From: a virus
Virus record (IMG/VR): IMGVR_UViG_3300032931_000905
Coordinates: 1-64,000 of that record
Length of the DNA stretch: 64,000 bases
Direction: 5' to 3' (one strand)
The position numbers were made by a program, and so were the translations under genes. The notes beneath the pieces were generated by a model. That model saw only the letters and a program-made list of their open reading frames with translations. It was not told the origin of the DNA and made no database searches. Every line of letters begins with the position of its first letter. Position 1 is the stretch's first letter. Below are positions 1-64,000 of this stretch, in pieces.

Positions 1-140
1 ATTCGCGGTGTTGGCTTTCGTGAATGCTGCCTGTCCAAAAACTATAGACGCATCGGCTGTGGTATTAGCGACATTGGCTTTAGCGAACGCGGCTTCCCCA
101 GTGACATTCGCGGTGTTGGCTTTGAGGTATGCTCCATTGG
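1..140. repeat. AKAN-type coding repeats, first copy
   Basis: Coding repeats of about 18-21 residues (AFAKAN-x-ANTTADA) that match those at 5608-5803 in another fibre gene. They suggest a shared shaft module or recombination between fibre genes. Confidence 0.6.
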
Positions 141-444
141 CCGTATCCCGCGCAAATTGATCGAAGGATGATCCCCCGGTGGCTTGAATGGTCAGTGTGT
201 TATTTGGGGAATCAGTCGAGAGAAGAATGCCTGCGCCGGGAACCATTCGCAAGGTATCCGAGGTGAGCGTGGCAGTGATGTTATTTTGTCCAGTGACATT
301 CACAACCCCAAAGGCATTGGCGCTGCTACCACTGGAACTAATGGAGGTAATTGGTCCGGTATGGACAATAGTAGCGGGATCAGTCTTGATGGAGACTTGT
401 TGGACCGGCGCCGGGAGGATCGTGATTTTGATATTATCTGGCAT
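1..444 (-). CDS. Tail fibre-like structural protein (3' end outside window)
   Basis: An open frame from an ATG at 444 runs off the left edge after 148 codons with no stop. The N-terminal part (about residues 1-95) is a small beta-rich head. From about residue 100 there are repeats of the type AKANTANVT / AAFAKANVANTTADA, nearly the same as those in the fibre at 3639-6269. Such alanine/asparagine heptad-like repeats usually form trimeric coiled shafts in phage fibres. It follows the 448-780 gene by 3 nt in a co-oriented tail cluster. Product identity beyond 'fibre' cannot be given because the C-terminus is missing. Confidence 0.7.
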   Translation of the reverse strand, partial: MPDNIKITILPAPVQQVSIKTDPATIVHTGPITSISSSGSSANAFGVVNVTGQNNITATLTSDTLRMVPGAGILLSTDSPNNTLTIQATGGSSFDQFARDTANGAYLKANTANVTGEAAFAKANVANTTADASIVFGQAAFTKANTAN

Positions 445-447
445 TGC

Positions 448-780
448 TTACCTTGAGACCGATGGATTGACAACAACAATACCTTCAAAGACTCGCCGAA
501 CTTCACCCAGGGGATCAGTCAGTTTGACATCATAGACGTTCCGACCTGGGGTCAGTAAGGCACTATTGGCAGACGAGACAGACATGGTAATGACGCCATT
601 GGCCGCATCGGTAAAGACGATGCCAAATGGCACGGACGTAGCCGAAGACCACACCCGCCGAATCTGAGCATTGGCACTATAGCCAACAAGATTTGAGGTG
701 TTGCCTGTGACATCCGAGACCGAAATCGTCGTGATAAATTGGGCCCCTTGATCGATTTGTAGTTCCACATAGGTACTCAT
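448..780 (-). CDS. Small baseplate/fibre-associated structural protein
   Basis: 110 residues, all-beta in appearance, beginning MSTYVELQIDQGAQF and ending with a segment of the type VYDVKLTDPLGEVRRVFEGI. This pattern resembles the N-terminal beta domain of BppU-type baseplate upper proteins and small Ig-like virion proteins; that resemblance is from memory and weak. A late promoter (806-813) lies 26 nt upstream and the fibre gene follows 3 nt downstream, so it is probably a late virion component or an adaptor for the fibre. Confidence 0.7.
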   Translation of the reverse strand: MSTYVELQIDQGAQFITTISVSDVTGNTSNLVGYSANAQIRRVWSSATSVPFGIVFTDAANGVITMSVSSANSALLTPGRNVYDVKLTDPLGEVRRVFEGIVVVNPSVSR

Positions 781-805
781 GCCTAGAATCTCCTGGTGTA
801 TGCCT

Positions 806-813
806 TATTTATG
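806..813 (-). promoter_or_regulatory. Late promoter CATAAATA
   Basis: Reads CATAAATA on the minus strand, matching the T4/cyanophage late consensus NATAAATA, 26 nt before the start of the 448-780 gene and between two genes. Confidence 0.6.
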
Positions 814-815
814 TA

Positions 816-1775
816 TTATGTATACGACACGCTGATATAGGGCGAGGCATTCGCTACGGTATCCAGGGCATAGGCCACGGATTTCCCGATGTTCAACGAG
901 GGCCTGGTAAACGTAGACAGGGACAGTCCGGTCTGAAGATCGTCAGGGACTCCTGTGACACGGATATTCGCGCCCGTGGTCCCCAAATTCCCAATCAAGA
1001 TCCAGGTATCATCACCTTCCAGGAGGGTCTGACCCGGAGAGAGATCAATATAATTCGAGTAGATCCCTTGGAGTACTGCGGTACCGCTGGCATAGGAGTT
1101 GGCAATGGCATTATTCGTTCCATTGAACCCCAGGACGGTCAAATTCGTTCCTGCGCCGATGATGGGGGTGCCTGTGGCCACCGCGAGTTCACCCCAGGTT
1201 GCCGACACCGAGTTATTGCAGGTCCGATACTTCACCAGGACGCGCTTCGAGGTCTTCGGGGCTCTCCCGATGTAGGTGGCCACCGTTTCTCCTCCCGAAC
1301 TGATGATACGGGCACCCACAGGATTGGTGGAGGTGGTATTCGATGCAAAGACGCCATACAAGACAGGATAATAGACGCCCCCGGCTTGTTGGGCCCCACA
1401 GGGATTCGCAAGATGCGTTCGACCGTTCCAATCATAGAAAATGAATCCCGCTTGATCGGTATAGTGCATCGATTCTCCGGCTTTCAGAATAATCGGCGCG
1501 GTCAGGAGATATTCCACGGCGGCCACATTCTTCTTGAGTGTGATACTGGTGGTCAGGATATCACGATTTCTAATCGAGAGGAATTTCAATTCCCGCTGGG
1601 TGCTCGCCGCGGGGCCTGAGAGAATCGTGGTATTCGCCGTGGTGGTAATGCTGACGTTACTGCCATTGGCCAGAAAGGTGGTACTCGTCAGATCCGCATA
1701 GGTCACGACCACATCCAGCGTGACGGCGGTTCCTTGTTGCACATTCAATGTTTCATTTTGATTGAGACAAATCAT
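816..1775 (-). CDS. Structural protein, paralogue 1 of a tandem triplet
   Basis: 319 residues beginning MICLNQNETLNVQQ. It shares an N-terminal pattern (NETLNV, then V-Y-D-x-TSTTF, then AASTQRELKFLSIRNRD) and an overall plan with the next two upstream genes. The order is a beta-rich N-terminal half, a central GxSMHYTDQAG-type strand, then a domain containing a YIGRAP segment and ending near the C-terminal YISVSYT. No enzymatic motif is visible. The place between fibre genes suggests decoration or receptor-binding proteins. The 4-nt gap to the upstream gene indicates co-transcription. Confidence 0.75.
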   Translation of the reverse strand: MICLNQNETLNVQQGTAVTLDVVVTYADLTSTTFLANGSNVSITTTANTTILSGPAASTQRELKFLSIRNRDILTTSITLKKNVAAVEYLLTAPIILKAGESMHYTDQAGFIFYDWNGRTHLANPCGAQQAGGVYYPVLYGVFASNTTSTNPVGARIISSGGETVATYIGRAPKTSKRVLVKYRTCNNSVSATWGELAVATGTPIIGAGTNLTVLGFNGTNNAIANSYASGTAVLQGIYSNYIDLSPGQTLLEGDDTWILIGNLGTTGANIRVTGVPDDLQTGLSLSTFTRPSLNIGKSVAYALDTVANASPYISVSYT

Positions 1776-1779
1776 ACGG

Positions 1780-2721
1780 TTACCAATAGACCTGAAATGT
1801 GGGGTGAACGGATAGGGTGCCGAGACTATTGAGACCTACCGCCTGACCGAGGTCCACAGAGGGTCGTCTGGACTGGGCCGTGATGAATGCTACCAGTCCA
1901 CTGAGTACATCGTCATAGTGTGAGGCTATTATGGTACATCCAGAGGTGGCAAATTCGGAATTAAAGACAATCCAGACATCCTCATCAGGAGGAATGGCGA
2001 ATCCCGTTCCGGTCGTGATTGTGGTATAATGGGCCTGCGCTAAGGCGACATTCGCAGAGACATCAGCAAATCCGACACATCGCGCAGGGACCATGGCCAT
2101 CGTGCCAGTGGCATTCGCGCCATGTTGTGAGGTGCCGACATAGACCCCCATCTCTGCCCAGGTCGTCCCGACAGCGGCCACAGTGAGCCTCCAGCGCACG
2201 TTCAGTTGGGTCACAGGGTAACGAGGGGATTTTCCCACATACATGCCCCAGCACGCCGTATTCAAATGGGCCCGAGTCGTCACACCCATGGCAATGGCCT
2301 GAGGGCCCAGGGCCACCGTCGAGATGGGTCCGGCAATGGCGCTGGTATATTTGGCGGCGCCTTGACGATTCAAGACTTTCCATCCTCGTCGCTCCAGGTA
2401 TTCGAGGGATTCTCCTGTTCCGAGTGGAGTATTGGCGGTCAAATAGGTATCGGTGCCTGCAACGGATTTCTTCACAAAGACGGTTTGGGCAGTGGGACTC
2501 GTATCTCTATTCGTAATAATAATGGTTTTGACTTGTCGCTGGGTACTTGCCGCTGGTGCGGCCACAAAGGCCGTGGAAGTCGCCAACGAGACGGTGCCTT
2601 GATTCGAACTCGCCGTGAAGGTCGTGGACGTATGATCCGCATAATAGGCGGTATAATCGATCTTCCCGGCGGTCACGGTATCGACATTCAATGTTTCTGT
2701 GGTGTTGGTGAGGAGGATCAT
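1780..2721 (-). CDS. Structural protein, paralogue 2 of a tandem triplet
   Basis: 313 residues from the ATG at 2721 (MILLTNTTETLNV), which lines up with the starts of both paralogues. A longer in-frame start at 2796 would lie inside the upstream gene and has no counterpart in the family. Shared signatures are DHTSTTF, AASTQRQVKTIIITNRD, GESLEYLERRGW and MYVGKSPRYPVTQLNVRWR. The upstream stop lies 1 nt away. Function unknown; probably a virion surface protein diversified by duplication. Confidence 0.75.
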   Translation of the reverse strand: MILLTNTTETLNVDTVTAGKIDYTAYYADHTSTTFTASSNQGTVSLATSTAFVAAPAASTQRQVKTIIITNRDTSPTAQTVFVKKSVAGTDTYLTANTPLGTGESLEYLERRGWKVLNRQGAAKYTSAIAGPISTVALGPQAIAMGVTTRAHLNTACWGMYVGKSPRYPVTQLNVRWRLTVAAVGTTWAEMGVYVGTSQHGANATGTMAMVPARCVGFADVSANVALAQAHYTTITTGTGFAIPPDEDVWIVFNSEFATSGCTIIASHYDDVLSGLVAFITAQSRRPSVDLGQAVGLNSLGTLSVHPTFQVYW

Positions 2722-2722
2722 C

Positions 2723-3637
2723 TTAGGTATATCCAATACAGATAAGGCTACAACAATTGCTTGCCGCATTGCTTTCTGTGAGGAAGCCAGTTGCAATGTT
2801 CAAAATAGTCGATGGCCGTGTGTTGACATTCGCCGACATGACCCCCTGTTGATGATGCTCAATGGTGGTCCCTTGTTTGATCTGGGCGACCGTTGTGGCT
2901 TGATTGCCGATGAGCACCCAGAGATCATCGTATTCGTGGATCGGAGTGGTGGCCACAATCTTCGTCGTCTTCAATCCGATTGAGTTAATGACACCAGAGA
3001 TATCGGTGGTGCCTACGACCGTTAAGGCGGAATTCCCATTGGCGATCAATTGTCCTGTGGCCAGCGCCGCCTCCGCCCAGGTAATGGTGGCGGCCGCCGT
3101 GGTGACATTATACCGGATGTTGACCCCCGCGAGCGCACAGGGAGATTTTCCCACATACATCGCCCAGGTCGTATTGGAGAACAGGGACTTAGAAGTCGTC
3201 AATGCTCCTGCTGAACACCACTCAGGAAAGGTCAAGGACGGCGCAGGCGCATCCTGGACACTAATCAAGTACGGCACACCATTCGAGTTCAGCACTTCAA
3301 ATCCACCCTGTTCTGAGTAGATCACCCCTTCACCGGCGCGTAACGAGATCGGAGAAGTAATATGAAAGTCTGTGGTACCGGTATTCTTTTTGAAGATCAC
3401 TGTGGTATTCGCGGTGCCTGACTTATTTCTCAATGACAGATATTTAATCTGACGGCATGTGGCTGATCCTGGACCAGGGACAATCGCGGTATTCGCAATG
3501 GCATTGATATTCCCCTGGGTGGAACCTGGAGTAAATGTGGTCGTGGTGAGATCCACATACGACACCTGATAGTCGATACTCACGGCCGTGCGAGTTTCGA
3601 GATTGATCGATTCTTGTGAATGATTGACAGTCAACAT
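2723..3637 (-). CDS. Structural protein, paralogue 3 of a tandem triplet
   Basis: 304 residues beginning MLTVNHSQESINLETRT. It has the same plan as its two downstream neighbours, with YVDLTTTTF, GSATCRQIKYLSLRNKS, GEGVIYSEQGGFEVL and MYVGKSPCALAGVNIRYN. The MYVGKSP segment is shared with paralogue 2 and is replaced by YIGRAPKTSK in paralogue 1. It starts 1 nt after the stop of the large fibre gene upstream. No catalytic residues are evident. Confidence 0.75.
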   Translation of the reverse strand: MLTVNHSQESINLETRTAVSIDYQVSYVDLTTTTFTPGSTQGNINAIANTAIVPGPGSATCRQIKYLSLRNKSGTANTTVIFKKNTGTTDFHITSPISLRAGEGVIYSEQGGFEVLNSNGVPYLISVQDAPAPSLTFPEWCSAGALTTSKSLFSNTTWAMYVGKSPCALAGVNIRYNVTTAAATITWAEAALATGQLIANGNSALTVVGTTDISGVINSIGLKTTKIVATTPIHEYDDLWVLIGNQATTVAQIKQGTTIEHHQQGVMSANVNTRPSTILNIATGFLTESNAASNCCSLICIGYT

Positions 3638-3638
3638 C

Positions 3639-6269
3639 TTAAAATCCTAATGACACCCGACTCATGGTTTGTTGATGGATGGTGGCCGACATGGTCGATT
3701 CCACATTCAAGGCCGAGGTGATATGTCCTGTGGTGCTGACCACATAGGTCGGAATCAAATTCGCGGTACCATAGCCCGTCGCCGTCACACCTGAGGCATC
3801 ATGGGCAATGACGCCAGTAGCCGCGGTATAGTTCACAGGGGCAGTCGCCGAGATATTCCCGCGTATCCAGACCAAGTTCGCCGTCAGGTTAATAATCCCT
3901 TTATCATTCGACACGATAATGCCACCGGCCCCGGTATTACTAATTGTCGCCAGATCGAATCCAGAATTCACCGTATTCCCGATGAGGATTTGGCCGTTGG
4001 TGATGGCGCCTAATGAACGTCCTGTGCCTCCGCGAGCGACGACCAGGTTACCTGTAATGACTGTTGACGCATCGAGGTTATTGACGGCGGAATTCGCGGC
4101 CAGCGTGATATGTCCAAAGGTATCGATGGTCACCACAGACACCGTATTGGCGCCTCCATAGATCGTGGCCGAGACGCCTGAGGTCGCATGAGTAATCACC
4201 CCGGTGCCTGGGGTATACACGATAGGGGTCGTGGCGGAGATGTTCCCGCGTATCCAGACCAGGTTCGCGGTCAGATTGATAATGCCTTTGTCGTTCGAGA
4301 CGATGATACCACCGGTCCCTGTATTCGTGACAAAGGCCAGATCGAATCCACCATTCACGGTATTCCCAATAAGAATCTGTCCATTCGTGACGGCGCCAAG
4401 GGAGAGGCCTGTGCCTCCACGGGCGAGTGCTAATGTACCCACCGTGACATTGGAGGCATCCACACTAAAGGTTTGTGTGTTGGCCTTACTATTGGCTGTC
4501 AGGGTAATCCCTGCGCCTGCCATCAGGATATCATCATAGGTCGAAGTCATGACCTGATCGTTATTCCCTGCGGTGCCTACGGCGACCAGGACCTTACCAT
4601 TCCATGCCAGACCCTTCCAGGCGGCGTCTGTTGGAGAGACTCGGACGGTCCAAGTGATCCCGTCAGGGGAGGTCATGATACGATTACCGGTGCCGGTATT
4701 GGCGACGACCACAAATTCTGTACCCGTCCATTGAACGGCCGTCCATTGGAGGGTACTCGTTGGGGTATAGCGAGAAGTCCAGTTAATCCCATCAGGAGAG
4801 GTCATCACTTGATTATTGGTACCTGAGAAGGCCACGGCGACGAAGATTTTGCCATTCCAGGTCACATCGATCCAACTGAGATCGGCCGCCGAAGTCTGAG
4901 AAGTCCAGGTCGTCCCATCGGGGGAGGTCATGACACGATTACCAGCACCTGAGGTGCCGACCGCCACAAAGAGGGACAGTTCAGGTGCCCAGACAATTGA
5001 ACGCCACGCCAAGTCTGCCGCTGGTACGCGAGTCAGCCATGTGGTGCCGTCGGTCGAGATCATGACGCCGTTGGCCACACCTGTCGCGGCGACCGCACAA
5101 AAGATATTCCCGTTCCAGGTCACATCACGCCATTGGATGCCAGGCACGGCCGCCGGTAGGGATTGCCAGGTCACCGCATTGGCCGAGATCATCACTTGAT
5201 TCGCAAAGGTGGAACTCGCCACGGCCACCAGGACATTGCCATTATACCCAATGCCGGTATAGACTACTTGTTCGGCCGCGACTCTGGCCGTCCAGTTGAT
5301 GCCTTCGGGAGAAGTCATGACCCTGAGATTCCCTGGAACCGCCGAACTATTGGAACTCACGGCTACAAAGAGATTCAGTGTATCAGCCCAGATGACTTGT
5401 TCCCAGGACACGTTGGAGGAGGGCGTTCTGTTCACCCAGTCAGAATTGCGGAATCTGGTGGAGGACACATTGATACGATTGAGGACACTATTCCCTATCA
5501 GACTGATCCCGTCACCCGCAAAGAAGGTCAGGGTGTTCGCATTGCCTGTGGCGACGATATTGGGGGAGTTGGCGATATTGATCGTGACAAAGCCTGTTTG
5601 GACAGCACCGTTGGCTTTGTTGAAGGCCGATTGGGCCAGTGTGTTGGCCAGGTTCGCAAAGGCAAATCCCGCATCGGCTGTGGTATTCGCCACATTCGCT
5701 TTGGCAAACGCGGCATCGGCTGTGGTATTCGCAGTATTGGCTTTGGCGAACGCGGCTTCGGCCGTGACATTCGCGGTATTCGCTTTGAGGAATGCTCCAT
5801 TGGCGGTATCACGGGCAATCTGGTCAATGGCCGAACCCCCAGTGGCCGTAATCGTTAATGACGCATTAGGACCATCGGTCGTGATGACGATCCCTGTGCC
5901 GTTGATGAATGTCAGGGTACTATTCGTGGAATTAGCAAGGACATTGGATTGACCAGAGACATTGACCACCCCAAAGCCGTTTGCGCCGGTTCCAGGGGAT
6001 GTTTTGAGGGACAGTTCGATCAGGTTGGTCAGATTGATCGAGGCATTATCATCGGTATAATGCTGAACGACAATATTGGCACCTGGTTTTCCGGTATAGA
6101 AAATCAGCGTGTTGGCAAGGATATTATAGTCGGTGACCGCGGTCTGAATGACCGAATTGACATAGACGTTGGAACTGAAGGGACCTTGGATGATCCCTGG
6201 ATAGAGCAGATTATAGACTGAGTTCGCTGTACCAACGAATGTTTCGGAAATGGGATTGATTTGTGACAT
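3639..6269 (-). CDS. Large tail fibre with coil repeats, propeller-like repeats and duplicated C-terminal module
   Basis: 876 residues in four parts. Residues 1-150 form a beta-rich head (MSQINPISETFVG...). Residues about 155-225 are AKANTANTTADAAF repeats, probably a trimeric shaft. Residues about 265-590 hold roughly seven repeats of a W..V.WN..FVAV / VMTSPDGxxW pattern, as in BNR/sortilin-like beta-propellers. Residues about 620-870 contain a long module (GGTGLSLGAVTNGQILIGNT ... GIINLTANLVWIRGNISAT) present twice. Propeller repeats in phage fibres usually bind carbohydrate. No sialidase catalytic set can be recognised. A late promoter lies directly upstream at 6276-6283, leaving almost no leader. 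Confidence 0.8.
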   Translation of the reverse strand: MSQINPISETFVGTANSVYNLLYPGIIQGPFSSNVYVNSVIQTAVTDYNILANTLIFYTGKPGANIVVQHYTDDNASINLTNLIELSLKTSPGTGANGFGVVNVSGQSNVLANSTNSTLTFINGTGIVITTDGPNASLTITATGGSAIDQIARDTANGAFLKANTANVTAEAAFAKANTANTTADAAFAKANVANTTADAGFAFANLANTLAQSAFNKANGAVQTGFVTINIANSPNIVATGNANTLTFFAGDGISLIGNSVLNRINVSSTRFRNSDWVNRTPSSNVSWEQVIWADTLNLFVAVSSNSSAVPGNLRVMTSPEGINWTARVAAEQVVYTGIGYNGNVLVAVASSTFANQVMISANAVTWQSLPAAVPGIQWRDVTWNGNIFCAVAATGVANGVMISTDGTTWLTRVPAADLAWRSIVWAPELSLFVAVGTSGAGNRVMTSPDGTTWTSQTSAADLSWIDVTWNGKIFVAVAFSGTNNQVMTSPDGINWTSRYTPTSTLQWTAVQWTGTEFVVVANTGTGNRIMTSPDGITWTVRVSPTDAAWKGLAWNGKVLVAVGTAGNNDQVMTSTYDDILMAGAGITLTANSKANTQTFSVDASNVTVGTLALARGGTGLSLGAVTNGQILIGNTVNGGFDLAFVTNTGTGGIIVSNDKGIINLTANLVWIRGNISATTPIVYTPGTGVITHATSGVSATIYGGANTVSVVTIDTFGHITLAANSAVNNLDASTVITGNLVVARGGTGRSLGAITNGQILIGNTVNSGFDLATISNTGAGGIIVSNDKGIINLTANLVWIRGNISATAPVNYTAATGVIAHDASGVTATGYGTANLIPTYVVSTTGHITSALNVESTMSATIHQQTMSRVSLGF
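3801..4440. repeat. Two copies of a long C-terminal fibre module
   Basis: The coding segment around 3801-4015 recurs around 4190-4440 with high DNA similarity. Both encode GQILIGNTV then GIINLTANLVWIRGNISAT. It is an internal duplication within the fibre gene. Confidence 0.6.
5608..5803. repeat. AKAN-type coding repeats, second copy
   Basis: Tandem coding repeats (AFAKANTANTTAD-type) shared with the truncated fibre gene at 1-444. The DNA similarity makes this a likely recombination point between fibre genes. Confidence 0.6.
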
Positions 6270-6275
6270 AACCCA

Positions 6276-6283
6276 TATTTATC
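6276..6283 (-). promoter_or_regulatory. Late promoter GATAAATA next to the start codon
   Basis: GATAAATA on the minus strand, followed by only 6 nt before the ATG at 6269. Transcription from it would start at or next to the start codon, giving a leaderless mRNA. Confidence 0.55.
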
Positions 6284-6288
6284 CCCGT

Positions 6289-9183
6289 TTAGGCGCCGAT
6301 AGGACCGAAGTTTTTCCAGGTGCCTGGTGATCCAGCCACCGTGCAGACAAATCCAATGTTCCCTGATGCCGCGGCATTCGTATTCCAGATGATATCATTC
6401 TTCTTCCAGATGCCTGAGGTCGGAGCCGCCGTGCCATACCCCTGGGTGGCATTCCAACTATTCAATCCAACAGAATGATAGCCATCCGTGACAGTTTCAT
6501 GAAATGGGGTGGAGACCGTGAGTGGATCACACCAGTTCCCTGTGATCTGTCCGGCCACATTGGCGGCCACATAAATGCCACGACCCAATGTACTCACATT
6601 GGCGACTTGATTGCCTTGGATACAGACGGCCACATTCGGTGAATTGGTCAGAAGACCGTAGTTGACGGTATTGTCTGTCTGATTGCCTTGCAAGAGAAGT
6701 TTTACCCCCACATTCGAAGAGGTGGTGGTGATGCCGGCACTGCCTGTTTGTGTGACGCGATTTCCGATATAGGTGGCGGATTGACCAACGATTTGGGCAT
6801 AGATACCGGAGGAGGACGTACCGGTACCGACATTGAACACAAAATTATCTTCACATTGTATGGTTTGGAAACTGTCCGTTCGGATACCTTCGTCCTGGAC
6901 ATGTGCGACACGGTTCCCGCTTACCACGATGGTGGCCGCCGCGGAGTTTCCTCCCTGACAATAGATGCCGATGCCTGTCACATTCGCCAGGATGTTATCC
7001 CGCACGACGACCCGGTTCGATGCCGAGGTCCAGATGCCATGGAGGCCTGTGGTATCAATATAATTATCATTGATCATCCCATAATCAAAGGTATTGGTCA
7101 GTTGGATACCAATCTCCTTGGTGTTTTGTACCCAATTATCCGTAACGATGATGCCTTTGCCGGCCAGGACGGCAATGCCTTCATTCCCGAAGATATCCCG
7201 CACCTGGTTCCCTCGGACACTGACGGTGGCTCTGGTGGCGGAATCCACAACGATCCCATAGGCCACACAATTCATCACGCTGTTATCCTGAATCGATAAG
7301 CTGATGAGTGTGTTTGAGGAATCGATGCCGTAATTCGCGTTACTGATCGTATTGTCGTGTATCCGGATGTCATAATGATAGGATTGATCGATGGCGGCGC
7401 CTGCCACATCCTTGATGATATTATTCAGAATAGCGACACTGGTGGCGCGAGACTGAAAGGTGATGCCTGTGCCTTCTTGTACCCCGACCCCAGTACAGAC
7501 CAACCCATCGCCGTAGGGATTGTTGGCGAGGACATTCCCTTGAATGAGAATGGTGCCACCGGCCATATAATCAGGACTCGAATTGATGGCGATGAGCGCA
7601 CCAATACCATTAGCCAGTCCGTCTACCAGGTTACCAGTGATCGAGCATCGACGACACTCGGCCTTCATCTGAATCCCACGACCGAAGCTGTCCAGGACCA
7701 CATTATCCGCGATCACCACATCCATACCGAAATTGTATGGATCAATCGCACCTAAGGTACTATTAATCTCCGAACGGCCCATGCGCTTGAGATGGTTACC
7801 GACAATGACGCCCTTCATCGTGTCATTCGTGTTCACGGCGGAGTTCGCCAGAATGACCCATCCGTCAGAAGTCACGATACCCGCACGGCCGTAGGCGACC
7901 CGATCACGCATCAGATCAAAGAAATTCCCTTCAATCACATAATTGCATGGGGTACTGATATTGACGGAGCGAGGGTCGTGTGCGGTACTGGTACCTTCCT
8001 GGCCGCCCAAAAATTTATTTCCTCGAATGATGACAAAGGTGGCAGTATTCGCGCCGGCGTCACCACCCTGCACCCCGATATCAGTGAGACACCCATTCCG
8101 AAAGGTGCAACTCTCGACGATCAACCCTGAGGTGTTGGTGAGGGTGCCTTTGGCCTCAAATCGGAGTCCTTGATTGTCGCTCGTTGCGAGTTGAATCTGA
8201 GATTGCTGATCAAAGGTAATGTGATCAAAGGCAGCGATGATGTTCGTCCCGGTGATCGTAAAGAGTGAGCCATTAAAGGCCCCAGTATTGGGGAGCATCA
8301 CGCGGGAGGACTCTCCCTGGCCTGACAGTCGAATCGTGGACTCAGAGATCGTATAGTTAGCGACATTCAGGATGTAGGTGCCCGCGAGGAGTTTCAGGGT
8401 GGTGGTATTGGCACAGGCCACCATCGCGGATTCAAAGGCAACCGTATCATCGGAAACACCGTCGCGGGTCGCGCCCCACCACTCGGTATAGGCTTCTGGA
8501 ACCGCATTGAATCCGTTTGCGGTTCCTGTTCCTGCAAAAATCTTCTTGGTTGGAGGTGCGGTGAGGGGACCCTGAATCCAGAGATTCGTGCCAGCCGATA
8601 AGAGGGCGCTACCATTGGAGGTAAAGACCAAGTGGACCGTTGGAGGGACGGTCGAGGTGGCCTGGAGCGCCATATTGGACGTGACGAAGAGGGTATTGGC
8701 ATTGGTCGTGGCCGCAGCAATCGCCGCATTCAAGGTGGGATAATTTTTGGCCTCGATGGCACCACGGAAGTTCACGGCATCGAGACTTTGAATATAGGCG
8801 GCGGTCGCATTCAATGAGGAGGTATTGCTCCGAGCGAATGTCTGAGAGGTGCCTGTCAAGGTGACCACATTCAAGGTGGTCATGGAATCCACAAAGGTAA
8901 ACTGTTGGAGTGGATTCAGTTCATTGAGATAGGGCACCATATGCACGACTTCAATGTTCGACACTCCCGTTGGAGGAGCCGTAAAGAAGGTGAGCGCCTT
9001 GCCTGATATCGCAAATGAGGATGGGGGCTGGGCGACACCAAAGATGTTGACTCGAAGCGACACGGCGCCATTGATGTTGTATCCGCCTTGGCTCAACAGG
9101 AACGCCAAGGTGGCATTATCTCCTGAGAAGTACTCGGAGTAGCTTCGAATGGCGTTTTGGTTACCAATAAATCCTGTGGCCAT
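6289..9183 (-). CDS. Tail spike with right-handed beta-helix (pectate-lyase-like fold)
   Basis: 964 residues. Residues 1-95 resemble the N-terminal attachment domain of T7-type tail fibres (IRSYSEYFSGDNATLAF ... IEVVHMVPYLNEL). Residues about 130-240 form a head module (FRGAIEAKNYPTLNAAI ... EWWGATRDGVSDDTVAFESAM) that is also found in the SGNH spike upstream. Residues about 245-880 are rich in G-N-x-V / I-x-G-N-x-I steps (IQGNVLANN, IRGNKFLGG, VRDNILANV), the signature of a right-handed parallel beta-helix as in pectate lyases and tail spikes. The last about 80 residues form a C-terminal cap. Such spikes commonly cleave or bind capsule or O-antigen. The active-site residues are not identifiable by eye. 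Confidence 0.85.
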   Translation of the reverse strand: MATGFIGNQNAIRSYSEYFSGDNATLAFLLSQGGYNINGAVSLRVNIFGVAQPPSSFAISGKALTFFTAPPTGVSNIEVVHMVPYLNELNPLQQFTFVDSMTTLNVVTLTGTSQTFARSNTSSLNATAAYIQSLDAVNFRGAIEAKNYPTLNAAIAAATTNANTLFVTSNMALQATSTVPPTVHLVFTSNGSALLSAGTNLWIQGPLTAPPTKKIFAGTGTANGFNAVPEAYTEWWGATRDGVSDDTVAFESAMVACANTTTLKLLAGTYILNVANYTISESTIRLSGQGESSRVMLPNTGAFNGSLFTITGTNIIAAFDHITFDQQSQIQLATSDNQGLRFEAKGTLTNTSGLIVESCTFRNGCLTDIGVQGGDAGANTATFVIIRGNKFLGGQEGTSTAHDPRSVNISTPCNYVIEGNFFDLMRDRVAYGRAGIVTSDGWVILANSAVNTNDTMKGVIVGNHLKRMGRSEINSTLGAIDPYNFGMDVVIADNVVLDSFGRGIQMKAECRRCSITGNLVDGLANGIGALIAINSSPDYMAGGTILIQGNVLANNPYGDGLVCTGVGVQEGTGITFQSRATSVAILNNIIKDVAGAAIDQSYHYDIRIHDNTISNANYGIDSSNTLISLSIQDNSVMNCVAYGIVVDSATRATVSVRGNQVRDIFGNEGIAVLAGKGIIVTDNWVQNTKEIGIQLTNTFDYGMINDNYIDTTGLHGIWTSASNRVVVRDNILANVTGIGIYCQGGNSAAATIVVSGNRVAHVQDEGIRTDSFQTIQCEDNFVFNVGTGTSSSGIYAQIVGQSATYIGNRVTQTGSAGITTTSSNVGVKLLLQGNQTDNTVNYGLLTNSPNVAVCIQGNQVANVSTLGRGIYVAANVAGQITGNWCDPLTVSTPFHETVTDGYHSVGLNSWNATQGYGTAAPTSGIWKKNDIIWNTNAAASGNIGFVCTVAGSPGTWKNFGPIGA

Positions 9184-9192
9184 AGTATTCCT

Positions 9193-11025
9193 TTATGCTT
9201 GTTCTAGAGCACCGACGATATTCCGATAGATGCGAGCGTGTCCAAGGACATTGGGATGGAGTCCATCGACGGTCCAGAGATCAAAGGACATTTTATCACG
9301 CGGGAACACCGCATAGTTATCAATAAAATCTGATCCGATCCGTTTCGCTTCCTTCATCAGGGAATCCCGCAATTCTTGTTGTGAAAAGGTATAGACCGTA
9401 TTGTCCTGATTCTCAACAGGTTGCGACACCATGATAATCAGATTGGAATTCGCTTTGATGTCATTGGTCAATGGTTGAAGATTTTTACGCATGCCAGAGA
9501 CACCATTCGGATTCGTTGCCACCCAGGCACGATCATTCACACCAAGCTGCATAAAGACAAAATTATCCTGGACGCCGATGGCCCGAGGAGGAGCAAAGGC
9601 ACCGGAGAGACAATTATTCAGATACACCCGCACCGCACTCCCACTGATCCCCTGATTGGTGATACGAATCTTCTTAGGGATTTCAATGGCATTGATTCGG
9701 ATCACTCTGGTGTTCGACGCTGAAGGACGGCGCGACCGGAGTTCAATCGACGCATTTCTCACATAGGAGAAGCTATGCACCCGCTTGTTGTAATTCGTAT
9801 TCGTCACGACCCCGGCATCCCCACCGAAGGCCGCGCTGGCGAACGTATTCGCCGCGACATTCACGCCATTCGCAAAGATGGTATAGTCCATATAGGTGGT
9901 GTCTTCGGCGGCATAGATCAGGTTGAAGGTATTCCCAGTGAATGGCCCAAAGACAATGGAGACATTACTACCAAAGCTGCCATCGGATTCCCCATAACGA
10001 CACTGAAAGCCACTATAGGAGAGGTCTCCCAATGGGAGATCGACCTGTGTGGAGATGGAGATGCCATTCGATTTGAACACAAAGGGTTCGACATTGGCGA
10101 TATTGGCCGCGGGATAGAGGACCTGGTTGATCGTGTATTCCGTGATGGCGTTACCGTTGGCGCCAGCGGCCGCCCAATTATAGACGACCGAGGACACCTG
10201 AGAGGTATTCCCGTTGGCATATTCTCTTCCGATATAGCGACGAAACTCATTGACATAACTTGGGGAATACTCATTATCGCGTGAGTCCGAGAGAATGCCT
10301 GCATGATTCGACGGATAATTGACATTGGCACTTTGGGGAGTCGTACTACCCCAGGTAATCGAATCTCCAATAAAGACAATAGACACGATCTGTTGGAGGG
10401 GATCGCCCAGGGCCTCTTTGAGTGCGCGAAGCTGACCACCATAGGGATGAAAGCATGGCGCAGGTTGAAAGAATCCCGCATCCACATAGCGCGTGGTATT
10501 CGCTGTGGCATCAAAGAATGTTCCGTTACGATAATCTTCGTTGATCGGCACGGCCGTCACGGAGAATGTGGAATTTCCAAGATCAATGAAATGACCAGGA
10601 CGAGCGATTTCGAGTGCGGCGAAGGCCGCGGTATCATCTGTGACACCATCACCGACGGCACCCCACCAGGCCGGATGCAGGTTGACGGCGCGTTGGAGAC
10701 CCACGACAGTACCAGAACCGATAAAGACTCGTTGACGAGGAGCGGTAAAGGAACAATTGACCGTCAAGGCGCGTGAGGTATCCAGGGTAATCAACCCACT
10801 GGTCGTGACTTCAATAGCGATATTCGGAGTGGCAATCACACTGGCCATGAGTCGGACATTGGTGGTGATCACCAGGGTATTTGCATTGACAATGGCGGCG
10901 TTGATCGCGGCATTCAAAGTCGGATAATTCTTGGCTTCCAAGGTATTCCGAAAATTGAGCGCATTGAGGGTGTTGATGACGAAGTTTTCTTCCAACATCG
11001 CACCGGAAACTTTAGTCAGTGCCAT
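9193..11025 (-). CDS. Tail spike with SGNH/GDSL esterase domain
   Basis: 610 residues. Residues 1-130 carry the head module shared with the beta-helix spike (FRNTLEAKNYPTLNAAI ... WWGAVGDGVTDDTAAF). The C-terminal two thirds is an SGNH hydrolase. Block I is SIVFIGDSITWGS with the nucleophile Ser in GDS, the GxND block is MQLGVNDRAW, and the catalytic Asp-His block is DGLHPNVLGH near the C-terminus. The inferred role is deacetylation or ester cleavage on a surface polysaccharide during adsorption. Its start overlaps the upstream stop by one base, indicating translational coupling. Confidence 0.88.
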   Translation of the reverse strand: MALTKVSGAMLEENFVINTLNALNFRNTLEAKNYPTLNAAINAAIVNANTLVITTNVRLMASVIATPNIAIEVTTSGLITLDTSRALTVNCSFTAPRQRVFIGSGTVVGLQRAVNLHPAWWGAVGDGVTDDTAAFAALEIARPGHFIDLGNSTFSVTAVPINEDYRNGTFFDATANTTRYVDAGFFQPAPCFHPYGGQLRALKEALGDPLQQIVSIVFIGDSITWGSTTPQSANVNYPSNHAGILSDSRDNEYSPSYVNEFRRYIGREYANGNTSQVSSVVYNWAAAGANGNAITEYTINQVLYPAANIANVEPFVFKSNGISISTQVDLPLGDLSYSGFQCRYGESDGSFGSNVSIVFGPFTGNTFNLIYAAEDTTYMDYTIFANGVNVAANTFASAAFGGDAGVVTNTNYNKRVHSFSYVRNASIELRSRRPSASNTRVIRINAIEIPKKIRITNQGISGSAVRVYLNNCLSGAFAPPRAIGVQDNFVFMQLGVNDRAWVATNPNGVSGMRKNLQPLTNDIKANSNLIIMVSQPVENQDNTVYTFSQQELRDSLMKEAKRIGSDFIDNYAVFPRDKMSFDLWTVDGLHPNVLGHARIYRNIVGALEQA

Positions 11026-11357
11026 TAGTAGACCTCTAAGACAGAGCAGATCGCGTCAGCCGATGTGGCCAGCGAGACCGAACAGTTAATAGAATCGGAG
11101 GCTTGCAGCACAAGCTTTTGTGGTTCGCCATAGGGCGTGAACGAGGAACCACCAAAGATGGAGACATTCGCACAGGTGAAGTAATCAATTGAACCGCGAC
11201 GAATCCAGACATTGGCCGTGATCACATTCGCCGTCTTATTGGCAATAGAGAATCCAATGACGGTGGCGCTATTGCCAGCAGGGCACACATAGACCGTATT
11301 CCCTGTGGTCAGAATATCATTTTTCAGATTGCATTTGAATGTGGTGGTCAGTGCCAT
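11025..11357 (-). CDS. Small virion-associated protein
   Basis: 110 residues (MALTTTFKCNLKNDILTTGNTVYVCPAGNSATVIGF...). It is beta-rich and similar to the small proteins that accompany fibre genes in cyanophage-like myoviruses. No motif allows a function. It overlaps the spike gene by one base (TAATG-type junction) and sits in a late tail operon. Confidence 0.7.
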   Translation of the reverse strand: MALTTTFKCNLKNDILTTGNTVYVCPAGNSATVIGFSIANKTANVITANVWIRRGSIDYFTCANVSIFGGSSFTPYGEPQKLVLQASDSINCSVSLATSADAICSVLEVY

Positions 11358-11366
11358 AGTAGTTCC

Positions 11367-11777
11367 TTACGCAAAGGTGAGGGACATCGCTAATGCGAGC
11401 CCTGAGGTATCAAATTGATTGAGACAATTCCCTGTGAGGATATTGATGTTCGCGGTGCCCATGGTGGAGGTATTCGACACAATGATATTACTGAACGTTC
11501 CGGTATTGGAGACCACTAATGCCGCTCCAGGGGCCGTGATTTTCAGATTCCCTGTGGTCACGTTACCGGTCACCACCAGCGTGTTCGTGGTCAGGACATT
11601 GAGGATCGACACATTATTATTGACAATGAGTGAGGTACCTGGGGCCCGTAGTTGGAGTTGGGTATTGGCAACAAAAACAGGACCGTCGGTGAGGTTATTC
11701 GCCACCGCGACGAGCGCAGAGGTCGAGGTAACAAGTTCGCCGAAGGTATTGGTCGTACTGATCTGATTAATCGCCAT
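11367..11777 (-). CDS. Small fibre-like structural protein
   Basis: 136 residues beginning MAINQISTTNTFGELVTSTSA. It has repeating N/T-rich strands (LVVTGNVTTGNLKITAPGAALVVSN) typical of short beta-structured fibre or collar components. No enzymatic motif. It lies 9 nt from the next gene in the tail operon; function unknown. Confidence 0.7.
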   Translation of the reverse strand: MAINQISTTNTFGELVTSTSALVAVANNLTDGPVFVANTQLQLRAPGTSLIVNNNVSILNVLTTNTLVVTGNVTTGNLKITAPGAALVVSNTGTFSNIIVSNTSTMGTANINILTGNCLNQFDTSGLALAMSLTFA

Positions 11778-11780
11778 GGT

Positions 11781-12041
11781 TTATGCAATCTTTGTGTGTG
11801 ATGAAGTTAAGTGCGTCAATTCTGCGATGAGCGTTTTAATGGAGGCCAATTCGCCTTCAATATCCAGGAGTCGTTTCTTGGTGTCGCCGTGTTCCTTGAT
11901 CTCCGACACGCGCTTGGCATAGAGACTGCGGTATCGAGACTGCCCTTCTGTATCTGTATTTAGGACGGCCTGGTTGGACATGTCCCGCACCAGACTGGTG
12001 TGATTCTCAATATGAACGAACCCTTGCGATTTCCGTGCCAT
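11781..12041 (-). CDS. Small coiled-coil protein of the tail operon
   Basis: 86 residues, MARKSQGFVHIENHTSLVRD and so on. A charged helical segment (about residues 45-80, KKRLLDIEGELASIKTLIAEL) predicts a coiled coil. A GGAGGTG ribosome-binding site lies before the ATG. Small proteins like this occur between fibre genes and the DUF4815 gene in related phages; function unknown. Confidence 0.7.
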   Translation of the reverse strand: MARKSQGFVHIENHTSLVRDMSNQAVLNTDTEGQSRYRSLYAKRVSEIKEHGDTKKRLLDIEGELASIKTLIAELTHLTSSHTKIA

Positions 12042-12054
12042 CCGACACCTCCCC

Positions 12055-15000
12055 TTATCCGTTTGATGGAATTGCAGGTACGGCCACCACTCGGAAATCC
12101 CGAATGCGCGGTACCTTTGTGGTATCCGTGGAGGTCATGACCAATTTGATCGCAAAATACTTAAAGGTCTGATAACCACCATATTGTACGATGTTCGCGG
12201 CCAGATTATCGTCGCCAGGAGCAAAGACAAATTCCTTGAAATCCGCTTGATCCAACGAAAAGAAGGAGTATCCATTGATGGCCGTCATGAGTTGATACGG
12301 CTTATCGTCAAACACATCCGTATCATCGGCCGACAAGACTTTGTAATACACATAGATATTCGCGTTGGTGGGACGATAGGCCGAGAAGTAGACGCGGAAA
12401 TCTCCAGCATCCATGCCATCCGCCAATGTCACTTTGCGCGTGATATATCGCGCCGTCGCTGGTCCACCCTTCGGTTGATCTTCCCCTTGACAGACCACGT
12501 TCGCCGAGGCGGTCGGTCCACCACCCGTCACGGTGACGGTCGGAGTGAGCGTATAGCCTGCGCCCGAGATATCCACTGTCAGACTCGTCAGCACATTGGC
12601 CACGACATTCGCAAAGGCATTCGCGGTGACCGTCGGTACCGTCAAGCTGTTCGCATTCGGGGTGATGGTCACGGACACATTCGATGGACTAAAATTCGAA
12701 TTGGAATCCGTAACCACAAAGCTGGTATTGATCAAACCAAGATTATTGATCACATTCTCGATGGTGATGATCGACATCCGTTCTTGATCCAGGACTGGAG
12801 AGACATCCTTGTGTCGTGATCCCAAGAACGCCCGAATTTTGAAACTATCAGGATTGGTCGTCAACACACGGCGGCCGACGGTATCATCAAAGAAGGTGGT
12901 CTCGTCAAGCTGCAAGGTATGCGCCGACTCAATGACCCCTGTGGACAATGGTGTGGTCAGATAGACGGAATCAAAGGTCGTATTCGATGGCATGAAGATG
13001 GAGGACATCACATGGAAGGCATCGACCGCGACATTGGAGGTAATTCTCCAGTTGGCCGTCCGATCCCCCAGGGTCGTGAGACCCATTTCCACATTCGCTG
13101 TCACAGCGGTATTAAATTCAGCAATCAACAGCTTAAAGCAGAGGTCTTCTGCCTGGATAGGTTCCCAGGTGGAAGAATTCTGAGACTTGAATAACGATCC
13201 CAAGTAGGGCTGCTGTGAGATCAAACGATTGGTGCCTAGTAATTGCTTACCCACTTCAGAGACAAAGACTTCATATTTCTGAGAGTTGGTGATAATGACC
13301 ACGGCATAATCCGTACCAGGGGACAAATAGACCGGGGCATCCCATATGATTTCCGTATAGAGGGTGGAATCTGAAAGGGGATTCGTAAAGCTGGTATTGG
13401 CGTAACGCGCCCCAATCGCCGCTTCGGTGGCTAAGGTCACCTTATCGGCGGGCACAAACACATCGGCATAGGGGATCACGGTCGCGGCATCGGGATATCC
13501 GTTGACCACTGGGCGGAGCTGCACCCGAACCGGGATGGCGGCATCCTTTGCCCGGAATAGGAGTCGGATACTGGTCGTCATGACGCCGTTGGGATGATTG
13601 CGAGCATCCACCGTAAAGGTCTGGGCCAGCGGATCAATAAAATAGGCGGAGCCTGTTTGGACCGTTCGTGACGAGGTGACCACAGAACTGTTGATGACCC
13701 TCGATTCTGTCAATGATTGACGGATGACATCAAGGGTCCGGGTCGTGAGAATCGTATCTTGTCTGGATTGGAGGATGCCAGAGGCGCTATAGGTGGCATC
13801 GCCATTGGTATAGGACTGCGTGAGTTCGCCTGTTGGAGAATCTGAGAGTCGGAATATCCGTTCCCCAGTTCGGAATGAATAATCCAGCTTCGTAGGCTTG
13901 AGGATGGTGTCCAAGCTGGTGACATCAGGAATAGCGAACACACCGGCCGCTTCCCCTCTCCAATCCGTCATGAGCATAGACACATTGGCGACCCCGGCGA
14001 CACTCGTAAACGAGGTACCAATGGTATAGGTGGATTGGGTATTTGGGAGCGTGTATCCGGTCGTACCGCCGAACGCATTGGCGCCACAGGTGACCACACC
14101 TGTGGTCGGATTGAATCGATTGAACTTCACGGTCTGTCCGGCCCCTGGTCCAGAGGTAATCGTGATCGTCTGATTGGTCAAATTGGCATAGGATGGGCCG
14201 AAGTTGGTTGAACCTAGTGCATCATGCGCCAGGAAGATCGAATTGGCATTGGCCAGCCATACAGAACCCGAACGATGCCAATAGCCTGTGATCTGTGAAT
14301 TGGCACCACTGGTATTGCCTAGGAGAAAGCGTGAACCTCCAGAGACATAGACTTCAGTGGCATAGGCATTGGAGTTCGCGGATTCCACATTGACGACCGT
14401 GATGTTGGAGTAGGTGCCTTCATTCCGATTGAAGACCACGGTGGCATTGGCCGTATAGCGAGAATTCGCTGGGTCCCAGACCCGGACTTGTTCTCCATGC
14501 TGATAGCCATCACGATAGGTGATCGTGGCATTGGCGACTTTGATCACATTGGTCAGATTGATGAATCGGTCGACATTGCGATTATCGAAGGTGACATAGA
14601 CGCGGGTGTTCGGTCTGAATCCGCCGCAGGTAAAGAGGACACCTTGTGCGCGGATATACGGGACCACAGAAATATCCACGACCTTATTACCCAGGGAGGT
14701 GGTGATCGTCGTGGGACCTAGGGAGGTGGTGATGCCTGTACGCACCTGTTTGGTGGTGATATCATCGATAAAGCGGGTGGTCGTCATAGGACGGACCCCG
14801 ACACCTCTGCCATGATGGATACGACGACCTGTGTCTTGTAGCCATGCCACCGATTCCGTTCGCTTGGTCACCCCAGTCCAATTGGTCTGCCATGAATTCC
14901 AGGTGGTACCAAAGCGAGGAGAATTGTCGACCAAATCGCTCAGAGCGGCCCAAGCATCATTATCGCCTTCGGTATTGACTAACACATCGGGCTGTTGAGT

Positions 15001-18000
15001 CGTATCGACCCAGGTATCTGATGCGGGATCGAGTTGAACTTTTCCTAGAAAGGTGACCGTATTAAATGGATTGACATTGATCGCCTTTGAAATCGAGGAT
15101 TGATCGACCAAGGTGACTTCGGAATACGGCAAGGTCACGATATCCCCGCGCTGTTGGAAATTCGTGGACGAGGAGCCGCGGAATGACAGATCGTACTTGC
15201 GCGGAATAAAGGAAGGGCGCAGTTCACGATTATCCGTATCAATAGCACAGACATGGTCTTTGTTCAAGACATCCCCGATACCATGACCTGAGAAGGCATC
15301 CACAATGATGCCGTTCTTGGGACGCGGAAATCCAAGATTATCAGTGAGTTCTGTTGCCTGGGCGGATTTCTCCAGAAGGTTCAATGACGTATAGTATTCA
15401 AGATTCTGGATACGCTGTTCCAAGACCCCAATGTCCTTCATGGTATAGCGACGATGATCGATATACTTGATATCAATATCACTCGTATTGGCGGTATAGG
15501 CCGGCAGCGTGAGTTTATAGAGGGTCATGCCTTCGGCAGAATCGGCTGGTGCCATTGGCGTGATCGAGGAAATACCTTTTTGTACGATAAATTCTTTATC
15601 CCGCGTCAAGATCACTTTATCGATGCGAGGAAGATAATACGAGAAATCTGTGGTAAAGATGGAACCTGAGGTCGGGAAATAGGTTTCCTGATATTCCCCA
15701 GTGGTATTCGCATCGATGCGGCGTGGGCGGAAATCGATGCAATCACGGAGATTGAACACTTCGCCTGTCAACGGTGAGGTATAGACGGAGATATCCGCAT
15801 AATTCACATTGGAGGTCGGATAAGAATCCACGTTGAGATAGCCGGTGCCTGTATGATTGTAGAAATCCGCATAGACCACGACATTGCCCTTGGGAGGCGT
15901 GCCGTTTGGCTTCAAGCGAATCGAGGCATGTTCATAGGCGTTATCACGCTGACCGTTATCCAGGGTATAGGACGAGGTGATATCCAGGGCCGAGGCCAAA
16001 TTCGAATGGGAGACCGCGAGCAGACCATAGTCCACCACCTTCGTGAGTTTCACCACATCGGCCACATACAAACTTTGTGGTGCATTCGGAGTCCTGAGCT
16101 TTAGGGTTTGGGTGGCATTGAGATTGCCTGAGTTCAAGAAGTGAAGCTGAAGTCCACCGGTGCTCGTATTCTGTGAACGGAGACCGATACCGGTGCCGAT
16201 GGTGACAATGGGGGTGGCCACATCAAAGTAGGTCGGATTGGCCGTGCGATAGATTTTCGACTTGCGAATACCCGCCGTGGTATCGGCCGTTGGGAAGTTG
16301 ACCTTGATATCCACATCAAAGGTGGAAGCTGATGAGTTGGGAATCGTGATCGTATAGGTCGATTGGGTGGCCGCGGAAGTCACGGTGACCGTGTTGGAAC
16401 CATCCCAGATAATGAGCGAGTTGTTCCCCAAGGTGCCACCAGACACGTTGGTCAGGACGCAACGAATGTTCTTGAAGGCATCAGAGACCGACAAGGGGGT
16501 TCCGACCACCGTGGACAAGATTCCTGCTGTGGTGGTAAATGAGATCACACCGGCCACAGCGATCTGCGAAAGCGTTTGACGACCCGTATAGCTGGTATTG
16601 CTCATGGTCACGCCACCGAGGATGGTGTTGTTGCCTACCCAATCATTCGGAAGCGGGAACAAGGAATGATTCAGATTGGTTTCATAGAGATAGGCGCTCT
16701 GATAGACATCCGCCTTCAAGGGGAGTTTGGAATAGGGCGCATAGATATCGGAGTTCGACCAGATGGCATTGAGATTGCCTGCGACAATCGACTCCGCATC
16801 GGCAAATTCATAGTCCAGGGTAAAGGTTCGCGCCGTCGAAGGCGTATTGGCAAAGGTTTTTCCTGCTTCAAGCGTGGCGGTTTTGTTGATGCCGTTGTAG
16901 GTGGCGATAATCACCGATTCAAGATTTTGGGTGGCCGTGCTACCCAAACGCAGACGCATGCCCTCATAGGCATTGTTCTGAGACGCGGCCGCCGCATCCA
17001 GGATGATCGTATTGGAGGTGCCTCCAGCCTGACACACGGCCGTCCGACTGGCAATGTTCACATCAAACACATACAAGGTATGGATGCCAGTATTGACCGA
17101 ATCTTCATGTTCCACAGATCGGACACGGAGCGAACCAATTTTGGTGGCGCCTGAGGTCGTGGTCGTCAGGGTATTGATCGAGGCATTAGAGACGCAATGG
17201 ATCGTGAGTGGTTCCAGCGTTTTGGTATAGAGTGAGCCGCGGGTGTTGGCCACATAGAGATAATTCTTGAAGTCCATTGACAGTGGATAGCTTCGCACAT
17301 TGGCGACATCGCGGGCCCGCTCAGACTTGATCGACTGGGTCGAGATGGTTTCATGCTCAAATCCCTGGACATAGGCTTTTCCTGGGTCCAGCAGGATGGT
17401 GTACGCATTGGCATAGGTGGCATCATTGGTCAAGGCCAGACGGAACTGCTTGACCGTAAACGATCCTGATTGATCATTGGTGCGTCGAGCCAGGGTCCGT
17501 TCAAGATCAGAGAGTTGCGGATAGGTAATCGCTTTGATCAAGGCGCCATTAGCGACCCGAACCAATTCCACAAACAACGAATCGTCTTGACTGTCCAGGG
17601 ACCGCTTGGCCAGCGTCAATTCCATGTTATAGCGCGTGGCGCCAGGGGCTTGATAGTTGCTGGAATTCAATGCCGGATCACGGAGCGAGGAATCTTGGGA
17701 TTCTGTGATGACGGTTTCATCCAATTGAAGTCCGATACGATAGGACGGCGTATTGGCATGGGCATCCAGGACCACCGTCTGTTCTGGGCAATGCACAAAG
17801 AGATTGTTGATAAAGAAATAGCCATCGTTGATCGAGCAGATCGAGGTATTGGAGACCGCAGAGGCCAGATTCACATTGGCCTTGAAATTTCCGGTATCAG
17901 TGGTCAGGGTTTGGCCGAATGTGGTGTTGTCGAATTCTTCTCCGGTCACATACTTGATGATCAGACATGGGGGCGCGGTATTGGTGGCATCGACGGTCGC

Positions 18001-18327
18001 GGCCACATAGGCGCGCACATTCCCGGCGACAGAGGTGATAAACTTCCCCTTGAAGGTGGCCAGATCGATAGCGACGGTTTGATAGGTGGGCTCCACGTTC
18101 AAGGCAAAGACGTTCTTGATTTCAATAAGGGTTTGCCCGCCCGAGACAGGTGATCCATCCTTGAAAATGTGACGACCAAAGGCCGCGACCTGATTTTGCA
18201 GCAATGTCTGGATTTGTGTCAGTTCTCGCGCCTGGACGGCGTAGTTGGGACGAAACAGGAGACGATAGAAGTTCTTGGTGGCATCAAAATCGTCATAATA
18301 TGGGTTCTGCCCGAAGTCTATGGCCAT
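12055..18327 (-). CDS. Giant DUF4815-type virion structural protein
   Basis: 2090 residues, the largest gene in the window. The N-terminus (YYDDFDATKNFYRLLFRP then QARELTQIQTLLQNQVA and GRHIFKDGSPVSGG) matches the DUF4815 domain that begins very large baseplate/fibre proteins of cyanophage-type T4-like phages. The remainder is beta-rich, with a C-terminal part containing a GAGYTLTPTVTVTGGG-type motif. It stands where T4 has gp9-gp10, downstream of gp8. A peripheral baseplate or long-fibre role is inferred. Its start overlaps the stop of the GIY-YIG gene by one base. Confidence 0.85.
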   Translation of the reverse strand: MAIDFGQNPYYDDFDATKNFYRLLFRPNYAVQARELTQIQTLLQNQVAAFGRHIFKDGSPVSGGQTLIEIKNVFALNVEPTYQTVAIDLATFKGKFITSVAGNVRAYVAATVDATNTAPPCLIIKYVTGEEFDNTTFGQTLTTDTGNFKANVNLASAVSNTSICSINDGYFFINNLFVHCPEQTVVLDAHANTPSYRIGLQLDETVITESQDSSLRDPALNSSNYQAPGATRYNMELTLAKRSLDSQDDSLFVELVRVANGALIKAITYPQLSDLERTLARRTNDQSGSFTVKQFRLALTNDATYANAYTILLDPGKAYVQGFEHETISTQSIKSERARDVANVRSYPLSMDFKNYLYVANTRGSLYTKTLEPLTIHCVSNASINTLTTTTSGATKIGSLRVRSVEHEDSVNTGIHTLYVFDVNIASRTAVCQAGGTSNTIILDAAAASQNNAYEGMRLRLGSTATQNLESVIIATYNGINKTATLEAGKTFANTPSTARTFTLDYEFADAESIVAGNLNAIWSNSDIYAPYSKLPLKADVYQSAYLYETNLNHSLFPLPNDWVGNNTILGGVTMSNTSYTGRQTLSQIAVAGVISFTTTAGILSTVVGTPLSVSDAFKNIRCVLTNVSGGTLGNNSLIIWDGSNTVTVTSAATQSTYTITIPNSSASTFDVDIKVNFPTADTTAGIRKSKIYRTANPTYFDVATPIVTIGTGIGLRSQNTSTGGLQLHFLNSGNLNATQTLKLRTPNAPQSLYVADVVKLTKVVDYGLLAVSHSNLASALDITSSYTLDNGQRDNAYEHASIRLKPNGTPPKGNVVVYADFYNHTGTGYLNVDSYPTSNVNYADISVYTSPLTGEVFNLRDCIDFRPRRIDANTTGEYQETYFPTSGSIFTTDFSYYLPRIDKVILTRDKEFIVQKGISSITPMAPADSAEGMTLYKLTLPAYTANTSDIDIKYIDHRRYTMKDIGVLEQRIQNLEYYTSLNLLEKSAQATELTDNLGFPRPKNGIIVDAFSGHGIGDVLNKDHVCAIDTDNRELRPSFIPRKYDLSFRGSSSTNFQQRGDIVTLPYSEVTLVDQSSISKAINVNPFNTVTFLGKVQLDPASDTWVDTTQQPDVLVNTEGDNDAWAALSDLVDNSPRFGTTWNSWQTNWTGVTKRTESVAWLQDTGRRIHHGRGVGVRPMTTTRFIDDITTKQVRTGITTSLGPTTITTSLGNKVVDISVVPYIRAQGVLFTCGGFRPNTRVYVTFDNRNVDRFINLTNVIKVANATITYRDGYQHGEQVRVWDPANSRYTANATVVFNRNEGTYSNITVVNVESANSNAYATEVYVSGGSRFLLGNTSGANSQITGYWHRSGSVWLANANSIFLAHDALGSTNFGPSYANLTNQTITITSGPGAGQTVKFNRFNPTTGVVTCGANAFGGTTGYTLPNTQSTYTIGTSFTSVAGVANVSMLMTDWRGEAAGVFAIPDVTSLDTILKPTKLDYSFRTGERIFRLSDSPTGELTQSYTNGDATYSASGILQSRQDTILTTRTLDVIRQSLTESRVINSSVVTSSRTVQTGSAYFIDPLAQTFTVDARNHPNGVMTTSIRLLFRAKDAAIPVRVQLRPVVNGYPDAATVIPYADVFVPADKVTLATEAAIGARYANTSFTNPLSDSTLYTEIIWDAPVYLSPGTDYAVVIITNSQKYEVFVSEVGKQLLGTNRLISQQPYLGSLFKSQNSSTWEPIQAEDLCFKLLIAEFNTAVTANVEMGLTTLGDRTANWRITSNVAVDAFHVMSSIFMPSNTTFDSVYLTTPLSTGVIESAHTLQLDETTFFDDTVGRRVLTTNPDSFKIRAFLGSRHKDVSPVLDQERMSIITIENVINNLGLINTSFVVTDSNSNFSPSNVSVTITPNANSLTVPTVTANAFANVVANVLTSLTVDISGAGYTLTPTVTVTGGGPTASANVVCQGEDQPKGGPATARYITRKVTLADGMDAGDFRVYFSAYRPTNANIYVYYKVLSADDTDVFDDKPYQLMTAINGYSFFSLDQADFKEFVFAPGDDNLAANIVQYGGYQTFKYFAIKLVMTSTDTTKVPRIRDFRVVAVPAIPSNG

Positions 18328-18848
18328 TATATCCTCTTTCCTAGTCTATTTTGATTACCCAATTTAGCGACTCTCATTTTTTGTTTTGTGGCTTCTGAGT
18401 GAATACGACCAGTTGCCGCTGTTCTTATCTTGTCCTTGGATTCTTTGGTATGATGCCATCTCTTACCAAACATATGATTGTTGTTTCCTGTTTGGTTTTG
18501 ACCGAGGCCTCGTCTTATGGCCGATCTTCTGAGCTTGTCTCTGACCTCAGGACTAGGATCGAGTAAACCATCACCACCCCTGGTCATATTATACTCAGGT
18601 TTGAACACTTCAATGAGAAGTGGCTCAGCCAATGTCAGTCCAGCCTGATGATCCTCTCCTTGGCACAACACACTCAATAAAAAGCTTTCTGTCCCGTATT
18701 TCTTTATTGCGGAATATAATAATGATTTTCTTAAACTATTCAACGCATAGTATTTATGATCGATCCAACGATCCGTAGGTAACTGGGTCGTAAACCCTAT
18801 GTATTTCTTGTCGTTTAACTTATTTTGTATCTGATAAATGTAGTACAT
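18327..18848 (-). CDS. GIY-YIG homing endonuclease
   Basis: About 173 residues from the ATG at 18848; an in-frame ATG at 18884 would overlap the gp8 gene. The GIY-YIG core is YYIYQIQNKLNDKKYIG with conserved DRWIDHK and the acidic LAEPLLIEVFKPEYN block. It is followed by a NUMOD3-like DNA-binding region (NNHMFGKRWHHTKESKDKI). This is a free-standing endonuclease inserted between gp8 and the DUF4815 gene. TATAAATA lies 5 nt before the chosen ATG and contains the gp8 stop codon, so it has its own late promoter and probably a leaderless transcript. Confidence 0.88.
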   Translation of the reverse strand: MYYIYQIQNKLNDKKYIGFTTQLPTDRWIDHKYYALNSLRKSLLYSAIKKYGTESFLLSVLCQGEDHQAGLTLAEPLLIEVFKPEYNMTRGGDGLLDPSPEVRDKLRRSAIRRGLGQNQTGNNNHMFGKRWHHTKESKDKIRTAATGRIHSEATKQKMRVAKLGNQNRLGKRI

Positions 18849-18853
18849 GCCTA

Positions 18854-18861
18854 TATTTATA
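18854..18861 (-). promoter_or_regulatory. Late promoter TATAAATA of the homing endonuclease
   Basis: Perfect TATAAATA on the minus strand. It overlaps the TAA stop of gp8 (18857-18859) and ends 5 nt before the ATG of the endonuclease. Confidence 0.6.
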
Positions 18862-20224
18862 CAAGATTCAATAAGATAGAACACAAAGCAAAGGCGAACT
18901 TTACGACCAGCTTGACATTTTCGGCATGGGCGGCACTTCGGGTCACAGGGAGCCGATTTTCAAGATAGACCATTGATCCGCTGTCTTGGTCGAGATCGGG
19001 TGGCGTCGAACTGACCAGAATACGACTGGTGCCTGAGGTCACTCCGATGATCGCTGATCCGACCTTGGCAGCGCCACGAATGGCCGTGACATTGAAGGCA
19101 TTCGAAAACAAATCAGTGATATACCCGGTAAAGGTCGCATTGGCGCCAGCATCCGTTCCTTGATAGACGAGTTCATCGGCCAGGTAACCTGCACCGGAGG
19201 TCACGACGATCTGTGTCAAAAAGGAGAACGCCACGTTTGCATTGGCCGAGACCACCGCGACATTGGTGGCATATTTATGGGGTCTCAGGACCAAGCCGAT
19301 CTGACGAAATTCGTTATTTGAGGTAATCTTTCCTCCCTCGGTCGCATCCCCTGTGGCGCCGATTTGGACGGAGATCATACACGCATTGGCCCCCAGTTCA
19401 CGGGCAGGATTGAACGCATGACCCCGATAGGGCGAACCAATGACGCGCACGTTGGCCCCTGTGCCTGCACCAAAGATGGAGACATTCAGACCTGCATGAT
19501 AGCCAGAACCTCGATTGACCAAGTTCAGGGCCGTGATCACCCCGTTGGCCACGGTGGCCGTGACATTTGCGCTGGTCCCTTCTCCAGACACGACGACCCT
19601 GGTGGTATTCGCCACATAGCCCGTGCCTCCAGAGGTCAGGATCACTTGAGAGATGGCGCCAGAGACGGCATTATTTGCGGTTCCGGTATAGGTCGCATTT
19701 TGATCTGAGGGAATAGGCATCCAGGAGGTGGTCGAAAACTTTGAACTGACAGGCACCTTATAGAGATACTTCCAGACATAGCCATCACCCAAGGGAGAAC
19801 TGAATCCATTATTGACCACATAGGCCGTGCTGGGTTGTACGGTCGAAGGGGCATTGTTGGCATTATCAATACATTTATAGACTTCATTGGTCGCCGTGAT
19901 GACATACATGGAATTGGTCGAATTGAACAGTGTAGTCGATTGATCATCATATTCGGTATAGACCACAGCCGAGGTCCATGTGATGCGTGGTATGACCAGA
20001 AACAGATCGGCCCCTGTGATGATTTTGCCTCCGAGCAGATAGGAATACGCATCGGCCACGGTCGCATCATTATCCACGACTTGTGGAGGGGCGGCATCAT
20101 TGGCCCAGGGGGTATGTCGACCAATCGTGACATAACCTACGACAGAGGCGTTGGCCCCTAGTGCGGTGGCGAGATTGAAGGCTTGTTCATACCCCAAGGT
20201 ACGAGGAGTCAGCGTGGTGGCCAT
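18857..20224 (-). CDS. 8: Baseplate wedge subunit gp8-like
   Basis: 455 residues (T4 gp8 has 334). It has the cyanophage-type gp8 pattern: DLFLVIPRITWTSAVVYTEYD, then YVITATNEVYKCIDN and DGYVWKYLYKVP, followed by gene-specific insertions with GAGTGANV repeats. It lies downstream of gp6 and the gp7-like gene, in T4 order. The last about 12 residues (FALCSILLNLV) look like read-through into sequence belonging to the inserted endonuclease; the native C-terminus may have ended near VKLVVKF. A late promoter is at 20249-20256. Confidence 0.8.
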   Translation of the reverse strand: MATTLTPRTLGYEQAFNLATALGANASVVGYVTIGRHTPWANDAAPPQVVDNDATVADAYSYLLGGKIITGADLFLVIPRITWTSAVVYTEYDDQSTTLFNSTNSMYVITATNEVYKCIDNANNAPSTVQPSTAYVVNNGFSSPLGDGYVWKYLYKVPVSSKFSTTSWMPIPSDQNATYTGTANNAVSGAISQVILTSGGTGYVANTTRVVVSGEGTSANVTATVANGVITALNLVNRGSGYHAGLNVSIFGAGTGANVRVIGSPYRGHAFNPARELGANACMISVQIGATGDATEGGKITSNNEFRQIGLVLRPHKYATNVAVVSANANVAFSFLTQIVVTSGAGYLADELVYQGTDAGANATFTGYITDLFSNAFNVTAIRGAAKVGSAIIGVTSGTSRILVSSTPPDLDQDSGSMVYLENRLPVTRSAAHAENVKLVVKFAFALCSILLNLV

Positions 20225-20248
20225 AAAAGTTCCTTTATTGTCCTGCTC

Positions 20249-20256
20249 TATTTATA
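20249..20256 (-). promoter_or_regulatory. Late promoter TATAAATA of gp8
   Basis: Perfect TATAAATA on the minus strand, 25 nt before the gp8 ATG and overlapping the end of the preceding gene. Confidence 0.65.
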
Positions 20257-22606
20257 ACAGAAATTGCTCAACATTGGCGGTCAGGACCGTCATGAATGTG
20301 GACTTTGAGACCTCTTCGTCGATCATGAGTTCTCCCCAGACGGTACAACCAGCCGGATGGGTCAAGGCCTTGACCACTTCCTTGTAACGGTTCAATTCCA
20401 CACGGGTCCGCACCACATAGGCATAATTTTCATAGTAGTATTCTTGCCCTTGCAGCTTACGATCTGAACTGAGCAATCCCGCAGAATCTTTGAAGAATCC
20501 CTCGGAGACCAGCAAGCTTTCGATGATCGCCGCGATGGCCGTGGCCCTTCCATTACCGAGATTGGTCAGATCGACAATGGGGGTCGAGGCATAGCCCAAA
20601 CCAGGAGAGGTCAGCTTAATGCTTTTGATCTGCCCTGGAGAAAATTGTGCCGAAGGGATCAGACCTGCGCCGGCTGTGGTAATCACCGCTTCGGCGAGAA
20701 TATTCGCGCCTGTTCCCGCGGCTGAGGTAATTGTAATCGTGGGGAGGGCCGCCGAGCGATAATTGATGCCACCGATAGGATAGCGACCAAAGACGCCCAC
20801 GCGACGAGCAGTGGTGACTCGCGTAAACGCGACATTGGCAGTGAATTGGGTATTACTTTGTAGGGAGGCCACATAGCTGGTTTCATTGTTGAGTTCGACC
20901 TGATCACCGACCGACAAGGCCACATTGAAGGTGGTCCCTGTGCCTGTGACAATCGTGTTGGCATTACAGTTCGCGGTGCCTTCAAGGCGCGAGGGCATGA
21001 ATCGGATGGATCGAACGCCGTTGTTCGCCGAATGGACTTCGGTGACTTCCCCGGCACACCCGATACCAATACCGATGCCTGCCTGGTTTATGAAATTGAG
21101 TTCGTCTCCGACGGTATAGTTACTGCCTCCGGTAATGAGATTCATGCGACCCATTATACCAAAATATCCCAGACTGACATTCGCCGTGGCCACCGCCGCG
21201 TTAGCGGTATTGCCTGTGACCATGATGATCGGTGCATCCACCCGAAAGGTGGGCAAGCTGATAAAGGACTGGGTCGAGGACACAATCGTAATTCCGGTGA
21301 TGGGACCCAGACGTTCTGGACCTGCGGCACCAAAGACCAGCGTACTAAACGCATTGGCAAAGGTCGTATTCTGATTGGCTCCCGGGTTACTTTGAAAATA
21401 GTAATTGACATTGGACATGATGACATTCTGATAGAGGGAGATCACATCCTTGACAATCACATAGGAATTGGGATGGACATTGCCTGAGGTATCCACACTA
21501 GAGACCACAAGGTTCAGACCTGTATTCGGAGAGGAGGTAATGACGACCCCTTGGCCAGACTGGACCCCACAGCCTCCGTTGATGATCGTAATATTCGTGA
21601 TCACGGCTTGATAGACTTCCTCGATGATCGCCGTCGCCGCGACAACGGGATCGCCACCGGTAATCGGGATGACATCCGCGACATTATAGCTGGCGCCTCC
21701 GTCGATCAAGGTAATGGAGGCAATAAACGACTCAAAGCCAGTATGGAATTCCAGGAAGAGATGGGCATCAATATTATAGGTCCAACGAAGCACGACCGAT
21801 TCTTGTTGGGCAAACGGAATCAATGAGAGATTGGACACTTCGAGACCCATCATGATGGCGCCACCAGTCGAGATCAGTGAGGCCTTTTCGGTCACCGCGG
21901 TGGCCCCTGAGGTGGCACCGGTCACCACACCAATGATCGTGCCATCATTGATCGCGGAGATCACCGAGGTCGCATCATAGACCATGCGAATATTGGCATT
22001 GGCCGTTGGAGGTGCCGTAAAGATCAGTGAGGGGGTATTGTTGGAGATAAAATACCCTGAGGTCTGGAGGGTCTCATCCACATAGATCGGAATATTTCCG
22101 ATGACCAACTGCGTATCCAGCACACGAAAGTTGGTGGTCACACCATCCCCTGTGGCATAGACATTCAACGAGGTACCGAGGAACATGGTTTTGGTGGTGA
22201 TCCAGTTCCCGCCCGAGGCTTTCAGAATGTATTGCTTGGGATAGAAGATTTCAATTTCTTCGTTATAGAGGAGACGAAACAGGAATCGCAGCGCCTTTTC
22301 GGTACCGCGGGCCCGATAGAATTCCTTGATATGCTGGATGAGCCATGCCTTATCGGGAATCGCGTCCGTGGGGATCAGGGTGAGATACTGCTTCCGAAAA
22401 TGTTCAATAAAGGCATCCAGCGTGGTTTCAACATTGAGATACTCCAACAGATTCTTGGAGGTGTTCATGGCGCCGCCTTGCAGTTCCAGAAATTCATAAT
22501 AGGCCTCGATGAACGCCACAAAAGTGTCGTAATCGTTTCGTATGAATTCTGGTAACTGATTGCGGACCAGAGTGGAAATCAATGTTTTGGTGTTCGCAAT
22601 AGCCAT
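20252..22606 (-). CDS. Baseplate wedge protein in the gp7 position
   Basis: 784 residues. The N-terminal about 140 residues (TLVRNQLPEFIRNDYDTFVAFIEAYYEF, broken here, then KEFYRARGTEKALRFLFRLLY and YPKQYILKASGG) are highly characteristic of a conserved structural protein in cyanophage-like myoviruses. The rest is beta-rich with several GG-x-Y-x-V-GD strands. It lies between gp6 and gp8, where T4 encodes gp7, the wedge initiator. Assignment to gp7 is by position; sequence similarity to T4 gp7 is not visible. Confidence 0.75.
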   Translation of the reverse strand: MAIANTKTLISTLVRNQLPEFIRNDYDTFVAFIEAYYEFLELQGGAMNTSKNLLEYLNVETTLDAFIEHFRKQYLTLIPTDAIPDKAWLIQHIKEFYRARGTEKALRFLFRLLYNEEIEIFYPKQYILKASGGNWITTKTMFLGTSLNVYATGDGVTTNFRVLDTQLVIGNIPIYVDETLQTSGYFISNNTPSLIFTAPPTANANIRMVYDATSVISAINDGTIIGVVTGATSGATAVTEKASLISTGGAIMMGLEVSNLSLIPFAQQESVVLRWTYNIDAHLFLEFHTGFESFIASITLIDGGASYNVADVIPITGGDPVVAATAIIEEVYQAVITNITIINGGCGVQSGQGVVITSSPNTGLNLVVSSVDTSGNVHPNSYVIVKDVISLYQNVIMSNVNYYFQSNPGANQNTTFANAFSTLVFGAAGPERLGPITGITIVSSTQSFISLPTFRVDAPIIMVTGNTANAAVATANVSLGYFGIMGRMNLITGGSNYTVGDELNFINQAGIGIGIGCAGEVTEVHSANNGVRSIRFMPSRLEGTANCNANTIVTGTGTTFNVALSVGDQVELNNETSYVASLQSNTQFTANVAFTRVTTARRVGVFGRYPIGGINYRSAALPTITITSAAGTGANILAEAVITTAGAGLIPSAQFSPGQIKSIKLTSPGLGYASTPIVDLTNLGNGRATAIAAIIESLLVSEGFFKDSAGLLSSDRKLQGQEYYYENYAYVVRTRVELNRYKEVVKALTHPAGCTVWGELMIDEEVSKSTFMTVLTANVEQFLL

Positions 22607-22609
22607 GGC

Positions 22610-24649
22610 TTAACGGAACCGTATGGTCGTTTGAATGGAAGTGGCATCATCGGTATCCAGGAACAGGAGTTGATTGCGAATGGTCGAAATGATACCGGTA
22701 TCAGGCTGCACAGAGACGCGGATCATATTATCGGTCGCCTCCACAGTCAGAGGCCAGATATCCGTAATGTTGACCTCTCCGGTCTCATAGTCAATCGTCC
22801 CGGCATTCGAACGAAGGACGACCTTCTGGGCAGAGGATTGATAATAGATAATCTGCAAGGTCCCGAATTTGGCACCGATCACGGCCAATGCGCCTGCCTG
22901 TTGTCCTGAGTCGCTCGAAAAGAGGACCTGGGCACTGGTGTAATTGATACCACGATTGGTCAGGGTCACCGTGGTCACTTTTCCATTCACAATCGTCGCC
23001 ACCGCGGTGGCGCCTTGTCCATCGCCGTCAATCGTGACCGTCGGTGGGATCAGATAGCCATAGCCCCCGTTGGTCACTTGGATTTCATCCAGTCCGGTGA
23101 ACGAATTGGGAAGTTCTTCGACATAACACAATCGCGGCACGGCCGCATCATCATTCATGGTAAATCCGGTCGTGGTCAGGGCGGTCGAGGTGCCGCCGCG
23201 ATGAATCGGCGTCAAGAATGCGATGGTATAGGAATCCAGCACACCCAGGACTGGGAGGAATCGCTTTTCAATACGGAAACTCGTATCTGATCCAATGATG
23301 GCCGGCGAGGACGCATCGACTGCGGCTTCAAGACGCGAGGACACAAAGACCGAACCAAAACGATTCAAGGTGGCCGTACAATAATCCACAATCGAGGCCC
23401 GTACCATCGCCGTCAAATCGGCCGCCGAGAGATTCGTCAATTTCTTGTCGATATCCACGGCACTGATAAATTTGAGATAGACATAATTTGGATCAACGAT
23501 CACAGGTTCCACCGTGACCATCGACAGGGGACGAATGATTTCATCGATGATGCGCTGTTTTTCGGTATCATTGATCGGGGCATCGGTCTTGAGTTGATAG
23601 GCAATAAACACCTTACCAAACACCGGTGGCACATTTTCTTCACCACCCCAGGCGGAAATGGATTGAATGTTGGGATACGCTTGTTTAATGAGGAATTCAT
23701 AGTCCTTCGCGGTCACCGCCCGATCCTGTGAGGTATAGGCCAGTGGGGCATGAAATCGGATATCATCAGCAGTTTCCGCTTCGGCACCAGCAGAGGCCGA
23801 TGACACAGGCACCACGACCACATTCGAGAACCCTCCGATGGAACGGGAGGCAAAGTTGTTGGCTTTATTCGCAGGGGCCCCGTCGGTCGAGAGATAGCCG
23901 GCCAGGACAATGTTGCCGTTGGAGATGGCACGACCAATGACCCCATCCCCAAAGGACACTTTATAGAGGGAGTTGGGTGCCGTCGAGAGAAAATAGATTG
24001 CACTGTTCCCATCCAGCAACGTGGCATCCAATGATCGAGTATAGACACTCACCTGAGTATTCGACACCGATTCCTGGACAAGGACCGCCAGGGTGGAGGT
24101 ATCAATATCATCATTCGGCAAGATAAATTCTCTCTTGACATTGGTCCCACTATCATAGAGAAAGGTCGCCAATTGGGGAATGCCCTGCTTGAGTTCCACC
24201 CCTGTGAAGGTGAATTGGCTGTTTTCTTTATAGGCGGTGATGGCCTCAGAGTTCACAAAGGTATAGTTAATGCCATCGATGGCTTCTGATTGGAATTGGG
24301 TGAAACTATCCAACGTCAAGGTCCCTTGCGTATTGCCTCCTGGAGGTGTCACGACCACATTCACAATGGCCACAGGACTTCTCCGAGACAACGGGACATA
24401 GTTGAGGGATTTGGCATGAGAACGAATCGCATCAGGGACCAGGGAGGTATCCAAGAACATTTCATTGGCGACCATGTTGGTATAGTACGCATTATAAAAG
24501 GTATTATAGGCCAGAATGTCCAGCAGCACCGACATGCCAGATCCTTCAAAGTTATAATCCGTAAAGGTCGATTGACCTTTCAGAAATTCTCTGAAATTTC
24601 GCTTGATGGCATCAAAATCTAATTCGGTAATATTCAGACGTTCGGCCAT
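22610..24649 (-). CDS. 6: Baseplate wedge subunit gp6
   Basis: 679 residues. The N-terminus (ELDFDAIKRNFREFL, FEGSGMSVLLDILAYNT, NMVANEMFLDTSLVPDAIRSHAK) is the gp6/J-type wedge signature. The DKKLTNLSAADLTAMVRASIVDY region matches the gpJ-like C-terminal core. Gp6 forms the inner ring of the baseplate. A good ribosome-binding site (AGGAG, 6-7 nt) precedes the ATG. The order gp25-gp6-(gp7)-gp8 is as in related phages. Confidence 0.92.
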   Translation of the reverse strand: MAERLNITELDFDAIKRNFREFLKGQSTFTDYNFEGSGMSVLLDILAYNTFYNAYYTNMVANEMFLDTSLVPDAIRSHAKSLNYVPLSRRSPVAIVNVVVTPPGGNTQGTLTLDSFTQFQSEAIDGINYTFVNSEAITAYKENSQFTFTGVELKQGIPQLATFLYDSGTNVKREFILPNDDIDTSTLAVLVQESVSNTQVSVYTRSLDATLLDGNSAIYFLSTAPNSLYKVSFGDGVIGRAISNGNIVLAGYLSTDGAPANKANNFASRSIGGFSNVVVVPVSSASAGAEAETADDIRFHAPLAYTSQDRAVTAKDYEFLIKQAYPNIQSISAWGGEENVPPVFGKVFIAYQLKTDAPINDTEKQRIIDEIIRPLSMVTVEPVIVDPNYVYLKFISAVDIDKKLTNLSAADLTAMVRASIVDYCTATLNRFGSVFVSSRLEAAVDASSPAIIGSDTSFRIEKRFLPVLGVLDSYTIAFLTPIHRGGTSTALTTTGFTMNDDAAVPRLCYVEELPNSFTGLDEIQVTNGGYGYLIPPTVTIDGDGQGATAVATIVNGKVTTVTLTNRGINYTSAQVLFSSDSGQQAGALAVIGAKFGTLQIIYYQSSAQKVVLRSNAGTIDYETGEVNITDIWPLTVEATDNMIRVSVQPDTGIISTIRNQLLFLDTDDATSIQTTIRFR

Positions 24650-24664
24650 GAGATGCTCCTGTTT

Positions 24665-25060
24665 TTAACGAATACGCTCTAACAAAAATTGAATGGAGAC
24701 GAGTTGTGCCGAGACATTCACATAGAATTCCAGGGTGACCATATAGCCATTTCTGTCGGCATTAGCTTCGGAGAGGATGCGCTTGATGAGCACCCGGGGT
24801 TCAAAGTTCGTCAGGGTCTCTCTGATAAACCGTGCGATATCGGCTGCCGTAAATGGCGACAGAGGTTCAAAGAGTAACTTCCTGATATTGCAACCAATTT
24901 CAGGATGGAACGGTCGTTCATAATGATTGGTACTGGTCAAATTCCGTACAGAGGCCACAATGGCATCCATATCCGTCAAGGGAATCAAATCATGCCTGAC
25001 AGGATGTTGCGTAAAATTGAGATCAATGTCCTGGAAAATTGGTGCCGTCTTAGTAGCCAT
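24665..25060 (-). CDS. 25: Baseplate wedge subunit gp25
   Basis: 131 residues, the usual gp25 length. The pattern DLNFTQHPVRHDLIPLTDMDAI, broken as DLNFTQHP and DAIVASVRNL, then ERPFHPEIGCNIRKLLFEP, TAADIARFIRETLTNFEPRV identifies the gp25/lysozyme-like sheath-initiator family (EPR core). It starts sheath assembly at the baseplate. A late promoter lies 10 nt upstream at 25070-25077. Confidence 0.93.
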   Translation of the reverse strand: MATKTAPIFQDIDLNFTQHPVRHDLIPLTDMDAIVASVRNLTSTNHYERPFHPEIGCNIRKLLFEPLSPFTAADIARFIRETLTNFEPRVLIKRILSEANADRNGYMVTLEFYVNVSAQLVSIQFLLERIR

Positions 25061-25069
25061 AATACCTTG

Positions 25070-25077
25070 TATTTATG
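25070..25077 (-). promoter_or_regulatory. Late promoter CATAAATA of gp25
   Basis: CATAAATA on the minus strand, 10 nt before the gp25 ATG, in a short intergenic gap. Confidence 0.6.
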
Positions 25078-25905
25078 TTAGAAGCCCAGAGTCTTACCGA
25101 CACCGGCACCAAATTCTTGGATCTTAGGAAAGCCTGGTTTATTCAAGATATCCAGGATGCCTTTCCCCTGGGAGGTACGGTTTGACACGGTTTCGAACAC
25201 AAATTTGGCACAAGGATCTTGGCTCAAGGCATCGATCATCAGCGCCAGGGCAGCCTGCTTGATCTGGGCCACACATTGCTGCATAAAGGTGGAATCGGCC
25301 GAGAAGATTCCTTTGGCAATATTGGTCATGTTGGAGAGGGATTGGGCCACTTCGGTGATCGACGCCACCCCATTGATAATCCGATTGCTCACATCCCCTA
25401 TCGCATTCGTTTTGGAGCCGATGGCATCCTGACTGAAGATACCCGTCATGCCCCCAATGACTGACAAGCAACCTGAGGCGCCATCCAGTAAGGTCGTATA
25501 ATCATTCATCTTTTTTCCAATAGACAAGACCGTTTCGATTCCAGGGAGATGAATGCCCTGACCCTCAGCAATACCAGAGAGTCGATTGGTGTGACTCAGT
25601 AAGGTACTCAAGGAGGCGCGAACGTCCGAGAAGGTGCCACTGTTCAACAATTGGGTCGCATCGGTCGTGGTAATCAGCGGATTGGTGACCCCGGCTTGAA
25701 TGGCTTGTAACTGGGCCTGAATGTTATTGACCGCTTGATTGGCCCCACCAATGGACGCGGTCATGGGGTTCTGGAACATGGTCGAACGATCTGCGATACC
25801 AGAGATCATGGCTTGGGCGCGTTCTCCCATTGGAGGAAGTGTGGCCGCTTTGATTTCAGCCAAACCAGGAATTGAGGGAATGCTAACGGGTATACCAAAC
25901 GACAT
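25078..25905 (-). CDS. Conserved structural protein between PAAR and gp25
   Basis: 275 residues. It is mostly helical with an alanine/isoleucine-rich N-terminus (MSFGIPVSIPSIPGLAEIK) and a C-terminal QDPCAKFVFETVSNRT segment. Proteins of this kind occur at this position in cyanophage-like myoviruses, where they are annotated only as virion or structural proteins. It is late-expressed with the hub genes; function unknown. Confidence 0.72.
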   Translation of the reverse strand: MSFGIPVSIPSIPGLAEIKAATLPPMGERAQAMISGIADRSTMFQNPMTASIGGANQAVNNIQAQLQAIQAGVTNPLITTTDATQLLNSGTFSDVRASLSTLLSHTNRLSGIAEGQGIHLPGIETVLSIGKKMNDYTTLLDGASGCLSVIGGMTGIFSQDAIGSKTNAIGDVSNRIINGVASITEVAQSLSNMTNIAKGIFSADSTFMQQCVAQIKQAALALMIDALSQDPCAKFVFETVSNRTSQGKGILDILNKPGFPKIQEFGAGVGKTLGF

Positions 25906-25907
25906 GA

Positions 25908-26204
25908 TTATCCTCCACAGATGACATCGGGACTACTGGTGAGTACGCGAGACTCACAATCAAGAAAATCGCCTTCACGCATCAGACCCAGGCCATTACA
26001 CAGCACGGTAGATGATCCGATCAGACCACTGGCCCCATGAAAGTCAAACGGCAGCACCGTGCGTACATGGATCTGCCAGGGATCGCCGACTCGGACGACC
26101 GAGACCCCGTTGCACAGCACATCAGGGCTCCCGACTACGGGCGAACGAGGTGCGAAGAAATCGTGTCCCGTACATAAATCAGTAATGCGACAGAGACCAG
26201 GCAT
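25908..26204 (-). CDS. PAAR-repeat spike tip protein
   Basis: 98 residues. PAAR-type repeats are seen as MPGLCRITDLCTGHDFF, VVGSPDVLCNGVSVVRVGD and a second half SSTVLCNGLGLMREGD ending SPDVICGG. PAAR proteins form the sharp tip on the gp5 beta-helix needle and bind a metal through His/Cys residues; candidate ligands are H14 and the recurrent Cys residues. It sits next to gp5, as expected. Confidence 0.9.
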   Translation of the reverse strand: MPGLCRITDLCTGHDFFAPRSPVVGSPDVLCNGVSVVRVGDPWQIHVRTVLPFDFHGASGLIGSSTVLCNGLGLMREGDFLDCESRVLTSSPDVICGG

Positions 26205-26216
26205 ACCGTCCTCGCG

Positions 26217-28082
26217 TTAGACCAGGGTCGTGGAATAGATCGTGACCACTGGTTTCTCAAGTCCGATATGATAGCGTCGGTCTCGATCATCCAGTCCGTT
26301 TCGTTTACCATTCACATACTCGGTGACATTGATAATATTGCCATAGTCGCCTTTATAGCCTCCGTGATAGACACGGAAATACCAGATGACGAGTTTGGCC
26401 GCAATGGCCGCTTGTGACGCGGCATCAGGATTATTGACCAGATCCAGCCCCACGGCCTTCGAGGCCGCGACATAATTCGCCTTCCCGGTCAATTGGATGA
26501 ATCCTCTCCCTCGATATTTATACCCATCACCCACCGTTTCGTCTTTACTATTGCCCACTTTTCCGGCATAGACACGATTCAGAATGAGATCAGGTTGGCC
26601 AAGAAACTTACTGGTATCATAGGGAGAATTCGGATCGTCTTTAAAGTAACTCGGCCAAGCACGTAACAGCCCCGTTTTGGAATAGTTGTCATTTTCGACC
26701 AGCTTGGTAAAGTTCTGAGATTCATGGGCGCACTGTCCCCAAATCATCGCCCGTTGGGTGGCATCCTGGATGCCTGCGGCGTTCAAGGCCTTGACCATGA
26801 TATCCGCACCTTCCAGAGTGGTCAGCACCTTCTGAGGTGTGGTATCAGGTGGCGGAGGGAGATTGGTGGGGGCCACCGCTTCGGGGCCTATGGCGGTGGG
26901 ATCGGCATCGGTGAGCCGTGCCCCGACCCGTTCCTTGAGTGCCACATTGCCTGCTTCATTGGGGTCTGACGGAGGCGGTGTGGTCGTCTTGGCCGCCTCT
27001 TCAACCGCGGCCGCGCGTTCCCGTTCGCTCGGAGGTGTGAGTGTCGCGGCTGTGGACTTGATAATCGGCGCCTCAGGCGGCCCTAATGGAAACGGGATGC
27101 CAGGATTCAATGTCAACGGAGACCCCTGGATGGCCATGATTCCGGCTGACCACAGGGTCATTTCAGATCCACTCTGCATTCGGATTGGACCTGTGGATTT
27201 GAGGGAAGTCTGTCCGGCCACCTGAAGATTATAGTTGCCCAGGACATGCACATTCAAATCTTTTTTCACGGTCAGTTGATAGTCTCCAAACACACAGATA
27301 TTATGATTGACCAATGAAATTTCGATGCGAGGACCATGGACCCGTGACACTTTTGTCCCATCGGGATGAATTTCGTCAGAGGTGCCGGATCTGTGGTAAA
27401 TATGTACCCGTTCGGCCCCTGGGGTATCATCCAGTTCAATGACATGCCCCGACTCCGTTTCGGTCACATGATTATACGGATAGACCGCCGCATAGGGACT
27501 TGTGGGTTCCGAGAAGGTGCCACCTTTGACGGTGGGAATAGAGGCAATGGTGGTATCTTTCTTCTGTTGGATCAGGGTCTCGGTAATCTTGTCGTTCCGT
27601 CCCAGACGAGAGAGATTCGGTTCGCCTAGGGTCAAGGGATAGGGTGAGGCGGTATCGGCTTCGGTAATTGTGATCGGATCACCTGTGGTCTTTTGATCCA
27701 ACGACTTTGGGGGACGCGGCGCGGCTTGAAGCTGTGCGGTGGTGCGCGGATCAGAAAATCCTGTACCAGCGGGAATGCGTGAGCCAGGGACACCCGGTAT
27801 CAGACCCATGATGCACGGCTTCTGGCAATAGGGCCCATCCAGATAGAATCCGACCACAAAGTGACCTTCATGGACATTCAAGACATCAGGACCTGAGAGC
27901 GGCGACATGGTCAAGGCCCAGGGGAGTGCCTCTGTGGGAATCATGGTTTTATCGTCGGTATGATCGCCGATGACCCTGACCCGCACACGATTCCGTTTTT
28001 CTGGGTCCTGTCGATCTTCGACCACACCAATAAACCACTTGAATCCTGACAGACCGAGTTGTCCTGCCTCAATGTCACGCAT
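26217..28082 (-). CDS. 5: Baseplate hub spike gp5-like with C-terminal GH19-type lysozyme
   Basis: 621 residues. Residues about 10-110 form the gp5 OB domain (GFKWFIGVVEDRQDPEKRNRV ... HFVVGFYLDGPYCQKP). Residues about 205-320 are a beta-helix needle segment (GHVIELDDTPGAERVHIYH, VFGDYQLTVKKDLNVHVLG). A Pro/Thr linker follows, then a GH19 chitinase/lysozyme-like domain at about 425-600 (QRAMIWGQCAHESQNF with the probable catalytic Glu, YKYRGRGFIQLTGKANY). T4 gp5 has the lysozyme between OB and needle, so here the domains are rearranged and the enzyme family differs. It cuts peptidoglycan during injection. Confidence 0.88.
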   Translation of the reverse strand: MRDIEAGQLGLSGFKWFIGVVEDRQDPEKRNRVRVRVIGDHTDDKTMIPTEALPWALTMSPLSGPDVLNVHEGHFVVGFYLDGPYCQKPCIMGLIPGVPGSRIPAGTGFSDPRTTAQLQAAPRPPKSLDQKTTGDPITITEADTASPYPLTLGEPNLSRLGRNDKITETLIQQKKDTTIASIPTVKGGTFSEPTSPYAAVYPYNHVTETESGHVIELDDTPGAERVHIYHRSGTSDEIHPDGTKVSRVHGPRIEISLVNHNICVFGDYQLTVKKDLNVHVLGNYNLQVAGQTSLKSTGPIRMQSGSEMTLWSAGIMAIQGSPLTLNPGIPFPLGPPEAPIIKSTAATLTPPSERERAAAVEEAAKTTTPPPSDPNEAGNVALKERVGARLTDADPTAIGPEAVAPTNLPPPPDTTPQKVLTTLEGADIMVKALNAAGIQDATQRAMIWGQCAHESQNFTKLVENDNYSKTGLLRAWPSYFKDDPNSPYDTSKFLGQPDLILNRVYAGKVGNSKDETVGDGYKYRGRGFIQLTGKANYVAASKAVGLDLVNNPDAASQAAIAAKLVIWYFRVYHGGYKGDYGNIINVTEYVNGKRNGLDDRDRRYHIGLEKPVVTIYSTTLV

Positions 28083-28084
28083 GA

Positions 28085-29380
28085 TTATTCTTTTCCTAAT
28101 TGTTGGACTTGTTGATCCGGTGCCGGGAGGACGGTCATCCGTGATTCCTTCATGAGTTCGCAGAGACAGACATATTTTTCACGATCTATCTTATGTTGAA
28201 TCGAGGTGAGCATATACTTACCGGAATAGGTCTCATCCAGGATTTTCTCGGCATCGGTATTCAGTATGGCGGCCGGATAATGGAGGGTCACCACGGCACC
28301 CACGGTCAGGGTCAGATTCCCAGGAAGGACCACACGGACTCTATGATTATGTAGCCCCGCCAAATACATCCGGCGTTGAAGGAGGTTCCGATGGATTTCT
28401 GTTCCGGCCGGCATGATCCGATAGAACGATCCCGGCATCTCTTGGGGCGCCAGATCAAAACGATTCTTGAGGCGTTGGAATGGGGTATAGGTGTTCCCTC
28501 TCCCGGTCGCAGGAAATTGTTGATCCACACTCAGACTCACATCCGATTGGGATTGGGTATCCAGGTCCACGACGGTCATGTGACTGGCATAGGCCCCCAG
28601 AGCAATGAGTTGGAATTCATCACACCCATGAGGCTGTTCGTATTGCATCACATTGTCGAGTTGTTTCTTGGGATCATTGGAGGTCGTCGGTGTGCGCTGT
28701 CGACCAAGATTCCGAGGTCCCATATTGATATCCAGGATCGACTCGGCCCGGAATAGCGTTTCCACGGCCTTGAAGTGATACCCCAATCGGTTTTCATAGA
28801 AGAGAAACGAGGCCGAGAGGACCGCGTTAGAAATGGCAATTTCAGCAAACCAATTCAAGGTTTGAAACGGTTTCCATGTGGCGACAATCAACGAGGTCGG
28901 AAAATCCGTCGGTTCCACAGAGAGACGCGCCTGAGGAATCAGGAGTTCCTTCAGACAGATATCCTCCACCATGCTCGATACCGGGCGAATGACATAGGCC
29001 TTGGACAGACGCAGTTGTTCATTGAGCAGAGCTTCCTCTGAGGTAAAATAGAGGATATAGCTTTCATTGGTGCCCGTTTCATAGATACGATCTCCGAGTT
29101 TATAGACTCGAAATGTTTTCTTGAAGACCACATCCTGGGTGGACTTCTCGAAGGAGATCATCAGATATTCCGATCCCAGGATGGGCACTTCGTTGATGAG
29201 ATTGTGGGAATCATTAATCAGAATCGAACCCGATAGGGTGTTGCCGAACAGGTCCTCATAGATGGAAATTTCTTTCCAGATACCTGTGATATCGACCACA
29301 CGACCTGAGGACGAGATCAGATAGAGTTGCGTGATTTGATAGGCCCCAGGGCGGCTGAGACCAATAGGATTGAGGGCCAT
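28085..29380 (-). CDS. 27: Baseplate hub subunit gp27-like
   Basis: 431 residues. The hub protein pattern is ISIYEDLFGNTLSGSILIND, then FRVYKLGDRIY and NESYILYFTSEEALLNEQ, in the style of the gp27/gpD tube-like domains. The C-terminal LTVGAVVTLHYPA ... DETYSGKYMLTSIQHKID matches the final hub barrel. It lies between gp53 and gp5 and would bridge tail tube and spike. No oddities are seen. Confidence 0.85.
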   Translation of the reverse strand: MALNPIGLSRPGAYQITQLYLISSSGRVVDITGIWKEISIYEDLFGNTLSGSILINDSHNLINEVPILGSEYLMISFEKSTQDVVFKKTFRVYKLGDRIYETGTNESYILYFTSEEALLNEQLRLSKAYVIRPVSSMVEDICLKELLIPQARLSVEPTDFPTSLIVATWKPFQTLNWFAEIAISNAVLSASFLFYENRLGYHFKAVETLFRAESILDINMGPRNLGRQRTPTTSNDPKKQLDNVMQYEQPHGCDEFQLIALGAYASHMTVVDLDTQSQSDVSLSVDQQFPATGRGNTYTPFQRLKNRFDLAPQEMPGSFYRIMPAGTEIHRNLLQRRMYLAGLHNHRVRVVLPGNLTLTVGAVVTLHYPAAILNTDAEKILDETYSGKYMLTSIQHKIDREKYVCLCELMKESRMTVLPAPDQQVQQLGKE

Positions 29381-29386
29381 ACTCGT

Positions 29387-31306
29387 TTAGTTTCCTGTCA
29401 ATCGTGCGAGTTGTGCTCGGGCTTGGAGGAGATAATCCTTCTTGAGTAATTTGATGTGTCGCTTTTTGTCGTTCTTGAGGACTTCGACATCATAGGCACT
29501 CAGGCTTCCGGTCGTCACCGTCGTGGTCACCGTGGTGTGATCGGGGAACGAATAGACTCGCCCATTCACTTCGGTGGCTTGTGGGACCAGCGCATTGCTC
29601 TGGGTGGGCTGTTGATAGACACTATTCGCCAGAATCCCTGCCATCGTGACATTCGTAAGATGATATTGCAGCGTGGTCGCGCCGCCGACCCCATGGCGCA
29701 GGCCAAACCCACAGGTGGTGCCACTCAGCGGGGTAGGATCAACATAGGACGCTTCCAGGATGCCGTTGCGATAATACGAAATCGCCGAGCCTTGTGCGAC
29801 CACACCGAGTTGTGTACCGGGGGACAGCGAACCGAATGGGCTACTATTGCCTGAAAAGACATACACATTACCGCCGGCCGTCGTATTGGCATTGACCGAA
29901 CGCTGTAGCGAAAATGAACCGTTTGAGGTGATCTGATAATCATAGCCGGTCCAGTGATTCCCGACATTATCGGCCGTGCCTCTCACGGCGACCTGGATAT
30001 AGGCAGGATTGGCCGTAATCATGGCACCCACGGTCACGGTGATGCTGTGATCGCCGGTACTCGGCTGTGGGACATTGGCGGTGACAAACCCATAGGAACC
30101 GCCGGAATGGATGGTGACCAATGGCGTGCTACCAGATCCCGACACAAAGATTCCAGACGGGGCGGCATCGAGGATATGGGAGTTGTCATTCCAGTAGCGA
30201 TAATCGGTCGAGGGTGATTGCGTCTTTTGATGGTCTTCGGGGTTCTGCCCGATCATGCCTCGCTGGAAATCTTCTTGTCTTCCCAGGCTGCCATCAGGTC
30301 CGACCGTCAGAGTCGTGATCGAGGTTTTCGTTTGGAGTCCGATCATCCCTTTGGTCCCGGTGATCATGCTAGAGCTATCGACGGCATGGATCATCAGATT
30401 GCCATTCAGATGGAGGGTCACCAAGTTCCCATAGGCGGCGACTCGGTATTGCATGTTATTCGCTATCGCCACGGTGGCATTGGCCGCGAAATCGTATTTC
30501 GTCAGGACGGTCTTGCCTGTCTGGGCAATCCAATCAAATTCTTCATATTTGTAGAGGACCACATTGGCGCCGTTGCAGGAGATATCCGCGAAATATCCCG
30601 ACAGTTTATCATGGGTAATGCCTGTTCGCACCCCCAAGGTAATGAGACCTGTGGCATTGGCCGTAGGACCGATTGTGGCATCAATATATTGATTCGCCGG
30701 CATGTCGTGTGTCAGTAAGGCCGCTCCAGATCCCGTGGTGGATAACGCATTATTCGCAATCACGAATCCCGCAATAGGATCAGTCAGATTGACATTATGA
30801 CCTGGTAAGATTTGATAATCCGCACCCAGGGTCGTTCTGGTAAAGGTATCGATATAGGGCACGACCTGAAGGCCCCGTGACTCAAACGCCGTTTGATCGA
30901 TCACGGTCAAGGCGGAGGCCACTTCGGTGTTGGAATTGACGCTATTCAATTGCAGGAGATACAGGCCCGATTGTTGTTGAGCATTGGCCACGCTGCCGTA
31001 TTTGTTGAGGATCATGGCTTTGAAATCTTGATAATTCAGTGGCCAATCCAGGACGGGATCGGTGATATTGTTTACCAAGGTGACCAGCCAAAAATACCGA
31101 GAATCGCCATAGTACTTATGGGCAATACTTTCTGGTGTGTCTGATTCCTTGATCTGATAGGGATAGAAGCTTGATGCATTCTGGAGCAACAGTTCCGTAA
31201 AGGCCACACGGCGAAAGATGTTGGTGACCACATCATCCGCACTGGTGGCCGTGGAATCGAGCGTATAGGTCATCAGAGGAAAGTCACCAAAATAAGTAGA
31301 CGCCAT
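29387..31306 (-). CDS. 53: Baseplate wedge gp53-like with large central LamG-type insertion
   Basis: 639 residues, against about 200 in T4 gp53. Residues 1-110 are gp53/LysM-like (FGDFPLMTYTLD, YPYQIKESDTPESIAHKYYG, YFWLVTLVNNITDP). The C-terminal about 35 residues (VEVLKNDKKRHIKLLKKDYL) also match the gp53 end. Between them lie about 400 residues of beta-sandwich sequence with two LamG/concanavalin-like halves (IDATIGPTANATGLITLGVRT, LHLNGNLMIHAVDS). The insert probably projects from the baseplate and binds glycan; this is inference. Confidence 0.83.
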   Translation of the reverse strand: MASTYFGDFPLMTYTLDSTATSADDVVTNIFRRVAFTELLLQNASSFYPYQIKESDTPESIAHKYYGDSRYFWLVTLVNNITDPVLDWPLNYQDFKAMILNKYGSVANAQQQSGLYLLQLNSVNSNTEVASALTVIDQTAFESRGLQVVPYIDTFTRTTLGADYQILPGHNVNLTDPIAGFVIANNALSTTGSGAALLTHDMPANQYIDATIGPTANATGLITLGVRTGITHDKLSGYFADISCNGANVVLYKYEEFDWIAQTGKTVLTKYDFAANATVAIANNMQYRVAAYGNLVTLHLNGNLMIHAVDSSSMITGTKGMIGLQTKTSITTLTVGPDGSLGRQEDFQRGMIGQNPEDHQKTQSPSTDYRYWNDNSHILDAAPSGIFVSGSGSTPLVTIHSGGSYGFVTANVPQPSTGDHSITVTVGAMITANPAYIQVAVRGTADNVGNHWTGYDYQITSNGSFSLQRSVNANTTAGGNVYVFSGNSSPFGSLSPGTQLGVVAQGSAISYYRNGILEASYVDPTPLSGTTCGFGLRHGVGGATTLQYHLTNVTMAGILANSVYQQPTQSNALVPQATEVNGRVYSFPDHTTVTTTVTTGSLSAYDVEVLKNDKKRHIKLLKKDYLLQARAQLARLTGN

Positions 31307-31309
31307 GAC

Positions 31310-32500
31310 TTAGTAGCCTTTCAACACCAAATCTTTGGTGATGTATTCTGTTTCGGTAAATTCGAGCCGCATCCGAATGTTGACGGGCATGCCTTCTCGG
31401 ATATTGCCTGGTTCTTGATAGGCAGCAAATCCATTGGGGGCATAATCAAGATCGATGTTTCTGAGGACACAGGTCGAAATTTTTCCCAGTGTGCTAATGG
31501 AAAATTCAATGTCGATATCTCCTGGTGGGATCATCAGAAATCCCAGTCCACCTTGATCGGGTACTTCAGGGGCCGCGAAAAACTTGAAGGCCCGAATGAT
31601 GCGCTGCACGGCGACCCCTTCGTCATAGGAGCGAGGCGCAAAATTGAATTCCAGTGTAAAGGTCCGTAAATCAGGAGAGGTATACAAGACTTCGATCATG
31701 GGATTGACGGCAAACCCTAATTTTGAGAGGACCAGGCCGTCGGGCAGCCCTGTGGCCGCGTCCAGAAACTTCGCTCCTGCGGTTTTGGCGGCCGTAATGG
31801 CCCCCGCCAGTGCACCTGATCCTGTGCCTGTGGCCACACCTTCGGCGAGTTGGACGCCTGGGGCCAGGGCCTGGACTCGACCGGAATCAGACAGATGGGG
31901 ATCACGCCATTGTTGAGCAAAGTTCCATTGCAGGGTATCGGGCATATACAGTCGGATAGAATGTGAGGTCCGCACCGTTTCCCGCGACAAGTCGATGGAC
32001 GCATATTGCCCTTTGACATCAGAGCTAATGGGTTGGGCCGATCCGGTCCCGCGACTATTGACTTCCCGCGCAGTCAGTCCTGCCACACCAGCGGAGACGG
32101 AGAAGCTCTTTTTTCCGGTCGTACTCAGGCTCTCATTGAGATTCACGCCTTTATAGGCTTTATTGAAGCGGGAGGCCGTGGTGGCCACATTGAAATAAAA
32201 TGTCATGTAATGGGGATAGCGGCTTCCTAATCCCGCAGCGGGATATTGGATCTGATCGAAGTCGAAAAATGATTGTTCGAGCGCCGATAATGGCTCCTGT
32301 TTCTGACTCTCTTTGTAATATTCGGCTGTGGTATTGACGGCCGTGATAGGTTTCTTTGAGATATCAAAGGCGCCGGTGATCGCCGGGGCGCCAAATGCAC
32401 CAGGGGCAGGATTGGGCGAACTGACGAGACCTGTGCTGATCGGCGCAAAGGACTGTCGGCCAGCGGAAAAGAGTCCTTCGGTACCGGTGAACTCAGCCAT
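31310..32500 (-). CDS. 48: Tail tube cap / tube-baseplate junction protein gp48-like
   Basis: 396 residues. The gp48/gp54 family pattern includes MTFYFNVATTASRFN, IRLYMPDTLQWNFAQQW, NPMIEVLYTSPDLRTFTLEF, AVQRIIRAFKFFAAPE and the C-terminal VNIRMRLEFTETEYITKDLV. T4 gp48 caps the hub so that the tube can polymerise. The promoter of the plus-strand operon (32498-32505) overlaps this gene's start codon, while its own late promoter lies at 32531-32538. Confidence 0.88.
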   Translation of the reverse strand: MAEFTGTEGLFSAGRQSFAPISTGLVSSPNPAPGAFGAPAITGAFDISKKPITAVNTTAEYYKESQKQEPLSALEQSFFDFDQIQYPAAGLGSRYPHYMTFYFNVATTASRFNKAYKGVNLNESLSTTGKKSFSVSAGVAGLTAREVNSRGTGSAQPISSDVKGQYASIDLSRETVRTSHSIRLYMPDTLQWNFAQQWRDPHLSDSGRVQALAPGVQLAEGVATGTGSGALAGAITAAKTAGAKFLDAATGLPDGLVLSKLGFAVNPMIEVLYTSPDLRTFTLEFNFAPRSYDEGVAVQRIIRAFKFFAAPEVPDQGGLGFLMIPPGDIDIEFSISTLGKISTCVLRNIDLDYAPNGFAAYQEPGNIREGMPVNIRMRLEFTETEYITKDLVLKGY

Positions 32501-32505
32501 AAATA
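32498..32505 (+). promoter_or_regulatory. Late promoter CATAAATA for the plus-strand operon
   Basis: CATAAATA on the plus strand, 50 nt before gp4. It overlaps the start codon of the divergent gp48 gene. Confidence 0.6.
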
Positions 32506-32530
32506 CTCCTTGTGAAAGTCAGACTGTTGT

Positions 32531-32538
32531 TATTTATA
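32531..32538 (-). promoter_or_regulatory. Late promoter TATAAATA for gp48 and the hub operon
   Basis: Perfect TATAAATA on the minus strand, 31 nt before the gp48 ATG. With the plus-strand element at 32498-32505 it makes a face-to-face pair, so the two transcripts would overlap at their 5' ends. Confidence 0.65.
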
Positions 32539-32554
32539 TCGGAATCCCTGTGCC

Positions 32555-33001
32555 ATGAAATATTATCAAGGTCGCTATACCCCCATTCATCCCGAAAAGT
32601 ATCAAGGCGAGATCGGGAACATCTGCTATCGCTCGTCCTGGGAAAAACGGGTGATGCTCTGGCTCGATCAACACCCTTCGGTGCTCTGGTGGGGATCGGA
32701 ATCCTTCCCGATACCGTATATGAGTCCCGTGGATAAACGGCCACATCGGTACTTCCCTGATTTTGTGGTGCATATGAGGAAAAAGGATACCAGCGAACAA
32801 ACATTTATCTGGGAGATTAAGCCGCACCGAGAGACCATGCTGAGACCGGCCCCTCAACGGTCCTCACGACGATTTCTTCAAGAGGCGGCCACCTACAGCA
32901 TAAATAGGGCGAAGTGGGATGCCTGTGACGCATTTTGTCTGGCCAAGGGATGGACATTTATGGTCATCACCGAAAAGAATATTCCAGGACTGAAGACCTA
33001 A
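32555..33001 (+). CDS. 4: Head completion protein gp4
   Basis: 148 residues, as in T4 gp4 (150). The gp4 pattern is YYQGRYTPIHPEKYQG, YRSSWEKRVMLWLDQHP, KRPHRYFPDFVV, FIWEIKPHRET and WDACDAFCLAKGWTF. The fold is nuclease-like, with E at the start of WEK, D in PDF and E-x-K in WEIKP as the putative PD-(D/E)XK residues. It acts at the filled head before tail joining. First gene of the plus-strand late operon. Confidence 0.93.
   Translation: MKYYQGRYTPIHPEKYQGEIGNICYRSSWEKRVMLWLDQHPSVLWWGSESFPIPYMSPVDKRPHRYFPDFVVHMRKKDTSEQTFIWEIKPHRETMLRPAPQRSSRRFLQEAATYSINRAKWDACDAFCLAKGWTFMVITEKNIPGLKT
32899..32906 (+). promoter_or_regulatory. Possible internal late promoter CATAAATA
   Basis: CATAAATA on the plus strand inside gp4, about 97 nt before the next gene. 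It lies within coding sequence, so a chance match is possible. Confidence 0.35.
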
Positions 33002-33002
33002 T

Positions 33003-33599
33003 ATGCCTTCGATACTTCAACGAATTCAACAACAATCAGTGGATGCCGGCATGGTCCAACGGACGGATGCCGCCCGGAAATGGCTCCTATCCTTGATTCC
33101 GTCCCTCAAGGTGACCTCTATGACCTTGATGCAGGATCGTCAGTCCCAGAAGTCCCGCATTTTTGTGGGTCGCATGTATTTTTTCCGGTATGATGCCCTG
33201 GGCAAGGATGAATTGCCCTATTTTGATCGGTTCCCGTTGGTGATTCCTATCGATCAGTATCACGATGGATTCCTGGCGCTGAATCTCCATTATTTGCCTG
33301 TCAAGACGAGAATGATCCTCATGAATAAACTCAGTGTCTTGCTCACGACCCCTGGGCGCTATGACGAGCGGACCCGACTCCGCATTTCCTATCGGGTGCT
33401 TCAGAGTCATGGTCGGATCTATGAGCATACCCCAGCCGTGAAACGCTATCTCTATTCTCAGATCAAATCTCGCTTTTTAGAAGTGCCTGCGCCCCAGTGG
33501 GATATCGCCGCCTTGCTCCCCACGGCGTCATTCCGCGGTGCCACGGTGTCAGAAGTCTATGCCGATTCACGGCAGATCATTCAGAAGAGGAAGACCTAA
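33003..33599 (+). CDS. Conserved myovirus protein next to gp4, function unknown
   Basis: 198 residues. The central pattern RMYFFRYDALGKDELPYFDRFPLVIPIDQY, broken here as MYFFRYDALG and ELPYFDRFPLVIPI, then DGFLALNLHYLPVKTRMILMN, is well conserved in T4-like phages of marine and freshwater bacteria. I recall no established function. Tight spacing to gp4 and gp54 suggests a role in head completion or tail-head joining, or in DNA end protection as for T4 gp2; this is inference. Confidence 0.75.
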   Translation: MPSILQRIQQQSVDAGMVQRTDAARKWLLSLIPSLKVTSMTLMQDRQSQKSRIFVGRMYFFRYDALGKDELPYFDRFPLVIPIDQYHDGFLALNLHYLPVKTRMILMNKLSVLLTTPGRYDERTRLRISYRVLQSHGRIYEHTPAVKRYLYSQIKSRFLEVPAPQWDIAALLPTASFRGATVSEVYADSRQIIQKRKT

Positions 33600-33600
33600 C

Positions 33601-34341
33601 ATGGCCGGACGTATCGATGAATTTTGGTCCCAGATGAAAGATGACGGCATCGCTAAGAATTCCCATTCGGATGTGCGGATCGATCTGCCTCCCTCACTGA
33701 GCGGTCTGGGTTGGGGCGGGATCGAACAGACCATGAAGTTGCGGTGTGAGTCTGGAGAATTACCGGGTCGTCAAATCGTCTCTAGTGATATCAAAATCTA
33801 TGGACCCATCTATCGGACGCCCTATCAATCCGTCTATACCGAACTGAATCTGACCTTTATCGAAACGGCCGATCTTCAAATTCGTCGATTCATGGAAGCC
33901 TGGATGGATACCATCTTTGATTCTAGCTCGAATGTCCTGGCCTATCAAAACACCTTCCAGGTGTCGATGACGATTACCCAATATCAGGTGGATGCTCGGC
34001 CGGGTCAACCCGTCGATGAACGAAGTGAATTTTTCCCCGAATTCGGTCCCAATGTATTTGGAGGCAGGCAAGTGGCCACGCCGGCCGCCGCGGGATCATC
34101 CCTGGAACCGTCCTTGTTGATGTTCATCAAGAATGCGTATCCTGTCAATATCAATCAGATGGCCACCTCATGGGCCGATGACTCCCCTCATCGGGTCCAG
34201 GTCGCCTTCTTCTATGAATGGTATACGATGTCGGCGCCGAATCCGCGTTCGACCAGTGGCGCCAATTCAGGGCTCAAGGAATCTCCGCGTACTATTACGA
34301 TACCGGGCGGGACGAATGATCCGATCCTGGCGAATTTCTAA
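33601..34341 (+). CDS. 54: Tail tube initiator gp54-like
   Basis: 246 residues starting at ATG 33601, directly after the previous stop; a longer frame upstream overlaps a real gene. The tail-tube fold pattern is GLGWGGIEQTMKLRCESGELPG, broken as GLGWGGIEQTM and CESGELPGRQ, then YQSVYTELNLTFIETADL and VNINQMATSWADDSPHRVQ with AFFYEWY. These are typical of gp54/gp19 tube proteins. T4 gp54 sits at the tube-baseplate junction with gp48. Confidence 0.82.
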   Translation: MAGRIDEFWSQMKDDGIAKNSHSDVRIDLPPSLSGLGWGGIEQTMKLRCESGELPGRQIVSSDIKIYGPIYRTPYQSVYTELNLTFIETADLQIRRFMEAWMDTIFDSSSNVLAYQNTFQVSMTITQYQVDARPGQPVDERSEFFPEFGPNVFGGRQVATPAAAGSSLEPSLLMFIKNAYPVNINQMATSWADDSPHRVQVAFFYEWYTMSAPNPRSTSGANSGLKESPRTITIPGGTNDPILANF

Positions 34342-34361
34342 TCTATCACATGATGAGGTGA

Positions 34362-35117
34362 ATGATGCTCCCGAAATTAGTGACTCCACAATATGACTAT
34401 CTGTGTCCGTCAGGGATGCAAGTGACCTATCGGCCCTTCCTGGTCAGGGAAGAAAAGCTGTTACTCATGGCCCGAGAATCGAATGATGCCAATACGATCA
34501 TGGACGCGGTCGAGCAAGTCGTGAAGAATTGTGTGCAGACCTCGGTGCCACTGGATACGTTACCGATGTTTGACATCGAAGCAATCTTCCTGCAACTTCG
34601 GGCCCGTTCTGTAGGGGAATCGGCGAACCTCCGTTTTCAGTGCCATCAGGTGATCTCGGTCCCTGGGCTTGCTCAGGTCGGTGAGGTGCCCACGTCACGT
34701 TCCTGTGATGTGGTCTCGGAGTATACCGTCGATTTGTTGGGGATTGTCCCGACCTTTGGAGCAGGGCATTCCAAAACGATTCCACTCAACGAGACCGTGG
34801 GGTTGATTATGCGGTATCCCTCGTTCAAGTCGTTCAAGAAATTTATCAATGCGACCTTGAGTACCGAGGACGCCTTTCGGGTGATCGAATCGTGTATTGA
34901 GTCGGTCTATGATGCCCAGAAATTCTATCCCGCAAAGGATGCCTCACCGACGGAACTGCGTGAGTTTCTGGAATCATTGAATACCAAACAAGTGGAGAGT
35001 ATTGATCACTTTTTTGAGACCTTTCCGAAAATTCGGACCACGATCCCGTTCAAGTGTCCTGGGTGTGGCTATACCGAATCCTTGGAGGTCGAAGGGCTCG
35101 AATCTTTTTTCGCATAG
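34362..35117 (+). CDS. 26: Baseplate hub assembly protein gp26-like
   Basis: 251 residues. The N-terminus has the T4-type base plate protein pattern (VTPQYDYLCPSGMQVTYRPF, LVREEKLLLMARES, FDIEAIFLQLRARSVGES). A C-terminal CPGC (IPFKCPGCGYTESL) may pair with Cys/His of the FQCHQ segment to bind zinc. Two consecutive ATGs (34362, 34365) follow a GAGGTGA site, and either could start translation. Required for hub assembly in T4. Confidence 0.85.
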   Translation: MMLPKLVTPQYDYLCPSGMQVTYRPFLVREEKLLLMARESNDANTIMDAVEQVVKNCVQTSVPLDTLPMFDIEAIFLQLRARSVGESANLRFQCHQVISVPGLAQVGEVPTSRSCDVVSEYTVDLLGIVPTFGAGHSKTIPLNETVGLIMRYPSFKSFKKFINATLSTEDAFRVIESCIESVYDAQKFYPAKDASPTELREFLESLNTKQVESIDHFFETFPKIRTTIPFKCPGCGYTESLEVEGLESFFA

Positions 35118-35137
35118 GGACCTCACACGATTCGTTG

Positions 35138-35332
35138 ATGAATTACTATAAAACGAATTTTGCGATGGTCCAGCATCATCACTGGGATCTTGACGCATTA
35201 GAATCCTTATTACCCTGGGAGCGGCATGTGTATATTCAGTTACTTCAAGCCTATTTGAAAGATGAAGCCGACGCCCGCGCCTTACAGGCACAGGCACAGA
35301 AACACCACACACCACGGAAGCGCACAGTCTAA
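35138..35332 (+). CDS. Small baseplate hub assembly protein (gp51-like by position)
   Basis: 64 residues from ATG 35138. The helical pattern HHHWDLDALESLLPWERHVYI, broken as WDLDALESLLPWERH, followed by QLLQAYLKDEAD and a basic tail, is typical of the small protein after gp26 in T4-like phages, where T4 has gp51. It could also be a tail assembly chaperone-like protein. Its stop overlaps the tape-measure start (TAATG). Confidence 0.75.
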   Translation: MNYYKTNFAMVQHHHWDLDALESLLPWERHVYIQLLQAYLKDEADARALQAQAQKHHTPRKRTV

Positions 35333-37335
35333 TGGATGATTCAAAAGCCCCCATCGTCAATCTCGGTAAAGAAACTCGGCGCGATATTGCCGGCGCGATT
35401 CGTGAGTTGTCTCGTCAATTTCGAGAACAGCGGGACGAAAAGAAGACGCGCTCCTTTGCCGACAATATTGCTCATGGTATCGCTACCGGAGGTTCGATCA
35501 GCGGTTCAGTCAAAGATGCCGTCGGGGTCTCCGCTGAAAAAGCGAAAGATCGCTTCAAGAAGGCCATTGATCCCGTCCAGATCGTCAAGCGTCTGACAGG
35601 CTCCAAATTAGCGACCGTCCTGGCCGGGAAGGCCTTGGGGCGGAATCCGACCAAGGTTCGTTCCATTGCCGACATACCAGAACCATTCTCCCCAGAACAA
35701 CAGCAGCAGGACACCTCACCGACGCCCTATACCACACCACAGGAATCTCCGAGCCAGGTCGGTTCTGAGAAGAATTCAGGTGTCTTTGCGGATATGCTCA
35801 AGTACATGGGACTCATCAATCTCCAGGTCGCGTCAATTGCCAAGAAGCTCGGTGCCAATGTCGGTCGTAATGCCAAGGGACAATTCAATAAAATGAATGC
35901 CCCTCAAGAGAAGATTCTGGCAGATATTCAGAATCAATTGATCCTGAGCCACACAGAGGATAAAGCCTATCAACAACACGATGCGGATCTTGAAGAGGAA
36001 CAAGCCAAGAGCCACACAGAGGATAAAGCCTATCAACAACACGATGCGGATCTTGAAGAGGAACAAGCCAAGCTGCTTCGGCAGTCTGACGCCTTGCAGA
36101 AACACGCCCTAGAAGAGGCAGAAAGGGCCCAGGACCGGGCAGGAAGACAAGGACATCCTGATGAGTCACCTTCTCAGATCGGAAGGCATGGTCTGATCGC
36201 CTCGATGCTGGGCAAAGGCGCCGGACATAAGGATGAAGGCTCTGGTATCTTCGGTGGACTCGCTCGCTTTGGGTCATCGGCCTTGGGGCTCGGTGGAGCG
36301 GCGGCGGCCGCGGGTGGTCTGGCATTGAAAGCCATCAGGCATCCTATTAAGGCCTTGAAATCCGTGGCAGGGGCCGCAGGAAAATTCCTGGCCCATCCCA
36401 TCGAGACCACAAAGGCAGCGGTCTCTGCGATCAAGACGATGGCAGGCATCGCACCCAAAGCGGCCGCCGCAGTCGGGGGCATCGCACCCAAAGCCGCAGA
36501 GGCAATCACCAAGGCGCCAGGTGTGGTGTCGAACGTGGCCAAAGGCGGGAAGAAAGCGATTGGTTCCCTGGTCACCAAGCTGATGCCAGGCATGATGAAA
36601 AAATATGGTGGAAAGCTCGCCGGTTCTCTGGTACCAGGTATTGGTACCTTGATCGGTGCCGGGATGACCGTGGGCTCGTTGCTCAAAGGTGATTGGATCG
36701 GTGCCGGACTCAATGCGGTGGGTATGATACCCTATGCTGGTCTGGCGACGATTCCTGCCGCCATTGCGCGTGAAGTCTATTCTGATGTGTATGACGGGGC
36801 CGATCCCTTTACTGATCCCCTACGGGCAGAACGGATGCCTGAGTTATTGGCATCGGTGCGGGAGCAAGTCGGGAACTGGATCTCAGGAAAAGAACAATCA
36901 CCAACCCAAGTTGCGGATGCCGACAAGAAGGAAGAGGCCATCGCTGGTACCTCTCCTACTCCTACTACTACTCCTACTACTCCTACTACTCCTACTCCTA
37001 TGGTCGATGCGGCCGTCGCGGCCGCCAAGGAGCCCGCCGGTAAATTGGGTTCCGAGGGTCTGTGGGAGAAGTTTGAGAGAGAAGAACGCAGTTCACCGAC
37101 CGTGTCGCCTGTCCCTCCAAAAATTGGCGGCGATCAACTCAATGCGCTATCCAGAGAACAGGTGTCCAGTCGTAGTATCAATGGTGATGGTTCGGTCTCG
37201 CAATCGCCCCCAGTGGTGATGAACAGTAATCCGACCACGAATATTACCAATCAGATGTCACAAAAAATGGGTTCCACACGCAATACTGATTCGAGTTTTC
37301 TGCGACGACAAGATGCGTCTGCCTTTGCCACATAA
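35332..37335 (+). CDS. 29: Tail tape measure / hub protein gp29-like
   Basis: 667 residues (T4 gp29 has 590). A charged helical N-terminal half is followed by an alanine/glycine-rich hydrophobic region (about 310-500; AAAAGGLALKAI, GTLIGAGMTVGSLLKG, GLATIPAAIA) typical of tape measures. Two features bear on tail length: a perfect 63-bp tandem duplication (SHTEDKAYQQHDADLEEEQAK twice, about residues 206-247) and a Pro-Thr run near residue 541. It is last in the plus-strand operon, before a hairpin. Confidence 0.82.
   Translation: MDDSKAPIVNLGKETRRDIAGAIRELSRQFREQRDEKKTRSFADNIAHGIATGGSISGSVKDAVGVSAEKAKDRFKKAIDPVQIVKRLTGSKLATVLAGKALGRNPTKVRSIADIPEPFSPEQQQQDTSPTPYTTPQESPSQVGSEKNSGVFADMLKYMGLINLQVASIAKKLGANVGRNAKGQFNKMNAPQEKILADIQNQLILSHTEDKAYQQHDADLEEEQAKSHTEDKAYQQHDADLEEEQAKLLRQSDALQKHALEEAERAQDRAGRQGHPDESPSQIGRHGLIASMLGKGAGHKDEGSGIFGGLARFGSSALGLGGAAAAAGGLALKAIRHPIKALKSVAGAAGKFLAHPIETTKAAVSAIKTMAGIAPKAAAAVGGIAPKAAEAITKAPGVVSNVAKGGKKAIGSLVTKLMPGMMKKYGGKLAGSLVPGIGTLIGAGMTVGSLLKGDWIGAGLNAVGMIPYAGLATIPAAIAREVYSDVYDGADPFTDPLRAERMPELLASVREQVGNWISGKEQSPTQVADADKKEEAIAGTSPTPTTTPTTPTTPTPMVDAAVAAAKEPAGKLGSEGLWEKFEREERSSPTVSPVPPKIGGDQLNALSREQVSSRSINGDGSVSQSPPVVMNSNPTTNITNQMSQKMGSTRNTDSSFLRRQDASAFAT
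35947..36072. repeat. Perfect 63-bp tandem duplication in the tape measure gene
   Basis: Two identical 63-bp units (35947-36009 and 36010-36072) keep the frame and duplicate 21 residues. No mismatches are seen, so the event is recent or maintained. Confidence 0.95.
36953..37000. repeat. CCTACT microsatellite encoding Pro-Thr run
   Basis: Repeats of CCT/ACT encode PTPTTTPTTPTTPTP in the tape measure, a likely slippage site. Confidence 0.9.
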
Positions 37336-37339
37336 CACA

Positions 37340-37371
37340 GAAGCCGCTCCCTGTTACCAGAGAACGGCTTC
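37340..37371. terminator. Shared hairpin between convergent operons
   Basis: GAAGCCG ... CGGCTTC closes a 14-nt arm hairpin with loop TTAC and two mismatches. It lies between the ends of the tape measure gene and gp32. There is no long T-run, so termination is presumed from position. Confidence 0.55.
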
Positions 37372-37402
37372 GATTGCTCGCTTCCTCACATGGAGGATGA
37401 GT

Positions 37403-38323
37403 CTACTTCACCAGGGACTTGAAATAATCCAGTTCTGAATTATCATCATCGACCGCAGGTGCCTCCTTCAACCCCACTTCCAATTCCTTCACCAAGACTG
37501 ATGCCGGAGCCTGAGTCGGACGGAACGGTTCAGGTGCTTTCACTTGGTCCGCCAGCGGGGCTTGCGCGACGGCCACTTGACCTGATCCCAGATAGCGATC
37601 CCAATTGGCTTTGATGGCCTCATAGGTCTTGAATTTGTCTGGGGAAATCAATTCCTTCAAGCAATGTTCCTTGGCGTGCAGGGCCACAAGTTCTTCTTCA
37701 CTCTGCGAGATCGCCGAGGGTGCAGCAAACTCAGATTGTCCATAGTTTCTCTGCCCTTCCACTTTGGTGATACGAAGTTTGAAATTCGCACCTTCCCAAA
37801 AATCATAGGGCGTCATTGGGACCTGATCGGGGAATATGGGCTTGATGGCGTTTTGAATCTTTTCGTAAATCTTGGCGCCAAAACGGAAAATTCTGACGGT
37901 GCCTTCGTTGGCGGGGGTCGCGGGATCTGAGATGACCAGGACATTCATGAAATACTCGACCTTTCGCTTTTGCTTGGAGGCGAGTTCACGATTGACCTTG
38001 AGATCGGTCGCCCAGAGGGCCTTATTGAATTCACAGACCGGACAGGTACCGCCATCCAATGTGGTCGGACAGTTCTCAATGAACCATCGTCCACCCGCAT
38101 TCTGGAAGGCATGGGTAAATTTTCTAATCCAAGGCAAGTCATCTCCGAGGGAGGCAGGAAGGAAACGAATGGTCGCAAAACCATTCCCAGGCTTATCGAC
38201 GACAGGATACCACATCCGTTCGTCATCACGATCATATTGCACCTTGGGCTTGTTGCCGGATGCCAGTAATTTTGTGGCCTCTTCAAGAGAACCACGATTG
38301 CGTTTGAGTGCTGAAAAATCCAT
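37403..38323 (-). CDS. 32: Single-stranded DNA-binding protein gp32
   Basis: 306 residues from ATG 38323, which has GGAGG 5 nt upstream. An N-terminal basic LAST-like segment (SALKRNRGSLEEATKLLA) is followed by the OB core with a zinc site (WFIENCPTTLDGGTCPVCEF: Cys, CPVC and a probable His) and FATIRFLPA, YFMNVLVISDP, KIYEKIQNAI. The acidic C-terminus (DDDNSELDYF) recruits partners. A sigma-70 promoter is at 38384-38412. Gp59 follows upstream, as in T4. Confidence 0.93.
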   Translation of the reverse strand: MDFSALKRNRGSLEEATKLLASGNKPKVQYDRDDERMWYPVVDKPGNGFATIRFLPASLGDDLPWIRKFTHAFQNAGGRWFIENCPTTLDGGTCPVCEFNKALWATDLKVNRELASKQKRKVEYFMNVLVISDPATPANEGTVRIFRFGAKIYEKIQNAIKPIFPDQVPMTPYDFWEGANFKLRITKVEGQRNYGQSEFAAPSAISQSEEELVALHAKEHCLKELISPDKFKTYEAIKANWDRYLGSGQVAVAQAPLADQVKAPEPFRPTQAPASVLVKELEVGLKEAPAVDDDNSELDYFKSLVK

Positions 38324-38383
38324 ATAGACCTCCAAATATAATGTGTAATTCAGATCGTGTTATGTGATCTGTCACTTGTATAT

Positions 38384-38412
38384 AGTATAACAGATTTTTG
38401 TGTGTCTGTCAA
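38384..38412 (-). promoter_or_regulatory. Sigma-70 promoter of gp32
   Basis: TTGACA (38407-38412), 17 nt, TATACT (38384-38389) on the minus strand, about 60 nt before the gp32 ATG. Confidence 0.8.
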
Positions 38413-39032
38413 CTGTTTTCTTGTTGGTGTTGGGCGACCAGGGCCGCGACACGGGCCGAGATCATCGCGGCATCATAGGGGACAAAGAAGGCAAACTTAA
38501 TGAGTTGCCGATAGAAGGTCGGCCAGATGATGGTATCCGTCACACGGGTTTTCCACATCGGCAAGAATTGCATGATGTTACCGAGGACACACACCGTCTC
38601 AATATCGATCTGCTTGTGTTGGACCTCTGTGGCCAAGGCGGGCCATCCCCCAGAGGTCACCGTGAGCATATCCATCGGTGTGGTATAGCGATCTAACAAA
38701 TACCGCAGATCCTTTTCGATGGTATACACCAGGGATTCTCGGACTTTGAGATGCGCCTGAAAATGATCCTTATGTTCAGATACATTAATGAGATCACGAA
38801 TATAGGGTGAGTCATAGAGATGATTACAGGCCAAAAAGAGCACCAAATGGTCCTGAGACTGAAACATCTTTGAGAGTTTGACAAAGGACCATTTATCAGG
38901 TCTCCGTTCAAAGGCCGCCGGTGTGAGTGAGCGAGGATGATCCCCATACTTGCCGATATCATAGGCATCCGAGGTCATGTGCAGCTTCACGGCCATATAG
39001 AGGCGATAGGCATCAAACGGTAGAACCGGCAT
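38409..39032 (-). CDS. 59: Helicase loader gp59
   Basis: 207 residues (T4: 217). The gp59 pattern is FDAYRLYMAVKLHMTSDAYDIGKYG, broken as AYRLYMAVKLHMTSDAYD, then FERRPDKWSFVKLSKMF and a C-terminal helical half with DLRYLLDRY and WPTFYRQLIKFAFF. It loads the gp41 helicase on gp32-coated DNA. The stop overlaps the gp32 promoter. The next upstream gene overlaps its start by 20 nt. Confidence 0.88.
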   Translation of the reverse strand: MPVLPFDAYRLYMAVKLHMTSDAYDIGKYGDHPRSLTPAAFERRPDKWSFVKLSKMFQSQDHLVLFLACNHLYDSPYIRDLINVSEHKDHFQAHLKVRESLVYTIEKDLRYLLDRYTTPMDMLTVTSGGWPALATEVQHKQIDIETVCVLGNIMQFLPMWKTRVTDTIIWPTFYRQLIKFAFFVPYDAAMISARVAALVAQHQQENS

Positions 39033-39165
39033 CGATCAGATCCTCCACATGGACCACCGAAGTCTCTTCCAGAATCATGGGTGCGATGATGTTGGTATAG
39101 AAGGCCACCATCATGGGGTCTTTAGCCTGGATCAACAGGGAATGGAAATAGGCGCGATCATCCAT
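39013..39165 (-). CDS. Small hypothetical protein upstream of gp59
   Basis: 50 residues from ATG 39165 (MDDRAYFHSLLIQAKD), which overlaps the stop of the basic protein upstream by 8 nt. A helical middle and an acidic end (EDLIDAGSTV). No recognised family. Kept because start, stop and spacing fit the operon. Confidence 0.6.
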   Translation of the reverse strand: MDDRAYFHSLLIQAKDPMMVAFYTNIIAPMILEETSVVHVEDLIDAGSTV

Positions 39166-39316
39166 TGGCAATGCGTTTCTGCAAACGAAGGCGTTCGCGC
39201 AGGGACTTGCCAGGTCTGGCATCAAGCCGCTGGATCTGTTGGGCCGGGGTCAACTGATTCCGTTCTGTCTGGCGGAGTTGGGCTTCTTCTCGTTTACGCT
39301 GGGTCGTTGGATTCAT
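39158..39316 (-). CDS. Small basic protein
   Basis: 52 residues from ATG 39316 with an excellent AAGGAGG site 6 nt upstream. Very rich in Arg/Gln/Lys (TQRKREEAQLRQTERN, then GKSLRERLRLQKR). Probably helical and nucleic-acid-binding, by composition only. It overlaps both neighbours. Confidence 0.7.
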   Translation of the reverse strand: MNPTTQRKREEAQLRQTERNQLTPAQQIQRLDARPGKSLRERLRLQKRIANG

Positions 39317-39662
39317 GGGAGACCTCCTTATGTTGTTGCTCTATGGTGACCGATAATAGGGTCGCATACTTGAATGTTCTCCAGGCACCCAGGTCCAGAT
39401 CCCAGACCGTGAACAACAGAGGGTCCTTGGCAGGACCGGGATTGAAGGTTTCAATTGAACCTTCTTGGAGCGGTACCGGCACTTTGGGCCTTGACGCCTC
39501 AGGTATCATATTCCCCTGGGTCGTACAGTTCATCAGGCGTAGGACCCCGTTCTTTTTATGAAACGACACGGAGACTCGACCATGGGAGAGGTGTTCACGC
39601 AGGCTCTCAGGCGTCATCGGGACGAAGCGTGATTCATTGTGTAGATACATCTCGTTCAACAT
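39294..39662 (-). CDS. SH3-barrel DUF2693-like protein
   Basis: 122 residues. The pattern VSVSFHKKNGVLRLMNCTT, then LLFTVWDLDLGAWRTFKYATL recalls the small phage family with an SH3/WYL-like barrel (F-x-KKDG-x-x-R-x-M-x-CT ... VWDLE-x-x-x-WRSFR). Proteins of this type are early genes of unknown function, possibly transcriptional modulators. It overlaps the next upstream gene by 29 nt. Confidence 0.68.
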   Translation of the reverse strand: MLNEMYLHNESRFVPMTPESLREHLSHGRVSVSFHKKNGVLRLMNCTTQGNMIPEASRPKVPVPLQEGSIETFNPGPAKDPLLFTVWDLDLGAWRTFKYATLLSVTIEQQHKEVSHESNDPA

Positions 39663-39813
39663 GCTCGGTGATACTCCTTTCTAGGTGATCGGTGGATTTG
39701 GGTTCGCAGATATAGAATCCCGACTCCCCAAAAGACGGGCCCACATAATGGGCTCCAGGCATTCCACAGTGACGACACATAGGAACCTTCCCATGTAACT
39801 GAAGTCTTTCCAT
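39634..39813 (-). CDS. Small Cys-containing protein, first gene of its operon
   Basis: 59 residues from ATG 39813 with a GAGG site. MCRHCG (CxxC) plus one further Cys in GFYICEP and two His make a partial zinc-ribbon pattern. It is directly downstream of a sigma-70 promoter and heads a run through gp59. No family recognised. Confidence 0.6.
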   Translation of the reverse strand: MERLQLHGKVPMCRHCGMPGAHYVGPSFGESGFYICEPKSTDHLERSITEHVERDVSTQ

Positions 39814-39849
39814 ATTATCCTCGACTCAAGTGTTGTTCGACTCTTGAAT

Positions 39850-39878
39850 AGTATAACACACTGGGACCTAGATGTCAA
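39850..39878 (-). promoter_or_regulatory. Sigma-70 promoter of the gp59 operon
   Basis: TTGACA (39873-39878), 17 nt, TATACT (39850-39855), 37 nt before the ATG at 39813. Confidence 0.8.
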
Positions 39879-39902
39879 GCAGTATTTTATGTCTACCGAT
39901 TA

Positions 39903-39918
39903 GGTACCTTATGGTACC
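39903..39918. terminator. Palindromic hairpin after the porin operon
   Basis: GGTACC-TTAT-GGTACC forms a 6-bp hairpin overlapping the stop of the micropeptide at 39909, just upstream of the next promoter. No T-run follows. Confidence 0.35.
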
Positions 39919-40004
39919 ACAATCTGGTAGGTACAGATGGCAAAGATGGTGGCCACTACCAAAGCGGCCACATACCAATAAAATGCGGTATCGAGGTTGT
40001 TCAT
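39909..40004 (-). CDS. 31-residue single-membrane-span peptide
   Basis: MNNLDTAFYWYVAALVVATI and 11 more residues: one hydrophobic helix with a short polar N-terminus. It begins 3 nt after the porin stop, so it is probably co-transcribed with the porin. Ribosome-binding site weak. Confidence 0.5.
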   Translation of the reverse strand: MNNLDTAFYWYVAALVVATIFAICTYQIVVP

Positions 40005-40007
40005 AGA

Positions 40008-41306
40008 TCAATAATTCCACTGTAATTGAAATCGCGCCACTTGTCCGTTGTGGATGTCATAGGGGGCATTGATGGTATCCGTCCGTTTCATCCAGGCATA
40101 GGCCACGGTCAATTCAAGCGACTTGTTAATTTGGTATTCGACGCCGAGTTCGGTTTCATTCACACTATTGAATGGTGAGTTGGGACGATTCTTCTTGCCG
40201 CCATGGTATTCTTGCCAGCGCACATACGGCATGATATTGTCATACTTATACATGGCCTGGACATATCCACCTTGGAGATAGCCTTCCTGCACGGCCTTGG
40301 TCGTCGCATTGTATTCTGGTCCTCGGCCCCAGTTCCATTCGGCTTGGAGACCAAACGGTTGAGGATACAGGACAAAGTGGGTACCAATGCGTTCATCGTT
40401 GATATTCCCACCGTCAGGAATCTTGGTCCCTGGTGTGACAGGAACATTGATCAGCCCACGGTAGGCATCGACGCCGACTTGCACGATTTGACCATACGGC
40501 AATTCAAAGGGATAGGTACTATGCAAGACCACATGCTTATTGTCGTTGGCTTCTGAGACATTCAAGGATTGACCGTTGTAGACTCCGATACCGAAGATGC
40601 CATAGTCGCCGGACCCTTTGAGGCCACTGTCGACCAGGTACTTGAAGACTTTTCTTTTCTCAACAGGGGTGTAATAGAAGAACAGACCTGTATCTCGCTC
40701 ATTGGGTACGCCGGAATTCAACGCATCACTTCGATCAAAGGCGACTCGGTTCTGGCTGGATTGTAGCACATCAAAACTATAGGGGACTTTTGTAATACCT
40801 GCTCGGATACGATATTCCTTGTCCTGTGTCAACCAGAAATCGACATAGGCATCTCGGATTTGAGCAAAGTTCTGATTATTCACGGTACCGGTCGTACCAG
40901 GAGGCGCGGCCGCGAGGTCTATTTGGGTATACATAGACACCCGCTCATGAACGTCACCTGAGACGATCAGGCGGGCCCGGCGGATCAGAAAGCCTTTGTT
41001 GTCCCCGATAGAACTATCATATTCATCGTTGAGTTTTTTATCGTCTAATGTGGCATTGTAGCGGAACTGGGTATAACCACGGAGGCTGATTTTGTCATAC
41101 CATTTGGGATTGGCGGCCTTTTCGCTTTTAATCAGGCCTTCTTGTCTCTCTTGATCGGATTTAGATTTGAGCCATTCTTCTTTGGTGATCGTCCCTTTAT
41201 CATAGAGAATATCATCCAGCCCTGCATGGGCCATGGTGCACAGACTCAGCCCGAGGACCATGCTGATCGCGGTTAAAGTGCCTACAATTAACGAAGTCTT
41301 CAGCAT
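40008..41306 (-). CDS. Phosphate-selective porin O/P family outer membrane protein
   Basis: 432 residues. A signal peptide (residues 1-28, cut after AHA) precedes a periplasmic coil (about 30-65) and a barrel: KISLRGYTQFRYN, GFLIRRARLIVSGDVHERVSMYTQID, broken as RRARLIVSGDVHERVS, IRDAYVDFWL, FRIRAG-like YRIRAGITKVPYSFD, and a C-terminal strand ending in aromatic ARFQLQWNY, as outer membrane barrels do. This is the OprP/OprO (PF07396) pattern. In bacteria such porins take up phosphate or polyphosphate. A phage copy could raise phosphate uptake by the infected cell or replace a receptor. An inverted repeat precedes the gene. Confidence 0.88.
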   Translation of the reverse strand: MLKTSLIVGTLTAISMVLGLSLCTMAHAGLDDILYDKGTITKEEWLKSKSDQERQEGLIKSEKAANPKWYDKISLRGYTQFRYNATLDDKKLNDEYDSSIGDNKGFLIRRARLIVSGDVHERVSMYTQIDLAAAPPGTTGTVNNQNFAQIRDAYVDFWLTQDKEYRIRAGITKVPYSFDVLQSSQNRVAFDRSDALNSGVPNERDTGLFFYYTPVEKRKVFKYLVDSGLKGSGDYGIFGIGVYNGQSLNVSEANDNKHVVLHSTYPFELPYGQIVQVGVDAYRGLINVPVTPGTKIPDGGNINDERIGTHFVLYPQPFGLQAEWNWGRGPEYNATTKAVQEGYLQGGYVQAMYKYDNIMPYVRWQEYHGGKKNRPNSPFNSVNETELGVEYQINKSLELTVAYAWMKRTDTINAPYDIHNGQVARFQLQWNY

Positions 41307-41323
41307 CCGTCCCCCTGTGAATA

Positions 41324-41342
41324 AGATGTTGTTTCGACATCT
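41324..41342. promoter_or_regulatory. Inverted repeat in the porin leader
   Basis: AGATGT-TGTTTCG-ACATCT, perfect 6-bp arms, about 18-36 nt before the porin ATG. It could be an operator or an mRNA hairpin. No clear PHO box is present. Confidence 0.4.
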
Positions 41343-41381
41343 ATTTAAGGGCGACAGCGTAAAAACTGAGTAAACGAAGTG

Positions 41382-41672
41382 TTATTTCTGTGTTACATTA
41401 TTGGTGTCAAAAATCACTTGTTCTACCTTGGATCGGATCACCGTGAATCCCAGGCCCTGGAAATACTCTGCCATCATGCAGGTCAGGGCAATGGCCGTGT
41501 CTTTATGATGATAGAGTTGTGTGGCATAACAACGGGTTCCGATACCAAGGTCTGGGTCCCCATCGATTTTAGAATAGCGCCATTTGGCACTGGTCACGCA
41601 TCCTTCTATAAAATCCATATCACGATTCAGAGGTTCTATGGTAATATGGCACTCATAATCCAGTTCAGTCAC
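41382..41672 (-). CDS. Conserved phage protein, function unknown
   Basis: 96 residues starting with GTG at 41672. The pattern YECHITIEPLN, then WRYSKIDGDPDLGIGTRCYAT and GFTVIRSKVEQVIFDT is a compact alpha/beta family I have seen in many phages without a function; a distant 2'-5' RNA ligase-like fold is possible. Its start overlaps the stop of the upstream membrane peptide. Confidence 0.68.
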   Translation of the reverse strand: MTELDYECHITIEPLNRDMDFIEGCVTSAKWRYSKIDGDPDLGIGTRCYATQLYHHKDTAIALTCMMAEYFQGLGFTVIRSKVEQVIFDTNNVTQK

Positions 41673-41757
41673 GATCTTTTCCCTTCCAGATCATATAACA
41701 GGTGGCACCCATCCAGAGAATCACAATGAGCAAGGCAATCATGGCTGGGCGATCCAT
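41665..41757 (-). CDS. 30-residue single-membrane-span peptide
   Basis: MDRPAMIALLIVILWMGA and a short polar tail (WKGKDRD). Its start overlaps the upstream stop (TGATG) and its stop overlaps the next start, so it is locked into the operon. Positive C-terminal residues suggest the N-terminus faces outward. Confidence 0.6.
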   Translation of the reverse strand: MDRPAMIALLIVILWMGATCYMIWKGKDRD

Positions 41758-42215
41758 CAGCGTGGCTCCGGTAATTGAAGGGAGGGATCTTTGCCGGTAT
41801 AGGTCAGGATCTTTCCTTCTTCGGTGGTATAGACAAACCCAGTGGTCCCCATATACAATTTCATGTACAATTTCATGAGCATCAGGACGGTGGAGGCCAT
41901 ATAGCCTGCGGCATAATCAGAGGCTTTAATCATGACACCGGAGAACCCTGAGCGAGCCACACCTTCAGCATAGACAAACGCATCCATGAAAGTGGACACG
42001 AATGGTGCATCAATATGGGGGATTTTGTTCTTGACCGACGTTAAAAGTACGTGATACCGTTCACGCCCTTCGGGAACATCATCGGGCGTCACGATCACAC
42101 CATAGTCTTTGGAGAGATCATCCAGATACAGGAAGATCATCTTCTTGTTGATCGTATCATACCGAAAGGTAAAGCCATCATAGTTCGCGGGCTTCACGGT
42201 GAGGATATCAGTCAT
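41757..42215 (-). CDS. Hypothetical protein with MKLYMKLYM repeat
   Basis: 152 residues, beginning MTDILTVKPANYDGFTFRYD. A 12-bp direct repeat (TACAATTTCATG on the plus strand) encodes the tandem MKLYMKLYM. No family recognised. Overlaps both neighbours by a few bases. Confidence 0.65.
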   Translation of the reverse strand: MTDILTVKPANYDGFTFRYDTINKKMIFLYLDDLSKDYGVIVTPDDVPEGRERYHVLLTSVKNKIPHIDAPFVSTFMDAFVYAEGVARSGFSGVMIKASDYAAGYMASTVLMLMKLYMKLYMGTTGFVYTTEEGKILTYTGKDPSLQLPEPR

Positions 42216-42408
42216 GGAGTAACCTATAGATGGCTTTGAAGGGCCATGAAATAAAGTACCAGAGCCCCAGGAACAGAAAGACCCCCGAGGCCAGAGTCAG
42301 GAGGATGCACACGATCACCATGGCCAACAGAATAGGGGCCAGGAATATCACAGGGATCGCGGCGACCAGTATGGCTAGGGCGAGTAGAAGAATTGATAAC
42401 GGTTCCAT
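42208..42408 (-). CDS. Small membrane protein
   Basis: 66 residues from ATG 42408 with AAGGAG 7 nt upstream. An earlier in-frame ATG at 42435 would start on a leaderless transcript. Almost entirely hydrophobic (about residues 3-55), ending FISWPFKAIYRLLHD. Two membrane spans; unknown role. Confidence 0.7.
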   Translation of the reverse strand: MEPLSILLLALAILVAAIPVIFLAPILLAMVIVCILLTLASGVFLFLGLWYFISWPFKAIYRLLHD

Positions 42409-42443
42409 AACATCTCCTTGGGGGTTGAACGACATCTAGATAG

Positions 42444-42472
42444 AGTATAGCATGATAGGGCGGGTTTGTCAA
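42444..42472 (-). promoter_or_regulatory. Sigma-70 promoter of the 42408-41382 operon
   Basis: TTGACA (42467-42472), 17 nt, TATACT (42444-42449). It lies just after a terminator. Confidence 0.82.
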
Positions 42473-42483
42473 GAGGAAAACAA

Positions 42484-42508
42484 AGGGGCAGAGTTGATCC
42501 CTGCCCCT
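42484..42508 (-). terminator. Rho-independent terminator after gp33
   Basis: AGGGGCAG / CTGCCCCT stem (8 bp, 9-nt loop). On the minus strand it is followed by TTTGTTTTCC. It ends the DsbA-gp33 transcript and isolates the promoter at 42444. Confidence 0.75.
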
Positions 42509-42557
42509 CTGAACATAGAAACCTCCTGGGTTGATGACATGAAACGGGAATTGAGAC

Positions 42558-42565
42558 TATTTATA
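42558..42565 (-). promoter_or_regulatory. Possible late promoter TATAAATA
   Basis: Perfect TATAAATA on the minus strand across the gp33 stop codon. Because the terminator at 42484-42508 follows, its function is doubtful unless it drives read-through into the small membrane gene. Confidence 0.4.
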
Positions 42566-42788
42566 TTGGTAATTTCGGAAAATGCTTGGATTTCATCAGA
42601 TTCATATCCTCAGCATTGGCCGCCAATTTCTCCTTGAGACTCACACTGACCAAACGGGCGGCCACCTCGATCTCCAAGCCTGTTTGCTCACAGAGATAGA
42701 GGATCGCCTCCAAATGCGTCATCCCATGATCGACGACCGTTTGTTCGACCTTGATAGAAAAATCGAATATCTCTTTGTTGGTAGGCAT
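42561..42788 (-). CDS. 33: Late transcription accessory protein gp33
   Basis: 75 residues. The helical pattern THLEAILYLCEQTGLEIEVAARL, broken as HLEAILYLCEQTGLEIEVAA, then LVSVSLKEKLAANAEDMNLM matches the shortened gp33 of cyanophage-like viruses. Gp33 links RNA polymerase and the sliding clamp for late transcription. It lies after DsbA, as in T4, and overlaps it by one base. Consistent with the NATAAATA late promoters in the window. Confidence 0.82.
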   Translation of the reverse strand: MPTNKEIFDFSIKVEQTVVDHGMTHLEAILYLCEQTGLEIEVAARLVSVSLKEKLAANAEDMNLMKSKHFPKLPI

Positions 42789-43078
42789 TATGCTTTCGTT
42801 GATCCTGTGGTGACCTTGATATACAAACGCTCAAACAGTTCATGATCGGCCACTTCCGCCTCAAAATCCTGCTTGAAGAAGGTTTTGACCAGCTTCGTGA
42901 AGATTTTCTTGGGGATTTCCGTTTCTGCCACGATCTTCTTGACCGTTTCTGTGACATATTCCCGTTCACCGCGAGCCCGCGTCATGGCGCCTGCACATTC
43001 CTTGACGCCGTGATAAATCTTGGCGCGTTTCTCGTCGGAGAGATTGTTGATACTAAAATCGCCCTTGGGGGTCTTCAT
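42788..43078 (-). CDS. dsbA: DsbA-like late transcription DNA-binding protein
   Basis: 96 residues from ATG 43078, with AAGGAG upstream. The C-terminal pattern IPKKIFTKLVKTFFKQDFEAEV, broken as KKIFTKLVKTFFKQDFEAE, and ELFERLY parallels T4 DsbA (..MFNRLLALYHKD..FEAE..), a double-stranded DNA-binding protein that enhances late transcription. Neighbour gp33 supports it. Its own sigma-70 promoter lies at 43196-43224, inside the upstream hydrolase gene. Confidence 0.75.
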   Translation of the reverse strand: MKTPKGDFSINNLSDEKRAKIYHGVKECAGAMTRARGEREYVTETVKKIVAETEIPKKIFTKLVKTFFKQDFEAEVADHELFERLYIKVTTGSTKA

Positions 43079-43623
43079 AATGACGGCTCCTTGTAAAAGA
43101 GATGATGATCTATCGCAGTCACAAACACCTTTTGTTTGGACCACTGAGGATGCACATACACGGCATGAAAGTAGGTTGCATTCCCTATTCTGAGTAGTAT
43201 AGCACGACTGAAGGTGTTTGTCAAGACTCTTTTTGCAAGATCGTGTGATTCATGCCAGATCTTAAAATTGACCTTTCGGGATGGCTCACAATGAAACGAA
43301 AACTGGCAGATGCGTTTCTCATTGACCACAAAGGATTGCGCGATCACACCACAGACGGTATTGGGGTATCGCCGACTGACGACCCGATTCACGATCACCA
43401 GCGCCACGGCCTCTTTTCCGGCTACGCTTTCGTGTCCGGCTTCATAATAAATGGCGCGGGTCAGACAGTCGAGATCGTGTGTTTTGGTGGTCTGGGAGAC
43501 AAAGACTGGATGGGGTTCAAATGGTGGCGGAGCGATGGCCTGATGGGTCTCCCCATAGAGGAGACTGACAGAACCCACGAACAGCGTGATGCCTAACAGG
43601 ATTTTACGAAGAGAGTGCCCCAT
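43075..43623 (-). CDS. SleB-type cell wall hydrolase with signal peptide
   Basis: About 182 residues from ATG 43623 (MGHSLRKILLGITLFVGSVS: signal peptide or anchor). An alternative ATG lies at 43641. Hydrolase_2 (PF07486) motifs are CLTRAIYYEAGHES with the catalytic Glu, GKEAVALVIVNRVVSRRYP, CQFSFHC, and the C-terminal ATYFHAVYVHPQW. It cuts peptidoglycan and may help lysis or block superinfection. The first 20 nt overlap the nuclease gene upstream. Confidence 0.85.
   Translation of the reverse strand: MGHSLRKILLGITLFVGSVSLLYGETHQAIAPPPFEPHPVFVSQTTKTHDLDCLTRAIYYEAGHESVAGKEAVALVIVNRVVSRRYPNTVCGVIAQSFVVNEKRICQFSFHCEPSRKVNFKIWHESHDLAKRVLTNTFSRAILLRIGNATYFHAVYVHPQWSKQKVFVTAIDHHLFYKEPSL
43196..43224 (-). 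promoter_or_regulatory. Sigma-70 promoter inside the SleB gene, driving DsbA-gp33
   Basis: TTGACA (43219-43224), 17 nt, TATACT (43196-43201), within the coding region of the hydrolase and 118 nt before DsbA. Confidence 0.7.
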
Positions 43624-44287
43624 AGGTGGTGAGTACCTCATATAATTCGTCAAGATGCGGTCGAGTCTTTTCGCAAATGATAGTCGGCTGGGTCTGACCT
43701 TCGACGGCAATGAGGATCGCCACGTGAGGCACCCGGAGACCTGTGCGCTCATGGATCATCAACGCATAGGCCGCGCATTGTAACACATAATGCTGGCACC
43801 AGTCACGGCGTTTCGGTTTACCAGAGGTCTTATAATCTACGACCGTCATGATACCATCAATCGTCACAATCAGATCACAGGTACCAGCAAGCTTGAGGGT
43901 ATCGGAATAGAGGGGTACTTCGGTACCATGAACGGTCTGGACATGCTGATCGAGCCAGGGACGAAGTTGTTGGAATAACTGATTGGTGCGGTCGCCTAAC
44001 TCTTCATCAGGCTTGAGATCGTTATTCAGATAGGATTCACAGACTTTATGGAGGGTGGTCCCGCGGCCTGCCGCATCAGTAGAGACCCGGTTGGCTTCCA
44101 CGGTACCGACTCGTTTTCTCCAGGCGATGATCGCCCCTTGGTTGATCTTGCCCATGACACTTGAGACGGACGGATAGCGAGCACCAGACGGGGTCAAGTA
44201 GGTGCGCCCCTGCCCTGAGTTTTCTTGGATCAAGTCATAGGATAATCCACCCAGAGGCGCGTGTTGGAAATACTTCAAAATGGACAC
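43604..44287 (-). CDS. PD-(D/E)XK exonuclease
   Basis: 227 residues. The Cas4/RecB-like core is GTTLHKVCESYL, LAGTCDLIVTIDGIMTVVDYKTS, broken as GTCDLI and VVDYKTS, then QHYVLQCAAYALM. The metal ligands Asp (GTCDL) and Asp-x-Lys (DYK) are present. It probably processes DNA ends during recombination or host DNA breakdown. It overlaps PhoH by 13 nt and SleB by 20 nt. Confidence 0.87.
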   Translation of the reverse strand: MSILKYFQHAPLGGLSYDLIQENSGQGRTYLTPSGARYPSVSSVMGKINQGAIIAWRKRVGTVEANRVSTDAAGRGTTLHKVCESYLNNDLKPDEELGDRTNQLFQQLRPWLDQHVQTVHGTEVPLYSDTLKLAGTCDLIVTIDGIMTVVDYKTSGKPKRRDWCQHYVLQCAAYALMIHERTGLRVPHVAILIAVEGQTQPTIICEKTRPHLDELYEVLTTYGALSS

Positions 44288-44988
44288 CGTTCCCGATAGG
44301 CATTTTCGGCAATCAGAAAATCTTTGACCAGATCATCACGTACAATGTCCTGAGTCCCGAATTCAATACAGCAAAATTTTCCCATATCCCGAAGAATTTC
44401 CATAAAATGTCCGAGTCCTGTGCGTTCATCATGGCGCTGAAGATCCGATTGGCGATAATCACCACAGAAAATCAGCCGGCAGTTCTTGCCTATGCGGGTA
44501 ATAATCGTATGCAATTCATGATAGGACATATTCTGCATTTCATCGACCACAATCACCGCATCAGAGAAGGTCACCCCGCGAAGGTACGAGGTGGTCGTAA
44601 ACTTCAAACTTCCTCGACCTTTGAGGTGTTCATAGGCATCAGCGCGTTCCAGGAGATCATTACAAATATCCCGATAGGGGTCTTCATAGACTGCAATCTT
44701 TTCTTTCAAGGTGCCTGGCATGAACCCAATTTCGCGTGAGGGTACAACCGAGCGCACAATAATCACTTTATCGTAGAGCGGAATCACCTGGCTTGGCGTC
44801 GGGAGCGTCATCATCAAGGCCAGATTCAAGGAAATAAAGGTCTTGCCTGTGCCTGCCACACCATGGAGTAAGAGATGATCGCCTCTGTGAAAGGCCTTGA
44901 AGGTGTCGGATTGATTGATCGTGAGGGGCTTGACTCGTCGGAGGATGAGGGGTGACGCTACGATATCGAGGGTTTTGCGTTTGGCCAT
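44275..44988 (-). CDS. phoH: PhoH-like ATPase
   Basis: 237 residues. Walker A is LLHGVAGTGKTFIS and Walker B is AVIVVDEMQNMSYHE, with the SEM/sensor block RLIFCGDYRQSDL: the PhoH family. Very common in marine and freshwater phages and often linked to phosphate stress, though the biochemical role is unsettled (RNA helicase/ATPase suspected). An AAGGTGG site precedes the ATG. Confidence 0.92.
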   Translation of the reverse strand: MAKRKTLDIVASPLILRRVKPLTINQSDTFKAFHRGDHLLLHGVAGTGKTFISLNLALMMTLPTPSQVIPLYDKVIIVRSVVPSREIGFMPGTLKEKIAVYEDPYRDICNDLLERADAYEHLKGRGSLKFTTTSYLRGVTFSDAVIVVDEMQNMSYHELHTIITRIGKNCRLIFCGDYRQSDLQRHDERTGLGHFMEILRDMGKFCCIEFGTQDIVRDDLVKDFLIAENAYRERCPF

Positions 44989-45036
44989 GCGCGTTCCACC
45001 TTTCGATGTTAGAAATAAAATGCCTCACGGATTTCA

Positions 45037-45333
45037 TTATATTTCTCGGCGACCTTTGTATGAGCGGGATTCGATGTTCCCAACTTTGGTATGACCATCG
45101 TGGGAGGTGGCTTTCTTCCAAAAGCGTTTCATGGGTTCAAGGATGCCATGACGAAAATCATCAGGAACCTTCTGCACACCCAGATGGAAGGGATCACCAA
45201 TTCTGGTTGCGGCAAGGAAGACCACGCTGTATTGGGGATTGGCGGATTGCCACTCCGTTTGCGCCTGAATACTGGCAAAGGTGTATTCAACAATCTCGCG
45301 GGTCTCGGTATGCTGGAAGGAGTTTGTGACCAT
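45037..45333 (-). CDS. Hypothetical protein
   Basis: 98 residues (MVTNSFQHTETREIVEYTF). An N-terminal helical part, a short beta segment (YSVVFLAATRIGDPF) and a basic C-terminus (RSYKGRREI). No family recognised; no clear ribosome-binding site. A strong hairpin lies just upstream (45354-45379). Confidence 0.55.
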   Translation of the reverse strand: MVTNSFQHTETREIVEYTFASIQAQTEWQSANPQYSVVFLAATRIGDPFHLGVQKVPDDFRHGILEPMKRFWKKATSHDGHTKVGNIESRSYKGRREI

Positions 45334-45353
45334 ACAGTGTATTTAGCCCTATT

Positions 45354-45379
45354 GACGGATACGGATGGCCGTATCCGTC
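45354..45379. other. Perfect 11-bp intergenic hairpin
   Basis: GACGGATACGG-ATGG-CCGTATCCGTC, perfect 11-bp stem with a 4-nt loop in the 61-nt gap between two genes. No T-run on either strand. It may be a processing or stability element, or an attenuator. Confidence 0.6.
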
Positions 45380-45394
45380 TTGGTATGTTTGTGA

Positions 45395-45760
45395 TTAGAC
45401 TGCGGCGAGTTCGGCTTCTGTCACCAGCGGTGCCGCAACGACCGGCGTGACGGCCGCGGTCAGCCCCGTCACATCAGGCACAATGGCGCCCGCGTTTCGA
45501 CGATCCTGTAGATAGGACAACATCGTTTCACGATTCATCAGGGTATAGGACACATTCTGTTTGGCGCCAGTCCTGACAATGAGGGCACCGCGCTTTTTGA
45601 GTTCCCACATATAGGTCGGAATGCGCCCAGGGACGAGAATCCCTTGCAGCGTAATCAACAATTCGGCATGGGTCACCACACGCGGTGCCGGGCTACCAGA
45701 CATGAGGACCACCAAAATTTGTTCTGCCACCGACAACTTCTTATGCAATGTACCGGACAT
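45395..45760 (-). CDS. Small winged-helix-like hypothetical protein
   Basis: 121 residues. The region VAEQILVVLMSG ... THAELLITLQGI ... IPTYMWELKKRGALIVRTG ... SYTLM has the helix-helix-wing rhythm of winged-helix proteins; a Val/Ala-rich tail follows. DNA binding is possible, by pattern only. The promoter is at 45816-45844, with a 10-codon ATG reading frame beginning exactly at the expected transcription start. Confidence 0.6.
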   Translation of the reverse strand: MSGTLHKKLSVAEQILVVLMSGSPAPRVVTHAELLITLQGILVPGRIPTYMWELKKRGALIVRTGAKQNVSYTLMNRETMLSYLQDRRNAGAIVPDVTGLTAAVTPVVAAPLVTEAELAAV

Positions 45761-45815
45761 AATCCCACAACCTCCATTAAATGAATAACACAGATAAAAC
45801 GACTACCATAAGTTA

Positions 45816-45844
45816 AGTATAGCACATTCCTGCCGACTTGTCAA
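45816..45844 (-). promoter_or_regulatory. Sigma-70 promoter
   Basis: TTGACA (45839-45844), 17 nt, TATACT (45816-45821). The next ATG (45809) is 6 nt after the -10 box and opens a 10-codon frame ending just before the TGGAGG of the 45760 gene. Confidence 0.8.
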
Positions 45845-46023
45845 GTCTTTTTTACGGTTACGGTATCACGATCCTCGTCCATGAGGCGGACCAGTTCCTT
45901 GGGTGTCATGGCATACCGAATACCATGACTCGCCGAACGGATCACACCACTATACATCAGCATTCGAATGGCCTGGCGCCGTCGCTTTCGACGGTCCAAC
46001 GCATTTTTAATGTAGTGTATCAC
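45841..46023 (-). CDS. Small basic hypothetical protein
   Basis: 60 residues from GTG 46023, 4 nt after the upstream stop. Arg/Lys-rich N-terminus (DRRKRRRQAIRML) then TPKELVRLMDED. Possibly nucleic-acid-binding. Start codon not certain. Confidence 0.5.
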   Translation of the reverse strand: MIHYIKNALDRRKRRRQAIRMLMYSGVIRSASHGIRYAMTPKELVRLMDEDRDTVTVKKT

Positions 46024-46027
46024 GCGA

Positions 46028-46306
46028 TCACTTTGCTTTCTTTGTGGCCTTGATCTTGGCCGTTTTCTTTGGTGGCCCGTTTGTAATCCAGGTCTTGATC
46101 GACTTCCTGGCACTGAGGTTTCCCGGCTTCCAGGGTAACCCTTTCGAGGACATGGAAGGCTGGGCCGAGGGCGGCGCAAACGAGTAGGCATCATGGGGCT
46201 TAATCTGTTTGATTTTGCCTCCGTTGAGGACCCATTCGTCTACCAGCGCCTTCAGTTCTTCGCGGGTTATTTCTTTGTTGGCTAACAGTTCATCACGTAC
46301 TTGCAT
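46028..46306 (-). CDS. Hypothetical protein with basic tail
   Basis: 92 residues, AAGGAG site before the ATG. A helical N-terminus (QVRDELLANKEITREELKAL), a proline/serine-rich middle and a lysine-rich end (KKTAKIKATKKAK). No family recognised. Confidence 0.65.
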   Translation of the reverse strand: MQVRDELLANKEITREELKALVDEWVLNGGKIKQIKPHDAYSFAPPSAQPSMSSKGLPWKPGNLSARKSIKTWITNGPPKKTAKIKATKKAK

Positions 46307-46338
46307 TATCTCGTTCTCCTTGAGTAATATGATTGATC

Positions 46339-46743
46339 CTACTGAGTCTTCTTCTTTGTGACGGCTTTCTTGGGTGCTGTGCGCTTCATTGCCTTGGCAT
46401 GTTGCAGACCTGTCAGGGCTTCTGCTTCATCGGCTCGTGCGGCCTCCAGTCGGGCATCAGATAGGGCCGAGTCCAGTGCTATCTGCACCAAGGCACGGTG
46501 GTTCTTTTCTGACTGCCAAAGATGTTCCGCCTGGGCCAACTCGGACCGTAGATCCTCAATCACCCTTTCGCGGCTGTCGATCCATGTACTGAGGCTCTCG
46601 ACCTGGTGCGTGAGATAACCGATCTCTGTGAAGGGCCAGAATCTCCGGTACCATTCCGTGGTAAACGCGAGGCGGGCCACCATGGCGAGTACCATACACC
46701 CGATCAAGGCCAGACCGATGACAAATTCCATTCCGATTTCCAT
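46339..46743 (-). CDS. Membrane-anchored coiled-coil protein (possible inner spanin)
   Basis: 134 residues from ATG 46743, overlapping the upstream stop (TAATG). One N-terminal membrane span (residues about 6-28, VIGLALIGCMVLAMVARLAF), a long helical region (about 45-115) and a basic tail. The plan (anchor plus coil) is that of i-spanins such as Rz, but there is no partner o-spanin beside it and the tail is unusually basic. Spanin is one possibility only. Confidence 0.6.
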   Translation of the reverse strand: MEIGMEFVIGLALIGCMVLAMVARLAFTTEWYRRFWPFTEIGYLTHQVESLSTWIDSRERVIEDLRSELAQAEHLWQSEKNHRALVQIALDSALSDARLEAARADEAEALTGLQHAKAMKRTAPKKAVTKKKTQ

Positions 46744-46889
46744 TATGTTTTTCCTTCCATCGTACACATGACCAAGGCGGAGACACCATAGCACAACCAG
46801 ACCACCGCCCACTTCACATGACCTTGATACAGGGAGAACCCTGCGGCGGCGACATACAAGATCCCGTTGATAATCACAAAATAATTCAT
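46743..46889 (-). CDS. 48-residue membrane protein
   Basis: MNYFVIINGILYVAAAGFS ... WAVVWLCYGVSALVMC: two membrane spans. Similar tiny two-span proteins with an MNYFV start occur in cyanophage-like genomes, from memory. Its ends overlap both neighbours. Confidence 0.6.
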   Translation of the reverse strand: MNYFVIINGILYVAAAGFSLYQGHVKWAVVWLCYGVSALVMCTMEGKT

Positions 46890-47230
46890 GCGCCGTCTTC
46901 CTGGGCTTCATCCTCAAACAAGTCATCTTGAGGAAGTAGAGACTCCTCTGGGTCCCAATCATCACGGTTTGTGGTATCTTCCGATTGTTTTGGATCATTC
47001 ATCCAGCGTAAGAATTCCTGGTATTTGTCGTGCGACAACCACAAGGCCGTCATATGCGATTCCAAGAATCCCACGGTCAGGTCTCGTTCCTCTGTGGTGG
47101 CGTCCGCCTTTCGCAGGCGCTCCAAGCACTTGAGAATTTCTAAGGTATGTTCGTGCATCCACCAGAGACTATCAGCAGGAGGCGTGGGTCTCGGTACTCT
47201 CGGATCTATCGGTTCATCCAGTAAATTCAT
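46886..47230 (-). CDS. Acidic hypothetical protein
   Basis: 114 residues. A central helical region (HTLEILKCLERLRKADATTEE) and a very acidic C-terminus (EESLLPQDDLFEDEAQEDGA). No family recognised. AAGGAAG upstream; ATGA overlaps at both ends. Confidence 0.65.
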   Translation of the reverse strand: MNLLDEPIDPRVPRPTPPADSLWWMHEHTLEILKCLERLRKADATTEERDLTVGFLESHMTALWLSHDKYQEFLRWMNDPKQSEDTTNRDDWDPEESLLPQDDLFEDEAQEDGA

Positions 47231-47283
47231 TCTTGGCTTCCTTTCGGCTTTTCGTCGCCCTCAAAGGCCTGTGGTTCGCTCAT
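47227..47283 (-). CDS. 18-residue micro-ORF
   Basis: MSEPQAFEGDEKPKGSQE with GGAG 6 nt upstream and an ATGA overlap with the next gene. It may be a leader that couples translation rather than a functional peptide. Confidence 0.4.
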   Translation of the reverse strand: MSEPQAFEGDEKPKGSQE

Positions 47284-47294
47284 CTTCTACTCCG

Positions 47295-47423
47295 TTATGG
47301 ATTCAGTATCCTTGTGAGGTCTGCGGCCAAGGCCTTGAAGGCCCGTATGATAGCCGATTCCGCACAGGCCCATTCATAATACAACACCACACACAACAAA
47401 ATCCATCCTAGCCAGGCAAACAT
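47295..47423 (-). CDS. 42-residue membrane peptide
   Basis: MFAWLGWILLCVVLYYEWA then an amphipathic segment (AIIRAFKALAADL). One membrane span. Its start overlaps the stop of the PagL-like gene (TAATG), so it is coupled to it. Confidence 0.5.
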   Translation of the reverse strand: MFAWLGWILLCVVLYYEWACAESAIIRAFKALAADLTRILNP

Positions 47424-47884
47424 TAGAACACCCAACCCGTCTGAATCGTGACCATGTTCATGCCGATATTCGGACCATCAGCGGTATTCAGACCCAGGGC
47501 TTTTCCATTCGACATATGCCACAACTCTACACCCAAGCGAAAATCTTTGTATCCTACGCTCACTTGCCCGCCCAGACCAAACTGGGTCCGCTGGGGCAAT
47601 TCGATCTGTGAATGATCGACATACGAGACACCGAATCTCGGCGTCAAGGTCACACTATAATCTGGCTTCGGCTCAAACTTGAAGCCGTATTGTAACTCGG
47701 TGCCATAGAAACCGTTTGTGGTCGCTTTGGCATTGATTCCCCAACCCTTGTCACAAGTCTGCACTGAGACAATCGCGGCATTTCCCGCGGTATTCTGGTG
47801 CTTGGATTGTTTGAAATCTGTGGAGGCCATGTATCCTGCCATCAGGACGGGGGCTAAACATAATGTGGCCACTTCTCTAATCAC
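47423..47884 (-). CDS. PagL-like lipid A deacylase homologue (outer membrane barrel)
   Basis: 153 residues from GTG 47884, with AAGGAG 7 nt upstream. A signal peptide (about residues 1-20), then amphipathic strands (GFYGTELQYGFKFEPK, VTLTPRFGVSYVDH, RLGVELWHMSN) and an aromatic end (TIQTGWVF). The HxSN motif (H123, S125) matches the His-Ser of PagL. The third catalytic residue, Glu in the PNxGIE block, appears as Asn here (PNIGMN), so activity is uncertain. It might change lipid A or serve as a decoy barrel. Confidence 0.65.
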   Translation of the reverse strand: MIREVATLCLAPVLMAGYMASTDFKQSKHQNTAGNAAIVSVQTCDKGWGINAKATTNGFYGTELQYGFKFEPKPDYSVTLTPRFGVSYVDHSQIELPQRTQFGLGGQVSVGYKDFRLGVELWHMSNGKALGLNTADGPNIGMNMVTIQTGWVF

Positions 47885-47920
47885 TCTGAGTCTCCTTGTT
47901 ATTCTCGTCAATCTCTATAG

Positions 47921-47949
47921 TGTTATAGTAACACAGGGGCACAGAGAAT
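47921..47949 (-). promoter_or_regulatory. Weak sigma-70 promoter of the PagL-like gene
   Basis: TTGCAT then 17 nt then TACTAT on the minus strand, about 37 nt before the GTG start. Weaker than the other promoters here. Confidence 0.45.
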
Positions 47950-48014
47950 GCAAGCAAAAAGTGAGAGATTAGAGGATTATAATGTTCCAGAAGTGCAATA
48001 AAATCAACTACTTA

Positions 48015-48296
48015 TTATAAGTCATTGATATCATTGATATGTTCGTGATTCGTGGGAATAGGTTCTATCAGAAGAAAGGAATACGCCGTATATCCCTCAT
48101 TTTTCATCTTTCCGGTACAGGATAGACTGGCTAGCCGACAAAAACGCTCTAGATCGCCCTCAAACGAGAGATCATCACAGAAGGCGATCAATTCATCACC
48201 TGGCGAGAGTTCGTTGATCCTGAGCCGAATGTGGAGGATTGGGAAGGGACAAACCATGCCCCGGCAATCTACAATAGGGATACCGGAATGTTCCAT
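48015..48296 (-). CDS. tusA: TusA/SirA-family sulfur carrier protein
   Basis: 93 residues. The TusA signature is VDCRGMVCPFPILHIRLRIN, with the active Cys16 in CPFP, then GDELIAFCDDLSFEGDLERF. The C-terminus is about 15 residues longer than usual. TusA carries persulfide sulfur for tRNA 2-thiolation and molybdopterin synthesis, and in sulfur oxidisers for dissimilatory sulfur transfer. In a phage with many tRNAs, tRNA thiolation is the simplest guess; effects on host sulfur flow are also possible. Confidence 0.85.
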   Translation of the reverse strand: MEHSGIPIVDCRGMVCPFPILHIRLRINELSPGDELIAFCDDLSFEGDLERFCRLASLSCTGKMKNEGYTAYSFLLIEPIPTNHEHINDINDL

Positions 48297-48297
48297 C

Positions 48298-48465
48298 TTA
48301 TTCCTGTAATAACTCGGCTTTACTCTCGTTGGTCGACTCTTTTGCCAGGGACGAGAGATTTTGGCGCATCAGGGCGACCAACTTACTCTGGAGGACGGCA
48401 ATATTGCCTTCGTTCTTTTCGATTTGGGCGACCAGGTCTCTGATCTGTTCATCGACGGTTTTCAT
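48298..48465 (-). CDS. Small coiled-coil protein
   Basis: 55 residues from ATG 48465 (GGAG upstream). Heptad pattern VDEQIRDLVAQIEKNEGNIA then LQSKLVALM: a short coiled coil. Overlaps the upstream gene by 17 nt. Function unknown. Confidence 0.6.
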   Translation of the reverse strand: MKTVDEQIRDLVAQIEKNEGNIAVLQSKLVALMRQNLSSLAKESTNESKAELLQE

Positions 48466-48622
48466 GTTCATAGCTCCGATCATCATCGTGAAACTCCGAT
48501 GGGGTATCCTGGTATCGAGGTTCCCGATTGGGTTTAGGTTTTTTACTGCCCTGCGTCTGTTCCTTGTTGTCCCGAAACTTCTGTGGTTTCTTATTCTTTT
48601 CGATCAACCGAGTGCCAAACAT
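48449..48622 (-). CDS. Small charged, probably disordered protein
   Basis: 57 residues from ATG 48622, AAGGAG 8 nt upstream. Rich in Lys, Arg, Asp, Asn and Pro (NKKPQKFRDNKEQTQGSKK). No hydrophobic core. Unknown. Confidence 0.55.
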   Translation of the reverse strand: MFGTRLIEKNKKPQKFRDNKEQTQGSKKPKPNREPRYQDTPSEFHDDDRSYEHENRR

Positions 48623-48643
48623 GCCTTGTTCTCCTTGTATGAG

Positions 48644-48910
48644 TTATTCTGCGCTTGCACGACCATCATCGATATGATGATGTTGAAAATCTAACCAGGC
48701 ATGTCCTAATTCGTGCAAGAGGATATACCGTTTTCTATTGAGGGGAAGACTTTTCCGAATGTAGATGGTGCGTCCATCCACATACCAGAGACCGTCGGAA
48801 CCATGGTCCTTTCGATTGAATTCGCCATTGCTGAGTTGCTTGACCGTAATGACATACCCAAACGGCAGGACCACCTTTCGAGGAATCCTGGCTTGTCCTA
48901 TGTGTGCCAT
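48644..48910 (-). CDS. HExxH metallopeptidase-like protein (ImmA/IrrE type)
   Basis: 88 residues from ATG 48910, overlapping the GT2 stop. The motif YILLHELGHAWLDFQHHH carries the zinc-binding HELGH; a preceding beta segment (YVITVKQLSNGEF, RTIYIRKSLPL) fits the compact ImmA/IrrE-like peptidase fold. In phages and mobile elements such peptidases cleave repressors. The target here is unknown. Confidence 0.72.
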   Translation of the reverse strand: MAHIGQARIPRKVVLPFGYVITVKQLSNGEFNRKDHGSDGLWYVDGRTIYIRKSLPLNRKRYILLHELGHAWLDFQHHHIDDGRASAE

Positions 48911-49611
48911 GGTAGGGAGTCTCCGTGTTGTGACGCCATATACTGATTGCCGTTGACAAAGAATTGTAAGGCCGGCGAAGTTGAGGAGGCTCCGAGACGA
49001 TAATTGACTGTGTGTTGTTTGGTGCTTCGGCAATTCGGAAAGTAGTGAAGCAGATTCCCGAAAAATTGTCGATCTGCCGCATACTTCCCATACCAGGTAT
49101 GTCCAACTTTGGTCGCAATGTCCCGCGGTATTGCAAAACAGGAGGTATCAATATGATGGGTATCGACCGTACCCGCAATCGGATACTTGGGACCCAGGCT
49201 TTCGCAATTATCAGGGCACAAGAACTCACCTTTGAGGGTGACGATGTTCCGCAGGGTAAACGCCCAGGAACCTGGACTGAGGACCTTCCGATAGGCCTCA
49301 ATGAAATTCGGTTCGGCATAGTTATCTTCATCCAGATAACACAAGACCTCTTCGTTGACTAAAAACGAGGCCGCCGCATAGGCCCGATGCCCATACCAGC
49401 CACCGGCACCGATGTTTTCCGTGAGCCAGATAAACTTCATTTTATCGGTCAGGCCGACACGCATCACGATCTTATTCACGGCCGCATTGTACTGACTCCC
49501 ATCGACAATGATATAATGCACACAATCCTGTGCCTTGACGGACTCAAGACACTCCTCAAGTTCTGGCTTCCCAATCGTAGGGGTAATGACGGCCATCGTT
49601 CCGGTAAACAT
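48898..49611 (-). CDS. GT-A family 2 glycosyltransferase
   Basis: 237 residues from ATG 49611, sharing TAATG with the upstream stop. The N-terminal nucleotide-binding strand is MAVITPTIGKPELEECL, VDGSQYNAAVN, the DxD-like motif is VLCYLDEDNYAEP, and an acceptor-side TWYGKYAADRQFF. It may glycosylate phage DNA, a virion protein or host surface sugar. No modified-base genes are visible nearby, so the substrate is open. Confidence 0.8.
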   Translation of the reverse strand: MFTGTMAVITPTIGKPELEECLESVKAQDCVHYIIVDGSQYNAAVNKIVMRVGLTDKMKFIWLTENIGAGGWYGHRAYAAASFLVNEEVLCYLDEDNYAEPNFIEAYRKVLSPGSWAFTLRNIVTLKGEFLCPDNCESLGPKYPIAGTVDTHHIDTSCFAIPRDIATKVGHTWYGKYAADRQFFGNLLHYFPNCRSTKQHTVNYRLGASSTSPALQFFVNGNQYMASQHGDSLPWHT

Positions 49612-50045
49612 TATGCCTTGACCTCCCACGGCATATCAGGATAGGCTTGCTTGACCAGGGTGGCCGTCAAATGAGGTACCGCGAGTGTTTTGTTGATGAC
49701 CCCGGCCAACAAGGAGGCTTCGTCCTTATGGAGACAGGCCAATAAGGTATGGAGATTCTGCTCCGCTTTGCGAGGGGACATGGTCCCTTTTCGGGCAGGA
49801 TGATCCTTGACAAAGATATATAATTTTTTCACTTCTTGTTCCAGATAGGCCAGATTCAATCCCGCCGGATCGACGGAGGGCTTATACTTCGGTACCGTGA
49901 CCTCAAACACCGTGGAGGGATTGAAGGCATAATTCAAAAATTCCTTGAGTCCAGGGCTCGTATATTCACGGAGTATCCGCACTCGTTCCGCATCGTTGGG
50001 GGCGAGTGTGAGCTTATCGAAAATTTCTGAGAATAAGAAAATCAT
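49611..50045 (-). CDS. Conserved myovirus protein, function unknown
   Basis: 144 residues from ATG 50045 with GAAGGG upstream. The pattern DAERVRILREYTSPGLKEFL, YKPSVDPAGLNLAYLEQEVKK and LHTLLACLHKDEASLLAGVI occurs widely in T4-like phages of aquatic bacteria. I know of no function. It sits between RNase H and the glycosyltransferase. Confidence 0.72.
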   Translation of the reverse strand: MIFLFSEIFDKLTLAPNDAERVRILREYTSPGLKEFLNYAFNPSTVFEVTVPKYKPSVDPAGLNLAYLEQEVKKLYIFVKDHPARKGTMSPRKAEQNLHTLLACLHKDEASLLAGVINKTLAVPHLTATLVKQAYPDMPWEVKA

Positions 50046-50055
50046 GGTATCCCTT

Positions 50056-50922
50056 CTAAAATTCATCAATCACGGAGATTAACTGAGTGAGTTGCTTCTT
50101 GACGAGGTATTGGAGAAACTCGCCTTTGGTATTCCGAGGTGCCTGGGTATGCGCCTGGACGATCTCGTTTTTCAGTGTCGCAGGGATCTGCTTCAGATCA
50201 ATGAGGACCTGATTCCGATGATAATTCCGCAACATCGTCGCATCACAGAAGGCCTCTGGCGGTTGCATCAACCATTGCACCAATTTCTTTTCTGTAATAG
50301 GTCGTTGCCGTCCACCGGTCACAAACACATCATCAGGAGAGAGGATATTCGGAATGCCGTCATCCTTATCCCCACGAATGATCAATTGCTTGAGTTGCAT
50401 CGCGGGCATGGATTCGATAATAAACTTTTTGAGCACCGGGGCATACTGTCGGACATTCTCATCGATTTGTAACTGAGGAAAGTCTTTATCACCAGAGATA
50501 ATCAACACAGGCTCCGATGCGGCGACATACGGCACCAAGGTCCCAATCACATCATCCGCTTCGGCCCCGTTGACCTTCACAGAGGTATAGGGTGTGTGCG
50601 TGAAGACTTCATCCAGGATCGTATTCATATGATAATGGATCGAGATCCAATCAAAGGTCGAGGTCATACGGTTGGCGGCACGCCGGGCTTTATAGTGGGG
50701 GAAGAGGTTCCTTCGCCAGTAGGTCGACGAATCGAATGCCAGGACGACCCCAGCAGACTGGGACGTATTGGCAAAGGTGCGTTTGAATTTGTTGACATTG
50801 CTCCGAAGAGAATTCAAGACAATCGCTCTGAGCAAGTCTTCATTGATGGGGGAATTTTTTTGCATCGCAATGTGTTGAAACATTGATGCGTAGGCGATAT
50901 TCGAGATGTCAATGATAATCAT
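50056..50922 (-). CDS. rnh: RNase H / 5'-3' exonuclease (T4 Rnh family)
   Basis: 288 residues (T4: 305). FEN-family motifs are MIIIDISNIAYASM with the first Asp, GVVLAFDSSTYWRRNLFPHYKA, broken as VLAFDSSTYWRR, then VNGAEADDVIGTL (acidic cluster) and VLIISGDKDFPQL (second metal site), with GDKDDGIPN. It removes RNA primers and flaps. T4 also has rnh near dsbA and 33. A late-type CATAAATA lies 46 nt upstream. Confidence 0.92.
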   Translation of the reverse strand: MIIIDISNIAYASMFQHIAMQKNSPINEDLLRAIVLNSLRSNVNKFKRTFANTSQSAGVVLAFDSSTYWRRNLFPHYKARRAANRMTSTFDWISIHYHMNTILDEVFTHTPYTSVKVNGAEADDVIGTLVPYVAASEPVLIISGDKDFPQLQIDENVRQYAPVLKKFIIESMPAMQLKQLIIRGDKDDGIPNILSPDDVFVTGGRQRPITEKKLVQWLMQPPEAFCDATMLRNYHRNQVLIDLKQIPATLKNEIVQAHTQAPRNTKGEFLQYLVKKQLTQLISVIDEF

Positions 50923-50938
50923 GATGTATAGGTATCGT

Positions 50939-52063
50939 TTACAGAACTTTGAGTAACAGACAATCCTTATTTATGCGCCCAGCAAGCAGCTTCTCTTTGG
51001 TGGATATCTCCCCCAGGAAATGTTTGGTCTGGACCTTTCCTGCCTTGATGAATTGGGGGATTTGTTGTAGGGGCTTACGGAGCGTTTTCCCCACAGAACG
51101 AGATGCGGTATAATTCAGAATCGAGGAACCCTTGATGGATAATCCTTCGTCAGTATCGGCGACATAGACACCCAATTGTCGGGTCCTGATATTATACACA
51201 TACAAGGCCGACGCCCCGATGATCTTTTTGGCATCGATGGAGGAGGCGGCATACTCACCAAATTGCTCTGTGGTGTCGTGATATTTGAGGTGTTTGGTCA
51301 GTTGTTCGGGGGTCTTGACTTTTTTCTTTCGGGGTGCCTTCTGTTGATGCACCTCGCCGATGGTCAATAACGCATCCGACATGATTTGATCGGCATAGGA
51401 TTCCAGCTTGATGATTTCTGGTATCGTAAAATTTGAGTACCCTTCGACCAACTGCGCGTCGGTCCCTGCCAGGACGATTCGGTATTCATCCCGCATCTGC
51501 TTAAACTTATTGATGATCGCGGGAATCTGGTCCTGGGTCAGTTCATGCTTTTGGATAATCGTCAGAGGCGACTGGCTCCGCTTACAGTCCGACAGAATCA
51601 ATTCATCGACCGCCTGATCCAACGCACCCAGACAAGCAGACAGTTGAGCCTGTGAGGAGGTATTCGCAGGTTTGACTTTGACGGTCTTGGGTCGATCTGA
51701 GGTCTCCCCTTTGATGATGACTGGGGGCAAGGCAATCTCCTTGTCCATTTTCTGTATGGCGTTCTGGAGCCACACGGATGCCTTGGGAGACAGCACGGCG
51801 CCGCGCATCAGCATTCGGCACACATAGCCTAGCGTATTGGGGCGACTCTTGATTTTCGTTTCAGTATAGTCAATCTGATGCTTGGTACAAAAGCTTTGGA
51901 GATATTTGTGGGCATGGGAGGTGTCCCGATGCTGATTATACCAGTTGAGGTGTCGGCACAATTCCATCTCTTCCAGGGGCACCAAACCATCAAAGGTCGG
52001 TTCTTCGCCACCACTAATGGCATGGAGTCTGGATTCGTTGGATTCTTTTTTTGAAGAAGGCAT
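50939..52063 (-). CDS. Conserved hypothetical protein upstream of RNase H
   Basis: 374 residues. An N-terminal helical domain (LEEMELCRHLNWYNQHRDTS, SFCTKHQIDYTE), a middle with LTQDQIPAIINKFKQMRDEY, and a C-terminal beta-rich domain (IIGASALYVYNIRTRQLGVYV). A protein of this plan is widespread in T4-like aquatic phages; function not known to me. Ends 17 nt before rnh. Confidence 0.7.
   Translation of the reverse strand: MPSSKKESNESRLHAISGGEEPTFDGLVPLEEMELCRHLNWYNQHRDTSHAHKYLQSFCTKHQIDYTETKIKSRPNTLGYVCRMLMRGAVLSPKASVWLQNAIQKMDKEIALPPVIIKGETSDRPKTVKVKPANTSSQAQLSACLGALDQAVDELILSDCKRSQSPLTIIQKHELTQDQIPAIINKFKQMRDEYRIVLAGTDAQLVEGYSNFTIPEIIKLESYADQIMSDALLTIGEVHQQKAPRKKKVKTPEQLTKHLKYHDTTEQFGEYAASSIDAKKIIGASALYVYNIRTRQLGVYVADTDEGLSIKGSSILNYTASRSVGKTLRKPLQQIPQFIKAGKVQTKHFLGEISTKEKLLAGRINKDCLLLKVL
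50968..50975 (-). promoter_or_regulatory. Possible late promoter CATAAATA before rnh
   Basis: CATAAATA on the minus strand, 46 nt before the rnh ATG but inside the previous gene. A chance match is possible. Confidence 0.35.
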
Positions 52064-52074
52064 AAGTCCTCGCG

Positions 52075-52326
52075 TTAAGTAATAATATTTTTGGGATCAG
52101 GAAGATTGTTGTCTGGTTGAGCGACGATGATCGGGTCATATACCGTAAAGACAAATGAAGGGGTACAGGGGCATCGAAGGACCAACGGACTATTAATTGC
52201 TTTACAATTCGGGCACCTCCAACCTTCAGGTACGGTGGCTGACTTCCCTTCACAAAACGCAGAAGGCGAATCAGTCAAGGGCCATGGTCTAGACTCGGCA
52301 AACCCTATGGTGGCGTGGTGTGTCAT
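52075..52326 (-). CDS. Small zinc-ribbon protein
   Basis: 83 residues. WRCPNCKAINSPLVLRCPC has two Cys pairs (CPNC, CPC) as in RanBP2-like or rubredoxin-like ribbons. The tail SFVFTVYDPIIVAQPDNN is polar. AGGGAT upstream. Function unknown. Confidence 0.68.
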   Translation of the reverse strand: MTHHATIGFAESRPWPLTDSPSAFCEGKSATVPEGWRCPNCKAINSPLVLRCPCTPSFVFTVYDPIIVAQPDNNLPDPKNIIT

Positions 52327-52337
52327 TGTATCCCTAT

Positions 52338-52604
52338 TTAGAATCGCACATTACCTTCATCGCCATCTTTATCGGCCCCTCGATTATAAATGGCCGACGT
52401 GGCAATCACCGTGACCTTCACAAAGGTGGGAGTCCCACACTTGGGGCAGTCATAGGGTGAGTGTCGATTGAGGTCTCCCAGGACGGCCATGGGTACCGTA
52501 TCGAGGGTAAAGACTTCCAAGAGACATTCGCCGGATTTGGATTGAAACTCAATATCCGTGTGACACTTGGGGCATGGTACCATAACCGAATCAAACATAC
52601 CCAT
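52338..52604 (-). CDS. Small zinc-ribbon protein
   Basis: 88 residues from ATG 52604 (AAGGAA upstream; a second ATG is 6 nt later). Two CPKC motifs (VMVPCPKCHTDIEFQ and SPYDCPKCGTPTFV) about 40 residues apart make a four-Cys zinc ribbon. Such proteins are frequent in aquatic myoviruses; role unknown. Confidence 0.7.
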   Translation of the reverse strand: MGMFDSVMVPCPKCHTDIEFQSKSGECLLEVFTLDTVPMAVLGDLNRHSPYDCPKCGTPTFVKVTVIATSAIYNRGADKDGDEGNVRF

Positions 52605-52608
52605 ATGA

Positions 52609-52875
52609 TTATTCCTTTGGTATTTTAGCAGCCAACAATCTGATACGCTTACCTGGTGCGTAACAGGAGTACCCATCGTCTTCTGGAATGCCATTTCGGA
52701 CTAATTCCATTTCCACTTCCCTGAGATCCGCCACATGCTCCTTGCAGGAAAACTCAAACAGCTGTCGGTTATGGTAGGCTTTGGTCGTCAAGTCTTGAAT
52801 CATATCCATCAATTCACACTTAGACAATTGAAAAAGAGTTTCCCGATCAATTTTTGGCGCATCTTTCAATGGCAT
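52609..52875 (-). CDS. Small helical hypothetical protein
   Basis: 88 residues (MPLKDAPKIDRETLFQLSKC). Mostly helical, with EFSCKEHVADLREVEMELV and a short DGYSCYAPGKR loop. Starts 1 nt after the stop of a membrane micropeptide. Unknown. Confidence 0.62.
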   Translation of the reverse strand: MPLKDAPKIDRETLFQLSKCELMDMIQDLTTKAYHNRQLFEFSCKEHVADLREVEMELVRNGIPEDDGYSCYAPGKRIRLLAAKIPKE

Positions 52876-52876
52876 A

Positions 52877-52948
52877 TCAATGTCTCCCCCAAAAGAACCC
52901 CATCAACATGACAATAAACACAACGGTCATGCAAATGTCTGTAACCAT
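52877..52948 (-). CDS. 23-residue membrane micropeptide
   Basis: MVTDICMTVVFIVMLMGFF plus WGRH: one hydrophobic helix. A GATAAATA element overlaps its start codon, so it would be translated only from an upstream promoter. Coding status tentative. Confidence 0.4.
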   Translation of the reverse strand: MVTDICMTVVFIVMLMGFFWGRH

Positions 52949-52955
52949 ATTTATC
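52948..52955 (-). promoter_or_regulatory. Possible late element GATAAATA
   Basis: GATAAATA on the minus strand overlapping the micropeptide ATG; it could serve the 52609-52875 gene, 73 nt downstream. Confidence 0.35.
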
Positions 52956-53166
52956 CTTCCAGTGGTTCGTTGGATGCCCCGGCTTGGTAAACTTTCTCAA
53001 GTATCTTGCGGTTCCTCTCAATTGTCTCTTCCAATCCGCAGTTACAGATACCCGGAGGCACTTCCTCGTTCGCACAGCCCTCGGCTGCCAAAGGGCAGGA
53101 GTACCAGGAGTCATCATTCCAATAATGACCCCTGGAAACTTCTTCTGCAAGTATTCGCAGGTTCAT
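52951..53166 (-). CDS. Small Cys-rich protein
   Basis: 71 residues from ATG 53166, overlapping the RtcB stop. Cys positions in YSCPLAAEGCANEE and ICNCG give a four-Cys zinc-binding pattern, followed by a helix (LEETIERNRKILEKVYQAG). A GTG at 53178 could also start it. Function unknown. Confidence 0.62.
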   Translation of the reverse strand: MNLRILAEEVSRGHYWNDDSWYSCPLAAEGCANEEVPPGICNCGLEETIERNRKILEKVYQAGASNEPLEG

Positions 53167-54335
53167 CCTTTCACACACAGCACCTGGCGCAATGTCGCCA
53201 CGATTTTCACCAAGTCTTTTTGATTTTCCATGACCTGGTCAATGTTCTTGTACGCCCCAGGCAATTCATCGATGATGCCAGCGTCCTTCCGACACATGAT
53301 ACCATCAGTCTGTATAAGTACATCCTTCAGATCAAACGCTTGCTTTGCCTTGCTTCGTGACATGACACGGCCTGCGCCGTGAGAGCATGAACAGAACGAT
53401 TCGCTGTTTCCCAGGCCTTCAACGATATATGATCGGGTGCCCATCGATCCAGGAATAATGCCCATATCACCAACCCTAGCACGTACAGCCCCTTTGCGTG
53501 TAACAATAACATTTTCCCCATAGTGATCCTCCCGTTCTGCGTAGTTATGATGGCAGTTCACGGTCAATTGAGGGGCAATCACCGTGTCCTTGTCTCCAAA
53601 AATCACTTCAGCAATCGAGCGCATCACCAACTGCATCATGACTTCGCGGTTCTTCATGGCATACCGCTGGGCCCACTGAAGGTCCCGCCAGTACTCATTG
53701 AACAGTTCGGTGCCATCGTGCAAGTATGCAAGGTTCGGGTCTTCCAAGGAAATCATATAGGTCTTCATGACTTCCTTAGCCCGATCAATATAATAGTTCC
53801 CAATCCTGTTCCCAATACCGCGGGAACCTGAATGCAGCATGACCCAGACATTTTCTTCTAAGTCAATACACACCTCGATGAAATGGTTTCCACCACCGAG
53901 GGTGCCCATCTGCTTGACCACGCGCATAGGATCATCCAAAATCTTTTCAGGAAGCAATTCATAGCCTTCCATGCTGAATGGTGCTGCCGCAGAGTTGTGC
54001 ATGTCCTGCCCAACAGGTACCGCCTTGCTAATCGAGTCAAACAATCCCTGCAAGTTGTCAGGCAACCGCTTGGACTTGAATGGCATCTTGGCCGCCATCA
54101 TGCCACAGCCGATATCGACCCCGACACACGCAGGCACCACCGCACCCTTGGTGGCGACGACAGAACCGACAGTCGCCCCAATGCCATAATGCACATCAGG
54201 CATGACTGCGACATGCTTATAGATAAACGGCAACGTCGCCGTGTTCTTGAGTTGATCCAGGGCCTGGGATTCCACCGTCTCAATAGGAGACCAAATCTTG
54301 ATTGGCTTAGGGGTTGAATTTATCACATTAAACAT
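53163..54335 (-). CDS. rtcB: RNA-splicing ligase RtcB
   Basis: 390 residues (typical short bacterial RtcB, about 380-410). Motifs in order: MPDVHYGIGATVGSV, CVGVDIGCGMMA (metal Cys), GGGNHFIEV, HSGSRGIGN, NCHHNYAERE, GSMGTRSYIVEG and SHGAGRVMSRSKA with the guanylylated His. It joins 2',3'-cyclic phosphate and 5'-OH RNA ends. In a tRNA-rich phage it could repair tRNAs cut by host anticodon nucleases, as T4 does with Pnkp/Rnl1. Confidence 0.94.
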   Translation of the reverse strand: MFNVINSTPKPIKIWSPIETVESQALDQLKNTATLPFIYKHVAVMPDVHYGIGATVGSVVATKGAVVPACVGVDIGCGMMAAKMPFKSKRLPDNLQGLFDSISKAVPVGQDMHNSAAAPFSMEGYELLPEKILDDPMRVVKQMGTLGGGNHFIEVCIDLEENVWVMLHSGSRGIGNRIGNYYIDRAKEVMKTYMISLEDPNLAYLHDGTELFNEYWRDLQWAQRYAMKNREVMMQLVMRSIAEVIFGDKDTVIAPQLTVNCHHNYAEREDHYGENVIVTRKGAVRARVGDMGIIPGSMGTRSYIVEGLGNSESFCSCSHGAGRVMSRSKAKQAFDLKDVLIQTDGIMCRKDAGIIDELPGAYKNIDQVMENQKDLVKIVATLRQVLCVKG

Positions 54336-54711
54336 ACATCACCTTTTCTTTGATCCAACGGGTTACTTCTCTGGCCACGATCCGGCACAAGACCACTCTG
54401 GGTACACTCTCTAACCAGGATACGGTATAGGGGTCGGGGGCATCCTGTAACAAATCTGCTTGGTCGAGGATCGCATCGATCCGTTTGTGTTCTTCTACGA
54501 GGATCGCCTTTTTGGCATTCATGATTTCGTCGGTCTGGATCTTCCTCAAGTCTTTTTCAATGTTCTCAGATTCCTTGAGGAATGCCGCAAGGAGAGTATC
54601 GATTTTCTCTGTCAGTTCTTGAGCGGTCATGGGGGTCCACCCGTCCTGGGGTTGTCTACGATACGACAACACCCCATTGATGATTTTCTCTTGATAAAAG
54701 AGTACACCCAT
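54328..54711 (-). CDS. Hypothetical helical protein
   Basis: 127 residues from ATG 54711 (MGVLFYQEKIINGVLSYRRQ). A beta hairpin at the start (INGVLSYRRQPQDGWTPM) followed by long helices (QELTEKIDTLLAAFLKESEN). Overlaps RtcB by 8 nt. Unknown. Confidence 0.62.
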   Translation of the reverse strand: MGVLFYQEKIINGVLSYRRQPQDGWTPMTAQELTEKIDTLLAAFLKESENIEKDLRKIQTDEIMNAKKAILVEEHKRIDAILDQADLLQDAPDPYTVSWLESVPRVVLCRIVAREVTRWIKEKVMYV

Positions 54712-54718
54712 GAGTGAT

Positions 54719-54829
54719 CTACCAGGAATTCCACAACACAATCGAAAATCCAATCCAAAATACGACGACCATCAACACACCAAAGATTCCGACACCCAGG
54801 ATCGCCAGCGTAATCGCCAGTTCAAACAT
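54719..54829 (-). CDS. 36-residue membrane peptide
   Basis: MFELAITLAILGVGIFGVLM, then VVVFWIGFSIVLWNSW: one long or two short membrane spans. Overlaps the stop of the upstream gene. Unknown. Confidence 0.52.
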   Translation of the reverse strand: MFELAITLAILGVGIFGVLMVVVFWIGFSIVLWNSW

Positions 54830-55013
54830 TACACACGGACTCCGCCACATACCTGGCATACTTTTTCTTATCGTGATTCACGGCGTCCTCGTATTCGGAG
54901 GTCATGAAGTCCTTAGGTTCCAATTCGTCAAATTCCTCAAACGCCCGTTTCAGGTCCTCGCGGTTTTCGAGAATCCACAGATGATATGGTATAGGGTCTT
55001 TATGCGAAAACAT
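54822..55013 (-). CDS. Small acidic hypothetical protein
   Basis: 63 residues from ATG 55013 (GAGG upstream). DPIPYHLWILENREDLKRAF and EEFDELEPKDFMTSEYEDAV: helical and acidic. No family recognised. Confidence 0.58.
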   Translation of the reverse strand: MFSHKDPIPYHLWILENREDLKRAFEEFDELEPKDFMTSEYEDAVNHDKKKYARYVAESVCNV

Positions 55014-55197
55014 ACACGGCCCTCTTTCGTTCAAAATCCTCAAGAATCCATTTGACCTGACGGTCAGAGAGAATCGGATGAATAAACCCAGTCACCGAAT
55101 TGAAAAGCAGGTTCGCCTGGCGATCATAGACCTTCAGGTGTTCCTTGGTCCTGGACCACTTCAATTCCAAATCGAGATCGGATAGTTCTTTACTCAT
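55000..55197 (-). CDS. Small hypothetical protein
   Basis: 65 residues from ATG 55197 with GGAGG 5 nt upstream. LDLELKWSRTKEHLKVYDRQ then SDRQVKWILEDFERKRAV. No family recognised. Overlaps the next gene by 14 nt. Confidence 0.6.
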   Translation of the reverse strand: MSKELSDLDLELKWSRTKEHLKVYDRQANLLFNSVTGFIHPILSDRQVKWILEDFERKRAVYVFA

Positions 55198-55250
55198 AAC
55201 ATCCTCCATTCAAGTATTTTGTGGCACCACTTATACGATTCACTCTTTCC

Positions 55251-56402
55251 CTATTCATAGTCACGAATAGCAACCCCAACCGGGAATATCGGTATACCAG
55301 AATCAGACAGGGCCTGATATCTAACTGTAAGGGGCAAATTCATATACTGCTCACGATTCTTCCATTGTTCCTGGCGGACTTCATCCGCCCCTTTGCATCG
55401 GACGCTGAAGGTCTTGCCATTCTTGATCGTGCAGACGAATATCGCCTTGCCTTCATCTTTACCTGTTCCTTCATCACACCCGACAATCTTAAATTCCGCA
55501 TCCAAAAAGTCTTTATGTTTTTGGAGTTGATTGTCACGATATTGAAAGTTATACGCTTCATTGCCACCGCTGCGTATAATGGAACCTTCGTAACCCGCGG
55601 CCATATACTCGGCATGGATCTTGTCGATATTCTTGGGAGACAGGATCTTGATCGTCTCGACCAATCGGAGATAGTTCAGGCCAGTAGGAATGTTCTGGCG
55701 ATACTTGATATACCGATCTGCGAATCCCAACTTGTCGGTCGTCGGGCGATCATAGCACCAGAATTTCACATACTTCTTCAGTCTATCAAGTTCCGGCGTC
55801 TTCTCGTCTTTTATCAAGGACATGAGTTCTTGGAAGGTCAGGTCCCCGTGGTTATACATTTCCCCATCGAGGATATCCCCATTTTTCATGAAACTCAAAA
55901 ACTCCTGCTCCATGTAGAGATTGAAATTTTTGTACTGCTTGGACTTACGCGACCAAAAGATGATCTTGTTGTCTTTTCGTTCGACCAAACAACGGACCCC
56001 GTTCAGCTTCGGCTGGATATACGCGGGCCATACAAGATGTTGAGACCTCTCTTTATACTTCTGCGCCAGCATCGGTAGAAGCTTGAGTTGGATTTTCCCC
56101 ATCCCTTTGTCAATCGTAGGCAGGTGGATAGAGTAATTGCTATCATGTTTTTTCTTCCATTTCGATTCGGCCTCTAAGAGGGCCTGCTCATACGGGGTCG
56201 TTTCATTAGACTTGCCGATGTTCATACCAGCGCGAATCGTTTCAGGTGAATGCTGAATCTTTCCATTAAGTTGGCCATGTGAGACCGTAATCACGGCGTC
56301 TTTGGCATATTCAGACACCTGAATGTCCCAGACCTTGGTCACCCCTTTGGAGGAAGTGCCGTACAGCGTAGGGAATTTTTTAGTGGCTTTGGGAAGGGTC
56401 AT
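55251..56402 (-). CDS. lig: ATP-dependent DNA ligase with WGR-like N-terminal domain
   Basis: 383 residues from ATG 56402, with AGGAG 8 nt upstream. An earlier ATG at 56432 sits at the predicted transcription start and could give a leaderless form with 10 more residues. Residues about 12-92 resemble a WGR domain (VWDIQVSEYAKDAVITVSHG, RAGMNIGKSNETTPYEQAL). Ligase motifs: I PKLNGVR with Lys132, III DGEMYNHG, IV EGSIIRS, V LQKHKDF. The OB domain (FKIVGCDEGTGKDEG) closes it. Motif I has Asn in place of the usual Asp. Confidence 0.92.
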   Translation of the reverse strand: MTLPKATKKFPTLYGTSSKGVTKVWDIQVSEYAKDAVITVSHGQLNGKIQHSPETIRAGMNIGKSNETTPYEQALLEAESKWKKKHDSNYSIHLPTIDKGMGKIQLKLLPMLAQKYKERSQHLVWPAYIQPKLNGVRCLVERKDNKIIFWSRKSKQYKNFNLYMEQEFLSFMKNGDILDGEMYNHGDLTFQELMSLIKDEKTPELDRLKKYVKFWCYDRPTTDKLGFADRYIKYRQNIPTGLNYLRLVETIKILSPKNIDKIHAEYMAAGYEGSIIRSGGNEAYNFQYRDNQLQKHKDFLDAEFKIVGCDEGTGKDEGKAIFVCTIKNGKTFSVRCKGADEVRQEQWKNREQYMNLPLTVRYQALSDSGIPIFPVGVAIRDYE

Positions 56403-56429
56403 GTCGGAGGCTCCTGTTTGTTTGTTGTT

Positions 56430-56508
56430 CATATTAAGAGTATAACATAACAGGATCGGGGTGTCAAGAACTATTTTGAGGGGTAAGTCTTTGATTTAGA
56501 AGGGTTTG
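56430..56508. repeat. Promoter cassette, copy 1
   Basis: Segment carrying a sigma-70 promoter plus the end of the upstream gene. It is about 80% identical to 58618-58699, including identical GTCAAGAACTATTTTG and TAAGTCTTTGA blocks. Confidence 0.7.
56439..56467 (-). promoter_or_regulatory. Sigma-70 promoter of DNA ligase
   Basis: TTGACA (56462-56467), 17 nt, TATACT (56439-56444). The predicted transcription start coincides with an ATG at 56432. Confidence 0.8.
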
Positions 56509-56647
56509 TCGGTTTTCGTCTCTTGGGCTTGATAAATTCCCGCTCAATCCTGAGATAATTCTGGCGCATGATCGCCTCCGCGTGATTCACGCCGGAATTC
56601 ACGATCTCGTTCCAATCATCAGAGCATTGTTGTCGGTCTTTAGACAT
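56471..56647 (-). CDS. Small basic hypothetical protein
   Basis: 58 residues from ATG 56647, overlapping the PEP-CTERM stop by 8 nt. NHAEAIMRQNYLRIEREF then a basic tail (KPKRRKPTNPSKSKTYPSK). The tail is part of the repeated promoter cassette. Confidence 0.6.
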   Translation of the reverse strand: MSKDRQQCSDDWNEIVNSGVNHAEAIMRQNYLRIEREFIKPKRRKPTNPSKSKTYPSK

Positions 56648-57497
56648 GAGCATACCTTCTGAATCCCATGACCATGCCGACGGCGAGGAACAGATAGATC
56701 CATGTGGACGGTTCGGGCACATTCGTCTGTGGCACATTAGGAGCAACAGGAGGCGCGGTCGTCGTAAACGAGATCGGCGCATCATAGGAACAGGGCCGGG
56801 CAATGCTCTGACAGACTCGGAGATTATCAAAGCCCACCGTGAATCCAGGGGTCGTCGTCGCATGCCCAAAATTAAACACCAGGGCGCCTATGGGGGCATT
56901 ATGAGCAAACACGGTAGGGACATTCGTATTGATCGGAATGTTCATGGTATCCAGGTCATAGTGGAACCATCCAGTTCCAGGCGGGATGCCGATACCCAAG
57001 GCAAACACATTCGGGCCCGCATCAGGGCCTTCGTTCCCTAAAATATTGATCTGCAAGAAGGCAGCATTATCATGGTAGATATCCACGCCTTGGAAGGTAA
57101 ACTCGGCGTCATGCTTGCCAGGCTCGGCGTCATGCTTGCCATGAAGACCTAGGGCCGGAATGTAGGTCATCATATTCGTGGATAAATTTTGAAAGATATT
57201 AGTCGTGGCCATGTGATTAAAAATGGCATTCGTCGCATTCCCACCGATACCAGATTCCAAGTTCCAATCGACCAATGAGGCCACTTGACTCATGCGAAAC
57301 GGGCCCGCATTGACGGTAGGCGGTTCGATGCCTGGAAAACCATTCAATTGATTGGTGGCAGACACTATCGGCACCAGCGCATCAAAATTGATCGTCGTGG
57401 CCTGTACCCGCCCAGTCATGACCAGACACGCCAGGATTACCATGGACGCCCCCAGGGCCCAGACACCGACTCGTTGTAACATCGTTCTATTCTTCAT
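56640..57497 (-). CDS. PEP-CTERM sorting-domain exported protein
   Basis: 285 residues from ATG 57497, with AGGAG 7 nt upstream. A signal peptide (residues 1-32, GASMVILACLVMTGRVQA) precedes a beta-rich body (INFDALVPIVSATN ... VGFDNLRV). The C-terminus is a textbook PEP-CTERM tail: VPEPSTW at about 260, a hydrophobic span (IYLFLAVGMVMGF), then RRYAHV. Such tails are processed by exosortase in exopolysaccharide-producing Gram-negative bacteria. A short tandem repeat (GKHDAEPGKHDAE) is internal. Rare for a phage gene; probably host-derived. Confidence 0.88.
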   Translation of the reverse strand: MKNRTMLQRVGVWALGASMVILACLVMTGRVQATTINFDALVPIVSATNQLNGFPGIEPPTVNAGPFRMSQVASLVDWNLESGIGGNATNAIFNHMATTNIFQNLSTNMMTYIPALGLHGKHDAEPGKHDAEFTFQGVDIYHDNAAFLQINILGNEGPDAGPNVFALGIGIPPGTGWFHYDLDTMNIPINTNVPTVFAHNAPIGALVFNFGHATTTPGFTVGFDNLRVCQSIARPCSYDAPISFTTTAPPVAPNVPQTNVPEPSTWIYLFLAVGMVMGFRRYAHV

Positions 57498-57532
57498 CTT
57501 ATTGCTCCTTGATTGTAGAGTCATACCTATTT

Positions 57533-57640
57533 CTATGCGAGAATCCAGTACACCAGGACAGCCAGGGCCCATAAGGTGATCGAGACCACGAGGCCCCACA
57601 GGATACCGACGGCCGGCGCTAAGTTATCGTGTTGTTTCAT
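57533..57640 (-). CDS. 35-residue membrane peptide
   Basis: MKQHDNLAPAVGILWGLVVS plus 15 hydrophobic residues ending YWILA. One membrane span. The upstream stop overlaps its ATG. Peptides with an N-terminal DNLxPxxGI motif recur in phage genomes, from memory; role unknown. Confidence 0.6.
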   Translation of the reverse strand: MKQHDNLAPAVGILWGLVVSITLWALAVLVYWILA

Positions 57641-57867
57641 AGGTTCACACCTTTGAGTAGATAGGAGGTCGTCGTCAACTGCATGACAAACTCTTCCACG
57701 ACACATCCCACATAGGGATTGTACGCCGGATCGCTTTGAGATAACTTCAAATGGGCACGCAAGTGATTCAGGGCCACCCATGTCTTACCCTGCTTGGTCC
57801 ACGTAATCCGATGAGGTGAACCTCCGGTACTATACAGACCGTGGGGATTGCGTATCTTATAGATCAT
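57637..57867 (-). CDS. Small conserved phage protein
   Basis: 76 residues. MIYKIRNPHGLYSTGGSPH, WTKQGKTWVALNHLRAHLKL, VGCVVEEFVM: a compact alpha/beta family seen in many phages (pattern YKI-x-GLYSTGG...GKxW). No function known. Confidence 0.7.
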   Translation of the reverse strand: MIYKIRNPHGLYSTGGSPHRITWTKQGKTWVALNHLRAHLKLSQSDPAYNPYVGCVVEEFVMQLTTTSYLLKGVNL

Positions 57868-57874
57868 TCTCTCC

Positions 57875-58111
57875 TCAATTCAGATCCATGCCACACACCC
57901 TTTCAGGTATGCTGACTTCAAAATTTGGATCGTTCTTCGGATCGACCCAACGGAAATCCTTGCCATCTTGGCTACGAATAAACAGGCGACCATCTGAAGG
58001 CGTCACCCCGGCCATCGTGGCCCTGTCAAGGTCCCACAAGAACCCACGGTTCAAGCACACCGTCTTGCCTTTGCGGGTCTTGGGTATCAATTGGACTCGT
58101 TCGTTCTTCAT
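57875..58111 (-). CDS. Small hypothetical protein
   Basis: 78 residues. MKNERVQLIPKTRKGKTVCL, NRGFLWDLDRATMAGVTPS, then DGKDFRWVDPKNDPNFEV. Beta-rich; unknown. Shares an ATGA-type overlap with the upstream gene. Confidence 0.62.
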   Translation of the reverse strand: MKNERVQLIPKTRKGKTVCLNRGFLWDLDRATMAGVTPSDGRLFIRSQDGKDFRWVDPKNDPNFEVSIPERVCGMDLN

Positions 58112-58329
58112 ATCCCACCATCTAACTCCATCACCTGCCTGGTGAGGTCATCGTTCTCAGCGGTCAATAGATCGATTTGGTGTGCATGGGCCTCGATCAT
58201 GTTCAGAAGGAATAGGATATCCTTCTGACCTTGGCGGATAAACTTCGTGGTATCCATGAGGTCCTTCAAGGGGTCCAAGGATTCCCAACGGCCAAGCAGT
58301 GTTTCAATCTCAATCATCGTCTTGTTCAT
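58108..58329 (-). CDS. Small coiled-coil protein
   Basis: 73 residues from ATG 58329 (TGATG with the upstream stop; GGAG 6 nt upstream). Helical throughout: IEIETLLGRWESLDPLKDLM, ILFLLNMIEAHAHQIDLLTA, DDLTRQVMELDGGI. Probably a short coiled coil. Confidence 0.6.
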   Translation of the reverse strand: MNKTMIEIETLLGRWESLDPLKDLMDTTKFIRQGQKDILFLLNMIEAHAHQIDLLTAENDDLTRQVMELDGGI

Positions 58330-58484
58330 CACAGTCTCCATTCATCGGCACAACGGACAAGTTCGGCCGCATTGCGGTCCGGTCGCTTATAGGTAAATAG
58401 AAAGTTCAGCCGTTGGTATTCCTGGGCCTCGGCCATCAATTCCTCATACCGATCCTCAAGGCCCTGTCGTTCTTGGGGTGTCAA
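58329..58484 (-). CDS. Small helical protein starting with TTG
   Basis: 51 residues from TTG 58484, which overlaps the upstream TGA (TTGA) and has AGGGAG 6 nt upstream. A GTG at 58526 would give 14 more residues. TPQERQGLEDRYEELMAEAQ then EYQRLNFLFTYKRPDRNAAE. No family recognised. Confidence 0.55.
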   Translation of the reverse strand: MTPQERQGLEDRYEELMAEAQEYQRLNFLFTYKRPDRNAAELVRCADEWRL

Positions 58485-58621
58485 GATCGTCTCCCTGCGG
58501 TCTCTTCGTCTTTTTCCCACAGGCACAGGTCACAGAGGTATTCGGCGTCACTTTGGTTCAGGTACTCATCCACGCAGCGGCATCGGTCACAATCGGTCTG
58601 TCTCAATTCGGTGCTCATCAT
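58481..58621 (-). CDS. 46-residue four-Cys zinc protein, probably leaderless
   Basis: MMSTELRQTDCDRCRC then EYLCDLCLWEKDEE: two CxxC pairs about 18 residues apart, a zinc-ribbon or treble-clef-like core. The only possible starts (58621, 58618) coincide with the predicted transcription start of the promoter at 58628-58657. Confidence 0.65.
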   Translation of the reverse strand: MMSTELRQTDCDRCRCVDEYLNQSDAEYLCDLCLWEKDEETAGRRS

Positions 58622-58699
58622 AATAAGAGTATAGCATAAGTGGCACAAGGAAGTCAAGAACTATTTTGTGTAGTAAGTCTTTGAATTATAAGGGGTTTT
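58618..58699. repeat. Promoter cassette, copy 2
   Basis: Counterpart of 56430-56508: same promoter spacing region and the same coding tail of the upstream gene (SKTY-x-x-K ending). Confidence 0.7.
58628..58657 (-). promoter_or_regulatory. Sigma-70 promoter
   Basis: TTGACT (58652-58657), 18 nt, TATACT (58628-58633). The -10 box is 6 nt from the ATG at 58621. Confidence 0.7.
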
Positions 58700-59095
58700 G
58701 CTATCGGGTAACCAATGTCTTCGATCTTCGACCTCTTTTCGCTTGGACATCAGCAATCGATAGGCCTTATCCATCGACATGGCACGATATTTCATGAGAT
58801 ACCAGAGAATGGTCAAAGGCGAGCGTTCGACCCCATAGGCACAATGCACCAGGACTTGGTGACCTTGTGTCAGATGTTGATGAATCCAGTCAGCGGCTTC
58901 ATCCATCTTGACGGGATCAGCGACGATTTGATCCTGGGCGTTCCAGGTGGTGGTAGGAATAGAATGGGCTCGGCGCATTCTGCCAGGTTCCCCTGGCCAC
59001 ATCACACAGAGAATGTGCATGTCCTTGGGGGCTGTGGCCGCGCCAGTTCGGCTGCCTAGAAAGAGATTCTCACTGATTTCATCATAACCAAACAT
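58661..59095 (-). CDS. Dual-specificity protein phosphatase
   Basis: 144 residues from ATG 59095. N-terminal MFGYDEISENLFLGSRTGAA is the usual DSP entry, and the catalytic loop is VLVHCAYGVERSPLTILWYL, the HCx5RS signature, with an Asp-containing WNAQDQIV loop upstream. It removes phosphate from Ser/Thr/Tyr. Phage copies may reset host kinase signalling. It lies just after the HNH gene; its C-terminus is in the repeated promoter cassette. Confidence 0.86.
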   Translation of the reverse strand: MFGYDEISENLFLGSRTGAATAPKDMHILCVMWPGEPGRMRRAHSIPTTTWNAQDQIVADPVKMDEAADWIHQHLTQGHQVLVHCAYGVERSPLTILWYLMKYRAMSMDKAYRLLMSKRKEVEDRRHWLPDSKTPYNSKTYYTK

Positions 59096-59099
59096 ACAG

Positions 59100-59708
59100 T
59101 TATTTTGTGATCGGTTCAAATTTTCTGGTGATGGGGTTCAATTTCCTTCCCAATTGTGCAAGTCTCAGTTTCTCTTTTGTTGCATCGGAGTGTTGGTGTG
59201 AATGCCCCTGCTTTCCGGTCTTTGTTGTGCTTATTTTCATGCGTGTCTCTTCACTGACACTATGACCCATTTTCGACTCACTAATGTTTTGTTTTCGTTC
59301 CTCAGAAAAGATTCTACCAATGTTCCATTGATTACCCAACTTTTGCTTACTCATAAGTTCTTTTGCCTCATCAGTATGCCTATAACCTAATCCATATTGT
59401 TTCCCGATATGGGTCTGTGATATCCGAGCCTTTGCCTCATCGGTATGCCGATAACCTAACCCATGCTTGTTTCCACGATTTGCTACAATTTGCCGCTGGT
59501 GGACAATCTCTTCTTTACCCAGTGTGTTAGTCAAACCTTGATAAGCAATTCGATCTTGCCATGCTCCGTATTGTTCAAATAACCATCTATGACATTCAGC
59601 ATGTTGATCTACAGAAAGATACACTACATTACCAGAATCATCAACACCATCCAACGAACCAAAGCGCCGTTTCCATTCATGTTTTGGAATGATATGATGA
59701 CGGTGCAA
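59100..59708 (-). CDS. HNH homing endonuclease with NUMOD3 repeats
   Basis: 202 residues, starting with TTG at 59708. Its GGAG site lies inside the last codons of porB. HNH part: HRHHIIPKHEWKRRFGSLDG, VYLSVDQHAECHRWLFEQYG. It is followed by at least four NUMOD3-like DNA-binding repeats (GLGYRHTDEAKARISQTHIG; GHSVSEETRMKISTTKTGK). More A/T-rich than its neighbours. A mobile gene wedged between the phosphatase and porB. Confidence 0.88.
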   Translation of the reverse strand: MHRHHIIPKHEWKRRFGSLDGVDDSGNVVYLSVDQHAECHRWLFEQYGAWQDRIAYQGLTNTLGKEEIVHQRQIVANRGNKHGLGYRHTDEAKARISQTHIGKQYGLGYRHTDEAKELMSKQKLGNQWNIGRIFSEERKQNISESKMGHSVSEETRMKISTTKTGKQGHSHQHSDATKEKLRLAQLGRKLNPITRKFEPITK

Positions 59709-59711
59709 GAT

Positions 59712-60623
59712 TCAGGCTCCTACCGCAACTGTTACCCGCGAGGCCAATGCTTTTGCCTTCGCTTTTTCGTCTGCTTTCTTTGCAGCTAAATCAGCGAGAA
59801 ACGACTTTGCAAGATCAGAAATATATTCAACTGGTTGAAACCTCTCACCAGGCTTTTCCGAATCCCTCATTTCTTGCAGCCCCTCCATGCTATTCTTTCC
59901 GATTTCCAGAATGCACGGTGTGTAAATTTGACAATACGAAGGACCCAGTTCCCTAGCAACCATGATCGAGTTTTTGATATGCCTTTCAACTAAACTGGGC
60001 TTGCTGCAAGTGAACTTGGCGATATATTGACAGCCAGATTCACGAGCGATCTCAGGCAGACGAACTTTATCAAACAACTTTCCTACAGGCGCCATCTTCG
60101 CCACAAAGCCTTTTTGCATCAGACCAGATTCCTGGCCACCGGTGTTCGCATACAATTCATTGTCGAAGCAAATCGTCGTGAACTTCTCTTGACGGAACCA
60201 GGCTTGCAAGGTCATATCGAGGCCGATATCCACGGTAGCCCCATCGCCTGCGAGGACGACCACATCTTTTGTCTTGTTGGGGAATCGAACAGAGAGGGCG
60301 CGCTTGAGGCCTGAGGCAATGGCGTTTTGATTACCGAAGAGTGAGTGGATGTTATGGACGGCGACCATTGGAAATACCAGACTGGTACACCCTGTGGAAC
60401 CGACCATGACCGTATCTTCTGGGTTAGGGAGCGAGGCGAGGATATACCTGAAGGCCATGGACTCTGGGCACCCGGCGCAGAGGGAATGGGATTCGATCAA
60501 TTCCTTCTTGTTGCCAATGTCCTTCCAACCGCGGTCTTCCTTGCCATAGGTGGCATTGGAGACCAGTTCTTTGTATTCTGGGGGCATGATGTCGAAGAGA
60601 TCGGGGGAAATGGTAGGAATCAT
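59712..60623 (-). CDS. porB: Pyruvate/2-oxoacid:ferredoxin oxidoreductase beta subunit (PorB/ForB type)
   Basis: 303 residues, full length for a separate beta subunit. Residues C49 and C52 (SLCAGCPESMAFRY), C79 (GSTGCTSLVFP) and C206 (FTCSKPS) match the four [4Fe-4S] ligands. The thiamine diphosphate motif starts at GDGATVDIGL (127) and ends with N155-N160 (FDNELYANTGGQ). It catalyses CoA-dependent decarboxylation of pyruvate, or reverse carboxylation for CO2 fixation. No alpha, gamma or delta subunit lies in the window, so it would have to pair with host subunits. The C-terminal about 25 residues are Ala/Lys-rich. AGGAG 9 nt before the ATG; tRNA genes lie upstream on the same strand. Confidence 0.92.
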   Translation of the reverse strand: MIPTISPDLFDIMPPEYKELVSNATYGKEDRGWKDIGNKKELIESHSLCAGCPESMAFRYILASLPNPEDTVMVGSTGCTSLVFPMVAVHNIHSLFGNQNAIASGLKRALSVRFPNKTKDVVVLAGDGATVDIGLDMTLQAWFRQEKFTTICFDNELYANTGGQESGLMQKGFVAKMAPVGKLFDKVRLPEIARESGCQYIAKFTCSKPSLVERHIKNSIMVARELGPSYCQIYTPCILEIGKNSMEGLQEMRDSEKPGERFQPVEYISDLAKSFLADLAAKKADEKAKAKALASRVTVAVGA

Positions 60624-60670
60624 TGGTCAAATCTCCTGGTGACGGGAGTTGCATGGTGTATTTAGGGGTA

Positions 60671-60744
60671 TGGTCGACCCTACAGGTTACGCTCCTGTCT
60701 CACCGCAATGTCAATGCGGTATTCTGCTAATGAACTAAGGGTCG
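60671..60744 (-). tRNA. tRNA-Val (GAC)
   Basis: Acceptor CGACCCT/AGGGTCG with encoded CCA; anticodon arm CCGCA-TTGACAT-TGCGG. The T-loop AGCGTAA deviates from the usual TTCRANT. Confidence 0.8.
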
Positions 60745-60747
60745 TTG

Positions 60748-60823
60748 TGGTCTGCCTGGAGGGATTTGAGCCCCCATCCTCCCGGTTCGAAGCCGAGTAG
60801 TCTTCCAGTTGACGTACAGGCAG
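60748..60823 (-). tRNA. tRNA-Arg (TCG)
   Basis: Acceptor CTGCCTG/CAGGCAG plus ACCA; anticodon arm CTCGG-CTTCGAA-CCGGG. Confidence 0.85.
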
Positions 60824-60846
60824 TCTAGATCAAAAAATCTTTCCAT

Positions 60847-60873
60847 GCGTAGATTACACGGTCTATTCTACGC
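60847..60873. other. Small hairpin between tRNA genes
   Basis: GCGTAGA ... TCTACGC, 7-bp stem with a 13-nt loop, in the 59-nt gap between two tRNAs. Possibly a processing element. Confidence 0.35.
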
Positions 60874-60882
60874 AAACCTTAT

Positions 60883-60957
60883 TGGTGCCACGGGTGGGAT
60901 TCTAACCCACGTTGTCCCGCTTAGGAGGCAGGTGCCTGTACACTAGGCTACCGCGGC
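60883..60957 (-). tRNA. tRNA-Arg (CCT)
   Basis: Acceptor GCCGCGG/CCGTGGC plus ACCA; anticodon arm CCTGC-CTCCTAA-GCGGG; T-arm GTGGG-TTAGAAT-CCCAC. Confidence 0.88.
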
Positions 60958-60961
60958 GTTA

Positions 60962-61037
60962 TGGACTCGCTGGTGGGATTCTCACCCACAACCTTCCAGG
61001 TAGAAACTGGAAATGCAAATAATTACACCTCAGCGAG
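60962..61037 (-). tRNA. tRNA-Arg (TCT)
   Basis: Acceptor CTCGCTG/CAGCGAG plus TCCA; anticodon arm TCCAG-TTTCTAC-CTGGA; T-arm GTGGG-TGAGAAT-CCCAC. Confidence 0.87.
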
Positions 61038-61042
61038 ATATT

Positions 61043-61117
61043 TGGTGCTCCCAGAGAGTATCGATCTCTCTTTTCCTGGTTGAGAACCAGGCGAACTAGC
61101 CAGTATTCGATGGGAGC
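61043..61117 (-). tRNA. tRNA-Glu (CTC)
   Basis: Acceptor GCTCCCA/TGGGAGC plus ACCA; anticodon arm CCTGG-TTCTCAA-CCAGG; T-arm GAGAG-ATCGATA-CTCTC. Its first 22 nt overlap the 3' end of the 61096-61527 gene. Confidence 0.85.
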
Positions 61118-61527
61118 GTATTATGCGTCGGCCAATAATATGGCAGGTCCGTTGGCTCGACCCAATGAAACTGCCCGTAATACTTTGGGTCTTTTCTCAA
61201 TAAGTTACTTCGGTGTGCGCTATGAAATTGCTCAGAGTTGTGCCAAGGTGGATAGACAACAGGGCACTCAACGACATATAAGGGCATGTTATTGTTATAC
61301 CCTCGACTTATCCATTCCTCGATGCAGGTATTCACATACAATTTCAGCGCATGTTCATACCCCTTCCACATCAACACCGCAGGATGATTTTTCCATCCTT
61401 GCTTTGCAGACGGATTCAACAACACATTCAAAATCTGCATTCCTTCGACTCGTTGTTTTCCTAACCGACGATAATCTAAGGCTTGCACAGATTTCTTAAA
61501 AGAGGGGTAGGGCAAAAATGTTTGCAT
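61096..61527 (-). CDS. MSMEG_6728-type protein (pyrimidine-dimer glycosylase superfamily)
   Basis: 143 residues. The family start is MQTFLPYPSFKKSVQALDYR, then RLGKQRVEGMQILNVLL, GWKNHPAVLMWKGYEHALKL and EEWISRGY. Such proteins are assigned to the T4 endonuclease V-like (Pyr_excise) superfamily and may act on damaged DNA. The canonical N-terminus fixes the start at 61527, only 5 nt after a consensus TATAAT, so its mRNA is leaderless. The stop codon lies inside tRNA-Glu. Confidence 0.83.
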   Translation of the reverse strand: MQTFLPYPSFKKSVQALDYRRLGKQRVEGMQILNVLLNPSAKQGWKNHPAVLMWKGYEHALKLYVNTCIEEWISRGYNNNMPLYVVECPVVYPPWHNSEQFHSAHRSNLLRKDPKYYGQFHWVEPTDLPYYWPTHNTLPSNTG

Positions 61528-61532
61528 GAGAG

Positions 61533-61561
61533 ATTATAGCACAGTATTCATGCCCTGTCAA
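61533..61561 (-). promoter_or_regulatory. Consensus sigma-70 promoter
   Basis: TTGACA (61556-61561), 17 nt, TATAAT (61533-61538): perfect consensus, just after the tmRNA 3' end. Confidence 0.88.
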
Positions 61562-61575
61562 GTGCTATTATAAAT

Positions 61576-61880
61576 TGGTGGAGATGCCGGGAATTGAACC
61601 CGGGTCCAAAAGCAACGTCAAAGTCAGATTTTCATGCTAGTCAATCTTACAACGCCCGCCAAAGGGATTGACACCTTCTACGGTCTTCTTGAGCGCACAA
61701 CTTGCCTCCAAGAATGACGCTTCACCACCTACAGGAGCCTATCAGTGGGTCAACGGGCCGCGATTAAGCGGCCATTGCCAGTTCGTGTTCGACAATTCGG
61801 TTTTTCCAAGTATTAACGAGGTCCTGGTCCTCGGCATGTCCGTTCTTCTCTATACGCCTCTGTCGATACCTGTCATCCCC
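61576..61880 (-). ncRNA. ssrA: tmRNA (ssrA)
   Basis: The 5' end GGGGATG-ACAGGTATCGACAG and 3' end CCGGG-TTCAATT-CCCGG-CATCTCC-ACCA form the tRNA-like domain (GGGGATG pairs with CATCTCC). The tag frame at 61817-61764 reads VNTWKNRIVEHELAMAA then TAA. It ends in hydrophobic residues plus AA, as protease-targeting tags do; the exact resume codon is inferred. About 305 nt, shorter than E. coli (363). It rescues stalled ribosomes and tags the products. Confidence 0.9.
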
Positions 61881-61888
61881 TTTCATTG

Positions 61889-62089
61889 TTACCATGAGTC
61901 ATAGTCTGTCAAATTACACATGATACCGGTAGCCATATTTTCGACTTCAATGACCGTACCGATACCTGTCGGAGAAACATGAAACTCAAATGCCATGGGG
62001 CGTCCACCTGAGAGTTTCTTCTGTTTGCTCTGTTTGCGAATAAAGACTTCCAGGTTCTTCACTTCTTTTGCATTCAATTGAAACTTCAT
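61889..62089 (-). CDS. Small hypothetical protein next to tmRNA
   Basis: 66 residues from ATG 62089 with GGAG 6 nt upstream. MKFQLNAKEVKNLEVFIRKQ, a basic turn (KQKKLSGG), then a beta part (FEFHVSPTGIGTVIEV). Unknown. Confidence 0.65.
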   Translation of the reverse strand: MKFQLNAKEVKNLEVFIRKQSKQKKLSGGRPMAFEFHVSPTGIGTVIEVENMATGIMCNLTDYDSW

Positions 62090-62103
62090 ACTATACTCCA
62101 AAA

Positions 62104-62188
62104 TGGCGGAGAGGTGAGTAGTCGAAACCCAACCTTTCGGTCCCACCCGCTTCAAACGGGGTTCAGTGCCCTGACTGATTACCTCTCC
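62104..62188 (-). tRNA. tRNA-Ser (TGA)
   Basis: Acceptor GGAGAGG/CCTCTCC plus GCCA; anticodon loop TTTGAAG; long variable arm (GGGACCGAAAGGTT) as in serine tRNAs. Confidence 0.87.
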
Positions 62189-62275
62189 TCAATATCCTAG
62201 AAGCCAGGTGGCCACGACACCAATAGTCGCCGTAATCACAAAGGCTAAACCTAATGCTTTCCAATTGATCTGCAT
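62189..62275 (-). CDS. 28-residue membrane peptide within the tRNA block
   Basis: MQINWKALGLAFVITATIGV plus 8 residues. One membrane span. Excellent GGAGG site 6 nt upstream. It ends 1 nt from tRNA-Ser(TGA). Confidence 0.6.
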   Translation of the reverse strand: MQINWKALGLAFVITATIGVVATWLLGY

Positions 62276-62289
62276 AGTATACCTCCAAA

Positions 62290-62377
62290 TGGCGGAAGAG
62301 ACAGGATTTGAACCTGCGTGGCTTTGACACCGCATCCCTTTCCAAGGGAGCCCGATTGGCCTCTCTGGCACTCTTCC
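62290..62377 (-). tRNA. tRNA-Ser (GGA)
   Basis: Acceptor GGAAGAG/CTCTTCC plus GCCA; anticodon loop TTGGAAA; long variable arm; T-arm GCAGG-TTCAAAT-CCTGT. Confidence 0.88.
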
Positions 62378-62387
62378 AAAAAACTTA

Positions 62388-62477
62388 TGGCGGAAGTGTG
62401 AGGACATGCTCCCCAGGGTATCTAAGGCCCCAATCCGCTTTCGAGACGGTTCCGACACCTTGATCGGTTACACTTCC
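62388..62477 (-). tRNA. tRNA-Ser (CGA)
   Basis: Acceptor GGAAGTG/CACTTCC plus GCCA; anticodon loop CTCGAAA; long variable arm; unusual T-loop AGCATGT. Confidence 0.83.
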
Positions 62478-62480
62478 ATA

Positions 62481-62567
62481 TGGCGGAAGAGGGAGGACTC
62501 GAACCCCACGGTGTGACCCGCAATCCGGTTAGCACCCGGTTCAGCTACCCTGCACTGGTCCTCTTCC
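62481..62567 (-). tRNA. tRNA-Ser (GCT)
   Basis: Acceptor GGAAGAG/CTCTTCC plus GCCA; anticodon loop GTGCTAA; long variable arm; T-loop TTCGAGT. Confidence 0.88.
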
Positions 62568-62576
62568 ATCTAAAAT

Positions 62577-62861
62577 TGAGGAGCGCCCAACCATTGTCAC
62601 ATACACCCCATCCCTACCATGCACCGCCTCATCCAATCAGTGTGCTGCGTAGGTGTGAAGGATTGTGTATTTCCCTTCACCCGTCAGAATCGGCGTTCGC
62701 TATGGATTAACAACGCCACGATTCTGTAAAACATTTTACCCCAGTATCCAGATTAGACCGTCGATCAAACGGCCGCTGTTGTCCTTCGTCCGCTGTGGTA
62801 AATGCCTTAGGTTCGTATGTCGGTCTCGCCTGAGAGAAAGCCTTGCGGCCTACGCTCCTCA
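62577..62861 (-). ncRNA. Candidate new structured RNA within the tRNA block
   Basis: No coding frame fits this 285-nt gap. Its ends pair (TGAGGAGCG with CGCTCCTCA, 9 bp). Inside are hairpins at 62655-62680 (7 bp), 62685-62726 (7 + 6 bp with perfect arms), 62758-62772 (4 bp), 62824-62835 (4 bp) and 62838-62851 (5 bp, GCAA tetraloop on the minus strand). I found no match to tmRNA, RNase P, 6S or SRP signatures. Minus strand is assumed because all neighbours lie there. Confidence 0.65.
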
Positions 62862-62864
62862 TTA

Positions 62865-62941
62865 TGGTGTCCCTGGGTGGACTTGAACCACCGATTTCAG
62901 ACTTCGCAGGTCTGCGTCTTTTCCATCTGGACCACAGGGAC
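62865..62941 (-). tRNA. tRNA-Arg (GCG)
   Basis: Acceptor GTCCCTG/CAGGGAC plus ACCA; anticodon arm CAGAC-CTGCGAA-GTCTG; T-loop TTCAAGT. Confidence 0.88.
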
Positions 62942-62955
62942 ATATTTCTGGCACA

Positions 62956-63030
62956 TGGTGAACGGTGCTGGTACTGCCCCAGCTTAGTCTTCCTTGTAAG
63001 GGAAGTGCATATCTTTCCTGCCCACCGTCC
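62956..63030 (-). tRNA. tRNA-Val (TAC)
   Basis: Acceptor GGACGGT/ACCGTTC (one G-U) plus ACCA; anticodon arm CTTCC-CTTACAA-GGAAG; T-loop GGCAGTA unusual. Confidence 0.8.
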
Positions 63031-63038
63031 GTAACGTA

Positions 63039-63113
63039 TGGAGCCCTCAACCGGACTTGCGCCGGTCTATCCACCTTACCAAGGTGGCGAATCGCTATCT
63101 ATTCTTTGAGGGC
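63039..63113 (-). tRNA. tRNA-Thr (GGT)
   Basis: Acceptor GCCCTCA/TGAGGGC plus TCCA; anticodon arm CCACC-TTGGTAA-GGTGG; T-arm ACCGG-CGCAAGT-CCGGT. Confidence 0.86.
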
Positions 63114-63114
63114 A

Positions 63115-63122
63115 TATTTATT
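63115..63122 (-). promoter_or_regulatory. Possible late element AATAAATA before tRNA-Thr (GGT)
   Basis: AATAAATA on the minus strand, ending 1 nt before the tRNA 5' end. AT-rich spacer; may be chance. Confidence 0.25.
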
Positions 63123-63135
63123 CGTATGGGAGCAT

Positions 63136-63212
63136 TGGTGCCGAAGGAGGGATTCGAACCCTCACTGTGCTGCTTTTGAGACAGCCGCCTCCTGCCGTTG
63201 GGCTACTTCGGC
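63136..63212 (-). tRNA. tRNA with Leu anticodon CAA but short variable arm
   Basis: Acceptor GCCGAAG/CTTCGGC plus ACCA; anticodon arm GCTGT-CTCAAAA-GCAGC; T-arm GAGGG-TTCGAAT-CCCTC. The variable region is only 5 nt (ACAGT), whereas leucine tRNAs have a long arm. Confidence 0.8.
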
Positions 63213-63217
63213 ATAAT

Positions 63218-63294
63218 TGGTGCTGGCGAGAGGAATCGAACCTCCACTTGTCCAGATTTTAAGTTTGGTGACTCTGCCTTTGGTCTACGCCAGC
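63218..63294 (-). tRNA. tRNA with Leu anticodon TAA but short variable arm
   Basis: Acceptor GCTGGCG/CGCCAGC plus ACCA; anticodon arm CCAAA-CTTAAAA-TCTGG (one mismatch); T-loop TTCGATT; 5-nt variable region. Confidence 0.78.
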
Positions 63295-63299
63295 ATACA

Positions 63300-63374
63300 T
63301 GGAGCCCCGTACCGGATGTGCGCCGGTTTCTGCGGTGTACGAAACCGCTGAATCACTATCAATTCTTACAGGGC
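63300..63374 (-). tRNA. tRNA-Thr (CGT)
   Basis: Acceptor GCCCTGT/ACGGGGC plus TCCA; anticodon arm GCGGT-TTCGTAC-ACCGC; T-arm ACCGG-CGCACAT-CCGGT. The -10 box of the block promoter ends 2 nt before its 5' end. Confidence 0.86.
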
Positions 63375-63376
63375 AT

Positions 63377-63405
63377 AGTATAACACGACCCCCGATTATT
63401 GTCAA
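63377..63405 (-). promoter_or_regulatory. Sigma-70 promoter of the tRNA block
   Basis: TTGACA (63400-63405), 17 nt, TATACT (63377-63382). Confidence 0.8.
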
Positions 63406-63508
63406 GTACAAAAGTGTTCCTGCTCCTTCTAGCCTTCTAGGGTCCCCTCATACCAGGATTGGGGTAGCGGATCGTTGCCGCCTCGGGTCGTGATAAGTTA
63501 TACCAGAA

Positions 63509-63856
63509 TTAGACTCGGGCGTCCAGCGCGGCGGTCACTTCCTGCACCCCTGCCAATGTGGCGTCCAAGGCGGCTGGTGCCACTAATCCTGCTTGACCCG
63601 CGGTCAAGGCATCAACTTGGGTCTGCAAGGTCTGCAAGGCGGCCAACTTCACGGCGTCACGGGCGGCTTCTGCCACCTGTGCGGCCTTCAAATCTGCAAC
63701 GGCACTTTCTAATTCTGCAACTGTAGCCATGTGTGTGTCTCCTCGTTGAATAAGTTGTTTCACTAACCGATATAACTCCTCGATGGAATGCTCGTCACCA
63801 CCCATACAAAAATCGTGTACCGACTTCAACCCCTCAAACGTTTCATCATGTTGCAT
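63509..63856 (-). CDS. Small helical protein with two possible starts
   Basis: 115 residues from ATG 63856 (AGGAGG 7 nt upstream). A second in-frame ATG at 63730 also has a strong site (GAGGAG, 8 nt). It would make a 73-residue form, MATVAELESAVADLKAAQVA and so on, which is a common coiled-coil phage protein plan. The N-terminal 42 residues (HDETFEGLKSVHDFCMGGDE) look like a separate small domain. A late promoter TATAAATA lies at 63878-63885. Confidence 0.7.
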   Translation of the reverse strand: MQHDETFEGLKSVHDFCMGGDEHSIEELYRLVKQLIQRGDTHMATVAELESAVADLKAAQVAEAARDAVKLAALQTLQTQVDALTAGQAGLVAPAALDATLAGVQEVTAALDARV

Positions 63857-63877
63857 AACGCACCCTCCTTCTAGGAG

Positions 63878-63885
63878 TATTTATA
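63878..63885 (-). promoter_or_regulatory. Late promoter TATAAATA
   Basis: Perfect TATAAATA, 22 nt before the ATG at 63856. Confidence 0.6.
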
Positions 63886-63890
63886 CGCAT

Positions 63891-63965
63891 TGGTCAGGCT
63901 GGTTGGACTCGCACCAACATGGTCTCCGTTCCGAACGGAGTAGTCAACTTTTGACCCACAGCCTG
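63891..63965 (-). tRNA. tRNA-Pro (CGG)
   Basis: Acceptor CAGGCTG/CAGCCTG plus ACCA; anticodon arm CTCCG-TTCGGAA-CGGAG; T-arm GTTGG-TGCGAGT-CCAAC. Confidence 0.86.
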
Positions 63966-63970
63966 AATCA

Positions 63971-64000
63971 TGGAGCGGGATGCGGGTTCTGCCCCCGCGA
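63971..64000 (-). tRNA. tRNA 3' half (cut by window end)
   Basis: T-arm GCGGG-GGCAGAA-CCCGC, then ATCCCGC and TCCA. The anticodon is outside the window. Confidence 0.7.

Follow-up and report, generated by a model that had tools for sequence, protein, structure and literature searches.

The window analysed here covers positions 1-64000 of a viral record 89,020 bases long and carries on its minus strand the two neighbouring spike-like proteins described by an earlier sequence-only reading. Their ORFs, designated Spike A and Spike B, and the parts referred to below are as follows.

6289..9183, minus strand: Spike A, ORF of 964 aa, right-handed β-helix tailspike-like protein
8929..9183, minus strand: A residues 1-85, adaptor-like β-sandwich N-terminus (remote likeness to the T7 tail fibre N-terminus)
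8416..8793, minus strand: shared module in A, residues 131-256 (identity to B residues 17-141; shuffles)
8434..8481, minus strand: joint motif in A, WWGATRDGVSDDTVAF, residues 235-250 (from the sequence)
6292..6441, minus strand: C-terminal module of A, residues 915-964 (likeness to phage tail proteins)
9193..11025, minus strand: Spike B, ORF of 610 aa, End_N-like region plus predicted SGNH esterase
10978..11025, minus strand: B residues 1-16, MALTKVSGAMLEENFV, possible attachment peptide (the only sequence before the module)
10603..10977, minus strand: shared module in B, residues 17-141 (identity to A; AF2 strands)
10621..10668, minus strand: joint motif in B, WWGAVGDGVTDDTAAF, residues 120-135 (overlap of two homology ranges)
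10465..10659, minus strand: End_N region (endosialidase-type) of B, residues 123-187 (PF12218, E 6.2e-5, below cut-off)
9196..10428, minus strand: predicted SGNH esterase body of B, residues 200-610 (Pfam, AF2 and structure comparison)
10360..10362, minus strand: Ser222 (GDSITWG), probably catalytic (Ser in 20/20 SGNH rows)
9535..9537, minus strand: Asn497 (LGVND), block III (20/20 SGNH rows)
9256..9267, minus strand: Asp587 to His590 (DGLH), block V (Asp and His each in 20/20 SGNH rows)

The gene immediately upstream of A and B (12055-18327) encodes a DUF4815/VrlC-type protein with relatives in many phages, including cyanophages and Pelagibacter phage Mosig, and ORF 18860-20224 matches a baseplate wedge family. 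Judging from these neighbours, A and B look to be located in the baseplate/fibre region of a T4-like myovirus. The nearest relative contig (L003), whose VrlC-like protein is 92% identical, includes a B ortholog as far as its residue 219 (79% identity) and stops before A could appear. A homing-endonuclease-like ORF (18327-18884, minus strand; phrog_314, E 1.2e-24; GIY-YIG family phrog_5123) lies between the wedge and VrlC-like genes and overlaps the 3' end of the former. At the start of the record, three tandem minus-strand paralogues of unknown family (816-1775, 1780-2796 and 2723-3637; 30-32% mutual identity over ~300 aa) were noted, two of them having no Pfam match and the middle one no PHROG match. 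They are followed by a fibre-like ORF (3639-6269, minus strand) with repeats that look β-propeller-like by eye; a fibre fragment cut by the record end (1-447, minus strand) is 57% identical to it over 133 aa. A minus-strand stretch (60671-63965) encodes eleven tRNAs and a tmRNA, the latter with a 29-residue predicted tag peptide.

Spikes A and B share a genuine module: residues 131-256 of A and 17-141 of B are identical at 55 of 126 positions (44%; BLASTP, E 3e-21), a similarity that the sequence-only reading had claimed and whose absence it had named as evidence against itself. The local score of the block was 272, against a maximum of 61 in 1000 shuffles of the A block, and after removal of the WWGA motif region it was still 198 against a shuffle maximum of 68; at the DNA level the two copies are 74% identical over 81 bases. 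In an all-versus-all comparison of window ORFs of at least 60 aa (E 1e-4), the A/B pair was the sole match linking either spike to another ORF, and the module profile matched A and B only, both in the window and in the whole record. The remaining pieces of the two proteins matched each other at E 1.1 or worse (BLASTP), and Pfam assigned one β-helix body (A, PF13229) and one SGNH body (B, PF13472/PF00657), which bears out the proposal of unrelated catalytic parts behind a common block. A tree of 30 rows grouped A, B and the B ortholog together (85/46; recovered in 88% of bootstrap trees). That A and B share the module through a duplication in this lineage is likely, though not firm given the weak tree support.

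The block had further been called a head, in the sense of a virion-binding part. Its position agrees with that description in B, where it stands near the N-terminus after 16 residues, and disagrees in A, where ~130 residues precede it. Among bacterial genomes, the module profile reached three contigs (L075, L076 and L077) of 64 pattern matches; the L075 and L077 proteins have hydrophobic, signal-peptide-like starts as read by eye, and both match pectate-lyase-like PF12708 after the module, L077 below the cut-off. In viral contigs, 45 matches to the pattern yielded 23 loci, among them the relative already known. The WWGA motif of the 22 others is placed anywhere from residue 33 to residue 798 of the ORF; a profile lacking the WWGA end matched 14 of them at E 0.01, and the remaining eight match near the WWGA motif only. 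Three proteins (L133, L134 and L135) contain three or more copies of the module, and PF12708 starts at the joint motif in three of the eight module proteins scanned (L128, below the cut-off, L130 and L142). Searched alone against phage records, the B module gave only WWGA-region matches in four Acinetobacter phages, and the A module gave none. The 87-aa minus-strand ORFs of L104, L106 and L107, which matched the profile without the WWGA end at E 0.001-0.009, were taken as chance.

The AF2 model of B is confident in the module (pLDDT 92-97 for the blocks spanning residues 31-110) and displays one helix followed by regularly spaced short strands; a β-helix reading of the module is drawn from its sequence context and this strand pattern. 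The structure-match rows span B residues 200-610, and the list includes no β-helix match for the barely covered residues 1-200. A phage-specific attachment domain placing both spikes at the same type of site would be consistent with the restriction of the module to A and B within the record and with the 88% of bootstrap trees that place A and B together with the B ortholog. We consider that reading very improbable and have rejected it, since the module also occurs in bacterial proteins with signal-peptide-like starts, is found far into other proteins or repeated within them, can have PF12708 directly after it, and is not N-terminal in A. From these contexts and the strand pattern, the most fitting interpretation of the shared block is a generic lead-in to a pectate-lyase-type β-helix, ending in WWGA-x-x-DGVxDDT, and annotating this block as a virion-binding head domain should be avoided. 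A second case of module-sharing neighbours was observed in an unrelated viral contig (L130), whose adjacent ORFs 3411-4679 and 4788-6506 both carry the module; one runs on as a PF12708 β-helix, and no family convincingly matches the other.

In A, the body following the lead-in was identified by Pfam as Beta_helix (PF13229, E 3.4e-19, 69.5 bits, cut-off 25.9), with additional matches to NosD (E 1.6e-11) and to the tail spike family phrog_7458 (E 5.6e-18). A PDB sequence search with A found nothing, and phage records and viral contigs held no close relative of its body; only the C-terminal part matched, its module being ~51-54% identical to segments of tail proteins from Rhizobium, Vibrio and Bacillus phages. 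The N-terminus of A is 37-39% identical to those of two ORFs in another contig (L066), one of which matches PF03906 at 3.5e-4, below the cut-off; A itself has no PF03906 match in Pfam. A suggestive-looking alignment of the N-termini of A and of fibre 3639-6269 was not accepted, the profile comparison giving a probability of 7.7%. A may plausibly be a polysaccharide depolymerase.

In B, the PF12218 match scored 23.1 bits, below the cut-off of 26.3, and the relative in phage Holyagarpour passes with 29.4 bits. The End_N region also matched 4hiz and Dpo31, and profile A4 matched 28lx and endosialidase chains. The body is an SGNH/GDSL hydrolase by Pfam (PF13472, E 3.8e-13, 50.7 bits, cut-off 32.9; PF00657, E 7.6e-8, 33.2 bits, cut-off 23.6), with a β-rich insertion of ~160 residues (~295-457) separating the first SGNH block from those that follow. 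The SGNH block scheme comprises the conserved Ser, Asn, Asp and His of blocks I, III and V and the Gly of block II. Ser222, Asn497, Asp587 and His590 are intact in B, and G459 is kept in 18 of the 20 SGNH rows, with Ala in the other two (L087 and L088).

A single-sequence AF2 model of B was useless (mean pLDDT 30.9), and a 31-row alignment raised the mean pLDDT to 79.6 with a pTM of 0.67. The alignment designated A5 took in 18 of the 41 B-body loci described below plus the L003 ortholog (L098 among the 41), and 7 of the 22 module loci other than our own. In the resulting model B adopts the SGNH fold: the top solved structure in Foldseek was the peptidoglycan O-acetylesterase Ape1 (E 4.8e-14), followed by family 2 carbohydrate esterases, and VIA-align, with rows spanning residues 200-610 only, matched an acetylated-mannan esterase at Z 20.4. 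On the strength of the intact SGNH residues and the model matches to O-acetylesterases and to the G7C tailspike gp63.1, B is likely a deacetylating spike, and the likeliest function predicted from the model is that of a polysaccharide O-acetylesterase. SGNH-domain receptor-binding proteins are described as frequent in Klebsiella prophages, two of them being confirmed esterases (PMC13123978).

The body of B is common to spikes of P. putida phages from several groups. Homology to these spikes starts at residue 114-121 and continues to the end of B, and the likeness to A stops at residue 141, so that the two ranges overlap in the WWGA-GDG-DDT motif. Scanning viral contigs with the B body yielded 41 loci, including 12 ORFs with the full body besides the B ortholog; two of the 12 (L096 and L100) are near-identical and tf-like. 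None of the 12 full-body ORFs in these contigs carries the module, and their N-termini are different ones, which indicates from sequence that the esterase body is joined to different front ends across phages, with a breakpoint at WWGA-GDG-DDT. Single-protein scans of viral contigs with A and B as queries returned no relatives. One viral contig (L102) contains two adjacent ORFs, 4305-6569 and 6710-8467, that both have the SGNH body.

How the two spikes are attached bears on the branched receptor-binding system suggested earlier. A branched complex as in G7C or KP32, in which A is anchored and B docks on A or a neighbour through a short N-terminal peptide, is possible, though we would put it on the unlikely side. 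Its appeal lies in the N-terminal domain of A and in the resemblance of the short B peptide to Klebsiella second spikes: a recognisable adaptor-like N-terminus is present in A only, and in B the module is preceded by only 16 residues, possibly an attachment peptide, which begin MALTKVSG and are kept in the L003 ortholog in the form MALTKVTGSMLEDNFV. The second spikes of Klebsiella phages reportedly have no anchor and instead bear a short peptide (MALxxLV in KP34 viruses) that is conserved and has been proposed as the part docking on a T4 gp10-like domain (PMC6872550). Against such an arrangement, Pfam detected no T4 gp10-type docking domain in A or in fibre 3639-6269, and PF07880, a model covering only the N-terminal part of gp9/gp10, had no match in the 89-kb record, which may be a fragment. 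A PDB sequence search with the fibre gave only weak matches to unrelated molecules. The shared module lends the branched complex no support, because it is not a docking domain.

Taken together, the data are probably best explained by two neighbouring receptor-binding tailspikes of a T4-like myovirus, in which a generic β-helix lead-in is joined to different bodies at a common motif. Both spikes contain a lead-in of the pectate-lyase-type β-helix ending at WWGA-GDG-DDT. In A the lead-in continues into the β-helix body, which would probably act as a polysaccharide depolymerase or serve for binding; in B an End_N plus SGNH unit, known from unrelated phages, is attached at the same motif. The most likely role of B would be O-deacetylation of a surface polysaccharide, with Ser222, Asp587 and His590 as the catalytic residues. 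Both spikes are presumably trimeric; A may be attached by its N-terminal β-sandwich, and B either by its short N-terminal peptide or by sitting on another spike.

The sequence-only reading had gone further and let both enzymes act on one polysaccharide. In such a putative series, B would strip the acetyl groups that block A and A would then cut the chain. The different bodies are indeed encoded side by side, and deacetylating and lyase spikes are described as interchangeable between G7C and Alt63 (PMC10743462); multi-spike phages can, however, use separate spikes for separate hosts, as reported for KP32 on K3 and K21 (PMC6872550), and we regard serial action as unlikely. Quite improbable, in our estimate, is the scheme in which the WWGA-GDG-DDT lead-in is a universal plug in one phage, onto which different catalytic bodies (β-helix and SGNH) are grafted, the two resulting spikes first deacetylating and then cleaving one acetylated glycan. 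In our preferred explanation of two tailspikes with a common lead-in, A and B form a fairly ordinary phage spike pair of an already known type, since the connecting piece that they have in common is a widespread lead-in to sugar-cutting folds and not a virus-attachment part.

Compared with known systems, the secreted and phage PF12708 proteins with a WWGA lead-in (L075, L077, L130 and L142) have the same lead-in and joint motif as A and B, but their modules are only ~24-41% identical to that of B, and a β-helix follows the joint where B has an SGNH body. The SGNH core of Campylobacter jejuni Ape1, a cellular enzyme, was aligned to the B model at Z 19.5; over the whole Foldseek alignment the fit (rmsd 18 Å) is too poor to support a matching arrangement of domains. 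G7C gp63.1 (4qnl), an SGNH deacetylase tailspike, matches the B model at Z 17.5 (rmsd 3.4, 211 aligned). G7C is an N4-like podovirus that, like the phage studied here, has a second spike (gp66); according to PMC6872550, gp66 bears a T4 gp10-like docking domain, whereas none was found here with Pfam and PF07880. The tailspikes of Pseudomonas phages tf, Holyagarpour, PlaquesPlease, Waldo5 and Stamos combine End_N with the SGNH body and have the same insertion as B (30-37% identity over ~490 aa). They differ from B in their N-termini, which are of the T7-tail type (PF03906) in PlaquesPlease, and in an extra C-terminal stretch that B does not have. The esterase body is seen behind differing front ends in phages of very different kinds, the breakpoint being WWGA-GDG-DDT, and an uncultured T4-like phage joins those with a predicted SGNH esterase spike.
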